Assembly (NCBI GenBank): GCA_902787755.1
Contig: CADAHL010000028.1
Location: 1 to 44,854 of the forward strand
Length of the DNA stretch: 44,854 nt
Source of the DNA: Oscillospiraceae bacterium
Lineage (GTDB): Bacteria > Bacillota > Clostridia > Oscillospirales > Oscillospiraceae
Direction: 5' to 3'
Shown here: positions 1 to 44,854 of the stretch, piece after piece
Layout: every line of letters starts with the position of its first letter
Numbering within the stretch: position 1 is the first letter of the stretch
The notes under the pieces: generated by a model
The model's database searches: none
Told to the model about the DNA's origin: nothing
Seen by the model: only the letters and a program-made list of their open reading frames with translations
Translations under genes and position numbers: made by a program

Positions 1-108
1 AAAAAGAACCTGATCCTTGTATGTGATTATCAATACTGGATAAGGCAAAGAAGTCAGCTGATAGGAAAGCTGCTGGCAGTGGCGGAACCACTTGATACGG
101 AGAATTAA
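1..108 (+). CDS. C-terminal end of an unrecognised protein (partial)
   Basis: An open frame enters from the left edge and ends at TAA 106-108, giving 35 residues that finish AEPLDTEN. The mix of aromatic, basic and hydrophobic residues is protein-like, and a good intrinsic terminator follows 40 bp later. Both support a real gene end, but the fragment is too short to assign a family. The region is AT-richer than the rest of the window, so this may belong to an acquired segment. Confidence 0.35.
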   Translation, partial: KKNLILVCDYQYWIRQRSQLIGKLLAVAEPLDTEN

Positions 109-148
109 CTGTTTTCATTGCGAGATTAACTGGATAGACTAAATACTT

Positions 149-197
149 CACGCACCCAACGCCAATTCTGGAGTTGAGTGCGTGTTGGTTTTTCTTT
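149..197 (+). terminator. intrinsic terminator after the truncated upstream gene
   Basis: Arms 149-160 and 173-184 pair over 12 bp with one mismatch around a 12-nt loop and are followed by a T-rich run (185-197). This fits termination of the gene ending at 108. Confidence 0.7.
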
Positions 198-393
198 GAA
201 CCGCTATCTGCTGTCGTCTTTTTTCCAATATATCCATATAAATCCAAAATCGTGACCCGTCACAGACGACATTGGAGGAGTGGCAAAAGTTCGGCTTTGC
301 CATGTTGGATTTGGCCAAAAGGATGGGGTGGGAATAGTACATATTGACGGAAAACGGCTGTTTTACTGTGCATATTCGAGAGGGATCAAGGGA

Positions 394-431
394 GCCCCCA
401 TCGGTAAAATATGCGTTTTGCTGATGGGGGC
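394..431 (-). terminator. hairpin downstream of the 445-819 gene
   Basis: GCCCCCATC (394-402) pairs exactly with GATGGGGGC (423-431), and the stem can extend inward with G-U pairs. It starts 14 bp beyond the stop of the minus-strand frame at 445. No clear T run follows, so it may be a weak terminator or an mRNA-protecting hairpin. Confidence 0.45.
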
Positions 432-444
432 ACTTAGTTTCAAG

Positions 445-819
445 TCAACATTCCGTCTCATCTTCCCGTCGAAAGGCAAGAATGGAGTCAAGATTATCAG
501 CAATGTACGCCTGTGCGTTTGGTTCCAAAAAGACGCCGATGTATTCAATGCCGGACGCATTGGTTCGCCTCCCTCTCTTGATTCCGTGTTCGTTGCCCTG
601 GTTGGTGGGAATCATGATGATAGCGGTGCCGTCCTCAACCCTTACTAAATCGCCAGACGCAACCAACCAGGAAGAAACATCTGCATAACGGAGTTTGTCT
701 TCGTTCGAAATGTGTGCGGATAACCTCCGGGCAAGCTCGGATGATTCAAGAAGAGATGCGAAAAAGTGTGAGATGAGGTTGTGTTGGTTTGTCAACGTCT
801 GCAGAAACTCCCATGCCAA
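445..819 (-). CDS. hypothetical protein, about 124 aa
   Basis: I do not recognise this protein. The frame stays open to 888, but a frame starting there would overlap the spoVT ribosome-binding site and begin with improbable sequence. An in-frame TTG at 819 lies 15 nt after a perfect AGGAGG (835-840 on the complement), which is a long spacing, so the start is uncertain. The C-terminal half (around EYIGVFLEPNAQAYIADNLD) reads like a folded domain, and a hairpin follows the stop. No transmembrane segment or known motif is visible. It is divergent from spoVT and lies in the AT-richer left edge, so an accessory origin is likely. Confidence 0.45.
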   Translation of the reverse strand: MAWEFLQTLTNQHNLISHFFASLLESSELARRLSAHISNEDKLRYADVSSWLVASGDLVRVEDGTAIIMIPTNQGNEHGIKRGRRTNASGIEYIGVFLEPNAQAYIADNLDSILAFRREDETEC

Positions 820-821
820 AC

Positions 822-850
822 GTATAAGAAAAAGCCTCCTGCAAATACTA
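822..850 (+). promoter_or_regulatory. possible sigma-G-type promoter for spoVT
   Basis: GTATA (822-826) is followed after 17 nt by AATACTA (844-850). The sigma-G consensus is GMATR and CATNHTA, so each element has one mismatch. spoVT is a sigma-G gene in Bacillus, which makes the match plausible, but it is degenerate. Confidence 0.3.
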
Positions 851-867
851 TCTGAGACAACAGATAG
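848..867. promoter_or_regulatory. perfect inverted repeat between divergent genes
   Basis: CTATCTG (848-854) and CAGATAG (861-867) form a perfect 7-6-7 palindrome just upstream of the spoVT Shine-Dalgarno (AGGAGG, 874-879). It could be an operator or a short 5' mRNA hairpin. No regulator is identified. Confidence 0.4.
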
Positions 868-888
868 AAATTCAGGAGGATTTTTCAT

Positions 889-1448
889 ATGAAAGCAACC
901 GGAATCGTGCGGCGTATTGACGACCTGGGCCGGGTAACGACCTGGGCCGGGTAGTGATCCCCAAAGAGCTGCGCCGCACCATGCGCATCCGCGAGGGTGA
1001 CCCGCTGGAGATTTTTACGGATAAGGAGGGGGAGCTGATCTTCAAGAAGTATTCCCCCGTCGGGGAGCTGTCGGACTTCGCCGGGCAGCTCTGCGACAGC
1101 CTTCGAAAGTCCACCGAAGCGATTGCCGCCGTCTGCGACCGGGACAGCGTGATCGCCATTGCCGGAGGCGGCCGGCGGGAGCTTCTGGACAAGCCCGTCA
1201 GCCAGGCCCTCACCCAGATCATGGAGGAGCGGCACACCTACCGCCATCAGAACGGTGGCAGCAGCGTTCCGGTCGTCTCGGAGGACGAGCGCTTCTGCCT
1301 GTCGGTAGCGGCTCCCATCCTGTCCCAGGGGGACGTGATGGGCTGTGTGCTGTTTCTCTCCCCCAGGGGCAGCTCTCCGGGCACCGAGGTGGAGCTGAAG
1401 CTGGCACAGACCGTGGCGCTGTTTCTGGGTAAGCAGATGGAGGGCTGA
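889..1448 (+). pseudogene. spoVT: stage V sporulation protein T, frameshifted near the start
   Basis: SpoVT is a forespore regulator with an N-terminal AbrB-type swapped-hairpin DNA-binding domain and a C-terminal GAF-like domain. ATG 889 has AGGAGG 9 nt upstream and encodes MKATGIVRRIDDLGRV, the family's start. A 17-bp tandem duplication (920-953) then shifts the frame to TAG at 952-954 after 21 codons. The rest (IPKELRRTMRIREGDPLEIF and the GAF-like part) stays open to 1448 in the new frame. Removing one repeat copy would restore an intact protein of about 180 aa, the usual SpoVT length. GTG 954 overlaps the TAG and could allow coupled re-initiation, but that product would lack the first 16 residues of the DNA-binding fold. 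Either a true mutation or an assembly artefact is possible. Confidence 0.85.
920..953 (+). repeat. 17-bp perfect tandem duplication inside spoVT
   Basis: The unit ACGACCTGGGCCGGGTA occurs at 920-936 and again, identically, at 937-953. Seventeen bases is not a multiple of three, so the second copy destroys the spoVT frame. The identity of the copies indicates a recent slip or a sequencing/assembly error. Confidence 0.95.
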
Positions 1449-1451
1449 AGT

Positions 1452-1493
1452 CCCGGGGATGGGAAGAGATCTCTTCCTGTCCCCGGGCTTTTT
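1452..1493 (+). terminator. intrinsic terminator after spoVT
   Basis: A 17-bp, near-perfect stem (1452-1487; two mismatched positions) begins after the spoVT stop and is followed by a T run at 1489-1493. Confidence 0.85.
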
Positions 1494-1540
1494 GCGTTCC
1501 GAAATATCATGCGCCTTCTTCTCCCCGCCTCCGACAGCCC

Positions 1541-1569
1541 TTGCATTTGGACGGCTCCGGGCCTATAAT
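1541..1569 (+). promoter_or_regulatory. sigma-A-type promoter for the M28 peptidase operon
   Basis: TTGCAT (1541-1546), a 17-nt spacer and TATAAT (1564-1569) lie 34 bp before the ATG at 1603. Confidence 0.75.
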
Positions 1570-1602
1570 CGGTGGGAACAAAGCTGAAATGGAGGCGACT
1601 GC

Positions 1603-2529
1603 ATGACCGAGACCTGCCGCCGGATCCTGGAGGAGTACCAGGTCCGCAAAAGCACCAAACAAAAGCTGCGCTTTATCGAATTTCTTCAGAGCCGCTATCC
1701 CGAACTGCGGTTGGAGGAGGGCGGCTGGCCCCGGTGCCGGAACCTGATCCTGGGGGATCCGGACAGCGCCCAGGTGATCCTGACCGCCCATTACGACACC
1801 TGCGCCCGGCTGCCCTTCCCCAATTTCATCACCCCGAAGAATCTGCTGATCACCCTGGCTTACAGCCTGGTGATCACCCTGCCCTTCTTTGTGATCCCCT
1901 TCTTCCTGGAATTTCTGGCGGTGCGCTATCTCCCCGGAGATCTTTGGTGGTCGCCTCTGGTCGCCCTGGCTCTGGGCCTGTTTCTGGTGTACTATGTGTT
2001 CATCGGCGGCCCGGCCAATCCCCATACCGTCAACGACAACACCTCCGGCGTGCTGACTCTCTGTCTGCTGCTGGATACCCTGAGTCCCGAGCAGCGGGCC
2101 AAGGCCGCCTTTGTATTCTTTGACCACGAGGAATCCGGGCTCTTTGGCTCCTCCCGCTTCGCCCGGCTCCACGCCAAGGGCTTAAAGAACAAGCTGATCG
2201 TGAACTTCGACTGCGTCTCCGACGGGGACCATCTGTTTCTGGTGCAGAGCCGCCGGGCCCGGAAGCACTGGGGCGAGCGCCTGGCGGCGGCCTATCAGCC
2301 CCGGGAGGGCAAGGAGATCCGGCTGGAGCGTTCGGCCTTCTGCTTCTACCCCTCCGACCAGATGAACTTCCCCTGCGCAGTGGGCGTGGCGGCCCTGCGG
2401 AAGGCGCCGGTCATCGGCTACTACATGGGCCGCATCCACACGGCCCGGGATACGGTAATGGACGAGCGAAACCTGGAGATCCTGGCGGAGGGTACCGCAA
2501 GACTGCTGGAAACCGTCCAGGCAAAGTAA
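1603..2529 (+). CDS. M28-family zinc peptidase with internal membrane segments
   Basis: This 308-aa protein carries the metal-site pattern of M28 aminopeptidases: AHYDT (His63), NDNTSG (Asp145), the catalytic Glu-Glu pair in DHEESG (176-177), an acidic DCVSDGD stretch near 203-209 and a late His in GRIHTARDT (279). Unusually, two hydrophobic segments (about 81-106 and 116-135) sit between the first His and the Asp. The active site is therefore probably tethered to the membrane; which side it faces cannot be told. There is no signal peptide. ATG 1603 follows GGAGG by 7 nt. The gene is 12 bp from the next one and probably cotranscribed with it. The substrate is unknown. Confidence 0.82.
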   Translation: MTETCRRILEEYQVRKSTKQKLRFIEFLQSRYPELRLEEGGWPRCRNLILGDPDSAQVILTAHYDTCARLPFPNFITPKNLLITLAYSLVITLPFFVIPFFLEFLAVRYLPGDLWWSPLVALALGLFLVYYVFIGGPANPHTVNDNTSGVLTLCLLLDTLSPEQRAKAAFVFFDHEESGLFGSSRFARLHAKGLKNKLIVNFDCVSDGDHLFLVQSRRARKHWGERLAAAYQPREGKEIRLERSAFCFYPSDQMNFPCAVGVAALRKAPVIGYYMGRIHTARDTVMDERNLEILAEGTARLLETVQAK

Positions 2530-2541
2530 AGGAGACGGACT

Positions 2542-3432
2542 GTGCGCAGGCTGGGAGACGTGTTAAAGGAGCAGTACGGGGAGAAGGTGTACAAGCTCTC
2601 CCTGTCCTCCGGCTGTACCTGTCCCAATCGGGACGGAACTCTGGGCTTCGGCGGCTGCAGCTTCTGTTCCCAAGGCGGCTCCGGGGATTTCGCCGCGGCG
2701 CCCGCTCCCCTGGAGGAGCAGCTCCGGGAGGCAAAGGCCCGGATCGCCGGCAAGACCGACGCCCGGCGCTTTATCGCCTATTTTCAGTCCTTTACCAATA
2801 CCTACGGGGATCCCGGGCGATTGGAGGCCCTGTATGCTGACGCCCTCTCCCGGGAGGAGATCGTGGCTTTGTCCCTGGGCACCCGGCCGGACTGTCTGGG
2901 GGAGGACATTCTGGCCACGCTGTGCCGGCTGCAGCGGATCAAGCCCGTGTGGCTGGAGCTGGGCCTGCAGACCGTCCACGAGGACAGCGCCCGGCGGATC
3001 CGCCGTGGCTATCCTCTGCAGGTGTTCGAGGAGAGCTATGCCCGGGTAAAGGCCCTCGGCTTTCCGGTGGTGGTCCATGTGATCTTCGGGCTGCCCGGAG
3101 AGAGCCGGGAGCAGATGCTGGACACGGTGCGCTATCTGGCCGCGCTGAGCCCTCCCCCGGACGGAGTGAAGCTGCAGATGCTCCACGTGCTCCGGGGCAC
3201 CGCGCTTGGCGAGGAATACGAGCTCTGTCCCTTTCCCCTGCTGAGCATGGAGGAGTACGCGGACCTGGTGGCGGAGAGCCTGGCGATCCTGCCCGAGGAG
3301 ACGGTGATCCATCGGCTCACCGGAGACGGCCCGGGAAAGCTGCTGCTGGCCCCGGACTGGACGAGAAACAAAAAGCGGGTCCTGAACGCCATCCAGCGGG
3401 CGATCCGAAACCGAGAGGCCACCGTAAACTGA
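2542..3432 (+). CDS. YhcC-type (TIGR01212) radical SAM protein
   Basis: This 296-aa protein has the cluster pattern of the YhcC/TIGR01212 radical SAM family: Cys27, then Cys39 and Cys42 in CPNRDGTLGFGGCSFC. Such proteins bind a [4Fe-4S] cluster and SAM. The family's exact reaction is not settled. The following FIAYFQSFTNTYGD and LGTRPDCL segments are typical of the family. The start is GTG 2542, placed 7 nt after AAAGGAG; no ATG fits. It forms a two-gene unit with the upstream peptidase and is closed by a terminator that begins inside its stop codon. Confidence 0.88.
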   Translation: MRRLGDVLKEQYGEKVYKLSLSSGCTCPNRDGTLGFGGCSFCSQGGSGDFAAAPAPLEEQLREAKARIAGKTDARRFIAYFQSFTNTYGDPGRLEALYADALSREEIVALSLGTRPDCLGEDILATLCRLQRIKPVWLELGLQTVHEDSARRIRRGYPLQVFEESYARVKALGFPVVVHVIFGLPGESREQMLDTVRYLAALSPPPDGVKLQMLHVLRGTALGEEYELCPFPLLSMEEYADLVAESLAILPEETVIHRLTGDGPGKLLLAPDWTRNKKRVLNAIQRAIRNREATVN

Positions 3433-3466
3433 GGGCGGCGCCATCCAGCGCCGCCCTCTCCTTTTC
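3431..3466 (+). terminator. intrinsic terminator after the radical SAM gene
   Basis: GAGGGCGGCG (3431-3440) pairs perfectly with CGCCGCCCTC (3449-3458) around an 8-nt loop, followed by TCCTTTTC. It overlaps the stop codon and probably also serves the convergent lipoprotein gene ending at 3478. Confidence 0.85.
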
Positions 3467-3477
3467 GCACTTTCCGT

Positions 3478-4335
3478 TTATGCCGCCTTGGCCCCGGCGG
3501 GAATGACGATCTCCGGCACCGCGTTGAACCCGGACAGATCCATCGTGACCGTGGCTCTCTCCAGCTTCAGCTCCGGATCCAGATCTCCCAGACCATAATC
3601 CGCCAGCAGTCCCGCCATGGCCATGCTGATCACGCCCTGCATGACCTCCGTGGGCTCCATGGTGTAGCGCACGATGTAGCCGGATTTGTTATCGATCCAG
3701 ACCGAGGCCGGGATGCTTCCCATCTGCCCCAGTTCCTCGCCATCCAGCGGGATCCCGAGGGCCTGGCTCAGCGTATCCAGCGCCCCGGTCAGGGCCAGGG
3801 CCCGGCTCACGTACTCGCTCTGGATCACGCCGTCATAGCGGGTGGCGGAAAATTCGCCCACCGTTTCGGTCCCGACCTCGGTAAAGCTGTCGGCGCAGTC
3901 CTTGAAGATCATCAGATCCTCCATGTCCAGATTCAGCTGTCCGGGCAGCTCTTCGGCCTCCACCAGCTCCTTGACCCAGGTTTTGCCCTCATTGGAGCTC
4001 AGGTACATGACATACTGCTCTCCGGCCTGCTCCAGATAATAGAGCAGATCTTTCTCCGCGCCGAGAGCCGAGACCCGGAGCTGCGCCTTTGTCAGCAGCG
4101 GTCCGAAGCTGCTGTCCACACCCCCGGACACGGCCACGTCGATGGGCAGGCTCTTTCCCAGGAAGGTGGGCATGCTCATGTCCAGCTGCAGGTCCATGTC
4201 CATGTGTATGCTTTCCAGCTTGCTCATTTTTCCGGCTGCCCGGGCCATTTTCAGCTCAAAACCGCCGCAGCCGCTGAGACTCAGCAGCATCGCCGCCGCC
4301 AGAGCCAGGGCCAAAAATTTCTTCATCGCCTTCAT
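3478..4335 (-). CDS. lipoprotein, LppX/LolA-like candidate, 285 aa
   Basis: The N-terminus has a lysine start, a hydrophobic stretch and a lipobox (LSLSGC, Cys23), so the mature protein should be lipid-anchored outside the membrane. The remainder has many short beta-type segments with the pattern 'amount under treatment, TRYDG, VWIDNKSGYIVRYTME'. This resembles Firmicute lipoproteins with LolA/LppX-type folds (DUF6612-like), but it is a pattern judgement, not a proven match. It stands alone between convergent and divergent genes. An AGGGGGACG box precedes ATG 4335. The ligand is unknown. Confidence 0.75.
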   Translation of the reverse strand: MKAMKKFLALALAAAMLLSLSGCGGFELKMARAAGKMSKLESIHMDMDLQLDMSMPTFLGKSLPIDVAVSGGVDSSFGPLLTKAQLRVSALGAEKDLLYYLEQAGEQYVMYLSSNEGKTWVKELVEAEELPGQLNLDMEDLMIFKDCADSFTEVGTETVGEFSATRYDGVIQSEYVSRALALTGALDTLSQALGIPLDGEELGQMGSIPASVWIDNKSGYIVRYTMEPTEVMQGVISMAMAGLLADYGLGDLDPELKLERATVTMDLSGFNAVPEIVIPAGAKAA

Positions 4336-4460
4336 GTCTCGTCCCCCTTCTCATTCGTATTTCATTCCTATGCCCGCGGGAACGGTTTTAATCCTCCCGC
4401 ATCCGGGATTGAGACGTTTTTCATCGGCGAAAGTTCCCGCGCTCCGGATCCGATCCCCAG

Positions 4461-4489
4461 GCATAATTTTTCCCGCCGGCGCATACTCT
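4461..4489 (+). promoter_or_regulatory. sigma-E-type promoter for yabP-yabQ
   Basis: GCATAAT (4461-4467), a 14-nt spacer and CATACTCT (4482-4489) match the Bacillus sigma-E consensus (KMATATT, N14-15, CATACAHT) at 13 of 15 positions. It lies 18 bp before yabP, a mother-cell sporulation gene in Bacillus, so position and target agree. Confidence 0.7.
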
Positions 4490-4507
4490 TTCTCCGGGGG
4501 TGAGAAT

Positions 4508-4792
4508 ATGCCTGAAACACAGGGACAGAAGCTGCCTGCCCGCCGGCACCGGATGGCACTGGAGGGCCGGGAACGGCTGAGCGTGGAGGGAGTGGAGGAC
4601 GTCAGCGGCTTTGACGAAAGTCTGGTGGCCCTGCGCACACCGCTGGGCGAGCTGAACATCCGGGGCGAGGGCCTGCACATCGAACGGATCGACCTGGAGC
4701 AGGGCCAGCTGGAACTCCGGGGCAAGATCGTGGAGCTGGGCTACGACGAGCCGCCCGAGGCCCGGTCCCTCTGGTCCCGGCTCTTCGGCTGA
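4508..4792 (+). CDS. yabP: sporulation protein YabP
   Basis: This is a 94-aa YabP-family protein, recognised from HRMALEGRERLSVEGVEDVSGFDE, the LNIRGEGLHIERIDLEQGQL strand pattern and a short basic C-terminus. YabP is a mother-cell sporulation protein required for normal spore-coat or cortex assembly in Bacillus. ATG 4508 follows a GGGGGTGAG box. It is 2 bp from yabQ and headed by a sigma-E-like promoter, as expected for this pair. Confidence 0.9.
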   Translation: MPETQGQKLPARRHRMALEGRERLSVEGVEDVSGFDESLVALRTPLGELNIRGEGLHIERIDLEQGQLELRGKIVELGYDEPPEARSLWSRLFG

Positions 4793-4794
4793 CT

Positions 4795-5172
4795 ATGACG
4801 GACGAAATACTGCGCCTGGGTCTGGCTGCGCTGCTGGGTCTGACCCTGGGTTTCTTCTACGATCTGCTGCGCCCGCCCCGGCGCCGGGTCGGGGCGATCG
4901 CCGGGGCCCTGCTGGACCTGACTTACGCCCTGACAGCCGGCGCGGGCTGCTTTTTCTTCGCCATGAGCGCGGGAAACGGCCGAATGGGGCTCTGGGAGCT
5001 GGTCTGCGTGCTGCTGGGTCTGCTGGGGTATTGGCAGCTTTTCAGCCCCGCTGTGCTCGGATCCTGGGAGGGCCTGCTGCGCAAAGGGTGGAGCATCATC
5101 CGTTTTTGTAAAAAAAGACTGAAAAAATCCGGTGTTTTTGTAAAAAAATACTTTCAAAATTTAAGCAAATGA
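4795..5172 (+). CDS. yabQ: spore cortex biosynthesis protein YabQ
   Basis: This 125-aa membrane protein has the YabQ signature FFYDLLRPPRRR after the first transmembrane helix, then two further hydrophobic helices and a basic tail. YabQ works in the membranes around the forespore and is needed for cortex formation in Bacillus. Its ATG comes 2 bp after the yabP stop, indicating translational coupling. The last 20 codons are markedly AT-rich compared with the body of the gene. Confidence 0.9.
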   Translation: MTDEILRLGLAALLGLTLGFFYDLLRPPRRRVGAIAGALLDLTYALTAGAGCFFFAMSAGNGRMGLWELVCVLLGLLGYWQLFSPAVLGSWEGLLRKGWSIIRFCKKRLKKSGVFVKKYFQNLSK

Positions 5173-5223
5173 ATTATGATAGTGCGGTGGACGCAGGCCC
5201 GCCGCCGAAAAGGGGGCGGACCC

Positions 5224-5508
5224 ATGCGCAACCACGAAATGATCCTGCGGATCGTAGCCTTGGCGCTGCTGCTGTATGCTCTCGGGAGCTTCGCGGCATC
5301 GGAGCTGAGGCTGCGGCAGACGGAGGCTGAGACCTCGGCGCTGGAGCAACGACTGCTCCGGCTCCGGGAAGAAAACGCCGAGCTGCACACAGCGCTCGAC
5401 CGCGCCGGTTCCGAGGAGGAGATCCTTCGCCGGGCCCGTGAGCGGCTGGGGCTGGTGCTTCCCGGCGAAACGATCTTTTGCTTTCCGACGGCGGATCCCG
5501 GGCACTAA
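5224..5508 (+). CDS. divIC: septum formation initiator DivIC/FtsB family
   Basis: This 94-aa bitopic protein has a short cytoplasmic N-terminus, one transmembrane helix (about residues 6-24) and an extracellular coiled coil with heptads (LRQTEAETSALEQRLLRLRE), ending in the ERLGLVLPGE motif of DivIC. It partners FtsL in the divisome. The frame is open from 5176, but ATG 5224 is preferred because it has a G-rich Shine-Dalgarno and the standard length. yabP-yabQ-divIC-yabR is the Bacillus gene order. Confidence 0.85.
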   Translation: MRNHEMILRIVALALLLYALGSFAASELRLRQTEAETSALEQRLLRLREENAELHTALDRAGSEEEILRRARERLGLVLPGETIFCFPTADPGH

Positions 5509-5529
5509 GCAGACAGAGAGGGGCATATC

Positions 5530-5964
5530 ATGGCGCTGGAAATCGGAAGTATCGTAGAAGGAAAAGTCACCGGCATCACCAAGTTTGGGGCTTTTGTGGC
5601 CCTGCCGGAGGGAAAAAGCGGTCTGGTACATATCTCGGAGATCGCCAACACATTTGTCAACGACGTGGCCGAGCACGTCCAGATGGGCCAGGCCGTCAAG
5701 GTGCGGGTGCTGAACGTCACCCCGGACGGCAAGATCAATCTGTCCATCAAGAAGGCCGTGGATCCCCCCGCACGCCCTGAGCGCCGTGTGAGCGAGCCCC
5801 GTCCCGCCCCCCGTGCGGCCGAAGTCATGGCGGAAGCCGTGGCGGACGGCCCCAGCGGCAACAAGGAATTTGAGGACCGGCTGAAGAAATTCATGCAGGA
5901 GTCCGACAGCCGCATCGCCGATAACCGGCGCTATGCCGAACATAAACAGCGCCGGCGGAGATAG
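5530..5964 (+). CDS. yabR: S1-domain RNA-binding protein YabR
   Basis: An S1 domain fills residues 1-75 (VEGKVTGITKFGAFVALPEG, GLVHISEI, VKVRVLNVTPDGKINLSIK). A Pro/Arg-rich linker and a charged tail ending in KQRRRR follow. The family binds RNA or ribosomes through the S1 fold; its specific role is not established. It is 21 bp after divIC in the conserved cluster. Confidence 0.88.
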   Translation: MALEIGSIVEGKVTGITKFGAFVALPEGKSGLVHISEIANTFVNDVAEHVQMGQAVKVRVLNVTPDGKINLSIKKAVDPPARPERRVSEPRPAPRAAEVMAEAVADGPSGNKEFEDRLKKFMQESDSRIADNRRYAEHKQRRRR

Positions 5965-5976
5965 GAGAAAGAAAAA

Positions 5977-7281
5977 ATGGATATCGTGAGCCTTTATGCC
6001 CAAAAGCGGGTCTCCCCCCAGGAGCTGGCCTCCCGGGTGGAAAACGGGTGGCGCCTGGGAACGGACGCGGCCCTGGCGGCCCCTCCCGGATTCTTTGCCG
6101 CGCTGTCAGAGCGGGCCAGACAGGGAGCTTTGACTGGCGTGACGGTTCAGACCCTGCTGGACGTCTATCCCTTTGATTTCTACGTGGATGAGACGCTCAA
6201 AGGGAAGGTTACCGGCGTTTCCTGGTTTTCCGGCGGCTTCGCCCGGAAGGCGGTAAACGCGGGCCTTGCCGATTTCATTCCCAACTATTACCGTGACACC
6301 CCCAGCCACATTCTGCGCAGCTACGACTATGACGCCGTTTGCTTCTCCGTGTCCCCCATGGACAGGCACGGGTACTTCAGCCTCTCCACCACCTGCTCCT
6401 ATACCCCGGCCATGATCCAAAAGGCCAGGCGGGTGTTCGTGGAGGTCAACCGCAGACAGCCCAGGGCCCTCTGCGGCGGCCAGATCCATATCAGCCAGGT
6501 GGACGCGCTGACGGAGTTTGACTGTGAGCTGCCTACCTTGCCGCCCACCAAACAGGACGAGGTCAGCCTGACCATCGGCGGCCTGATCGCCGAGCGGATC
6601 GACGACGGCTCCTGCATCCAGCTGGGCATCGGCGCCATCCCCGACGCGGTGGGCGCCGCCCTGAAGGACAAGCACGACCTGGGCATCCACACCGAGATGT
6701 TCACCGACTCCATGGTGGAGCTCATTGAATGCGGTGCGGTGAACAACAGCCGCAAGCAGATCCACCGGGGCCAGAGCGTCACCACCTTCGCCTTCGGCTC
6801 TCAGCGGATCTACGATTTCATCGACGACAACCCGGGCATCGCCATCATGCCGGTGGACTACGTCAACGACCCCAACGTGATCTGCAAAAACGACAATATG
6901 ATCTCCATCAATGCCGCCCTGGAGGTGGATCTGATGGGTCAGGTCTGCGCCGAGAGCGTGGGTACCCGGCACATATCCGGCACCGGCGGCCAGGTGGATT
7001 ACGTCCGGGGCGCCTGCCAGTCCAAGGGCGGCAAGAGCTTCATCGCCTTCTCCTCCACCGCAAAGAACGGCACCATCAGTAAGGTTAAGCCCATCCTGAC
7101 CCCGGGCGCGGTGGTCACCACCAGCAAGAACGACGTGGACTACATCGTCACCGAATACGGCGTGGCCCATCTGCGGGGCGAGACCCTGTCCAGCCGGGCG
7201 CGCCAACTCATCGCCATCGCCCACCCGGATTTCCGGGACGAGCTGCGATTCGAGGCGAAGAAGCGCGGCATCCTGATCTGA
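5977..7281 (+). CDS. acetyl-CoA hydrolase/CoA-transferase family (butyrate or 4-hydroxybutyrate type)
   Basis: This 434-aa protein belongs to the Cat1/Cat2-like CoA-transferase family. It has the oxyanion loop GIGAIPDAV (near 217), the catalytic glutamate in GIHTEM (Glu240, matching Glu238 of 4-hydroxybutyrate CoA-transferase) and the CoA-site motif SGTGGQVDYVRGA. The best guess is transfer of CoA between butyryl- or 4-hydroxybutyryl-CoA and acetate, the last step of butyrate formation in gut Clostridia. Substrate choice cannot be fixed from motifs alone. It starts 12 bp after yabR with GGAG upstream, so it may be partly cotranscribed, and a strong terminator follows. Confidence 0.85.
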   Translation: MDIVSLYAQKRVSPQELASRVENGWRLGTDAALAAPPGFFAALSERARQGALTGVTVQTLLDVYPFDFYVDETLKGKVTGVSWFSGGFARKAVNAGLADFIPNYYRDTPSHILRSYDYDAVCFSVSPMDRHGYFSLSTTCSYTPAMIQKARRVFVEVNRRQPRALCGGQIHISQVDALTEFDCELPTLPPTKQDEVSLTIGGLIAERIDDGSCIQLGIGAIPDAVGAALKDKHDLGIHTEMFTDSMVELIECGAVNNSRKQIHRGQSVTTFAFGSQRIYDFIDDNPGIAIMPVDYVNDPNVICKNDNMISINAALEVDLMGQVCAESVGTRHISGTGGQVDYVRGACQSKGGKSFIAFSSTAKNGTISKVKPILTPGAVVTTSKNDVDYIVTEYGVAHLRGETLSSRARQLIAIAHPDFRDELRFEAKKRGILI

Positions 7282-7298
7282 TCTCAAAAAGCAGCGAA

Positions 7299-7342
7299 CC
7301 CCTGCCTTTTCCGCTCACAGTGGAAAAGGCAGGGGCTTTTTT
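7299..7342. terminator. strong, probably bidirectional terminator
   Basis: A perfect 14-bp stem (7299-7312 with 7322-7335) is followed by six T on the plus strand. An A run about 8 bp before the stem gives a weaker T run on the minus strand, where the convergent gene ends at 7353. Confidence 0.9.
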
Positions 7343-7352
7343 CTGTTTTCCG

Positions 7353-7829
7353 TCAACCCGCGGCCCGGGCCAGATTGATGAAATAGGCGTTCATCTGGGC
7401 GAAGGTGATCAGGTCGCAGCGGACGGTGTAGCCCCGGACTCCCTCCGGGGTCTCCCAGCGCAGATTCACCAGGGTGTTGTCCACACGGATGAACCACAGG
7501 CGCTTCTCCCCCAGGATCAGCACGATGCTGCTCTTGTCCGGCTCCAGAGCTTTCCGATCCAACACCGCCGTGCCCTGATCCAGCAGGACCTTGTCGTAGT
7601 AGTCCAGGTCGAAGGCGCTCAGGGGCAGCCGGGTCTCGCCCCGGGCGATCTCCCGCCCCTGGGCGGGGCAGGTCAGGATGGCGTCATTGACCTCCAGGGC
7701 GAAGGCCCGATATTCGGTGCGCAGCGCCAGGGTGTACACGAAAAAGCCGATCAGCAGAAGCGCCGCGCCGACGGCCAGTGCCCCGCCCAGATAGAGCAGG
7801 ATGGTCTTCCGTTGGTAACTCTTGTACAT
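7353..7829 (-). CDS. hypothetical protein with one N-terminal membrane helix, 158 aa
   Basis: No family is recognised. Residues 10-35 form a hydrophobic helix after a basic N-terminus, so the rest is probably outside the cell. The ectodomain has alternating short strands and two charged segments, with no obvious enzyme motif. It lies 75 bp downstream of the zinc-ribbon/TPR gene on the same strand and may act with it. Confidence 0.7.
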   Translation of the reverse strand: MYKSYQRKTILLYLGGALAVGAALLLIGFFVYTLALRTEYRAFALEVNDAILTCPAQGREIARGETRLPLSAFDLDYYDKVLLDQGTAVLDRKALEPDKSSIVLILGEKRLWFIRVDNTLVNLRWETPEGVRGYTVRCDLITFAQMNAYFINLARAAG

Positions 7830-7904
7830 GGTCCTCCTCCCGGCCCGCAGACAATTCCATCTGTCCCCGCAGGGGACGCCTCAACTCTTCCCTTTTCTCT
7901 TTTC

Positions 7905-10004
7905 TCACCCCGGCCGGTATTCGCAGCTGCCCAGCACGTTGCCGGAGGAGTCATATTTCATAAAGATCAGGCTGCCGCCGTCGTTGATATACACGAAGTA
8001 GTGGTAGGGCCCATCGGAGAGCATGAAGCGGTTCTCTCCCTCCAGCTGGGGCAGCTCGCCCCGGAAGCCGGGACCCTCCTGGCCTTCCATCACCAGTACC
8101 GCCGTCTCGTCGACGATCTGGACCCGGGAGGCAAAGGCATAGCTGGCGTCGCTGCCGCCCAGGGACAAGGGGATCAGGGTGGGATCGCCCGTGCCGAAGA
8201 CCCAGCCCGAGCACCAGGGCAGCAGGCGCTCCAGCCGGGACTGCCAGGTGCTTCTGAGATTCCAGGTCCCCTCATAGGCCTCCAGCCAATCCAGGCCGGC
8301 CTGCAGCTCGCCCTCCTCCAGCAGCTGGAAGAAGGGGATCAGCTCCTCATCCACCGGGAGCTCCACCGGCTCCGGGCTCTCCTCGGGCACAGGCTCGGTC
8401 TGCTCCGCTTCCTCCGGCTCCGGCGCTTCCTCCGGCACTTCCTCCGGCTCCTCTGCGGGCGCCGCCGTATAGTGGGCCTGGCTCTTCTCCGCGCTGTCCT
8501 TATAGTCGCCCAGGGAGGCGAACAGCTCCCGCACCGCCGCGTCCAACGGCGTCAGGCTCCGATCCGGAACGTCCTCCAGGCGGATATCCACCAGATCCTC
8601 GCCGCAGGCCCGTCTCAGCTGTCCCAGGAACTGACTGGTCAGCTCCATGGCCAGCTCCCGGTTCAGAGAAAAGACGCTGGTCCCCTCCGGTTCCACGGAG
8701 AGCGAGGCGTAGATCTGTTCGGTCCGATAGCTGCCGATCAGGCTCAGCAGCCCGTCCGCCTTCCGGTAGACGCACTCCAGAGCCATGTCGGCGGCGTCCT
8801 CGTAGTCCCCGAGAGCCAGAAACTGCTGCCTGGCCTGGGAAAAGCTGCCGTTTTCCAGCAGTTCCAGGGCCCGGTCGTAGTCGCCCTGGAGCAGGTCCCG
8901 GCGGGCCTGCACCGCTCCTTCGGCACAGCGCTCGGCCAGGTCGGCACTGTCCAGATAATCCCCCAGGGCCAGGAAGCGCTCCCGGGCCGCGGGGAACAGC
9001 AGCATGGCCGCCGAGGTGTGCTCGTCCAGATCGCTGTAGGCCTTGCCGATCAGGGGCAGGGCAGAGGAGTCGTTTTCCAGCGCCTTATCCATCAGGGCCT
9101 TGGCCTGGAGATAGGGGATGTGCTTCTCCGCCATCTCCCGGCTGTCCCGGTAATTGCCCAGTACCGCAAAGCGGGCCAGGGCCTGCTCGTATCGGCCCTG
9201 CTCCAGCAGCTCGGTGGCCTCCCGGTAATCCCGCCGGTGCTGCAGCGCCCTTGGCACTGTCAGCAGCAGGGCCAGGACCAGCAGCGCCGCGGGGATCCCG
9301 ATGGCCAGGCGGCGGATCCGGCGCTTCTTCTCCTTCTCCGCGCTCTCCCGATCCCGCTCACGGCGGCTCTCGTCGTTCTCCCGGCGGTCGTTTTTCTCCC
9401 GGTGCAGGGACTTGACGTTGACGGTACGCAGGGCGCTCAGGCTCCGGCGGCAGCGATGGCAGCGGCTCTCGTCAATGTGGTTATAGGCCCCGCAGGTGCA
9501 CAGCCACAGCTCCCCGTCGGTCAGGGGGGCATAGCGGCAGTCGGCGCCGTACTGGATCCGATACTGCTCGGCCAGGTCCGGGTCCCCGTAGCTCTCCTCC
9601 AAGGTCCGGGGCTTTTTCAGACTGACCCAGGGCATGGCGCCCGGCCGCCAGGAGCCGCCGTCCAGAAAGCCCACCTCGGTGATCTCGGCCTTGAAGCTCC
9701 GGGTTTCAGGAAAAGGCAGGACGATGGCGCTGCTCTTGCCATATTCTTCATCCCGGCGGAGCATCAGATCCGAAAAGCGGTGGACCAGAGGCTCGCCCAG
9801 GTCCTGCCCCTCCTCGCTCCGCATGGTCACCGCCACCTGCACCGAACGCACGGTGCGGGAGCTGATGTTGCGAAACCGGATCTGGCACAGGAGCTTGCCC
9901 CGGTTGGTATCCTCCAGCAGGCTGCCCGAGGTCAGGATCAGCGGGGATCCGGCGGTGTACAGTCCCCAGTCCCGGCGAAATCGACTCTCATAGCGCTCAC
10001 GCAT
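7905..10004 (-). CDS. zinc-ribbon, single-pass membrane protein with TPR-like repeats, 699 aa
   Basis: Not recognised as a named family. An N-terminal all-beta domain (1-165) leads to a zinc ribbon (Cys169, 171, 182, 185: CxC-x10-CxxC). A highly charged KR/E stretch is followed by one transmembrane helix (233-252). Then come TPR-like units in which 'FxxLGDYxDS/DA' recurs at least five times (about 257-515), a Pro/Glu-rich linker of about 40 residues, and a C-terminal beta domain. The layout suggests a cytoplasmic zinc-ribbon sensor or adaptor with an extracellular repeat domain. ATG 10004 is chosen for its GGAG 9 nt upstream, its own promoter and the poor protein quality of the open frame before it. 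Confidence 0.75.
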   Translation of the reverse strand: MRERYESRFRRDWGLYTAGSPLILTSGSLLEDTNRGKLLCQIRFRNISSRTVRSVQVAVTMRSEEGQDLGEPLVHRFSDLMLRRDEEYGKSSAIVLPFPETRSFKAEITEVGFLDGGSWRPGAMPWVSLKKPRTLEESYGDPDLAEQYRIQYGADCRYAPLTDGELWLCTCGAYNHIDESRCHRCRRSLSALRTVNVKSLHREKNDRRENDESRRERDRESAEKEKKRRIRRLAIGIPAALLVLALLLTVPRALQHRRDYREATELLEQGRYEQALARFAVLGNYRDSREMAEKHIPYLQAKALMDKALENDSSALPLIGKAYSDLDEHTSAAMLLFPAARERFLALGDYLDSADLAERCAEGAVQARRDLLQGDYDRALELLENGSFSQARQQFLALGDYEDAADMALECVYRKADGLLSLIGSYRTEQIYASLSVEPEGTSVFSLNRELAMELTSQFLGQLRRACGEDLVDIRLEDVPDRSLTPLDAAVRELFASLGDYKDSAEKSQAHYTAAPAEEPEEVPEEAPEPEEAEQTEPVPEESPEPVELPVDEELIPFFQLLEEGELQAGLDWLEAYEGTWNLRSTWQSRLERLLPWCSGWVFGTGDPTLIPLSLGGSDASYAFASRVQIVDETAVLVMEGQEGPGFRGELPQLEGENRFMLSDGPYHYFVYINDGGSLIFMKYDSSGNVLGSCEYRPG

Positions 10005-10035
10005 GGCCCACAACTCCTTCGCTTCTTTTTTTCTT

Positions 10036-10064
10036 ATTATAAGCGAGCTTTCGGCCAAACACAA
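10036..10064 (-). promoter_or_regulatory. promoter for the zinc-ribbon/TPR gene
   Basis: On the minus strand TTGTGT (10059-10064), a 17-nt spacer and TATAAT (10036-10041) lie 32 bp upstream of ATG 10004. Confidence 0.7.
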
Positions 10065-10173
10065 CCGCAAATCCGAGATTTTCCAGCACCGGCAACGTCT
10101 TCTGTCTGTATATGTCTCAGAGCAGGATTTCGTTACAGAAAATCGGTTTTTCCGGCAAAACGGTTTTCCGCCC

Positions 10174-10202
10174 TTGCGGCTTTGGGCGCTTGGTGGTACA
10201 AT
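10174..10202 (+). promoter_or_regulatory. promoter for rpiB
   Basis: TTGCGG (10174-10179), a 17-nt spacer and TACAAT (10197-10202) lie 32 bp upstream of the rpiB ATG. Confidence 0.7.
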
Positions 10203-10233
10203 GAGTTGATAATTTCTGACAGGAGGCGGGATC

Positions 10234-10662
10234 ATGCTTGGAATCGGCAGTGATCACGGCGGCTTTCAGCTGAAGCAGGCCATCATGGCCCATCTGCGTC
10301 AGCGGGGCATCGAATACAAGGACTTCGGCACCTACACGGAGGCAAGCTGCGACTATCCGGAATACGGCCGGGCGGTGGCCCTGGCGGTGGCCGCCGGGGA
10401 ATGTGACCGGGGGATCCTGATCTGCGGCACCGGCATCGGCATCTCCATCACGGCCAACAAGGTCCCCGGCATCCGGGCGGCCCTGTGCTCCGACTGCTTT
10501 TCCGCCGAGGCCACCCGCCTGCACAACGACGCCAATATTCTGGCCCTGGGCGGCCGGGTGGTAGGCGAGGGCCTGGCGCTGAAGATCGTGGACACGTTTT
10601 TGGATACTCCCTTCTCCGGGGAGGAGCGCCATGCCCGGCGCATCGCGAAGATTGAGGGATAG
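10234..10662 (+). CDS. rpiB: ribose-5-phosphate isomerase B
   Basis: This 142-aa protein has all RpiB/LacAB landmarks: IGSDHGGFQLK at the start, DFGTYTEASCDYPEY, the phosphate-binding CGTGIGISITANK loop and RLHNDANILALGGR. It interconverts ribulose-5-phosphate and ribose-5-phosphate in the pentose phosphate pathway. The start has AGGAGG 8 nt upstream. It is followed 9 bp later by a DUF4015-like gene, so the two form an operon. Confidence 0.95.
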   Translation: MLGIGSDHGGFQLKQAIMAHLRQRGIEYKDFGTYTEASCDYPEYGRAVALAVAAGECDRGILICGTGIGISITANKVPGIRAALCSDCFSAEATRLHNDANILALGGRVVGEGLALKIVDTFLDTPFSGEERHARRIAKIEG

Positions 10663-10671
10663 GAGCAGACT

Positions 10672-11838
10672 TTGGCAAGATATACAGAATTTTATCGGGG
10701 ACGGAGAAAGCGGCGCAACTACGCCTTCATCCCCTTTGTGATCGCCCTGGCGCTTGTGGCGGTCGTCGTAGTGCTGTTCTACGGCATGCAGAAATACGCC
10801 GTCATCACCAAGGACGGCGTGGACGTGGTTCTGCCCGGCATGGAGCGGGAAGAGACCGTTCTGGGCGGACCGGACGGCGAACTGCCCGTATTCGACGAGG
10901 TGCCCGTCACCCTGGTGATCGAGAACCCGGATTATTCCGGGGTCAAGGCCGTGGCCGGTAAGGATGTGGAGCCCCTGCGGGCCATCTTCATCGCCTCGGA
11001 GGATCTGAACTCGGACAATCTGTTCAGCCGGGCGGCCCAGCTCAACAGCGGCAACGCCCTGGTGCTGGAGATGAAGCCCCGGTCCGGCTATCTGAAATGG
11101 ACCTCCAACGCCAAGCTGGCGGTGGACTACGGTCTGACGGAGCAGAACGAACTGGCCGACAACTGGAAGGCCATGATCCTGGGCCTGCAGCAGTACGCCG
11201 GGGAGCAGGAGAAGGAGATCCGGCTGGTGGCCCAGATCAGCTGCTGCGTGGACAGCGCGCTGGCCACCCGCAGCGCGGATTTCGCTCTGCGCAATGCCGC
11301 CGGCTTTGACATCATCGACGACACCGGCTACTGGCTGGACCCCTACAACACCCAGCTGCGCAGCTACATCGTAGAGCTGGTCCGGGAGCTGTACGACCTG
11401 GGCTTTGACGAGGTGGTGCTGGCGGACGTGGCCCACCCGGTGGTGGAGACCCCGGAGGGCCAGGATCCCATGCAGTTTATGTACTCCAAGGAGATGTCCA
11501 CCGTACCCACGCCGGAGAACGCGGTGTGTGGCTTTGCCCTGTATGTGGCCAACGAGCTCTCCGACCGCACCGGCGGTCTGGGCATCTACACCGGCACCCG
11601 CCGGTCCCTGGTGGGCCTGGACGAGGGTACCGGCCAGAACGCGCCGCTGTTTCTCAAGGTCTATGACCGGGTCTGGTTCCGCACCGACCGCTACGAGTAC
11701 ACCTTCAACTACCAGGATATCGAGAAGCACGTGTCCATCGGCAGCGCCAACGACCGCTTTATGCCCGTGGTCATCAACTATCTGCCGGACAACAGCTCCT
11801 GGGTCTATATTGAGGATCTGGAGGCCCTGAACGGCTGA
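10672..11838 (+). CDS. membrane-anchored putative glycoside hydrolase (DUF4015-like)
   Basis: This 388-aa protein has a basic N-terminus and one membrane helix (about 19-40), which places the rest outside. The body matches the TIM-barrel layout of DUF4015 'putative glycoside hydrolases': strand-like stretches NALVLEMKPRSGYLKW, RLVAQISCCVDSALA, FDEVVLADVAHPV and AVCGFALYVANEL. The polymer it might act on is unknown. The start is TTG 10672, 6 nt after GGAG; the first ATG would remove the membrane helix. It is cotranscribed with rpiB and followed by a strong terminator. Confidence 0.7.
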   Translation: MARYTEFYRGRRKRRNYAFIPFVIALALVAVVVVLFYGMQKYAVITKDGVDVVLPGMEREETVLGGPDGELPVFDEVPVTLVIENPDYSGVKAVAGKDVEPLRAIFIASEDLNSDNLFSRAAQLNSGNALVLEMKPRSGYLKWTSNAKLAVDYGLTEQNELADNWKAMILGLQQYAGEQEKEIRLVAQISCCVDSALATRSADFALRNAAGFDIIDDTGYWLDPYNTQLRSYIVELVRELYDLGFDEVVLADVAHPVVETPEGQDPMQFMYSKEMSTVPTPENAVCGFALYVANELSDRTGGLGIYTGTRRSLVGLDEGTGQNAPLFLKVYDRVWFRTDRYEYTFNYQDIEKHVSIGSANDRFMPVVINYLPDNSSWVYIEDLEALNG

Positions 11839-11863
11839 GCCGTTTCCGCTCTCCCATCCGCAT

Positions 11864-11897
11864 AAAAAAGGCTGTGACGCGTTGTCACAGCCTTTTT
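11864..11897. terminator. bidirectional terminator
   Basis: AAAAAAGGCTGTGAC (from 11864) pairs with GTCACAGCCTTTTT (11884-11897) around a 5-nt loop. T runs lie on both strands, so it can end the DUF4015-like gene and the convergent RiPP precursor gene. Confidence 0.92.
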
Positions 11898-11918
11898 CGT
11901 TTGGAAATGGTGAAGGAA

Positions 11919-12242
11919 TCACCAGCGGCGGAAGTACCTCTTGATCTTAGCCCAGTCGTAGGTAACCGTCTTGGTGACAGTGGTGACCGTAGTGACGACG
12001 GTGGTGACCGTGGTGGTCACAGTCGTGGCGCCGCCGGCCACAAAGTCCAGATCGTCCTCGTCCAGCTCATCGCTGTTGTTGAGGGAAGAGGAGAGGCCGT
12101 TGCTGATGGAATGGATCTCGTCGAGGGACAGATCGACACCCTTGGCGGCAAACAGAGCCTGAACCTGCTCGGGCTCCTCGCAGGCCAGCATTTTTTCCAC
12201 AAAACCCTTTTCCTCTATAATGCTTTTAATCTTTTCGTCCAT
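11919..12242 (-). CDS. Nif11-like leader RiPP precursor with Thr/Val-rich core
   Basis: A 107-aa peptide. Residues 1-71 look like a Nif11-type leader: helical FVEKMLACEEPEQVQALF, AAKGVDLSLDEI, an acidic stretch and a double-glycine end (DEDDLDFVAGG). Cleavage after Gly71 would release a 36-residue core holding 14 Thr and 7 Val in a TTVTTTVTTVV-type array, then YDWAKIKRYFRRW, a cationic aromatic tail. The core has no Cys or Ser. Thr codons vary (ACC, ACG, ACT), so the array is kept at protein level and is not a fresh DNA repeat. AAGGAG lies 8 nt before ATG 12242. The gene stands alone between terminators; no modifying enzyme or peptidase-transporter is in the window. Its function is unknown; a bacteriocin or signal is the family expectation. 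Confidence 0.8.
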   Translation of the reverse strand: MDEKIKSIIEEKGFVEKMLACEEPEQVQALFAAKGVDLSLDEIHSISNGLSSSLNNSDELDEDDLDFVAGGATTVTTTVTTVVTTVTTVTKTVTYDWAKIKRYFRRW

Positions 12243-12389
12243 GGTCTGAGCTCCTTTTCAGATGATTTTGGAAGAGGCATATTGCCTTCTGCTCTTGTAT
12301 AACCGGAAGCGCAGCTATCGTTACAGATATTTTCCGATCCATCCTCCGGAATTGATCAGACCCTGAACCAGATCGCCTTACACGGCCAC

Positions 12390-12420
12390 AGCGCCGGGAG
12401 GATCGGTTCCTCCCGGCGCT
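12390..12420 (-). terminator. GC-rich hairpin after metQ
   Basis: A perfect 13-bp stem (12390-12402 with 12408-12420) with a 5-nt loop lies 36 bp beyond the metQ stop. There is no T run on the minus strand, so it may be a weak terminator or 3' stabiliser. On the plus strand it is followed by T-rich sequence. Confidence 0.6.
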
Positions 12421-12455
12421 GCGCTTTGTTGTTCTTATTGATTGGCGCTTTCTTC

Positions 12456-13280
12456 TCAGAAGATGGGGACCACGGCGCCGTTGTAGGTGCTGTTGATGTA
12501 ATCGCGGACCGCGTCGGACTGGAGAGCCTTCAGCAGGGCCTGGACCGCCTCGCTGTTCTCGTTGCCGGCCTTCACGCCCAGAAGATTGGCGTAGGTCTGG
12601 GCGGCGTCGCCGGAGGCGTCCTCGATGGCCAGGGCGTCGGTCCCGGCGTTCAGGCCGGCGGCCAGGGCGAAGTTGCCGTTAATGACCGCCAGGTCCACAT
12701 CCTGCAGGGAGCGGGCCAGCTGGGCGGCGTCCAGCTCGGTGATGACCAGGTTCTTGGGGTTCTCGGCAATGTCGAAGATGGTGGCGTTGGAGGAGGCGTT
12801 CACGCCCTCCTTCAGGGTGATCAGGCCCTCCTGCTGCAGCAGGAGCAGGGCCCGGGTCTCGTTGGAGCCGTCGTTGGGGATGATGAGCTCGGCGCCGTCG
12901 GCCAGAGCGTCCAGAGAGGCGGTCTTGCCGGCGTAGATGCCGAAGGGCTCATAGTGAATGAGGCCCACGGAGACGATGTTGGTGCCGTTCTCGGCGTTGA
13001 AGCTGTTCAGATAGGGGGTGTGCTGGAAGTAGTTGGCGTCCAGCTCGCCGCTGTCCACCACCAGGTTGGGCTGCACGTAGTCGTCATACTCCACGATCTC
13101 CAGCTCGTAGCCCTCGGCGGCCAGAATGTCCTTGGCGACGGCCAGGATCTCGGCATGAGGCGTGGGGGAGGCGGCGACGCGGATCTTGCCCTTGGAAGCA
13201 GTGCTGTTGGTGCTGCCGCAGCCGGCCAGCAGAGCGACCACCAGAACGATGGCCAGGACGAGAGCGAGTTTCTTTTTCAT
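12456..13280 (-). CDS. metQ: methionine ABC transporter substrate-binding lipoprotein
   Basis: This 274-aa NlpA/MetQ-family lipoprotein has a signal peptide with lipobox LLAGC (Cys21). The body carries RVAASPTPHAEIL, DANYFQHTPYLNSF and IIPNDGSNETRALLLL, all typical of MetQ. It captures methionine (possibly D-methionine) outside the cell and delivers it to MetNI. It is the last gene of metN-metI-metQ, 74 bp after metI, with a good AAAGGAG box. Confidence 0.93.
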   Translation of the reverse strand: MKKKLALVLAIVLVVALLAGCGSTNSTASKGKIRVAASPTPHAEILAVAKDILAAEGYELEIVEYDDYVQPNLVVDSGELDANYFQHTPYLNSFNAENGTNIVSVGLIHYEPFGIYAGKTASLDALADGAELIIPNDGSNETRALLLLQQEGLITLKEGVNASSNATIFDIAENPKNLVITELDAAQLARSLQDVDLAVINGNFALAAGLNAGTDALAIEDASGDAAQTYANLLGVKAGNENSEAVQALLKALQSDAVRDYINSTYNGAVVPIF

Positions 13281-13354
13281 TTTGTTTTCTCCTTTTCCTT
13301 ATAGTTCAGGGGTGGAAGGTCCCTGTCTTTATCGCCCGGAGGCGCTAAATACGA

Positions 13355-14044
13355 TCAGCGGATACGCTTGTCGGATTTCTTCACCAGCACGTTGCCCACG
13401 CCCTGGAAGATCTGCACCAGGATCACCAGCAGGATCACCGCGAAGTACATGACCAGGGGCTGGTAGCGGTTGTAGCCGTAGTTGACGGCGATGCGGCCCA
13501 GGCCGCCGCCGCCCACCGCGCCGGACATGGCGCCATAGCCGAAGATGGTGATGAGGGCCACCATGAAGTTGGAGATCAGGGCGGGCCGGGCCTCGGGGAT
13601 CAGCACCTTGAGGATGATCTGCCAGGTGCCGGCGCCCATGGACTGGGCCGCCTCCACCACGCCGCCGTCCACCTCCCGGATGGAGGTCTCCACCAGCCGG
13701 GCCACAAAGGGGAAGGCCGCAATGACCAGAGGGGCGATGATGGCCTTGGTGCCTACGGTGGTGCCCACCAGCAGTCTGGACAGGGGCAGCACCACGATCA
13801 GCAGGATCAGGAAGGGCACCGAACGGAGAATGTTGATAACGAAGTTCAGCAGCTTCATCAGCCAGCCGGGCAGGGGGTGGATCCCCTTCTCCTCCCCGGT
13901 CACCAGCACCACGCCCAGAGGCAGCCCGATGACAAAGGCCAGGATCGTGGGCACGAAGGTCATCAGCAGGGTCTCCCCGATGGCCTTCCACAGCCCGTTC
14001 TGAATGATATTACGCAGCAGCTCCCATTCCGATTCACTGAACAT
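13355..14044 (-). CDS. metI: methionine ABC transporter permease
   Basis: This 229-aa polytopic protein has about five membrane helices and the permease EAA-type loop (VEAAQSMGAGTWQIILKVLI). It forms the membrane channel of MetNIQ. Its ATG lies inside the end of metN (11-bp overlap) with AGGAGG 9 nt upstream, so translation is probably coupled. Confidence 0.93.
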   Translation of the reverse strand: MFSESEWELLRNIIQNGLWKAIGETLLMTFVPTILAFVIGLPLGVVLVTGEEKGIHPLPGWLMKLLNFVINILRSVPFLILLIVVLPLSRLLVGTTVGTKAIIAPLVIAAFPFVARLVETSIREVDGGVVEAAQSMGAGTWQIILKVLIPEARPALISNFMVALITIFGYGAMSGAVGGGGLGRIAVNYGYNRYQPLVMYFAVILLVILVQIFQGVGNVLVKKSDKRIR

Positions 14045-15038
14045 ACTCGGTCACCTCCTCGGCGGTCACGCCCTTGAGCTCCCGCAGATACAGAAGCGCT
14101 CTGGCTGCCTCCGTTTCGTCCAGGGGCAGGCCCAGGACCATATTGCCAAAGGTCCGGTCGCCGATGGAACGGGTATCGGCGGAGAGAATATTCAGCAGGA
14201 TCCCCTGCTCCCGGGCAAGTCTTGCCACGATGGGCTCTCCGGCGGAGGCCCCGTTGAACACCAGACGCACCAGCCGGTTCTCCGGCAGGACGTGGATCTT
14301 CTCCCCGTCCGGCAGCACCAGGCGCCGCCCTGCGTCGGATTTGGGATTGGAGAAGACCTGGGCGGTGGGCCCCTCTTCCTGGACCTGGCCGTGGTCCAGA
14401 ATGGCCACCCGGGTGCAGATCTGCTCCACCACCCGCATCTCGTGGGTGATGACCACCACCGTGACCCCCAGCTTCCGGTTCAGCTCCTTGAGCAGCTGCA
14501 GGATGGACTGGGTGGTTTTGGGGTCCAGGGCGGAGGTGGCCTCGTCGCAGAGCAGGACCTTGGGATCGCTGGCCAGGGCCCGGGCGATGGCGATGCGCTG
14601 CTTCTGTCCGCCGGAGAGCTGGATGGGATAGGCCTCAGCCTTGTCCGGCAGCTCCACCAGCTCCAGCAGCTCTCTGGCCCGCTTCCGGGCCTCGGCCTTT
14701 TTCACGCCGCTGAGCTCCAGGGGGAAGCAAATGTTGTCCAGGGCGGTGCGCTGCATCAGAAGGTTGAAGCCCTGGAAAATCATACTGATGCTTTTTCTCG
14801 CCTGCCGAAGCTGGCGGGGACTCATGGCGGTCAGATCCTGACCGTCCACGATCACCTGTCCGGCGCTGGGTCTCTCCAGAAGGTTGATGCAGCGGACCAG
14901 CGTGCTCTTTCCGGCGCCGGACAGGCCGATCACGCCGTAGATCTCACCGTCGGGGATGGTCAGATTCACATCCGCCAGCGCCGCGACCTGGTTTTCGCCG
15001 GAGGAGAAGGTCTTGCTCAGATTCCGGATTTCGATCAT
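14034..15038 (-). CDS. metN: methionine ABC transporter ATP-binding protein
   Basis: This 334-aa ATPase has Walker A GLSGAGKST (38-46), signature LSGGQKQR (141-148), Walker B VLLCDEATSALD (161-172) and a switch His in VVVITHEM. The C-terminal ~75 residues form the NIL regulatory domain that senses methionine in MetN proteins (RLVFNGASAGEPIVARLA). It is the first gene of the met operon behind the T-box leader, with GGAG 9 nt before ATG 15038. Confidence 0.95.
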   Translation of the reverse strand: MIEIRNLSKTFSSGENQVAALADVNLTIPDGEIYGVIGLSGAGKSTLVRCINLLERPSAGQVIVDGQDLTAMSPRQLRQARKSISMIFQGFNLLMQRTALDNICFPLELSGVKKAEARKRARELLELVELPDKAEAYPIQLSGGQKQRIAIARALASDPKVLLCDEATSALDPKTTQSILQLLKELNRKLGVTVVVITHEMRVVEQICTRVAILDHGQVQEEGPTAQVFSNPKSDAGRRLVLPDGEKIHVLPENRLVRLVFNGASAGEPIVARLAREQGILLNILSADTRSIGDRTFGNMVLGLPLDETEAARALLYLRELKGVTAEEVTEYVQ

Positions 15039-15059
15039 TCTTGTTTACTCCAACAATCT

Positions 15060-15276
15060 TTCTGAAAATATCTGTCGGGGGAGTTCAGAGGGGATCTCCC
15101 CTCTGATTTTTCGCCTCGCAAGGCGAAAAAAGTATCAAATCCGTTTTTTCCGGGGGCGTGTACCTCGGAAAAAACTCTTCTCGCGGAGTGAGTGTGCGAA
15201 CGATCCCCCGCGAGTGAGTGCGCGAACGGAGTGCTTTCTTATTTACTTTTTAGCCCCGCCAGGGGGTAAAAAGTCC
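15060..15276 (-). repeat. hairpin-rich leader between the T-box terminator and metN
   Basis: This stretch has no gene but holds at least four inverted repeats: CAGAGGGG..CCCCTCTG (15087-15106), a TTTTTCGCCT..AGGCGAAAAA stem (about 15108-15130), a TTTTTTCC..GGAAAAAA stem (about 15143-15173) and a TTTTTAGCCCC..GGGGGTAAAAA stem (about 15247-15272). It also has a direct repeat of GAGTGAGTGYGCGAACG (about 15186 and 15213). These lie in the transcribed leader, so they could fold, attenuate or simply be decayed intergenic repeats. Confidence 0.7.
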
Positions 15277-15548
15277 AAAAAAACCGCCCTTACAACTTGT
15301 AAGGACGGGAGAAACCTCTCGTGGTACCACCTTGCTTCGCGGCCGGAGCCGCCTCAGAAGCGTACTGACATACGCATCGTCTGTAACGGGACTTCCCGTC
15401 GGACTCTTGCGTTCCCGCTCGAACCCGCAGCTCCAAGACCATGTTCGCCCGCCCTCCGCCTGTCCCTTTTCAGCTGCCGGGACTCTCTGTTGAGGTTTCC
15501 GTCGGGGTACTCTTCTCTTCTTCGCCTTTGCTTTTACCTATTGAATTG
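15277..15548 (-). promoter_or_regulatory. T-box riboswitch controlling metNIQ (probably methionine-specific)
   Basis: The minus strand carries the T-box core AAGGTGGTACCACG and then a terminator (stem 15284-15307, T run 15277-15283) that overlaps it, as expected for tRNA-controlled antitermination. The Stem I part contains AAGAGAAGAGTA (AG-bulge-like) and, in the expected place, GAACATGGTCTTGGAGC. The ATG there (15440-15442) would be a methionine specifier codon, which agrees with the met transporter downstream. The specifier assignment is inferred from position, not a computed fold. Confidence 0.88.
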
Positions 15549-15553
15549 TCTGC

Positions 15554-15583
15554 AATATAGCACGAGGGAAAAGATCCTGTCAA
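15554..15583 (-). promoter_or_regulatory. promoter of the met T-box operon
   Basis: Minus strand TTGACA (15578-15583), an 18-nt spacer and TATATT (15554-15559) with an upstream TG (extended -10). It lies immediately before the T-box leader. Confidence 0.85.
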
Positions 15584-15652
15584 GGCTTTTTTGGCGTTTT
15601 GCAAAAGCTCTATGTTTACCACAAATCGTTTCGGAAAAATTGGGGAAAATTT

Positions 15653-15684
15653 TGTTGATAATGTGGAAAAGTGACAAATTGTCA
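15653..15684. promoter_or_regulatory. two adjoining DnaA-box-like 9-mers plus a palindrome
   Basis: On the minus strand TTTTCCACA (15662-15670) directly abuts TTATCAACA (15653-15661). Each differs by one base from the DnaA box TTATCCACA, and both 9-mers recur in the oriC region. Next to them TGACAA-A-TTGTCA (15672-15684) is a perfect palindrome. They sit 70-100 bp upstream of the met promoter -35. Confidence 0.5.
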
Positions 15685-15716
15685 TCAGATTTGTCGGCGC
15701 CGGGCTGCATCCCCTC

Positions 15717-15786
15717 CGTCAAAAGAGTCCGCAGGACTTTTTTGACGGCCAAAAAACGGTTCCGGAAAGACTCCGGAACCGTTTTT
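15717..15786 (-). terminator. two consecutive terminator hairpins after acpP
   Basis: A stem of AAAAACGGTTCCGGA with its complement (15752-15786) has T runs on both strands. A second 15-bp stem with a GCA loop (15717-15749, one G-U-type mismatch) follows. Together they separate acpP from the met promoter. Confidence 0.85.
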
Positions 15787-15810
15787 GGCTTTGTTCTTTG
15801 TGCACTCTGC

Positions 15811-16038
15811 TCAGCGCAGCTTCTCCAGGTACTCCACGATCTTGCGGACGGTGGTCAGCTGAACGGCGTCGTCGTCGGAGATGGCGATACCGAACTCGTC
15901 CTCCAGGGACATGATCAGCTCCACCACGTCCAGGGAGTCGGCCCCCAGGTCGTCCATAATGTTGGTGTCCATGGTGATGGTCTCGGGATCCAGCTCAAAC
16001 TGGGAAGCCAGAGCGCTCTGTACTTTTTCAAACAACAT
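15811..16038 (-). CDS. acpP: acyl carrier protein
   Basis: This 75-aa acidic protein has the phosphopantetheine site GADSLDVVELIM (Ser in DSL) and helix II/III patterns of AcpP. It carries acyl intermediates in type II fatty-acid synthesis. Of two in-frame ATGs, 16038 is preferred because GGAGG lies 8 nt upstream; the one at 16044 would sit 2 nt from it. It follows jag by 47 bp, an unusual neighbourhood for acpP, and probably shares its transcript. Confidence 0.93.
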   Translation of the reverse strand: MLFEKVQSALASQFELDPETITMDTNIMDDLGADSLDVVELIMSLEDEFGIAISDDDAVQLTTVRKIVEYLEKLR

Positions 16039-16085
16039 ATTCATTTCCTCCGATGTGCCGATGGCACATAAAGTGATTACAGCAC

Positions 16086-17102
16086 TCAGGCCCACTCGCG
16101 GCTGGTGGGCTTATTGCTGGCGGACGTCTTGGGCTGCTCGGGAGCGGGAGCCGGGGCGGCGGGCTTTCTGTCGCGGTCACGGCCGCGGCCTTTCCTTTCG
16201 CCGCTTCTCTCGCTGCTTCTTTCGCCGCCCTCGGGCTTTACGTAGGAGACCACCACCCGGCGGTTGGGTTCGGTGCCGGTGGAGCTGGTGGTGACGCCCT
16301 CATAATCCTGCAGGGCCGTATGGATCACATGACGCTCATAGGAGTTCATGGGCTCCAGCGCCATGCTGCGCTTGTACTTGATGGCCTTGGCCGCCATCTT
16401 CTCGGCCAGGTGGGCCAGCTGCTCCTCCCGCTTGCTGCGGTAGCCCTCGGCGTCCACGCTGATGTGCAGGCGCTTATCCGTGTCCTTGTTGACCACATAG
16501 TTGGTCAGGTGCTGGATGGCGTCCAGGGTCTCGCCCCGACGGCCGATGATGGCGCCCATATCGTCGCCGGACAGCTCCACGATCACACCGCCGTTCTCGC
16601 GGGGACGGATCTGCATCTCGGCCTGGACGCCCATGCGCTCCAGCAGGCCGGTCAGGAAGGTACGGATGGCGTTCAGATCCTCTTCCTTGGGCTCAACGGG
16701 GGCCTTCTCCTGCTTCTCGGCCTTGGGGGCCTTCTCGGGCTTGGGCTGCTTGGGGGCTTCGGCCTTCTTCTCCTGCACGGGAGCTTCCTCCTTCGCAGGC
16801 TTCTCCTGTCTGGGCGCCTCAGCCGCAGGGGCTTCCGCTTTGGGTGCCTCGGCCTTTTTCTCGGGCTTGGGCGCGGCGGGCTTCTCCACCTTGGGCTGTA
16901 CCGGCGCAACAGGCTTGGGCTCGTCCGGGACGAAATAGGTCACGCGGACCTTGGCCGGCACGGCGCCGATGCCCAGGAAGCCGGATTTGGGCAGCTGCAT
17001 GACCTGGACGGTCACGTCCTCCCGCTCCAGACGAAGCTCCGCCAGGGCGGCGGCGATGGCCTCGTCCGTGGTGCGGCCGGTCTTCTCAATAAATTTTTCC
17101 AT
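16086..17102 (-). CDS. jag: RNA-binding protein Jag/KhpB
   Basis: This 338-aa protein has an N-terminal Jag_N domain (EKTGRTTDEAIAAALAEL, 1-50), then a ~110-residue Lys/Pro/Ala/Glu linker of low complexity (about 60-160). A KH domain with GxxG (GAIIGRRGETLDAIQ) and an R3H domain (MNSYERHVIH) follow, with a basic Arg-rich tail. Jag/KhpB binds RNA and is usually encoded next to SpoIIIJ/YidC, as here. ATG 17102 follows AGGAG; the open frame continues upstream into yidC but is not coding there. The linker is longer than usual for the family. Confidence 0.93.
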   Translation of the reverse strand: MEKFIEKTGRTTDEAIAAALAELRLEREDVTVQVMQLPKSGFLGIGAVPAKVRVTYFVPDEPKPVAPVQPKVEKPAAPKPEKKAEAPKAEAPAAEAPRQEKPAKEEAPVQEKKAEAPKQPKPEKAPKAEKQEKAPVEPKEEDLNAIRTFLTGLLERMGVQAEMQIRPRENGGVIVELSGDDMGAIIGRRGETLDAIQHLTNYVVNKDTDKRLHISVDAEGYRSKREEQLAHLAEKMAAKAIKYKRSMALEPMNSYERHVIHTALQDYEGVTTSSTGTEPNRRVVVSYVKPEGGERSSERSGERKGRGRDRDRKPAAPAPAPEQPKTSASNKPTSREWA

Positions 17103-17118
17103 TCGAAATGTACTCCTG

Positions 17119-18330
17119 TTATTCCTCGCTGTTTTCAGACAGAGGGTGGTCGGCCTCGGCATAGCGCTCCGGATCATAGGCGCGGCCCCGGGCATAGCGG
17201 CGGTTGCCCACCTGGGAAGCGGGCTTCTCCGCCTCCTCGATGCCCAGACGCTCCCGCCGTGCGGCGCGCTCGGCCCGGTCCAGAGCGGCTTTGCGCTCCT
17301 CGGCCTTCTGCTTCTCGCCGGCTTGGATCTTCTTCTTGCTGGTGTTGGCGTTCTGCTCGGTTTTCCCCTCGCTGCGAAGACGCTCCGTCTCCTCCCGACG
17401 TTCCTCGATCTCCTGCTCTCTGGCGCTGCGGGCGGCGATCTTGTCGGCGTCCTCAACGTCCAGCTGATGCTTGTAGACCTTGGTCAGGATGTAGTCTCTG
17501 GCCATGCCGAACACGCTGTTGGCGATCCAGTAGATACCCATGGCGGCGGGCATGACAAAGCAGATCCAGACGCTCATCAGCGGCATCATCAGGTTCATGG
17601 TGTTCATGGAAGCCTTGGTCTGTGCGTCTGTGGCGGTCTGGGGATTGGTCTTCTGGCTGATCATCATGCTCAGATAGGAAAGACCCGCGGATACGAAGGG
17701 GATCAGGAACAGACCGATAGCGGCCCAGGTATAGGGGCCCTGCCACAGGGTGCTGACCTGAGGCTGATCGCCCAGGTTCAGGCCCAGGAAGCTGAAGTTG
17801 ATGTCCATCAGCCCGTCGATCCGTCCGGCCAGATCCTTCTGCACCGCGTCCCAATTCTGGTGGGCCAGATTGGTCAGCACGATCTCCACATAACCCTGGC
17901 TCCTGGCGGACAGGCCCGCCACAGCGTCGGCAAAGTACTCCTTCAGAGCGTCCACCACGGAGACGTCGGCAAACATCATGCGGGTGATGGGCTGACGGAT
18001 GACGCTGTAGAGCGCGATCAGGATGGGGAAGGGAATGAGGGACCAGAGGCAGCCGGACATGGGGTTGACGCCCTCTTCCCGGTACAGCTTCTGCATCTCT
18101 TCATTGAGCTTTTGGGGGTTGCCCTCGTGCCGCTTCTGCAGCTCCTGGATCCGGGGCTGGAGGCGGGTGGAGCGCATCATGCTCTTCTTGCTCTTGGCCA
18201 TGAAGGGGGTCAGGACCAGGTTCACGACCAGAGCGAAGAGGATGAGGGAAAGCCCGTAATTGCCGGTCAGGCCATAGAGCCAGACCATGAGCTTGGCAAA
18301 GGGCCAGGTAATGATTTCCCCGAATGACAT
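17119..18330 (-). CDS. yidC: membrane protein insertase YidC (SpoIIIJ/OxaA family)
   Basis: This 403-aa protein has the five-helix YidC/Oxa1 core: a helix near the start (GLTGNYGLSLILFALVVNLV), the cytoplasmic hairpin KSKKSMMRSTRLQPRIQELQ and later helices ending GIYWIANSVFGMARDYILTK. A long basic tail (about 290-403) is probably ribosome-facing. It inserts membrane proteins alone or with Sec. It has no lipobox signal peptide, as in many Clostridial YidC proteins. Gene order rpmH-rnpA-yidD-yidC-jag is the conserved block. Confidence 0.95.
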   Translation of the reverse strand: MSFGEIITWPFAKLMVWLYGLTGNYGLSLILFALVVNLVLTPFMAKSKKSMMRSTRLQPRIQELQKRHEGNPQKLNEEMQKLYREEGVNPMSGCLWSLIPFPILIALYSVIRQPITRMMFADVSVVDALKEYFADAVAGLSARSQGYVEIVLTNLAHQNWDAVQKDLAGRIDGLMDINFSFLGLNLGDQPQVSTLWQGPYTWAAIGLFLIPFVSAGLSYLSMMISQKTNPQTATDAQTKASMNTMNLMMPLMSVWICFVMPAAMGIYWIANSVFGMARDYILTKVYKHQLDVEDADKIAARSAREQEIEERREETERLRSEGKTEQNANTSKKKIQAGEKQKAEERKAALDRAERAARRERLGIEEAEKPASQVGNRRYARGRAYDPERYAEADHPLSENSEE

Positions 18331-18370
18331 AGCATACTCCTCAAAGTTATTCTTTTGCTTTGTGCCCTCG

Positions 18371-18589
18371 TCAGGGCACGGGATCGTAGATGCCGCGCTT
18401 TCCGTGGTAGAACGGGTGGCAGCAGCACAGGCGCTTCAGGGCCAGCCAGCCGCCCTTCAGGGCGCCGTACTTTTCGATGGCCTGGAGCGCGTATTGGGAG
18501 CAGGTGGGCATAAACCGACAGCAGGGCTGGCGCAGGGGAGAGATGCGGCGCTGATAAAAACGGATCAGGGCGATCAGCAGCTTTTTCAC
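18371..18589 (-). CDS. yidD: membrane protein insertion efficiency factor YidD
   Basis: This 72-aa protein has the YidD signature [32 protein letters not shown] and [16 protein letters not shown], with the conserved cysteines. It assists YidC-dependent insertion at the inner membrane. GTG 18589 overlaps the rnpA stop by 4 bp (GTGA), so translation is coupled. Confidence 0.95.
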
Positions 18590-18930
18590 GGCGTCTCCTC
18601 CAGCAGATCCAACTCTCCGACACATTTGAGAAAGGCGGCGTTGAGCTTGCGGTACTCCGCGTCCACAGCCCGCATCCGGGCCACGATCACCAGATCCCAG
18701 CCCTTTTTCATGGCGGGCGCGTTCAGACGCACGATCTCCCGCAGGCGGCGGCGGACCCGGTTGCGGGCCACGGCGTGTCCCAGCTTGGTGGACACGGTAT
18801 AGCCCAGCCGGTTTTCCCCGCAGCGGTTGCGCCGGCAGTAGACTACCATATAGGAGTTCACCGCGGTCTTCCCCTTGGCGTAGAGGCGCCGGAAGTCGCT
18901 GTTCTTTTTTAAGGTATAGCGCTGATTCAA
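18586..18930 (-). CDS. rnpA: ribonuclease P protein component
   Basis: This 114-aa basic protein has the RnpA pattern: [15 protein letters not shown], a central [24 protein letters not shown] (RNR motif) and WDLVIVAR. It binds the RNase P RNA for tRNA 5'-end maturation. It follows rpmH by about 100 bp and overlaps yidD by 4 bp. Confidence 0.95.
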
Positions 18931-19031
18931 GGAAAAATCTCTCCAAACACCTTAAGGGAGGATCGCTCCTCCCTGAAAAAACGGTTTACTGTTGTAAGGA
19001 CCCACAGACTCTCAACATGGGCGCGATGGGA

Positions 19032-19166
19032 TCAGTAGCTGAGCTTGGCTCTGCCCTTGGCTCTGCGGCGGGCGAGGACCTTGCGGCCGTTGGCGGTCTT
19101 CATTCTCTTGCGGAAGCCGTGCTCTTTCACTCCTTTCTTTGACCGGCGCTTTCTCCGCCCGGTCAT
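19032..19166 (-). CDS. rpmH: ribosomal protein L34 with atypical N-terminus
   Basis: The last 30 residues ([20 protein letters not shown] and [11 protein letters not shown]) are textbook bL34. The first 14 ([14 protein letters not shown]) are basic but lack the near-universal RTYQP start of L34. The total of 44 aa is the normal length. The ATG at 19166 has no good Shine-Dalgarno. A better-placed ATG (19178, after GCGGAAACG) opens another frame ([10 protein letters not shown]) that would miss L34. The DNA over the odd N-terminus contains TGACCGG..CCGGTCA, a perfect inverted repeat. So either the N-terminus has been replaced or the sequence has a local error. Confidence 0.8.
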
Positions 19167-19221
19167 GAATACTCAACATCGTTTCCGCCGGAGCAAAAAC
19201 GAAGTAGTTGACCATAAAAGG

Positions 19222-19253
19222 ACCCAATCGACGGCAAAGGCCGTCGATTGGGT
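19222..19253 (-). promoter_or_regulatory. perfect 14-bp hairpin at the rpmH transcription start
   Basis: ACCCAATCGACGGC pairs exactly with GCCGTCGATTGGGT around a 4-nt loop and is followed by CCTTTTAT on the transcript strand. It starts immediately after the -10 box, so transcription would begin inside its first arm. It could be an operator, an attenuator or a 5' stabiliser. Confidence 0.75.
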
Positions 19254-19283
19254 ATTATACCGTATAAAAGCCGATTCTGTCAA
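19254..19283 (-). promoter_or_regulatory. strong promoter of the rpmH-rnpA-yidD-yidC-jag operon
   Basis: Minus strand TTGACA (19278-19283), an 18-nt spacer and TATAAT (19254-19259): both hexamers are perfect. Confidence 0.92.
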
Positions 19284-19343
19284 CAAAAAAGTGCTTGGTC
19301 GCTCGTGAATCGCCAGTCGCGGGATTGCAGGGGCGGAGCGCAG

Positions 19344-19383
19344 CCCCTTCCGCCCTTCGGGCACCTCCCCCCGAGGGGGAGGC
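19344..19383. repeat. palindromic intergenic repeat (GGTGCCCGAAGGGCGGA family)
   Basis: On the minus strand GCCTCCCCCTC...GGGGGGAGG is followed by TGCCCGAAGGGCGGAAGGGG. This matches the repeat bounding the DUF559 insert (30212-30264), which reads GCCTCCCC...GGGGGGTGCCCCGAAGGGGCGGAGGG. The gap 19268-19462 between rpmH and thiT holds no gene, only this and the tandem repeat beside it. Confidence 0.65.
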
Positions 19384-19404
19384 GGCGCACCGGTCCTGCG
19401 ATCA

Positions 19405-19434
19405 TTCCGAACTCCGAACTCCGAATTCCGAATT
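19405..19434. repeat. short tandem repeat (about 9-bp unit)
   Basis: TTCCGAACT, CCGAACT, CCGAATT and CCGAATT follow one another without interruption. This is low-complexity intergenic sequence, with no coding role seen. Confidence 0.8.
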
Positions 19435-19462
19435 GGGCCGGCCCCTCGGGCCTGGCGGCTCG

Positions 19463-20020
19463 TTATTTCTGCAAGTCCTCGCCTCTCAGATACTTGCCCA
19501 GGGGCTTGTAGAGAAGGGCCGCCACCACCAGGCAGAGGATCATGTCGATGACCATGTAGCTGCCGTTATACAGGAAGGAGTAGAACCAGGGGGTGGTCAT
19601 GGTCATGCCGAAGAAGCTCTCGGGCATGTACTCGCCCCAGACCCACACGCCCACCAGATAGTGGACCAGGAAGCGGGCCAGAGAACCAACCACGGTGCCG
19701 GTGAACAGGCCGTATTTCTGCTTGTGGAACAGGCCCGCCAGACCCAGAGCGGTGAAAGCGAAGATGTAGTCGCCCAGCATGGACTGCCAGCCCCAGGCGT
19801 AGGCGCCGTCCAGCAACAGCTGCAGCAGGCTGAACACGAAGCTGGCCAGCATGCCCGGACCAAAGCCCCAGCGGACGCAGTAGACGAAGATGGGCAGCAT
19901 CGACAGGGTGATGGAGCCGCCCTGGGGCAGCTCGAAGAGCTTCAGATAGCTGAGCACCTGGGCGGCCGCCACGAAGATGGCGCCTTCCGTCAGGGCGCGA
20001 AGGGTGAGATTCTTTTTCAT
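19463..20020 (-). CDS. thiT: energy-coupled thiamine transporter ThiT
   Basis: This 185-aa, roughly six-helix S-component of an ECF transporter has LTEGAIFVAAAQVLSYLKLFE at the N-terminus, GGSITLSMLPIFVYCVRWGF and a YNGSYMVIDMILC helix, typical of ThiT/YuaJ. It binds thiamine and delivers it to a shared ECF ATPase module, not encoded here. ATG 20020 has GGAGG 7 nt upstream, directly after a TPP riboswitch terminator, which confirms the ligand assignment. Confidence 0.94.
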   Translation of the reverse strand: MKKNLTLRALTEGAIFVAAAQVLSYLKLFELPQGGSITLSMLPIFVYCVRWGFGPGMLASFVFSLLQLLLDGAYAWGWQSMLGDYIFAFTALGLAGLFHKQKYGLFTGTVVGSLARFLVHYLVGVWVWGEYMPESFFGMTMTTPWFYSFLYNGSYMVIDMILCLVVAALLYKPLGKYLRGEDLQK

Positions 20021-20033
20021 TATGATACCTCCC

Positions 20034-20182
20034 AAAAATAAAACCGCAGGCTCAAAACGAACCTGCGGTAAACTTACGCATAAAAGCCTTTTTCCTACGC
20101 CGGCATTACCCGGATCAGGTTCCATGGTTTCAGAGCATTTTGCTGCTCCTCTCTCAGCCGGGACACTACCCAGCTCCCAATA
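20034..20182 (-). promoter_or_regulatory. TPP riboswitch with terminator, controlling thiT
   Basis: The minus strand has the THI-box elements GGGTAGTGTCCCGGCTGAGA, CCTGATCCGG and GTAATGCCGGCGTAGG in order (about 20092-20182). A terminator hairpin (ACCGCAGG/CCTGCGGT, 20043-20069) and T run (20034-20043) lie just before the thiT Shine-Dalgarno. TPP binding would favour termination. Confidence 0.97.
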
Positions 20183-20235
20183 TTCAGTTGACGCAATGAT
20201 TGTAGCCCCAAAACCGGGAAAAGTCAAGGGGTCTC

Positions 20236-21120
20236 TTACCCTTCTCTCTTCAGCAGCTCCGCCTTGTCGAGAATGAACTGGCGCAGCCACTCCCCGGCCT
20301 CCTCATTCTTCAGGGCAAAGTCGATGATGGACTCCAGATAGCCCTTCAGATTGCCGGTATCGTAGCGGCGGCCCTCAAAGTCCACGGCGCACATGGGTTC
20401 ATGCCGGACCAGCTCCTTCATGCCGTCGGTCAGCTGGATCTCATTGTTCCGGCCGGGGGCAGTGTGCTCCAGGATATCGAAGATCCCGGGGGTGAGCACG
20501 TAGCGGCCCAGGATGGCGAACTGGGACAGCTTTTCCTCCAGGGTGGGCTTCTCGTTCATGTCGCTGATGCGGTAGACCCGGGGGCTCAGCTGCTCCTCCA
20601 GCTTGACGGAGGAGTACTTGACGATCAGCTCGTCCGGGACCTGACGCACGGCGATAGCGCTGCACTCGTTGGCCTCCGCAGCCTCCACAAGCTGCTTGAG
20701 CACGGGCTTTTCGCTGAGCATGATATCATCGCCCAGCAGCACGCCGAAGGGCTCGTCGCCCACGAAGCTCTTGGCCCGCCAGATGGCGTGGCCCAGGCCC
20801 TTGGTCTCCTTCTGGCGCAGGAAGAACACGTCCGCCATGTCCGCTACCTTCCGGACCGTGGCGGCCTCCTTCTCCTTGCCGTCCCGCAGGAGCCGCTCCT
20901 CCAGGTCAGGCGCGTAGTCGAAGTAGTCCTCGATGGGATTTTTGCCCCGGTTGGTGATGATCAGGATCTGCTCCACGCCGGCGGCCACAGCCTCCTCCAC
21001 AATGTACTGGATCACAGGCTTGTCCACCAGAGGCAGCATCTCCTTGGGGATGCTCTTGGTGTTGGGCAGAAGACGGGTGCCGAGACCCGCCGCAGGGATG
21101 ATCGCTTTCCGGACACGCAT
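20236..21120 (-). CDS. galU: UTP-glucose-1-phosphate uridylyltransferase
   Basis: This 294-aa nucleotidyltransferase has the nucleotide-binding start RKAIIPAAGLGTRLLPNTKS, then PKEMLPLVDKPVIQYIVEE, FGVLLGDDIM and EIQLTDGM. It makes UDP-glucose for cell-surface polymers. ATG 21120 is chosen because AAAGGAG lies 8 nt upstream; the open frame extends slightly further. It lies 33 bp from queT on the same strand and is not functionally related to it. Confidence 0.95.
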   Translation of the reverse strand: MRVRKAIIPAAGLGTRLLPNTKSIPKEMLPLVDKPVIQYIVEEAVAAGVEQILIITNRGKNPIEDYFDYAPDLEERLLRDGKEKEAATVRKVADMADVFFLRQKETKGLGHAIWRAKSFVGDEPFGVLLGDDIMLSEKPVLKQLVEAAEANECSAIAVRQVPDELIVKYSSVKLEEQLSPRVYRISDMNEKPTLEEKLSQFAILGRYVLTPGIFDILEHTAPGRNNEIQLTDGMKELVRHEPMCAVDFEGRRYDTGNLKGYLESIIDFALKNEEAGEWLRQFILDKAELLKREG

Positions 21121-21153
21121 GGAATACGCTCCTTTCACCCCGCCAGGCGGGGA

Positions 21154-21699
21154 TCATGTTTTGTTGATACGTTCGATAAACTCGCGGATGACCTTGATCT
21201 TCGGCAGCTGGCTCAACAGGGTATAGCCGATCAGATACAGCACACCCGCCTCGCCCAGGCCCACGGTCAGGGCGTTGAACCCGAAGGAGGCCAGCGCGTT
21301 CTCCGGGAACTCCTGGAGCTGATAGCCCCAGGTAAGGACCGCGCCGACGATAACGGCGTTAAAGAGCACCGGCATCAGGCAGCCCAGCAGCCGGTTCTTC
21401 ACCGTATTGCCCTTTTTGCCGAACCAGGCGGTGAGCAGACCGGCCAGAAGCGTAGCCAGAGAGCCGAAAACGATATCCAGCACGCTGCCGGTATAGAGAT
21501 TGGCCAGGATGCAGCCCACAAAAATGCCCCATACGGTGCCGGGCATCAGGAAGGGCAGCACGGTGAGCGCCTCACTGACCCGGAACTGGACCGGCCCGTA
21601 GCTGATGGGAGCCAAAACAATGGTGAGGGCCGCGTAGGCGGCGGCGATGACGGCCAGGACGGCCAGGGTGAAGACTTTGCCGGGTTTTTGCTTGTTCAT
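21154..21699 (-). CDS. queT: queuosine precursor transporter QueT
   Basis: This 181-aa, five- to six-helix membrane protein has AAAYAALTIVLAPISYGPVQFR, SEALTVLPFLMP and the LGEAGVLYLIGYTLL end of the QueT/COG4708 ECF S-component family. It imports a queuosine precursor such as preQ1 or queuine. queH lies next upstream, so the two form a queuosine salvage pair. ATG 21699 is used because GGAGG is 11 nt upstream. An in-frame ATG at 21717 lies before that box and has no Shine-Dalgarno. Confidence 0.9.
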   Translation of the reverse strand: MNKQKPGKVFTLAVLAVIAAAYAALTIVLAPISYGPVQFRVSEALTVLPFLMPGTVWGIFVGCILANLYTGSVLDIVFGSLATLLAGLLTAWFGKKGNTVKNRLLGCLMPVLFNAVIVGAVLTWGYQLQEFPENALASFGFNALTVGLGEAGVLYLIGYTLLSQLPKIKVIREFIERINKT

Positions 21700-21710
21700 G
21701 CTTGCGTTAT

Positions 21711-21819
21711 CCTCCATTTTATTGTTCGCCCATGGAGGAAACAGCAGAACAAAAGCCGCAGCCCGGCTTCCATTTTTTGTTTCGCCCATCGGGCAAAGCT
21801 GGGTGTGGAAACCAGCTTT
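21711..21819 (-). promoter_or_regulatory. structured queT leader with an SD-sequestering H-type pseudoknot (riboswitch candidate)
   Basis: Reading the transcript strand, TTGTTC (21752-21747), CCTCCAT (21738-21732), GAACAA (21727-21722) and ATGGAGG (21717-21711) come in this order. TTGTTC pairs with GAACAA and CCTCCAT pairs with ATGGAGG, which holds the queT Shine-Dalgarno; the two helices interleave as an H-type pseudoknot. An 8-bp hairpin (AAAGCTGG/CCAGCTTT, 21795-21819) lies further upstream. preQ1 riboswitches commonly precede queT and use pseudoknots, but I cannot match this to a specific preQ1 class. Confidence 0.5.
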
Positions 21820-21855
21820 TGTACAGTTTATGCGGAAGACGGCTCGGCGGCCGGC

Positions 21856-22479
21856 TCATTCCGTCTCTTTTTCCTCCCGCTTGTGCAGGGAGTATTCGCA
21901 GCCGCAGTAGAGCTGCTGATAGATGCCATACTGGTTGGCCAGGTCCCGGGAGCGCATCTCCCGGCCCTGCTTCTTGAAATCCGAGGGCAGCCAGGCAACG
22001 CCGAAGGCCTTTCCGATCTCCTCGCCCAGAGCGTTGATGCGCACGGCATCCTTGTGTCGGGACAGAGTCAAAGTGGTGCAGAAATAGTCGTAGCCGTAGT
22101 GCTTGCAGAGCCTGGCTGCCTCCATCAGGCGCAGGCGGAAGCACTCGGTGCACCGATCGCCGCCCTCCGGCTCGTTCTCCAGGTCCTTCACCCGTTTGAG
22201 ATAGTCCTCGTGCTTCCAGGGCTCGGCCAGGATATTCACCTGCTCGGTCAGACCCATCTTCTCGATGATCTCCACCTGGGCCTGGAAGCGGCGGTCAAAC
22301 TCCGCCTGGGGGTAGAGATTGGGATTGTACCACAGGATGGTCACGTCGAAGTATTGGGTCAGGTACTCCAGAACCGCGCTGGAGCATACGCCGCAGCAGG
22401 CGTGCAGCAGCACCCGGGGCACGGTTTTGCCCCGTTTCTGTATGATCCGATCCAGTTCTTTCTGATAATTTCTGTTCAT
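21856..22479 (-). CDS. queH: epoxyqueuosine reductase QueH
   Basis: This 207-aa QueH (formerly DUF208) protein has the paired metal-cluster motifs LLHACCGVCSS, DRCTECFRLRL and YCGCEYS, with TLTLSRHKD between them. It reduces epoxyqueuosine to queuosine in tRNA. The start at 22479 (MNRNYQKEL) has no Shine-Dalgarno. A TATACT box at 22486-22491 would place transcription initiation at the ATG itself, so the mRNA may be leaderless. It is followed by queT. Confidence 0.94.
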   Translation of the reverse strand: MNRNYQKELDRIIQKRGKTVPRVLLHACCGVCSSAVLEYLTQYFDVTILWYNPNLYPQAEFDRRFQAQVEIIEKMGLTEQVNILAEPWKHEDYLKRVKDLENEPEGGDRCTECFRLRLMEAARLCKHYGYDYFCTTLTLSRHKDAVRINALGEEIGKAFGVAWLPSDFKKQGREMRSRDLANQYGIYQQLYCGCEYSLHKREEKETE

Positions 22480-22560
22480 GGCGAAAGTATAACACAATTA
22501 TCGTAAAAAAGCTACCAATTCTTTGAGTATTGCAGGAAATGAGAAAAACGGAAAAATTCG

Positions 22561-22589
22561 TTGCGTTTACGCTGATTTCGTATTATGAT
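22561..22589 (+). promoter_or_regulatory. promoter of the dCMP deaminase gene
   Basis: TTGCGT (22561-22566), a 17-nt spacer and TATGAT (22584-22589) lie 37 bp upstream of ATG 22626. Confidence 0.65.
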
Positions 22590-22625
22590 GAGAAAAAAGG
22601 CGGAAACGCCGGGGAGGAACCGGGA

Positions 22626-23108
22626 ATGGACAATCGGACCAGCAAGCAGAATTATTATCTGGATATCGCGGACTCGGTGCTGGAGCGCTCTACCTGCCTC
22701 AGGCGCAAGTACGGCGCCATCATCGTGCGCAACGACGAGATCATCTCCACCGGCTACAACGGCGCCCCACGGGGCCGCCGCAACTGCTCGGACCTGGGCT
22801 ACTGTATGCGGGAGAGCCTGCACATCCCCTCCGGCGAGCGCTATGAGCTGTGCCGCAGCGTCCACGCCGAGGCCAACGCCATCATTTCCGCCCCCAGGCG
22901 GGATATGATCGGCGCCACCATCTATCTGGTGGGCCGGGACGCCAAGACCAACGAGTTGCTCTCCGACGCCATGTCCTGCTCCATGTGCAAGCGCCAGATC
23001 ATCAACGCCGGCATCGACCGGGTGGTGATCCGGGTGAGCCAGACCGAATACCGCACCATCCCCGTATCCGACTGGATCGAGAACGACGACTCGATCTTTA
23101 CCCTGTGA
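22626..23108 (+). CDS. dCMP deaminase (ComEB-like)
   Basis: This 160-aa zinc deaminase has HAEANAI (His and catalytic Glu) and CSMCKRQI (two Cys), the zinc site of the cytidine/dCMP deaminase fold. The family landmarks STCLRRKYGAIIVRNDEII and STGYNGAPRG are also present. It deaminates dCMP to dUMP for thymidylate synthesis. ATG 22626 has GGGGAGG 8 nt upstream; the open frame before it is non-coding. A single-gene unit with its own promoter and terminator. Confidence 0.93.
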   Translation: MDNRTSKQNYYLDIADSVLERSTCLRRKYGAIIVRNDEIISTGYNGAPRGRRNCSDLGYCMRESLHIPSGERYELCRSVHAEANAIISAPRRDMIGATIYLVGRDAKTNELLSDAMSCSMCKRQIINAGIDRVVIRVSQTEYRTIPVSDWIENDDSIFTL

Positions 23109-23111
23109 TGA

Positions 23112-23141
23112 AAAAGACCTGACCGCCCGGTCAGGTCTTTT
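23112..23141. terminator. bidirectional terminator between dCMP deaminase and rodA
   Basis: AAAAGACCTGACC (23112-23124) pairs perfectly with GGTCAGGTCTTTT (23129-23141) around a GCCC loop. It sits between two convergent genes. Confidence 0.92.
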
Positions 23142-23142
23142 G

Positions 23143-24294
23143 TCACATCATGGAAAACAGCCTGGGCTTTTGCTTATACTTGACGCCTGAGACCAGGCCC
23201 ATGGCCGCCAGCATGGTCATCATGGACGAGCCTCCGTAGCTGAAGAAGGGCAGCGTGATGCCGATGACCGGAGTGATGCCGATGCACATGCCGATGTTGA
23301 TGAAGGTCTGGAAGGCCACGGCGGAGGCCACGCCGATGCACAGCAGCATATCGAAGGTCCTGCCGGACTTCAGGCCCACCCGGGCGCAGTGGATGATGAT
23401 GATCACCAGCAGCAGCACCACAATGATGCAGCCGATCATGCCCAGCTCCTCGCCGATGCAGGAGAAAATGAAGTCCGTATGTTTTCCGGTGAAGGCGGTA
23501 AGACGGTGCTCCGAGTCCACACCGGTGACCCGGCCGGAGGCCAGGGTGACCTTGCTCTGGTAGGTCTGCCAGTTGATGCCGTCGTTCTTCGGGTCGATGC
23601 TGGGGTCGTAGGGCGCCAGCAGACGGTTCTTCTGATAGGGCTTGAGGAAGTGGTTCCACAGCAGCGGCACCACCGCGGCGATGCCCGCTCCGCCCAGGGC
23701 GAACCAGTACAGCTTCACCCCCAGGGCAAAGAACATGGTCAGAAAAATGCACAGGATAATGGAGGCACTGCCCAGGTCCGAGGAGACCACCACCACACCG
23801 CCGAAGATCAGCAGGAACAGGCCGGCCATCTGGGCCACCGCAGACACGTTGTTGATGGTGTTCTGCTCCTTGAGCCGGGTCATCTGCCCGGCGGCCAGGA
23901 TGATATAGATGACCTTGATGATCTCCGAGGGCTGGATCCCGATGCCGGCAAAGCGGATCCAGGCCTTGTTGCCGGTGCCGTCGTCCTGGCCCAGCACGGC
24001 CAGGGCCGCCAGCAGCAGGGCGATGATGATCAGCAGCGCCATCCGGTTCTTGGCGATCAGGTCCGCGTCATAGATGGTCAGCACCACAAAGGCGCCGATG
24101 CCCAGAAAAATGGACAGGATCTGCACAATGACCTGCTTGTTGGTGTCCATCTCCCAGCCCGCGGCCACCATACTGGAGGAGGCCTTGTGGATCATCACCG
24201 TGCCGAACACGGCGCAGATCAGGCAGATCACCAGAAGAAAAATGTCCGCCCGCTGAAAAAACTGACGAATATATGGCTGTAATCGTTTGATCAC
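23143..24294 (-). CDS. rodA: SEDS glycosyltransferase RodA (FtsW/RodA/SpoVE family)
   Basis: This 383-aa polytopic protein has about ten helices and SEDS family motifs: the QPSEIIKVIYIILAAGQ stretch, VVVSSDLGSASIIL, FTGKHTDFIFSCIGEELG and the closing GITLPFFSYGGSSMM. SEDS proteins polymerise lipid II into peptidoglycan; RodA serves cell elongation. The start is GTG 24294, 7 nt after AAAGGAG; the frame before it is not protein-like. RodA rather than FtsW is preferred from the N-terminus, with moderate certainty. Confidence 0.88.
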   Translation of the reverse strand: MIKRLQPYIRQFFQRADIFLLVICLICAVFGTVMIHKASSSMVAAGWEMDTNKQVIVQILSIFLGIGAFVVLTIYDADLIAKNRMALLIIIALLLAALAVLGQDDGTGNKAWIRFAGIGIQPSEIIKVIYIILAAGQMTRLKEQNTINNVSAVAQMAGLFLLIFGGVVVVSSDLGSASIILCIFLTMFFALGVKLYWFALGGAGIAAVVPLLWNHFLKPYQKNRLLAPYDPSIDPKNDGINWQTYQSKVTLASGRVTGVDSEHRLTAFTGKHTDFIFSCIGEELGMIGCIIVVLLLVIIIIHCARVGLKSGRTFDMLLCIGVASAVAFQTFINIGMCIGITPVIGITLPFFSYGGSSMMTMLAAMGLVSGVKYKQKPRLFSMM

Positions 24295-24388
24295 GGATTT
24301 TCTCCTTTCCCGGAGATTTGGATATCCTTGGGAGATTCCCGACAAAAATCCATCTGTGCCGGGAATGTATTTTATCACAGATTATCTC

Positions 24389-24418
24389 TTTACGCAACAG
24401 GGTCAACGGTGGTATAAT
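24389..24418 (+). promoter_or_regulatory. promoter of tsaE-tsaB
   Basis: TTTACG (24389-24394), an 18-nt spacer and a perfect TATAAT (24413-24418) lie 45 bp before ATG 24464. Confidence 0.65.
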
Positions 24419-24463
24419 ACCGCAAGAATGTTGAAAAACTGTAAACGATGGCAGGAAACGGAT

Positions 24464-24889
24464 ATGGCGGAGTTTTTTTCCACAAGCGAACAGGAGACCG
24501 AGGAGCTGGGCTTCCGACTGGCGCAGACCCTGAAGGGCGGCGCGGTGGTGGCCATGTACGGGGATCTGGGCGCCGGGAAGACCGCCTTTGTCCGGGGCAT
24601 GGCCCGGGGCCTGGGTCTGAACTGCCGGGTCTCCAGTCCCACCTTCACCATCGTCAACGAGTACCTGGGTGAGCGGGAGCTGATCCACTTCGACATGTAC
24701 CGCCTGTCCGGCGCCGACGAGCTGTTCGACATCGGCTGGGAGGACTATCTGAGCCGGGGCGCGGTGTGCGCGGTGGAGTGGAGCGAGAAGGTGGAGGACG
24801 CCTTCTACGGCGACGAGATCGTGGTGCGCATCGAAAAGTTGGGCGACACCCGTCGGAAAATCACCATTGAGGGGGCGGAGCTATGCTGA
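24464..24889 (+). CDS. tsaE: tRNA t6A biosynthesis ATPase TsaE
   Basis: This 141-aa ATPase has Walker [22 protein letters not shown] and [21 protein letters not shown], the TsaE signature. It is the ATPase of the TsaB-TsaD-TsaE complex that makes N6-threonylcarbamoyl-adenosine in ANN-reading tRNAs. ATG 24464 follows a weak AGGA box. The stop overlaps tsaB by 7 bp. Confidence 0.94.
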
Positions 24890-25578
24890 TCCTGGCCTTT
24901 GAATCCTCGGCCAAGGCCGCGTCCGTGGCCCTGGTACGGGACGGAAAGCTGATCAGTCAGTACAGCCAGTGCAGCGGCCTGACCCACAGTCGGACCCTGC
25001 TGCCCATGGCGGAGGATATGCTGAAAAACACGGAAACCAGCCTGAAGGACCTGGATCTTCTGGCGGTGGCCCACGGTCCCGGCTCCTTTACCGGGGTTCG
25101 CATCGGGGTCTCCACCGTGAAGGGTCTGGCCTGGGCCGCCGAAAAGCCCTGTGTGGGTGTGAGCACTCTGGAGGCCATGGCCTGGCACGGTCTGGCAAAG
25201 GGCGGTCTTGTCTGCCCGGTGATGGACGCCCGGCGCAGCCAGGTCTACAACGCCCTGTTCGAGATCCGGGAGGGCAGGCCCGTCCGTCTGACGGAGGACC
25301 GGCCCATCGCCCTGGCCGATCTGGCGGAGGAGCTGAAGGCTCTGGACCGCCCGGCCTTCCTGGTCGGCGACGGAGCCGAGCTGGCCCGGCGTTATTTTGA
25401 AGCAAACAGCGTCCCCTGCGAGGTCGCGCCGGAGAATCTGCTCTGGCAGAGCGCCTGGGGCGTGGCCATGGCGGCCGCGGACAAGACCCCCGGCAACGCC
25501 GACAGTCTGCTGCCCGTGTATCTGCGCCTGAGTCAGGCCGAGCGGGAGCGGCAGGAGAAAATGAAGAGCGAAAAGTGA
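24883..25578 (+). CDS. tsaB: tRNA t6A biosynthesis protein TsaB
   Basis: This 231-aa member of the ASKHA-like family has [50 protein letters not shown] and VMDARRSQVYNALF. TsaB is the non-catalytic partner that stabilises TsaD. tsaD and rimI, often next in line, are absent here; upp follows instead. The stop lies within a short AGTGAAGAG repeat. Confidence 0.93.
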   Translation: MLILAFESSAKAASVALVRDGKLISQYSQCSGLTHSRTLLPMAEDMLKNTETSLKDLDLLAVAHGPGSFTGVRIGVSTVKGLAWAAEKPCVGVSTLEAMAWHGLAKGGLVCPVMDARRSQVYNALFEIREGRPVRLTEDRPIALADLAEELKALDRPAFLVGDGAELARRYFEANSVPCEVAPENLLWQSAWGVAMAAADKTPGNADSLLPVYLRLSQAERERQEKMKSEK

Positions 25579-25590
25579 AGAGTGAAGAGT
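25564..25590 (+). repeat. AGTGAAGAG-type short tandem repeat
   Basis: GAAGAGCGAAAAGTGAAGAG and a further GTGAAGAGT run through the end of tsaB into the intergenic gap. The same AAGTGAA units recur upstream of gyrB (about 35545-35610). The rest of the gap to upp holds the CCCGCTGTGCGGG hairpin and no gene. Confidence 0.7.
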
Positions 25591-25659
25591 TACAGGGTCC
25601 CGCTGTGCGGGACAGATTGAAAACGGGAATCCTTCAATTCAGATAAAGGAGAAAGAAAC

Positions 25660-26289
25660 ATGAGCAAAGTATGCGTATTCGACCATCCCCTGATCCAGCA
25701 CAAGCTGTCCATCCTGCGGGACAAGAGCACCAGCGTCAAGGTCTTCCGGGAACTGATCTCTGAGATCGCCATGCTGATGTGCTTCGAGGCCACCCGCGAC
25801 CTGCCTCTGGAAGAGGTGGACGTGGAGACCCCCGTGGCCATGGCCAAGTGCCATCGGATCGCCGGCAAGAAGCTGGCTGTGGTTCCCATCCTCCGTGCCG
25901 GTCTGGGTATGGTGGACGGCATGGTGAGCATGATGCCCAACGTGAAGGTCGGTCATATTGGTCTGTTCCGGGACCCCGAGACCCTGGAGCCGGTCAAGTA
26001 CTACTACAAAATGCCCCCCGATATCGAAGAGCGTGACGTGATCGTGGTCGATCCCATGCTGGCCACCGGCGGCTCCGCCTCCGCTGCCATCCGTTTCCTG
26101 AAGGAGACCGGCGTCAAGCACATCAAGCTCATGAGCATCATCGGCGCCCCCGAGGGCGTGCAGAAGATGCAGGAGGATCACCCCGACGTGGACATCTACG
26201 TGGCCGCCCTGGACGATCACCTGAACGATCACGGCTACATCGTTCCCGGTCTGGGCGACGCCGGCGACCGGATCTTCGGCACCAAGTAA
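25660..26289 (+). CDS. upp: uracil phosphoribosyltransferase
   Basis: This 209-aa type I PRTase has the PRPP loop [12 protein letters not shown] and the uracil-site end [17 protein letters not shown], both diagnostic of Upp. It salvages uracil to UMP. AAAGGAG lies 8 nt before ATG 25660. It is followed by a strong shared terminator. Confidence 0.97.
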
Positions 26290-26300
26290 ATTTTCAGGCA

Positions 26301-26339
26301 AAAGAAGCACCGCGACTTTTTCTCGCGGTGCTTCTTTTT
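26301..26339. terminator. bidirectional terminator between upp and the HAD gene
   Basis: A perfect 15-bp stem (26301-26315 with 26323-26337) has T/A runs on both sides and separates two convergent genes. Confidence 0.92.
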
Positions 26340-26998
26340 CAGTTTTGCGTTTTCAGATACCGGAGCGCCGCCTGCAGATCCGGCAGAATGACCTCGGCCA
26401 AAGCGCGCATCTCCCCGTCCGGCTCCAGCAGATCCGGCACCATGATGGGCCGCATCCCGGCGGCCGCGGCCGCCCGGACGCCGTTGTAGCTGTCCTCGAT
26501 CACAAAGCAGTCCCCGGGCTTTACGCCCAGAAGCTCCGCCGCGGTGAGAAAGATCTCCGGGTGGGGCTTGCTGTTTTTCACCATGTCTCCGGTGACCAGC
26601 ACGTCGAAAAACTCCAGCAGGCCGGCCTCCGAAAGCTCCCGCCGGACCGGGCCCTGATCGGTGGAGGAGGCCAGGGCCAGGGGAACGGCCCGCTCCTTCA
26701 GGGCCCCCAGGATCTCCCGGGCGCCGGGCTTCACCGGCAGGCCCTCCGCCCTGATCCTCTCATGGAACAGACCCACCGCCTCTTTTTTGAACCGCTCCAC
26801 CGGAAAGGCTTCTCCGTAGGCCCGGCGCAGAATTTCGTCCGAGGCGCGCTGGTTCACACCGATGCACAGGCTGTAGACCTCACCCATGCCCTCCAGGCCC
26901 TCCCGGTGGGCGATGGCGATCCAGCAGTCCCGGAGCATCCGCTCGGAATCGAAAATCACCCCGTCCATATCGAAGAGGACGGCAAAGGGGGCGCTCAT
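26339..26998 (-). CDS. HAD-superfamily hydrolase, beta-phosphoglucomutase-like
   Basis: This 219-aa protein has HAD motif I FDMDGVIFDSE (Asp nucleophile in DMD), motif II ALASST, a Lys in NSKPHPEIF and motif III VIEDSYNGVRAAAAAGM. The helical cap between residues 20 and 85 is of the PGM-like subclass. It should act on a phosphorylated sugar or similar small molecule; the substrate is unknown. Its ATG overlaps the GNAT stop (ATGA), so the two are translationally coupled. Confidence 0.9.
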   Translation of the reverse strand: MSAPFAVLFDMDGVIFDSERMLRDCWIAIAHREGLEGMGEVYSLCIGVNQRASDEILRRAYGEAFPVERFKKEAVGLFHERIRAEGLPVKPGAREILGALKERAVPLALASSTDQGPVRRELSEAGLLEFFDVLVTGDMVKNSKPHPEIFLTAAELLGVKPGDCFVIEDSYNGVRAAAAAGMRPIMVPDLLEPDGEMRALAEVILPDLQAALRYLKTQN

Positions 26999-27579
26999 TC
27001 CTCTGTCTCCGCCGGGCGAATATCCAGCATCTTCTCCTGGGCCACAGGACCCAGGCAGCGGTCGTAGAAGTCGTAGATCACCCGATGGATCACCGGGCTC
27101 AGATCGGTCCGTCCCTTGATCTGCTTCAGACGCAGCTCCACCGGCGCGCCGCCGATGGTATAGCGGCAGGGCAGGGGCTCATAGCCGAAGCGGCCGAAGA
27201 ATTTCTGCAGCTTCTTCATGGTCTGGCCCTCGTCCTCGGGATCGAAGACCGTCAGCTCCGCCAGGATCCCCTGCCGGTCGGCGTAGTACCGATGCAGCAG
27301 GCGCATGGCCTGCACGCCCATGCCCTTTTCCCGGAACCAGGGCAGCACCCCGAAATACTTGAGCAGCACGTAGCCGTACACGCTGCGGCAGAAGCTCAGG
27401 GCATAGGCCACCACGATTTCGCTGTCCTCGTCGTAAATGAGCAGCAGCTCCATGTCGCCCCGGAGCATGGCCTTGTGGATGGCCAGCTTGGGCAGCAGCT
27501 CCCGCCGGTCAAAATCCATATCGAACAGACTATAATAGCGCTCCAGCTCCCGATGGCTGGCTTTCCGTAATTTCAGCAT
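26995..27579 (-). CDS. GNAT-like acetyltransferase domain protein, 194 aa
   Basis: The first ~150 residues have a GNAT-like strand/helix layout: LKLRKASHRELERYYSLFDMDFD, VAYALSFCRSVYGYVLLKYFGVLP, then FREKGMGVQAMRLL in place of the acetyl-CoA loop. The expected Q/RxxGxG/A loop is only approximate (REKGMGV), and a late helix-rich tail is family-specific. So the fold is likely but activity is unproven. It starts at ATG 27579, overlapping the ABC exporter stop by 7 bp, and ends by overlapping the HAD gene. Confidence 0.75.
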   Translation of the reverse strand: MLKLRKASHRELERYYSLFDMDFDRRELLPKLAIHKAMLRGDMELLLIYDEDSEIVVAYALSFCRSVYGYVLLKYFGVLPWFREKGMGVQAMRLLHRYYADRQGILAELTVFDPEDEGQTMKKLQKFFGRFGYEPLPCRYTIGGAPVELRLKQIKGRTDLSPVIHRVIYDFYDRCLGPVAQEKMLDIRPAETEE

Positions 27580-29324
27580 ATTTCTCCTCCATCCGATAGT
27601 TGCTGAGCCCGGCAGAGAGCGGCATAGGCGCCGTTTTTCTCCATCAGCTCTCTGTGGCTGCCCAGTTCGATGATGTGCTCCCCCTCCACCACGGCGATGC
27701 AGTCGGCATGGCGGACGGTAGACAGGCGATGGGCGATGATGATGCTGGTCCGGCCCACGCTGAGCTTGTCCAGGGCCGCCTGGATCCGCTGCTCGGTGAC
27801 GGTATCCAGGGCGGAGGTGGCCTCGTCCAGGATCAGCACCTTGGGGTTTTTCAGAAAGACCCGGGCGATGGAGATCCGCTGCTTCTGGCCGCCGGAGAGC
27901 ATCACGCCCCGCTCCCCGATATAGCTGTCGTAGCCCTCGGGCAGGGCCATGATCTCCTCGTGGATCTCGGCCAGCTTCGCCGCCTCCACGATCTCCTCGT
28001 CCGTGGCGTCGGGCTTGCCGTAGCGGATATTCTCCCGGATGGTGCCGGCAAACATGAACACGTCCTGCTGGAGAATGCCGATGTTCCGGCGCAGGCTCTT
28101 TTGGGTCACGTCCCGGATATCCGTGCCGTCCACGGTGATGCTGCCGCCGCACACGTCGTAGAAGCGGGGGATCAGCTGGCACATGGTGGTCTTGCCGCCG
28201 CCGGAGGGGCCTACCACCGCGTAGCAGCCGCCGGCGGGGATGTGCAGGTCGATGTGGCTGAGCACCGGCACGCCGTTGTCATAGTGGAAGCTCACGTCGT
28301 TCAGATCCACCCGGCCCTGGATGCTGCCCAGCTCGATGGCGTCCGGCTTGTCCCGGATCTCCGGCTCGGTGCGCATGATCTCCAGAAAACGGCTGAAGCC
28401 CGCGGAGCCCTGCATGTACTGCTCGGCAAACATGACGAGCTTGCGCAGGGGCGAGACAAAGGTGGAAACGTACAGGGTAAAGGTCACCAGATCCACATAG
28501 TCCATCCGCCCGGCCATGATGAGCAGGCCGCCCACGGTGATGACCAGCACCTGCATGACCCCGGTGGTAAACTCCATGCCGCTCATGTACAGACCCATGC
28601 TGCGGTAGTATTCCACCTTGGCGCCCTTGAAAACGGCGTTGGCCTCGTCGAATTTGCCCGCCTCCAGATCCTCGTTGGCGAAGGCCTTGGAGGTGCGCAC
28701 GCCGGAGATGCTGGACTCGATGGCGGCGGTGATCTGGGCGGTCTTGCGCTTGACCTCGATGTTGGCGGTCTTCATGCGCCTGCGCTGGGAGATGGTGAAC
28801 CACAGGCTCAGCGGCAGCACCACGCTCAGCACCAGCGCCAGCTCCCAGCGCATGGTGAACATGACGATCAGGGCGCCCAGAATGGTCAGGCTGCAGATGA
28901 TCACATTCTCCGGGCCGTGGTGGGCCAGCTCCGTCACCTCAAACAGGTCGCTGGTCACCCGGCTGAGCAGCACGCCGGTGCGGTTCTTGTCATAAAAGCC
29001 GCAGCTGAGCTCCTGCATGTGGGTGAACAGATCCCGGCGCATATCCGCCTCGGTGAGAACGCCCATCTTGTGGCCCAGCACGGTGATCACATAATACAGG
29101 CCCGCCTTGATCACGTAGGCCAGGATCATGATGCCCATGACCGCAAAGAAGGTGGCAAACAGCTTTTCCGGCAGGAGTCTGCTCATGGACAGGCGTGACA
29201 CATACGGAAACACCAAATCGATCACCGCCACCAAAGTGGCGCAGATCATGTCGATCCAGAACAGCTTCTTCTGCCGGGAAATGTAAGTAATGAAGGTTTT
29301 CAGCGGGTGTTGACTGTAATCCAT
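27573..29324 (-). CDS. ABC transporter, fused permease/ATPase (exporter type)
   Basis: This 583-aa half-transporter has six membrane helices (1-310), then a nucleotide-binding domain with Walker A GPSGGGKTT, signature LSGGQKQR, Walker B VLILDEATSALD and switch His IIAHRLST. It has no N-terminal C39 peptidase domain, so it cannot process double-glycine leaders itself. The homodimer probably exports a lipid or drug-like compound. It lies between rnhA and the GNAT/HAD genes as a coupled three-gene unit. Confidence 0.93.
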   Translation of the reverse strand: MDYSQHPLKTFITYISRQKKLFWIDMICATLVAVIDLVFPYVSRLSMSRLLPEKLFATFFAVMGIMILAYVIKAGLYYVITVLGHKMGVLTEADMRRDLFTHMQELSCGFYDKNRTGVLLSRVTSDLFEVTELAHHGPENVIICSLTILGALIVMFTMRWELALVLSVVLPLSLWFTISQRRRMKTANIEVKRKTAQITAAIESSISGVRTSKAFANEDLEAGKFDEANAVFKGAKVEYYRSMGLYMSGMEFTTGVMQVLVITVGGLLIMAGRMDYVDLVTFTLYVSTFVSPLRKLVMFAEQYMQGSAGFSRFLEIMRTEPEIRDKPDAIELGSIQGRVDLNDVSFHYDNGVPVLSHIDLHIPAGGCYAVVGPSGGGKTTMCQLIPRFYDVCGGSITVDGTDIRDVTQKSLRRNIGILQQDVFMFAGTIRENIRYGKPDATDEEIVEAAKLAEIHEEIMALPEGYDSYIGERGVMLSGGQKQRISIARVFLKNPKVLILDEATSALDTVTEQRIQAALDKLSVGRTSIIIAHRLSTVRHADCIAVVEGEHIIELGSHRELMEKNGAYAALCRAQQLSDGGEIC

Positions 29325-29346
29325 AGGATCGCCTCAAGCGTTTTGA

Positions 29347-29784
29347 TCAGGCAAACTTTTCTCGTTCGGACACCGCCAGCGCGTCGCAGCGGTTGTTGTA
29401 TTCGTTTTCGGCGTGGCCCTTGACCCAGTGATAACGCATCTCATGCTGTCTTGTCAGGTCCAGGAGCATGGCCCACAGATCCGGATTCAAAGCGGGCTTC
29501 TTGTCGGACTTGATCCAGCCCTTTTTCCGCCAGCCCCAGGCCCAGCCCTTCTCCAGCGCGTCGATGACGTACTTGGAGTCGGAGTACAGCTCCACGGTAC
29601 AGCTCTCCTTCAGGGCCAGCAGGCCCTGGATCACCGCCGTGAGCTCCATGCGGTTGTTGGTGGTCTGCGCCTCGCCGCCGGAGAGTTCCCGCTCCGTACC
29701 CTTGTAGCGCAGGATCGCCGCCCAGCCGCCGGGACCGGGATTGCCGCTGCAGGCCCCGTCGGTGTATAGCTCTACTGTTTTCAT
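29347..29784 (-). CDS. rnhA: ribonuclease HI
   Basis: This 145-aa protein has the DEDD acidic site spread over YTDGACSGNPGPGG, NNRMELTAVIQGL, LYSDSKYVIDA and a late D in NRCDALA. RNase HI cuts RNA in RNA-DNA hybrids. ATG 29784 is used because AAGGA lies 8 nt upstream, supplied by the GCCTATAAGGAA end of an intergenic repeat. It is overlapped in another frame by the DUF559 reading frame. Confidence 0.94.
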   Translation of the reverse strand: MKTVELYTDGACSGNPGPGGWAAILRYKGTERELSGGEAQTTNNRMELTAVIQGLLALKESCTVELYSDSKYVIDALEKGWAWGWRKKGWIKSDKKPALNPDLWAMLLDLTRQHEMRYHWVKGHAENEYNNRCDALAVSEREKFA

Positions 29785-30211
29785 ATCCATTTTCCTTATA
29801 GGCTCCCCTGTGTAAGGGGAGGCTCTGGGATTCCGCCTCTGCGGTACAGGACGTTCCGGCACGCCGCTCCACAACCGAATCGATATAGGTGCAGACGCCT
29901 TCAAAGTTTTGATTCACTGCATTGTTGGGAATTCGCAAAACAAGCAGGTCGTAATTTTCAAGAAAGGAACTTCTGATGGAATCATAAATCTGTTCGCTCT
30001 CCTCATAGTGCTGAGAACCGTCCAGCTCCACCACCAATTTGGCCTTGGCGCAGTAAAAATCAGCAATATAGTGCCCCAATATTTTTTGACGATAGAAGCG
30101 AACCGGATACTGACGAAGAAAGTCATACCACAAATGCCTTTCTTCTTTCGTCATTTCTTTTCGCAGCTTTCTGGCAAAGGGGACAAGACTGCTGTTATTT
30201 TTTCTCTCCAT
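29441..30211 (-). CDS. DUF559 endonuclease-like protein, reading through into rnhA
   Basis: Residues 1-115 form a DUF559 (Vsr/restriction-endonuclease-like) domain: MERKNNSSLVPFARKLRKEM, TKEERHLWYDFLRQYPVRFYRQ, ADFYCAKAKLVVELDGSQH (acidic site) and LRIPNNAVNQNFEGVCTYID. Known copies are about 120 aa. Here no stop follows, and the frame runs on for about 140 residues through rnhA in another frame, giving 256 aa of which the last half is probably meaningless. The start at 30211 has GGAGG 11 nt upstream inside the flanking repeat. It appears to be cargo of a small repeat-bounded insert. Confidence 0.7.
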   Translation of the reverse strand: MERKNNSSLVPFARKLRKEMTKEERHLWYDFLRQYPVRFYRQKILGHYIADFYCAKAKLVVELDGSQHYEESEQIYDSIRSSFLENYDLLVLRIPNNAVNQNFEGVCTYIDSVVERRAGTSCTAEAESQSLPLHRGAYKENGYENSRAIHRRGLQRQSRSRRLGGDPALQGYGAGTLRRRGADHQQPHGAHGGDPGPAGPEGELYRGAVLRLQVRHRRAGEGLGLGLAEKGLDQVRQEARFESGSVGHAPGPDKTA

Positions 30212-30264
30212 GGCAGACAAGCCCTCCGCCCCTTCGGGGCACCCCCCTTTAGGCAAGGGGAGGC
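29792..30264 (-). mobile_element. repeat-bounded insert carrying DUF559
   Basis: In transcript direction the left end is GCCTCCCCTTGCCTAAAGGG with a GGTGCCCCGAAGGGGCGGAGG palindrome-type end (30212-30264). The right end is the hairpin CTCCCCTTACACAGGGGAG running into GCCTATAAGGAA (29792-29803). The same two ends, without cargo, occur between gyrB and gyrA. No transposase is present, so it would be non-autonomous. Confidence 0.5.
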
Positions 30265-30291
30265 ATGGTCGGATCTCCGCAGCGCGAATGA

Positions 30292-30807
30292 TCAGATCCC
30301 CCGCTCGAAGCGGTCGTGGAGGATGCGGTATTCCTCCCGATCGATGAGGCCGATCTTCAGCCAGTCGTCCAGCTGTCTCAGGCGCTGGGCCTTGTCCCGC
30401 TGGAAGTGATCCTCGCCGGTGTGGTCACAGACCACGCAGTAGGGATCCGGCTCGGAGAAGCTCCGGGTCCGGGGATCCGGACGCTGAACGGCGGCGCTGG
30501 TGCGGCCGGACCGGGTAACGGGTCTCTCCTCCCGCTTTTTCTTCGCGGAGCTTGTTGCGACCACGATCACGAACACCACCACGACCACCGCCACCGACAT
30601 CAGGATCATCGGCAGCTCGGTGGGCAGACCGTTTCTCATGGCCCAGTAACGCAGCCGGGAGAAAAAGCGCTGAAACGCAAACTCCAGGTCTCCGTCTTCC
30701 ATCAGCTCAAAGAGCTTGGGAAGAAGGACCACGAGCAAAAAGATCCAAAAGAATCCAAAACCGCTGCTTTTCTTGTTTTTTCCGTTGTTCTTCTGCTGGA
30801 CTGCCAT
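30292..30807 (-). CDS. membrane protein with C-terminal SHOCT-like segment, 171 aa
   Basis: Not a named family. Two hydrophobic helices (about 17-35 and 66-84) are followed by a basic linker, a compact CVVCDHTGEDH motif (possible metal site) and a C-terminal RLRQLDDWLKIGLIDREEYRILHDRF segment. The last resembles SHOCT oligomerisation tails. It is 85 bp downstream of gyrA on the same strand with AGGAGG, so it is probably cotranscribed. Confidence 0.7.
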   Translation of the reverse strand: MAVQQKNNGKNKKSSGFGFFWIFLLVVLLPKLFELMEDGDLEFAFQRFFSRLRYWAMRNGLPTELPMILMSVAVVVVVFVIVVATSSAKKKREERPVTRSGRTSAAVQRPDPRTRSFSEPDPYCVVCDHTGEDHFQRDKAQRLRQLDDWLKIGLIDREEYRILHDRFERGI

Positions 30808-30892
30808 ACGATTCCCTCCTTTGGATGCGATGGCCTGCCTCTTGCTTCTTTTTCCCGGCTTTGGGATCGAACACGCTTCTCAGACTCCCGCC

Positions 30893-33382
<2,490 letters not shown>

Positions 33383-33396
33383 CTTCCAATATTTCC

Positions 33397-33598
33397 TTCC
33401 TTATAGGCCCCCGGCAGGGGGGCTGTCCGGCGTCAGCCGGACTGGGGGACTTTTCCTTATAGGCTCCTTGCCTTTGTGCCCATCATGGGTAAGTGGGGGC
33501 TTTGGGCTTCTGCCCTCAGACAAGTGGAGGATGATTCTCGTATCCCCCCGGCCTCGCTTCGCTCGTCCACCCCCCTTTAGGCAAGGGGGCTATGCGGG
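33397..33598 (-). repeat. repeat-derived gyrB-gyrA intergenic region
   Basis: This gap has no gene. It carries the left-end sequence CCCCCTTGCCTAAAGGGGGG (near 33598), several G/C hairpins, and two copies of TTCCTTATAGGC (plus strand, 33397-33408 and 33453-33464). The copy nearest gyrA supplies its Shine-Dalgarno. The same 12-mer precedes rnhA. Confidence 0.75.
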
Positions 33599-33600
33599 TA

Positions 33601-35532
33601 TTAAATATCCAAATTCACCACGTATTTGGCGTTTTCCTCGATCCAGTCCCGGCGGGGCTCCACCTCTTCGCCCATGAGGACGGTGAAGACCTGGTCGGCC
33701 AGGATGGCGTCGCCCAGGGTGATGCGGCGGAGAGAGCGCTGCTCCGGATCCATGGTGGTCTCCCACAGCTCGTGGGGGTCCATCTCTCCCAGACCTTTGA
33801 AGCGGCTGATATCCACCTTCACGTTGGGATTGTCGCCCCGCATCTCGGCGCTGATCCGGTCCCGCTGCTCGTCGGAATAGGCCACCCGCTGCTGTTTGCC
33901 CCGCTGCAGCTTGTACAGCGGCGGCACCGCGGAGTACACATAGCCCTTCTCGATGAGCGGGCGCATATAGCGGAAGAAGAAGGTCAGCAGCAGGGTACGG
34001 ATGTGGCTGCCGTCCACATCGGCATCGGCCATGATGATGATCTTGTGATAGCGCAGCTTTTCGATGTTAAACTCGTCCCCGATGCCGGCGCCCAGGGCCA
34101 CGATCAGAGGATAGAGCTTATCGTTGCCGTAGATTTTGTCCGCCCGGGCCTTCTCCACGTTGAGCATCTTGCCCCACATGGCCAGAATGGCCTGGAAGCG
34201 GCTGTCCCGGCCCTGGATGGCAGAGCCCGCGGCGGAGTCGCCCTCCACGATGTAGATCTCGCACAGGGAGGGATCCCGCTCGTTGCAGTCCTGGAGCTTG
34301 TCGGGCATCTGGCCGCTCTCCAGCCCGGTCTTCCGCCGGACGGACTCTCTGGCCTTCCGGGCGGCCTCCCGGGCCCGGTTGGCCATCATGGCTTTCTCCA
34401 GAATGGCCTTGGCGGCCAGGGGATGCTCCTCAAAGTACACCGTCAGCTGTTCGGTGACGATGTTGTCCACCAGGGTGCGGATATAGGCGTTGCCCAGCTT
34501 CTGCTTGGTCTGACCCTCGAACTGGGCCTCGGGCAGCTTCACGGAGATGACCGCGGAGATGCCTTCCCGCACGTCCTCGCCGGAGACCTTGTCGTCGCCC
34601 TTGATGATGTTGTTCTTCTGCCCGTAGGCGTTGATGACTCTGGTGAGGGCCGTCTTGAAGCCGGTCTCATGCATGCCGCCCTCGGGGGTGTGGATATCGT
34701 TGGCAAAGGAGACCAGGGTCTCGTTGTAGCCGTCGTTGTACTGCAGGGCCACCTCCGCCATGGCGTCGCCCTTGGAGCCGCTGAGATAGATGACCTCGGG
34801 GTGGATTGGGCTCTTGTGCTTGTTCAGATAGGAGACAAATTCCCGGATGCCTCCCTCGTAGCACATCACGTCCCGCCGGGGCGTCTCTCCGCGCAGATCG
34901 CACAGGGCGATGGTGAGGCCGCCATTGAGGAAGGCCTGCTCCCGCATGCGGGTGTGCAGGATCTCATAGTCGTAGACGGTGTCGTCAAACATCTCCGGGT
35001 CCGGCTTGAAGCGCACGGTGGTTCCGGTGCGGTAGGCCTGGCCCACCACCGTCAGCTCCTCCGTGATCTCGCCCCGGGCAAACTTCATCTGATAGACCTT
35101 GCCATCCTTCTGGACCTGGACCTCCAGCCATTCGGACAGGGCGTTGACCACGCTGGCGCCTACGCCATGCAGGCCGCCGGAGACCTTGTAGCCTCCGCCG
35201 CCGAATTTTCCGCCGGCGTGCAGCACGGTGAAGACGACCTCCAGAGCGGATTTTCCGGTCTGCTCCTGAATGTCCACGGGAATGCCGCGGCCGTTGTCGC
35301 TGACCCGGATAATATCGCCGGGTTCGATCACGACCTCGATCCCCGTGCAATATCCCGCCAAAGCCTCGTCGATGGAGTTATCCACAATTTCATAGACCAG
35401 GTGGTGAAGTCCGGAGGAGGAGGTGGAGCCGATGTACATGCCCGGCCGCTTTCTCACCGCCTCCAGTCCCTCCAGCACCTGGATCTGGGAAGCGTCATAT
35501 TCCTGTGTCACTTTTTCGATCTGATCTGCCAT
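33601..35532 (-). CDS. gyrB: DNA gyrase subunit B
   Basis: This 643-aa protein has the GHKL ATPase ([47 protein letters not shown]), a TOPRIM domain ([23 protein letters not shown]) and the C-terminal [12 protein letters not shown] tail. It powers GyrA. ATG 35532 follows GGAGG. It follows remB by 64 bp in the classic Bacillus order. Confidence 0.97.
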
Positions 35533-35596
35533 TTATGTCCTCCATAGAAGTGAAAGGATAAGAGGGAAACGTTTTTCACAGCGGCGCCTTATCTCT

Positions 35597-35878
35597 TCAC
35601 TTTTCACTTGTTTCCTCTTCATTGATGGGATTTCTGGTACGCTTTAACAGCGTGGAGCTGGCCATCTGACTCAGATACAGGGTGGTTTTTCCGCCGCTTT
35701 CACAGACGATGAAGGATTTCGGAAGATCCTCCGCGGCGTTGACGACCTGCCCGGCTCCCTGCGCCATAGCCAGATATTTTCTTGTCAGGTGGGATTGAGA
35801 GGTAATATCCAGGTCAAAGATTCCAAGGATCTCGCTTTCCCGGATCATGGTCCCCTTTCCCAGGTGTAGAAACATCAT
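35597..35878 (-). CDS. remB: extracellular matrix regulator RemB-like (DUF370, YaaB)
   Basis: This 93-aa DUF370 protein has [23 protein letters not shown], matching the RemA/YaaB fold start (HLG...GIFD). The acidic C-terminus is species-specific. Its position between recF and gyrB is that of Bacillus yaaB/remB. RemA-type proteins bind DNA as ring oligomers; the target here is unknown. The start overlaps recF's stop (ATGATG; either Met is possible). Confidence 0.85.
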   Translation of the reverse strand: MMFLHLGKGTMIRESEILGIFDLDITSQSHLTRKYLAMAQGAGQVVNAAEDLPKSFIVCESGGKTTLYLSQMASSTLLKRTRNPINEEETSEK

Positions 35879-36975
35879 TTGATTTTCCCCTGCTCCACGA
35901 AAAGGACCTTTCCGCCGGTCCGGCGGGAAATGTCGTCGTCCTCGCAGCAGCTGATCAGGGTCTGTCCCCCGCCGATGCGGTTGAGAACAAATTCCTGCCG
36001 CTTCTGATCCAGCTCGGAGAGCACGTCGTCCAGAAGCAGAATGGGATACTCCCCGGTCTCCTGAAGAAAGATCTCCCGCTCGGCCAGCTTCAGGGAAAGG
36101 GCGGCGGTACGGGTCTGGCCCTGAGAAGCAAAGCTCCGGGCCGGCCGGCCGTTGATGAAGATTTCCAGGTCGTCCTTATGGGCGCCGGTAAGACACTGGG
36201 CGCTGTCCAGCTCCGCCTGGCGATGGGCCTCCTGATGCTCGCAGATGTCGTAATAGATCTCCCGGGCCGGGGCGAAGGGGTCCCGTACGGTGCTGACGGT
36301 CTTGTAAGCCAGCTCCAGCTGCTCTCCGCTGCCGGAGAAATCCCGATGAATGGGCGGCGCCGCCTCGTTCAGCCGGGAGACAAAGGCCGCCCGATACCGG
36401 ATCAGCTGGGCCGAGGCCCGGGCCATGCCGTCGGAAAACTCGTCCAGCGTCTCCAGAAGGGAGGGCTTTTCCCGCCAATCCTTCAGGATCCGGGTCTTAT
36501 GCTCGTAGAGCCGATTGAACTCCGACAGAAACTCCGCATACCTGGGGCGGATCTGGCTGATGGCGTTGTCCAGCATCCGGCGCCGCACCGCGGCGCCCTC
36601 CTTGATGAGATTCAGATCGTCCGGACAGAACAGCACCACGTTCAGAAGCTCCGACAGCTCCGTCGCCGTCTTTCTCACGCCGTTGACCTGGATCTTTTTG
36701 GCCGTGCCGGGATGAAAGCGGATCCGTACCGTCTGCTGCCGCTCGTGGCTGAAGATCTCCGCCAGAAGCTCCGCCTCGCTGAAGGCGAAGTTTACCAGTT
36801 CCCGGTCGAATCGGGTACGAAAGCTGCGCCCGGTGGCCAGCAGGTACACCGCCTCCAGCAGGTTGGTCTTCCCCTGGGCGTTTTCTCCGGAGATCACGTT
36901 GGTGCCGGGAGCGAAATCCACGCTCTCCCACTCGTAATTTCGAAAGCCGTTCAGGGCCAGCTTGTCGACTCTCAT
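35875..36975 (-). CDS. recF: DNA recombination/repair protein RecF
   Basis: This 366-aa SMC-like ATPase has [14 protein letters not shown], Walker [10 protein letters not shown], signature [18 protein letters not shown] and Walker [14 protein letters not shown]. RecF loads RecA at gaps with RecO/RecR. ATG 36975 overlaps the S4-domain gene's stop (ATGA), and its own stop overlaps remB. Confidence 0.97.
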
Positions 36976-37184
36976 GCCTTCTCCACCAGAATTGTAAAGC
37001 GGTCAAAGCTCACCCTGTCGCCGGGGTATATTTTTTTCCCCCGCTGGGTGCAGACCTCGTCGTTGACTTTCACCAGACCCTCTGTAACGGCGATCTTTGC
37101 CTCGCCCCCGGTCCCCACAAGGGCCGCGTATTTCAGCAGCGCGTCCAGCTTGATAAAGTCCGTATGAATACTAATTTTTTCCAT
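36972..37184 (-). CDS. yaaA: S4-domain RNA-binding protein YaaA
   Basis: This 70-aa S4-like protein has [40 protein letters not shown] and YPGDRV, the classic YaaA/RlbA set. It lies between dnaN and recF as in Bacillus. ATG 37184 follows AAGG by 7 nt and is preferred over the TTG 6 nt earlier. Confidence 0.94.
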
Positions 37185-37256
37185 AATCAAACCTTTTTAT
37201 GAACATTGGCTGATTGCTTTTTCTGTTTTTTCACAGTCTGCCTGTAATTTTCTTTT

Positions 37257-38369
37257 TCAGTCCCCGGCCCGCAGACGAACGGGCAGGATCATATAAGTGA
37301 AACTGGTGCTGCCGTCCGCGGCCTTGATGACGCAGGGGGAGGAGGCGGTGTTCAGGCACAGGCGCAGCTTATCCTTGCCGGAGGCCTTCAGCGCATCCAT
37401 CAGATACCGGTCGTTAAAGCCGATCTCCAGATCGTTGCCGCTGCCCTCGCAGGTGCAGATATCCTCCGCCTTGCCGATGGGCGTGACGCAGTAGCAGTCG
37501 ATATTGCCGTCATGGAACTGCATTCTCACAGGATTGGAGTTTTTCTCGCTGATGATGAGAGCCACCCGATCGATGACGGAGGTCAGCTCGGCGCGATCCA
37601 CTTCCACCTCATAGCGGAAGTTGTCGGGAATGGACTTTCGATAATTGAGGAAGTCGCCTTCCAGTCTCCGGGAGATCACGACGGTCTCCCCGATGGTAAA
37701 GGAGATGTGCTTGCTGCCAACGGAGATGCTCACCGGGTCGTCACTGTCATCGCAGATCCTTTCGATATCCGACAGAGCGGAGCCGGGAACCACAAAGCTG
37801 CAGCTTTCCATCTGGGCTCCCTCCAGCTGTTCCGTGCGCTTGGCCAGACGATAGCCGTCAACCGCCACCAGAGTCAGCTCCTTTTCCTGGACCTCGAAGA
37901 GAATGCCGGTGTAGATGGGGCGGATATCATTGTCCGCCACGGCAAAGAGGGTCTGATTGATCATACTGCGCAGGATCTTCTGGGGCAGCGTGATATGGTT
38001 GAGACCGTCCACATCCGGCATCTCGGGATAGTCCTCTACGGCGATGCCGACGAAGTTAAACTCGCTTCGGCCGCACTTGACCTTGATTTTGTTGCCCTCG
38101 TCGGCGGTCATCGTCAGATTCCCGTCCGGCAGACGGCGCAGCAGCTCACCCAGGAAACGGGCGCCGATGATCACCGAACCGGGCTCTGCCACATTGGCGC
38201 CCAGCTTGGTATAGATCCCCTCTCTCAGATCGTAGCCGGTAACCTTCACGTCCGCTCCGGCTTCGATCAGAAGCCCCTCCAGAGCGGGGATCGGGCTCTT
38301 GGACGCGGCTGCCCGGGAGGCTGTGGCACAGGCGGACTGGAGAAGATATTTTTCACAAACAAATTTCAT
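37257..38369 (-). CDS. dnaN: DNA polymerase III beta subunit (sliding clamp)
   Basis: This 370-aa protein has the DnaN start MKFVCEKYLLQSACATASRA, PALEGLLIEA, FLGELLRRLPDG and the C-terminal TYMILPVRL that contacts the polymerase. It forms a ring dimer on DNA. It follows dnaA by 229 bp of oriC-type DNA. Confidence 0.97.
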   Translation of the reverse strand: MKFVCEKYLLQSACATASRAAASKSPIPALEGLLIEAGADVKVTGYDLREGIYTKLGANVAEPGSVIIGARFLGELLRRLPDGNLTMTADEGNKIKVKCGRSEFNFVGIAVEDYPEMPDVDGLNHITLPQKILRSMINQTLFAVADNDIRPIYTGILFEVQEKELTLVAVDGYRLAKRTEQLEGAQMESCSFVVPGSALSDIERICDDSDDPVSISVGSKHISFTIGETVVISRRLEGDFLNYRKSIPDNFRYEVEVDRAELTSVIDRVALIISEKNSNPVRMQFHDGNIDCYCVTPIGKAEDICTCEGSGNDLEIGFNDRYLMDALKASGKDKLRLCLNTASSPCVIKAADGSTSFTYMILPVRLRAGD

Positions 38370-38598
38370 GTCGTTCCTCCGTGATTTTTCTGTCAGTATA
38401 TATATTTCTTTCTATTCTTTTTGTTTTAGTAGTTATTAGAGAAAACCATGTGGAAAAGCGGTCGGACCTGCTGAAAATCCTAGGTTTTTTTTGTTTAAAA
38501 AAATGTGGAGAAAAAAGGGAATTTGAACAGCGAAACGAAAATTCTGTTTTTTCCACCGTGATTCACAAATTATCAACACCCAAAATTGTGGAAAAGCC
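38370..38598. other. oriC: origin of replication (oriC), dnaA-dnaN intergenic part
   Basis: DnaA-box-like 9-mers are TGTGGAAAA (38449-38457), TGTGGAGAA (38504-38512), TTATCAACA (38570-38578) and TGTGGAAAA (38587-38595). AT-rich blocks lie at about 38384-38440 and 38484-38520. On the minus strand TTTTCCACA is followed by CTAATAACTACTA (about 38428-38440), the kind of triplet array (DnaA-trio) used for strand opening in Bacillus. No coding sequence is seen. The region matches the incC side of a bipartite origin. Confidence 0.85.
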
Positions 38599-39912
38599 TC
38601 AGTGTCCGCTGGTGCTGGTGGTGATGTTGGAGGTGATGTCCCGGATCACACCCGCCATGGCGGGATCCTTTTTGATCAGATCCTCCACCTTGCGGATCGA
38701 GGAGAGCACCGTGGTGTGATTTCTGCCCTCGTATTCCTCACCGATGGCCTGCAGGGAGAGGTTGGTCAGTACCCGCATCAGGTGCATGGAAACCTGACGG
38801 GCCATGGCCGTGTTCTTGGAGCGGCTCTGTCCCCTCAGATCTTCTTCCGACAGAGAGTAGTATTTGGCGGTCTCCCGGATAATGATATCCGGCGTGGGGA
38901 TCACCGTGCCGTCACGGATCACGTCTTCAATGGCGTTTTTCACCGTTTCGATGGTGATGACCTCTCCCAGAATCTCCTTATAGGCGGTGATGCGCTTGAT
39001 GACGCCCTCCAGCTGCCGGATGTTGGCGGTGATCTTCTGGGCGATGTATTCCACCGCGTCGTCGGAGAGAATCAGGGCCAGCTGGGCCGCCTTGTTGCGG
39101 ATGATGGCCATTCGGGTCTCCAGATCGGGAGGCTGGATATCGGCCATCAGACCGCCCTCAAAGCGGGTGCGCAGCCGGTCGTCCAGCAGGGACATATCCA
39201 GAGGCGGCCGATCGGAGGTGATGACGATCTGTTTTCCTGCCTCGTAGAGATTATTAAAGGTGTGGAAGAATTCCTCCTGGGTGGAGCGCTTGCCGGCGAT
39301 GAACTGAATATCGTCCACCAGAAACAGGTCCACGTTCCGGTACTTGTTGTGAAAATCCTCCACCGTGCCGTCCTTGATGGCCTTTACCATCTGGATGGTG
39401 AACTCGTCTCCTTTGATGTAGGCAATCTTCGCATTGGGATTTCTCTCATGGATCGCCTGGCCGATGGCCCGCAGCAGGTGAGTCTTGCCCAGCCCGGAGT
39501 TTCCGTAGATGAACAGAGGATTGTAGATATGTCCCGGCTTGTCGGCCACAGCCACCGCGGCGGCATGGGCAAATTTATTGGAATTGCCGACGATGAAGTT
39601 GTCGAAGGTATAGCCCGCCATCTCGGGCAGGGAGGTGTCCTCCTCCTTCTCCGGCAGATACTCTTCATCCTCAGCCAGAATCTGCAGTTCAAACTCTGTG
39701 GAAAACAGCTCAGCCAGAGCAGCCTTGATGGCGCTCCCGTACCGGGAGAGAATGATCTTGCGGCGAAAATCCCTGTCGGTGCGCAGAACCAGGCAGCAGT
39801 CCTCAATGGCGATGGGCTCGCAGGCGGAGATCCAGGTGTTCATGGTGGTGGTGGTCAGCGTTTGAGAGAGGAGCTTGAGTACCTCCTGCCATACGTCGTT
39901 GACGGAATTCAT
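38599..39912 (-). CDS. dnaA: chromosomal replication initiator DnaA
   Basis: This 437-aa protein has a domain I start (VWQEVLKLLSQTLTTTTMNT), AAA+ Walker A GNSGLGKTH, Walker B LFLVDDIQFIAGK and domain IV with the box-binding signature NHTTVLSSIRKVEDL. It opens oriC. The gene has its own promoter with a DnaA-box-like site upstream, so it is probably autoregulated. GAGGTG lies upstream of ATG 39912. Confidence 0.98.
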   Translation of the reverse strand: MNSVNDVWQEVLKLLSQTLTTTTMNTWISACEPIAIEDCCLVLRTDRDFRRKIILSRYGSAIKAALAELFSTEFELQILAEDEEYLPEKEEDTSLPEMAGYTFDNFIVGNSNKFAHAAAVAVADKPGHIYNPLFIYGNSGLGKTHLLRAIGQAIHERNPNAKIAYIKGDEFTIQMVKAIKDGTVEDFHNKYRNVDLFLVDDIQFIAGKRSTQEEFFHTFNNLYEAGKQIVITSDRPPLDMSLLDDRLRTRFEGGLMADIQPPDLETRMAIIRNKAAQLALILSDDAVEYIAQKITANIRQLEGVIKRITAYKEILGEVITIETVKNAIEDVIRDGTVIPTPDIIIRETAKYYSLSEEDLRGQSRSKNTAMARQVSMHLMRVLTNLSLQAIGEEYEGRNHTTVLSSIRKVEDLIKKDPAMAGVIRDITSNITTSTSGH

Positions 39913-39954
39913 AATGATTTCACCTCATGTTTACAGACTCATCCTAACTATACA

Positions 39955-39999
39955 ATTATAGCAAAACTTTATAGGGATTGCAATAGCTTTTGTGGAGAA
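39955..39999 (-). promoter_or_regulatory. dnaA promoter with adjacent DnaA-box-like site
   Basis: Minus strand TTGCAA (39978-39983), a 17-nt spacer and TATAAT (39955-39960). A DnaA-box-like TTCTCCACA (39991-39999 on the complement) lies 7 bp upstream of the -35, suited to autoregulation. Confidence 0.85.
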
Positions 40000-40032
40000 T
40001 TAAATATATATAAGGTAGACTCGGAAGAGAGT

Positions 40033-40066
40033 AAAAAACAGCCCGATGCGAACATCGGACTGTTTT
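40033..40066 (-). terminator. terminator after mscL
   Basis: The arms AAAACAG-CCGATG and CATCGG-CTGTTTT pair around a 4-nt loop with one C-A mismatch; six T follow on the minus strand. It separates mscL from the dnaA promoter. Confidence 0.9.
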
Positions 40067-40082
40067 CATAAATGAAAAAAAT

Positions 40083-40517
40083 TTACTTTTTCTTGATTTC
40101 ATCCAGGATGCTGGCCAGCAGTTCCTCGGTGGTGGGCTTGGGATCCTCGGCGGGAGCCTCTTCCTTGGCCTCTTCTTCCTTCTTGGCGGCCTTTTCCGCC
40201 AGTTCACGAGCCTTGTTGAAGGCCTTGATGACGCTGAACAGAACCAGGGCGATCACCAGGAAGTTGATGATGGCGCCGACAAAGGTGCCCAGACCCAGAA
40301 CCAGGGCTTCTTCGGTCTCAGTGGCGGCACGAAGGGTGATATTCAGAGCGTCGGTGTTGGGAGTGCCGAAGATCCAGGCCAGCAGCGGGGTGATCACATT
40401 GGCCACCAGGGAACTGGTGATGGCGCCGAATGCGCCGCCGACGATAACGCCGACCGCCATATCCAGAACATTGCCCTTGGAAATGAAGGTTTTGAACTCC
40501 TCAAAGAACTTTTTCAT
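40083..40517 (-). CDS. mscL: large-conductance mechanosensitive channel MscL
   Basis: This 144-aa protein has FKTFISKGNVLDMAVGVIVGGAF as the amphipathic start plus TM1 pore helix and a second helix (FVGAIINFLVIALVLFSVIKAF). A Lys/Glu helical bundle tail follows. It opens on membrane tension to release osmolytes. It lies 15 bp after serS and is probably cotranscribed. Confidence 0.96.
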   Translation of the reverse strand: MKKFFEEFKTFISKGNVLDMAVGVIVGGAFGAITSSLVANVITPLLAWIFGTPNTDALNITLRAATETEEALVLGLGTFVGAIINFLVIALVLFSVIKAFNKARELAEKAAKKEEEAKEEAPAEDPKPTTEELLASILDEIKKK

Positions 40518-40532
40518 GCTTTTCTCTCCTTT

Positions 40533-41852
40533 TTATTTATTTGGTACGAGAACTTTCGTCCCGCCCATATACGGACTGAGCACCTCCGGGATGGTCACGC
40601 TGCCGTCGGCCTGGAGGTGATTTTCCAGAAATGCGATGAGCATTCTGGGAGGAGCGACGACGGTATTGTTCAGGGTGTGGGGCAGATACATCTTGCCGTC
40701 GGCGCCCTTGACGCGAATCTTCAGACGGCGGGCCTGGGCGTCGCCCAGGTTGGAGCAGGAGCAGACCTCAAAATACTTCTGCTGCCGGGGGGACCAGGCT
40801 TCGATATCGCAGGACTTGACCTTCAGATCGGCAAGATCGCCGGAGCAGCACTCCAGCTGACGTACCGGGATCTCCAGAGAGCGGAACAACTCCACGGAGA
40901 AGCGCCACATTTTTTCGTACCAGGCCATGGAGTCCTCGGGCTTGCAGACCACGATCATCTCCTGCTTCTCAAACTGATGGATCCGGTAAACGCCTCGCTC
41001 CTCAATGCCGTGGGCACCCTTCTCCTTGCGGAAGCAGGGGGAATAGCTGGTCAGAGTCTGGGGCAGGGTCTCCTCGGGAAGGATCTGGTCGATGAATTTT
41101 CCAATCATGGAGTGCTCGGAGGTACCGATCAGATAAAGGTCCTCCCCTTCAATCTTGTACATCATGGCGTCCATATCGGTCTGACTCATGACGCCCTCTA
41201 CCACGTTGCCGTGGATCATAAAGGGAGGAATGCAGTAAATAAAGCCCTTGTTGATCATAAAGTCACGGGCATAGGCCAGGACGGCGGAGTGCAGCCGGGC
41301 AATATCGCCCATGAGATAGTAGAAGCCGTTGCCGGAGACCCGCCCGGCGGCGTCCATATCCACACCGTTGAAGCTCTCCATGATCTGGGTGTGGTAGGGG
41401 ATCTCAAAATCCGGCACCAGGGGCTCGCCGAAGCGCTCTACCTCTACGTTGGCGCTGTCGTCCGGACCGATCGGGACGGAGGGGTCGATGATATTGGGAA
41501 TTTGAAGCAGGATGGCGTGGATCCTGGCGGCATAATCCTCTTCCAGAGTCTCCAGCTCGGCCAGGCGCTGATCGTTGGCCTTTACCTTGGCCATATTGGC
41601 GTCGATCTGGGCCTGGATGGCGGCCTTTTCCTCTTCCGTCGCCTTTTTCAGCTTTCCGAACAGAGGGCCGTTTGCCTTGCTCAGCTGATTGCGCTGGGCG
41701 CGCAGATCACTGGCTTCGGTAATGGCAGCCCGGTTTTTCTCGTCCAGCTCCAACAGCTCGTCCACCAGGGGGAGCTTGGCGTCCTGAAACTTTTTCCGGA
41801 TGTTTTCCCGGACAATTTCCGGGTTTTCTCTGATAAAACGAATGTCCAGCAT
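40533..41852 (-). CDS. serS: seryl-tRNA synthetase
   Basis: This 439-aa class II synthetase has an N-terminal tRNA-binding coiled coil (about 30-105), motif 2 CFRKEKGAHGIEERGVYRIH, and a motif 3 region near SCSNLGDAQARRLKIR with LPHTLNNTVVAPPRML. It charges tRNA-Ser and tRNA-Sec. It sits 13 bp after parB; no T-box leader is visible. Confidence 0.97.
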   Translation of the reverse strand: MLDIRFIRENPEIVRENIRKKFQDAKLPLVDELLELDEKNRAAITEASDLRAQRNQLSKANGPLFGKLKKATEEEKAAIQAQIDANMAKVKANDQRLAELETLEEDYAARIHAILLQIPNIIDPSVPIGPDDSANVEVERFGEPLVPDFEIPYHTQIMESFNGVDMDAAGRVSGNGFYYLMGDIARLHSAVLAYARDFMINKGFIYCIPPFMIHGNVVEGVMSQTDMDAMMYKIEGEDLYLIGTSEHSMIGKFIDQILPEETLPQTLTSYSPCFRKEKGAHGIEERGVYRIHQFEKQEMIVVCKPEDSMAWYEKMWRFSVELFRSLEIPVRQLECCSGDLADLKVKSCDIEAWSPRQQKYFEVCSCSNLGDAQARRLKIRVKGADGKMYLPHTLNNTVVAPPRMLIAFLENHLQADGSVTIPEVLSPYMGGTKVLVPNK

Positions 41853-41865
41853 ATGTATTCTCCTA

Positions 41866-42741
41866 TTACAACTGTAAAGATTTGAGTGCGCGGATCAGGC
41901 GTTCCCGGTCTTCCGCATCGTAGAACTCCAGCTCGATCCGACCGCTTTTCCGTCCGGAGATCAGCCTGACTTTTCTTCCCAGGACTTTCTCCAGATCCGC
42001 GGCGGCCTCGGCCGCATAGTCCACATAGGGCTTGGATTCCTCCAAATTTTCTTCGGCTTTGGCAGCGTCGCGAATGAGTTTTGCGGCCAGCTGTTCTGTT
42101 TTTCTTACGGATAAGGACCGGCGGATCACTTCTTCCGCTGCGCTTTTCTGAAGAAGCGGGTCCTCCAGGGAAATCAGGGCCCTTGCGTGACCTGCCGAAA
42201 GCTGACCGGATTCCACCAGGGAAAGAACCGGTTCACTGAGCGTGAGAAGTCGCAGAGCATTGGCAACCGTTGGCCGGGAGCGTCCCACGCTTCTGGCGGT
42301 CTCTTCTTGGGTAAGACCGTAATCTGACATGAGGCTCCGGTAGCCTTTGGCCTCTTCGATGGGATTCAGGTCCTCCCGCTGCAGATTTTCCACCAGCGCG
42401 AGCTCGGCGGTCCTGCGATCGTCCGCTTCAATCACCCGAACAGGGACCTCTGTCAGCCCAGCCATACGGCTGGCGCGCCAGCGGCGTTCGCCGGCAATGA
42501 TCTGATAATAACCGCTTTCCAATTTTCTGGCAACGATCGGTTGAATCAGACCGTACTGTGCGATGGAGTCGGAAAGCTCTTCCAAAGCCTCCTGATTAAA
42601 GGTCTCGCGGGGCTGCTCCTTCCGGGGCTCCACCTTTTCTATGGGGATGACCAGAAGTTCAGAGTTCTGGTCATCCCAGTCATCGCTGCCGAACAGCACA
42701 TCCAGTCCGGTACCGAGGGCTTTTTTCTCTTTTGCAGCCAT
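41866..42741 (-). CDS. parB: chromosome partitioning protein ParB (Spo0J)
   Basis: This 291-aa protein has the CTP-binding/NTD GERRWRASRMAGL and ENLQREDLNPIEEA, a KorB-type helix-turn-helix (LTQEETARSVGRSRPTVANALRLL) and a C-terminal dimerisation tail (RIELEFYDAEDRERLIRAL). It binds parS and spreads. It is 9 bp from parA. Confidence 0.97.
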   Translation of the reverse strand: MAAKEKKALGTGLDVLFGSDDWDDQNSELLVIPIEKVEPRKEQPRETFNQEALEELSDSIAQYGLIQPIVARKLESGYYQIIAGERRWRASRMAGLTEVPVRVIEADDRRTAELALVENLQREDLNPIEEAKGYRSLMSDYGLTQEETARSVGRSRPTVANALRLLTLSEPVLSLVESGQLSAGHARALISLEDPLLQKSAAEEVIRRSLSVRKTEQLAAKLIRDAAKAEENLEESKPYVDYAAEAAADLEKVLGRKVRLISGRKSGRIELEFYDAEDRERLIRALKSLQL

Positions 42742-42750
42742 GTTCCCTCC

Positions 42751-43509
42751 TTAATTTTCAATGCGGCGGAGAAACTCCTCTGCCAGAGCCATATAGGCCT
42801 TGCTTCCTTTGTTGGATTTGTCATAAAGAACGCCGGGAATTCCGTGACTGGGGGCCTCGGAAAGACGAATGCTCCGGGGAATGACGGTCTCATAGACCTT
42901 ATCATTCAGATGCTTGCGCAGTTCGCCCGCTACCTGATTGCTGAGATTGGCCCGGGCGTCGTACATCGTCAGAAGGATCCCTTCCACTTCCAGCTTCCGG
43001 TTGAGCTTTCTTTTGCAGATCCGGATACTGGTCATCAGGTCTGCGATTCCCTCCAGGGCGTAGTATTCGCACTGCATGGGGATCAGGACGCTGTCAGCAG
43101 CGGCAAGGGCATTAACGGTCAGCAACTCCAGGGAGGGAGGACAATCCAGAAATATGTAATCGTAGTCGCTGTAAAGGCGCATCAGGGCATTTTTCAGCAG
43201 AAACTCCCGTCGGGGAATATCAATCATCTCTACCGAGGCGGCGGCCAGTTCTTTCCCTGTTGGAATGCAGTCCCCGTATTTGGTATGAACAACACAGTCA
43301 TAGGGTTCGGTGTTATGAATCAGCAAATCGTAGGTATTGGGGCGATGACTTTTACTGACACCCATGCCGGAACTGGCATTTCCCTGGGGGTCGCAGTCCA
43401 CCAGTAGAACCCGGCGGTTCTTCAGATGCAGAGCGGCGCAGAGATTGACACAGGTGGTCGTCTTCCCGACGCCGCCTTTTTGATTGGTAATCGCAATGAT
43501 TTTAGCCAT
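42751..43509 (-). CDS. parA: chromosome partitioning ATPase ParA (Soj)
   Basis: This 252-aa deviant-Walker ATPase has KGGVGKTTTCVNL (Walker A'), DCDPQGNASSGMG and FLDCPPSLELLTVNAL. It forms nucleoid-bound dimers and drives parS separation. A promoter abuts a parS site upstream. GGAG lies before ATG 43509. Confidence 0.97.
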   Translation of the reverse strand: MAKIIAITNQKGGVGKTTTCVNLCAALHLKNRRVLLVDCDPQGNASSGMGVSKSHRPNTYDLLIHNTEPYDCVVHTKYGDCIPTGKELAAASVEMIDIPRREFLLKNALMRLYSDYDYIFLDCPPSLELLTVNALAAADSVLIPMQCEYYALEGIADLMTSIRICKRKLNRKLEVEGILLTMYDARANLSNQVAGELRKHLNDKVYETVIPRSIRLSEAPSHGIPGVLYDKSNKGSKAYMALAEEFLRRIEN

Positions 43510-43550
43510 GGTACTCTCCAGAAAATGATCTACCGACTTAAGACGGGAGT

Positions 43551-43579
43551 ATTATAACAGCATCATCCTTGAAAAGCAA
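43551..43579 (-). promoter_or_regulatory. promoter of parA-parB
   Basis: Minus strand TTGCTT (43574-43579), a 17-nt spacer and TATAAT (43551-43556). The parS at 43580-43595 starts at the next base, so ParB bound there should affect this promoter. Confidence 0.8.
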
Positions 43580-43595
43580 TGTTTCACGTGAAACT
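43580..43595. promoter_or_regulatory. parS: parS site 1
   Basis: TGTTTCACGTGAAACT matches the parS consensus TGTTTCACGTGAAACA at 15 of 16 positions. Confidence 0.97.
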
Positions 43596-43620
43596 TTCTG
43601 GAAGCGCACAGCAACCAAAA

Positions 43621-43636
43621 TGTTTCACGTGAAACA
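43621..43636. promoter_or_regulatory. parS: parS site 2
   Basis: TGTTTCACGTGAAACA is a perfect 16-bp parS, 25 bp from site 1 and 2 bp beyond the gpr stop codon. Confidence 0.98.
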
Positions 43637-43638
43637 TG

Positions 43639-44490
43639 CTATCCAAGAAGAGAAGCGATTTGTTCCAGGTCCAGATGGGGCTGCAGCGCCAGATTGATGC
43701 CGTAAGCGATCACCCTGGCAGCGAAGCGAACGTCACTGTCGATGGTACGGGGAGTGACAAAAAGAGAGCGGAGGCCGGAATCCGGGGAAAGCGAGGCCGC
43801 GTCCAGCACCGTGGGTACGCCAATGGCAATGACGGGAATCCCAAGAGTTGTGGAGGAAAGGGCCTGCCGGTCATTGCCCACACCGGAGCCGGGAGAGATG
43901 CCGGTATCGCAGATCTGAATGCTGCGGCAGAGACCCTCCGGATCGGTGCCGGCCAGAGCATCCACTGCGATCACCAGACCGGCGTTCACCTCCCTGCAGA
44001 AGGCGGAAATCTGACGAGCGGACTCCAGTCCGGACAGACCCAGAACCCCGGCCCGGCAGAGCGCGGTGGACGAGAAGGAATGAAACAGCGGATCCCCGCT
44101 TTGCTTCAGATGCCGCGTGACCAGGATCTGAGAGGCAGCAAGAGGACCGAGAGCGTCCGGCGTGATATCGGGGTTGCCCAGCGCGGCCACACAGACACAA
44201 TCGGGCAGACCGGCGGGCAGAAAAGAACGAAGCTGCCGTGACAGCAAACGGGAGGCATGGGAAAAGGTATCCGGATCCGGGGTGGAAAACTGCAGGGTCA
44301 CGTACTGACCCTGAGGCTTTCCCAATCGGCGGGAGCCCTCCGGATCGGTAATCTCAACCCTACAGATGTGACAGCCCTCCTCCCGGGACTGCTGCATCCG
44401 GATCCCGGGCAGGGCACGAGCGCCGGCGGCCTGATCCAGAGAGAGCTGCAGGGATTCGCTGGCAAGATCAGTTCTTCCAGAAATTACCAT
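43639..44490 (-). CDS. gpr: germination protease GPR
   Basis: This 283-aa aspartic-type spore protease has RTDLASES near the start and VEITDPEGSRRLGKPQGQYVTL and VIAVDALAGTD, which include the two family acidic residues. IPVIAIGVPTVLDA follows. It degrades small acid-soluble proteins at germination. Shorter than Bacillus Gpr (about 370 aa) but complete for a Clostridial form. The frame starts at ATG 44490; a GAGGTG box lies 13 nt upstream, a long spacing. Confidence 0.92.
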   Translation of the reverse strand: MVISGRTDLASESLQLSLDQAAGARALPGIRMQQSREEGCHICRVEITDPEGSRRLGKPQGQYVTLQFSTPDPDTFSHASRLLSRQLRSFLPAGLPDCVCVAALGNPDITPDALGPLAASQILVTRHLKQSGDPLFHSFSSTALCRAGVLGLSGLESARQISAFCREVNAGLVIAVDALAGTDPEGLCRSIQICDTGISPGSGVGNDRQALSSTTLGIPVIAIGVPTVLDAASLSPDSGLRSLFVTPRTIDSDVRFAARVIAYGINLALQPHLDLEQIASLLG

Positions 44491-44588
44491 AAATGATTCG
44501 TTTCACCTCAACATCTTGTGGTCATGCTTCAAAAGAAGTATTCCCGGCAACAAGAAGAAAAAAACCTGATTTTTTTGTGAAAAAATGC

Positions 44589-44617
44589 TTGATTTCCGGC
44601 CTAACATTTGCTATAAT
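44589..44617 (+). promoter_or_regulatory. promoter of rpsT
   Basis: TTGATT (44589-44594), a 17-nt spacer and TATAAT (44612-44617) lie 54 bp before the rpsT start. Confidence 0.88.
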
Positions 44618-44671
44618 CTCTAAACGCTGATTCAGTTAGCAGAATTTTGTAGGAGGAGGTGGCGTTGAAAC

Positions 44672-44854
44672 ATGGCCAACATTAAGTCTTCTGCCAAGAG
44701 AGACGAGAAGTCCAAGCAGCTCAGAGCCAAGAACCGTGCTGACAAGACCGAGCTCAAGACCATGATGAAAAAGTTTGACGCAGCTGTTGCCGAAGGCAAC
44801 CGCGAGACAGCCGTCAGTGCCTATAAAGTTGCTGTTAAGACTGTTGACCGCGCG
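44672..44854 (+). CDS. rpsT: 30S ribosomal protein S20 (partial, runs off the window)
   Basis: The first 61 codons encode the bS20 start MANIKSSAKRDEKSKQLRAK and NRADKTELKTMMKKF. The last ~25 residues lie beyond the window. AGGAGGAGGTGG precedes ATG 44672. It is divergent from gpr, as in many Firmicutes. Confidence 0.97.
   Translation, partial: MANIKSSAKRDEKSKQLRAKNRADKTELKTMMKKFDAAVAEGNRETAVSAYKVAVKTVDRA

What the first reader, a model, noticed from the sequence alone, without database searches (positions are those of the whole stretch)
11919..12242. Orphan Nif11-leader RiPP precursor with a Thr/Val core and cationic aromatic tail
Seen: a 71-residue acidic leader ends in VAGG, then a 36-residue core holds 14 Thr and 7 Val in a TTV/TTTV array and ends in YDWAKIKRYFRRW. 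The Thr codons differ (ACC/ACG/ACT), so the repeat is kept by protein-level selection. Known: Nif11-type leaders precede modified peptides, some with beta-branched cores that are epimerised or dehydrated. Inferred: a Cys-free, Thr-rich core is not a lanthionine substrate, so it would need another chemistry (Thr dehydration, epimerisation, glycosylation) or act unmodified. No maturation enzyme or C39-transporter is in this window, so it would be an unlinked or orphan precursor.
Basis: partly seen in the sequence, partly recalled or inferred. Interest (0 to 1): 0.82.

Follow-up and report, generated by a model that had tools for sequence, protein, structure and literature searches.

The report
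Unlinked heptad-repeat peptide precursor
A small gene that looked like a lone peptide precursor has three sister genes scattered in the same genome, which share its leader and a promoter-like signal with a distant peptide-processing cluster; its odd threonine/valine stretch is spaced like a spiral with one water-loving and one oily face, which suggests a membrane-active peptide.

Summary
The ORF is real (minus strand, 12242..11919, 107 aa): 71-aa leader ending VAGG, 36-aa core with 14 Thr, 7 Val and a YFRRW end. It is unlinked in the window but not an orphan. The same draft genome holds three homologues with related leaders and identical FRRW ends. Two lie beside an apparently complete RiPP cluster: NHLP export with a C39 peptidase, ECF sigma factor, peptide arginase (OspR family), DUF7005 protein with HExxH, radical SAM/SPASM enzyme and CPBP protein. 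A promoter-like motif, TGTAAC-N17-KTATR, occurs five times in 2.54 Mb, always in this pathway, including 55 bases before the window ATG. The Thr/Val array is three heptads followed by two more, with a helical (102 degrees), not beta, hydrophobic period. A distant cluster with the same enzymes has a Nif11 precursor ending FRGW. Best reading: a dispersed, sigma-co-regulated family of amphipathic, cationic peptides, probably with tail Arg converted to Orn, exported after VAGG. Chemistry, regulation and bioactivity are inferred. The Nif11 HMM score is below cut-off. New variant of a known kind.

The parts
11919..12242 (-). precursor peptide gene, 107 aa (ATG 12242-12240, stop 11921-11919)
   Evidence: translation; homologues; leader dN/dS
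12030..12242 (-). Nif11-like leader, residues 1-71, ending VAGG
   Evidence: TIGR03798 22.8 bits, sub-threshold; conserved with three homologues and with the L038 precursor
11922..12029 (-). core, residues 72-107: A + TTVTTTV TTVVTTV TTVTKTV TYDWAKI KRYFRRW
11964..12026 (-). three Thr/Val heptads (21-nt tandem period)
   Evidence: TRF 11961-12027, period 21, 3.2 copies
11922..11942 (-). cationic aromatic tail KRYFRRW; F104, R105 and W107 invariant in the five precursors aligned
   Evidence: alignment; two further precursors (G726) share only the final W with Arg nearby
12298..12325 (-). ECF-type promoter-like motif TGTAAC-N17-TTATA
   Evidence: 5 occurrences in the genome, all in this pathway; 61 hits in 60 genus mates
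12251..12258 (-). ribosome-binding site AAAAGGAG
   Evidence: sequence; AAAGGAG before all four paralogues
11865..11897 (.). hairpin AAAAAGGCTGTGAC-GCGTT-GTCACAGCCTTTTT between the precursor and the DUF4015 gene, terminator-like on both strands
   Evidence: read by eye; not reported by the scan

Best explanation
The window gene encodes one of four precursors of a dispersed RiPP regulon. An ECF sigma factor encoded in the remote cluster (contig C2) probably turns on precursor promoters and the maturation operon together. The Nif11-like leader is taken up by the C2 enzymes. The peptide arginase probably hydrolyses Arg of the FRRW tail to ornithine, and the radical SAM/SPASM enzyme (with or without the DUF7005 HExxH protein) makes a second, unknown change. 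The C39 peptidase of the NHLP transporter cuts after VAGG and exports a 36-residue cationic peptide whose five heptads form an amphipathic helix with a Thr face and a Val/Ile/aromatic face; it would act on membranes as a bacteriocin-like peptide. Shown by sequence: the ORF, its homology, the motif and its genome-wide places, the enzyme families with arginase ligands kept, the heptad periodicity. Inferred: sigma-promoter recognition, which enzymes use this substrate, Orn formation, helix, activity.
For: Three whole-length homologues in the same genome with identical FRRW ends. C2 cluster: TIGR03796 959.1 bits (cut-off 853.3) and TIGR03797 772.2 (709.4); ECF sigma; PF12640; PF22541; radical SAM + SPASM. 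The arginase matches OspR structure 8brp at E 1.4e-42 alone and 1.9e-77 as a three-row profile, and keeps the EEH, DxHxD and LDIDxDYF residues that hold the ligands His12, Asp39, His41, Asp43, Asp165 and Asp167 of OspR (PMC10028609, passages). Motif: 5 of 5 genome hits in the pathway, reversed-pattern control 0; 61 hits in 60 genus mates, about one per genome. The L038 cluster, with the same enzyme families, has a Nif11 precursor (44.6 bits, over cut-off) ending FRGW. 0 of 17 Nif11 precursors from 7 other family genomes end FRxW. Helical period (Eisenberg scale): reached by 3 of 5000 shuffles for the core and 0 of 5000 for the Thr/Val segment. Low-confidence AlphaFold2 model: one helix 65-105.
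Against: HMM score below the Nif11 cut-off. The motif was derived from these same five places, and one of them points away from the sigma gene, with no ORF over 20 aa ahead of it on that strand to L011:8200. The C4 paralogue core shows no helical period (1561 of 5000); C2b is borderline on the Kyte-Doolittle scale (241 of 5000); two G726 cores are not significant on the Eisenberg scale (623 and 2547); among five controls two come as low as 166 (Eisenberg) and 163 (Kyte-Doolittle) of 5000. The model has mean pLDDT 60.6, from one sequence. G677 has arginase, DUF7005 (broken) and radical SAM homologues but no detected precursor of this kind. The two G726 precursors end VRSRW, so F and the first R of FRxW are not kept there, and one of 17 control precursors also ends RW. 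NCBIfam arginase score 195, below its 350 cut-off. I recognise no immunity gene among the window neighbours scanned. The genome is an 86-contig draft, so linkage of contigs rests on binning.
Confidence: 0.62

Rival explanations
1. Unmodified class II-like bacteriocin: the core is exported and cut by the NHLP transporter without any change; the arginase and radical SAM enzyme serve only the two clustered precursors.
For: A second NHLP-like cassette in this genome lies beside small ORFs with CW_7 and LysM domains behind short SGG leaders, so such exporters may carry unmodified proteins. An amphipathic cationic peptide could act as it is. One G726 precursor has a weak match to a class IIb bacteriocin model (19 bits, cut-off 21.5).
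Against: F, R and W of the tail are the only core positions invariant in the five aligned precursors, all from genomes with the arginase; the promoter-like motif also fronts the maturation operon.
Confidence: 0.2
2. Substrate of the LanM locus in the same genome (about C2:111-116.6 kb), with Thr dehydrated to dehydrobutyrine.
For: A LanM (DUF4135 + LANC_like) and a C39 transporter exist in the genome; the core is Thr-rich.
Against: The small ORF beside the LanM, its presumed precursor, has a different leader ending VQGG; the window leader matches the NHLP-cluster precursors instead; no Cys in the core.
Confidence: 0.06
3. Decaying duplicate: a copy of a cluster precursor whose core drifted into a Thr/Val repeat and is no longer used.
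For: No listed match in 60 genus mates covers the precursor (the listing is cut and only up to 4 candidates per genome were scored); core dN exceeds dS in 5 of 6 pairs.
Against: Intact frame, ribosome site, motif and tail; leader under purifying selection; helical spacing kept.
Confidence: 0.1

Closest known systems
Nif11-type precursors (N11P, TIGR03798) with NHLP export (PMC2887384, 2010; passages seen)
   Same: long leader ending in a Gly-Gly-type motif; NHLP transporter set TIGR03794/03796/03797; several precursors per genome
   Different: HMM score below cut-off; Cys-free heptad core with FRRW end; the words arginase, radical SAM and sigma have 0 occurrences in that paper's main text
Peptide arginases OspR, FlmR and OhkR (PMC12703449, parts 1-2 of 5 and passages; PMC10028609, passages)
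   Same: same enzyme family, metal-ligand motifs kept; N11P precursors are named there as one substrate type
   Different: here with DUF7005, a PqqE-like radical SAM/SPASM enzyme and an ECF sigma gene; tail FRxW; two of four precursors unlinked
Selidamide (phaeornamide) cluster (PMC9505594, passages)
   Same: dual-function transporter genes and an OspR-like arginase
   Different: no LanM or GNAT family among the C2 cluster proteins scanned; Nif11-like instead of NHLP leader
Prochlorosins (abstract of PMC10783134, in the listing)
   Same: Nif11 family precursors served by one enzyme
   Different: lanthipeptides, whereas this core has no Cys
Nif11-class radical SAM maturases (NCBIfam TIGR04103, seen as a name)
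   Same: radical SAM enzyme paired with Nif11-type precursors
   Different: the L038 homologue of the C2 enzyme scores 50 bits against a cut-off of 725; the model is not among the 25 shown for the C2 enzyme

Membership tests
Nif11-like leader RiPP precursor (N11P) | TIGR03798 score over the curated cut-off | tested here: not met
   22.8 against 32.3 bits; its homologues L038:10640-10993 (44.6) and two in L088 (46.6 and 43.8) meet it
Nif11-like leader RiPP precursor (N11P) | leader ends in a Gly-Gly-type cleavage motif followed by a variable core | tested here: met
   VAGG in the five aligned precursors, cores diverged
Nif11-like leader RiPP precursor (N11P) | maturation enzymes and NHLP exporter in the genome | tested here: met
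   C2 cluster, not linked to the window gene
Peptide-arginase substrate | encoded with a PF12640 peptide arginase that keeps the metal-ligand motifs | tested here: met
   same genome, not same contig
Peptide-arginase substrate | Arg in the core converted to Orn | not testable with these tools
   core has three Arg (R102, R105, R106); needs mass spectrometry
Lanthipeptide | core Cys for thioether rings | tested here: not met
   no Cys in the core
Peptide arginase of FlmR/OhkR type (NF052474), for the C2 enzyme | score over the curated cut-off | tested here: not met
   195 against 350 bits; the PF12640 cut-off is met (41 against 27)
Epimerised proteusin | OspD/PoyD-type epimerase (recalled) | tested here: inconclusive
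   the radical SAM enzyme is PqqE-like with SPASM; epimerase activity cannot be judged

The most novel reading that the evidence does not exclude
The pathway is a dispersed RiPP regulon with an export checkpoint. In three distant clusters the gene just after the ECF sigma encodes a small protein with a precursor-like leader end, ELxDDxLDxVAGG, near its C terminus. If that protein is the anti-sigma factor, cutting or export of its leader mimic by the NHLP transporter would free the sigma factor only when the exporter works, as FlgM export does for flagella (recalled). Scattered single precursors such as the window gene would then be switched on together, each delivering a different heptad-built helix with a common ornithine tail.
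Probability: 0.15. Interest if true: 0.78.

Novelty: new variant of a known kind. Interest (0 to 1): 0.52.

Why it matters
It shows how an apparent orphan precursor can be assigned to a pathway from a shared promoter-like motif, leader and tail even when it lies on another contig; mining that stays inside a cluster would miss it. If the chemistry holds, it is a family of ornithine-tailed, heptad-built amphipathic helices with very different cores on one enzyme set. A family of unknown function (DUF7005) is placed in RiPP clusters, and a testable link between exporter and ECF sigma is suggested.

Tried and rejected
Beta-strand or amyloid reading of the Thr/Val array: rejected, no 160-180 degree period (4676 of 5000 shuffles reach the observed value on the Eisenberg scale, 3127 on Kyte-Doolittle, 1513 on a binary scale).

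Lanthipeptide reading: rejected on leader and lack of Cys.

Export by the second NHLP-like cassette (C3): less likely, as the two small leader-bearing ORFs I saw beside it have short SGG leaders and other domains.

Relatives in public collections: none by genome-contig scans with P0002 and with the radical SAM enzyme (the own genome may be left out there), none by a viral-contig scan with A5. Plasmid hits to the radical SAM enzyme (197 records) are all below 60% identity and none covers 80% of it. Arginase: own genome alone out of 394 order genomes; with a three-row profile 8 of 391 class genomes, own and seven that match only over the first third.

DUF7005 is not tied to the arginase everywhere: 6 of 398 phylum genomes have DUF7005, own included. 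Own, G800 and G677 have the arginase in the fetched region; G726's contig ends within DUF7005; the G1007 and G679 regions show none. The rest of these genomes was not searched for the arginase.

DUF7005 fold: no solved relative (best E 0.82). Its protein was not sent for structure prediction, because it came from the fetch from genomes and the rule of that tool does not list such loci.

GNAT reading of L038:14104-14859: no Pfam or NCBIfam match; not claimed.

Literature: DUF7005 in 0 papers. Searches for Nif11 with arginase, UPF0489, ECF sigma, selidamide, Ruminococcaceae, and for peptide arginase with heptad and anti-sigma with RiPP terms listed 3 of 3, 20 of 27, 20 of 53, 8 of 8, 12 of 793, 10 of 171, 8 of 71 and 8 of 25 papers; among those listed, no title or shown abstract described this family. 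Five papers were opened (PMC12703449, PMC2887384, PMC9505594, PMC12636437, PMC10028609), by passages or parts only; the others were seen only as listings.

Full report
Observation. The frame is on the minus strand, 12242 to 11919, 107 residues. Leader 1-71 ends VAGG; the core has 36 residues with 14 Thr and 7 Val and ends YDWAKIKRYFRRW. A ribosome site AAAAGGAG lies 8 bases before the ATG. The neighbours are a DUF4015 gene (10672-11838, plus strand) and an ABC importer on the minus strand that looks like a methionine importer: NlpA lipoprotein 12456-13280, permease 13355-14044, ATPase with NIL domain 14034-15038. Ten ORFs of the window were scanned there; seven gave a family, none a RiPP enzyme or C39 peptidase, and three gave none. 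The rest of the window was not scanned.

Family. TIGR03798 gives 22.8 bits against a cut-off of 32.3, and Pfam Nif11 does not appear at E<=1, so the Nif11 label stands only by relation. The own genome (2.54 Mb, 86 contigs, 92.33% complete) holds three whole-length homologues: C2:89504-89821, C2:89886-90194 and C4:199-522, at 53, 59 and 44% identity. Leader dN/dS is 0.23-0.46 over six pairs; in the core dN exceeds dS in five of six pairs (core alignment uncertain).

The pathway. Around the C2 pair (families) lie, in C2 coordinates: STAS 79124-79498, NHLP ATPase/permease 79508-82066, C39 peptidase transporter 82081-84225, HlyD-like 84229-85080 (120.9 bits, below its 156.2 cut-off), ECF sigma 85142-85660, a 65-aa ORF 85884-86081, peptide arginase 86123-87007, DUF7005 86998-87864 with HEITH, radical SAM/SPASM 87857-89323, all minus strand; then on the plus strand the two precursors and CPBP 90213-91196. 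The arginase aligns to OspR (8brp) at E 1.4e-42 and keeps the motifs that hold the ligands listed in PMC10028609 (passages). The radical SAM enzyme is nearest PqqE among solved structures (E 3e-22, profile of three).

Co-regulation. TGTAAC-N17-KTATR was read off the upstream regions and then searched in the whole genome. It occurs five times: before the window gene, before C2:89504, before C4:199, before the radical SAM operon, and beside the sigma gene pointing away from it. The reversed pattern gives 0 in this genome. In 60 genus mates there are 61 hits in 31 genomes, at least five in 2 of 60, and the reversed pattern is often commoner there. Because the pattern was built from these places, the weight lies in its presence before three separate precursor loci and its absence elsewhere in the genome.

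Core anatomy. The core splits as A + TTVTTTV TTVVTTV TTVTKTV TYDWAKI KRYFRRW. TRF finds a 21-nt period with 3.2 copies. Nucleotide lag 21 is reached by 14 of 5000 codon shuffles, amino-acid lag 7 by 38 of 5000; with synonymous codons shuffled, 931 of 5000, so the DNA repeat is not clearly stronger than the protein repeat. Hydrophobic moment at 95-105 degrees (Eisenberg): shuffles reaching the observed value, of 5000, are 3 for the window core, 0 for the Thr/Val segment, 0 for C2a, 48 for C2b, 33 for L038, 1561 for C4, 623 and 2547 for the two G726 cores; and 464, 1657, 1676, 2669 and 166 for five control cores that I picked from the list. On the Kyte-Doolittle scale C2b gives 241 and two controls 163 and 257. 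The helical period is thus strong in the window peptide and C2a, moderate in C2b and L038, weak in G726, absent in C4, and not unknown among controls. A single-sequence AlphaFold2 model puts residues 65-105 in one helix at low confidence (mean pLDDT 60.6).

Relatives. Of 398 phylum genomes, 6 have DUF7005, own included. G800 (L038) has HlyD, both ABC proteins, ECF sigma, DUF7005, arginase, a radical SAM/SPASM homologue at 41% identity, and a Nif11 precursor ending RRVFRGW with an Ala/Thr/Val-rich core start. G677 (L039) has homologues of the same enzymes, DUF7005 broken, and no precursor found at E<=0.001. G726 has two Nif11 precursors, over the TIGR03798 cut-off, ending VRSRW; its other contig ends within DUF7005. 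Of 17 Nif11 precursors in 7 other genomes of the own family, none ends FRxW and one ends RW. In 300 genomes of the family no other gave a whole-length relative of the four precursors; five others match weakly. No listed match in 60 genus mates covers the window precursor, but that listing is cut.

Judgement. The gene is most likely an unlinked member of a sigma-coordinated family of precursors served by the C2 cluster. Conversion of tail Arg to Orn is the likeliest chemistry: the enzyme is present, F, R and W are the invariant core residues of the five aligned precursors, and known enzymes act on several precursor types, N11P among them (PMC12703449, parts 1-2 of 5). The radical SAM step is unknown. 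Membrane action is an inference from amphipathicity and a net charge of +5.

Regulation lead. In L038, L039 and L042 the gene after the ECF sigma encodes an 80-104 residue protein whose end copies the precursor leader end, VAGG included; the own 65-aa ORF has the related DDELEMDDLDRISAAA. No convincing Pfam family fits. An anti-sigma role is my guess.

Noticed in passing
L038:9189-9431 (+), L039:7605-7919 (-), L042:4288-4593 (+); own L011:7885-8082 (-): Small proteins near the ECF sigma gene with a precursor-leader-like end (VAGG in three of four), possibly anti-sigma factors coupled to export.
   Followed up: partly
L037 (G000:C3:16500-36000), 8821-16784: A second NHLP-like export cassette in the own genome, next to small ORFs with short SGG leaders followed by CW_7 or LysM domains.
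   Followed up: partly
L036 (G000:C2:108000-121877), 3051-8587: A LanM lanthipeptide locus with its own C39 transporter and a small ORF with a VQGG leader.
   Followed up: partly
L011:7691-7718 (+): The fifth copy of the promoter-like motif overlaps the sigma gene's upstream region but points away from it, with no evident gene ahead of it.
   Followed up: partly
L089 (G679:C20): Precursor-like ORFs with VAGG leaders and Asn/Thr-rich cores (TTTAPQGPTVQQTTTNNTQIVNNNN...), another low-complexity core type, next to an NHLP-like ATPase.
   Followed up: no
window 10672-13280: The two genes flanking the precursor each occur in many genus mates; where I compared both in the listing they lie on different contigs, so this junction may be lineage-specific.
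   Followed up: partly
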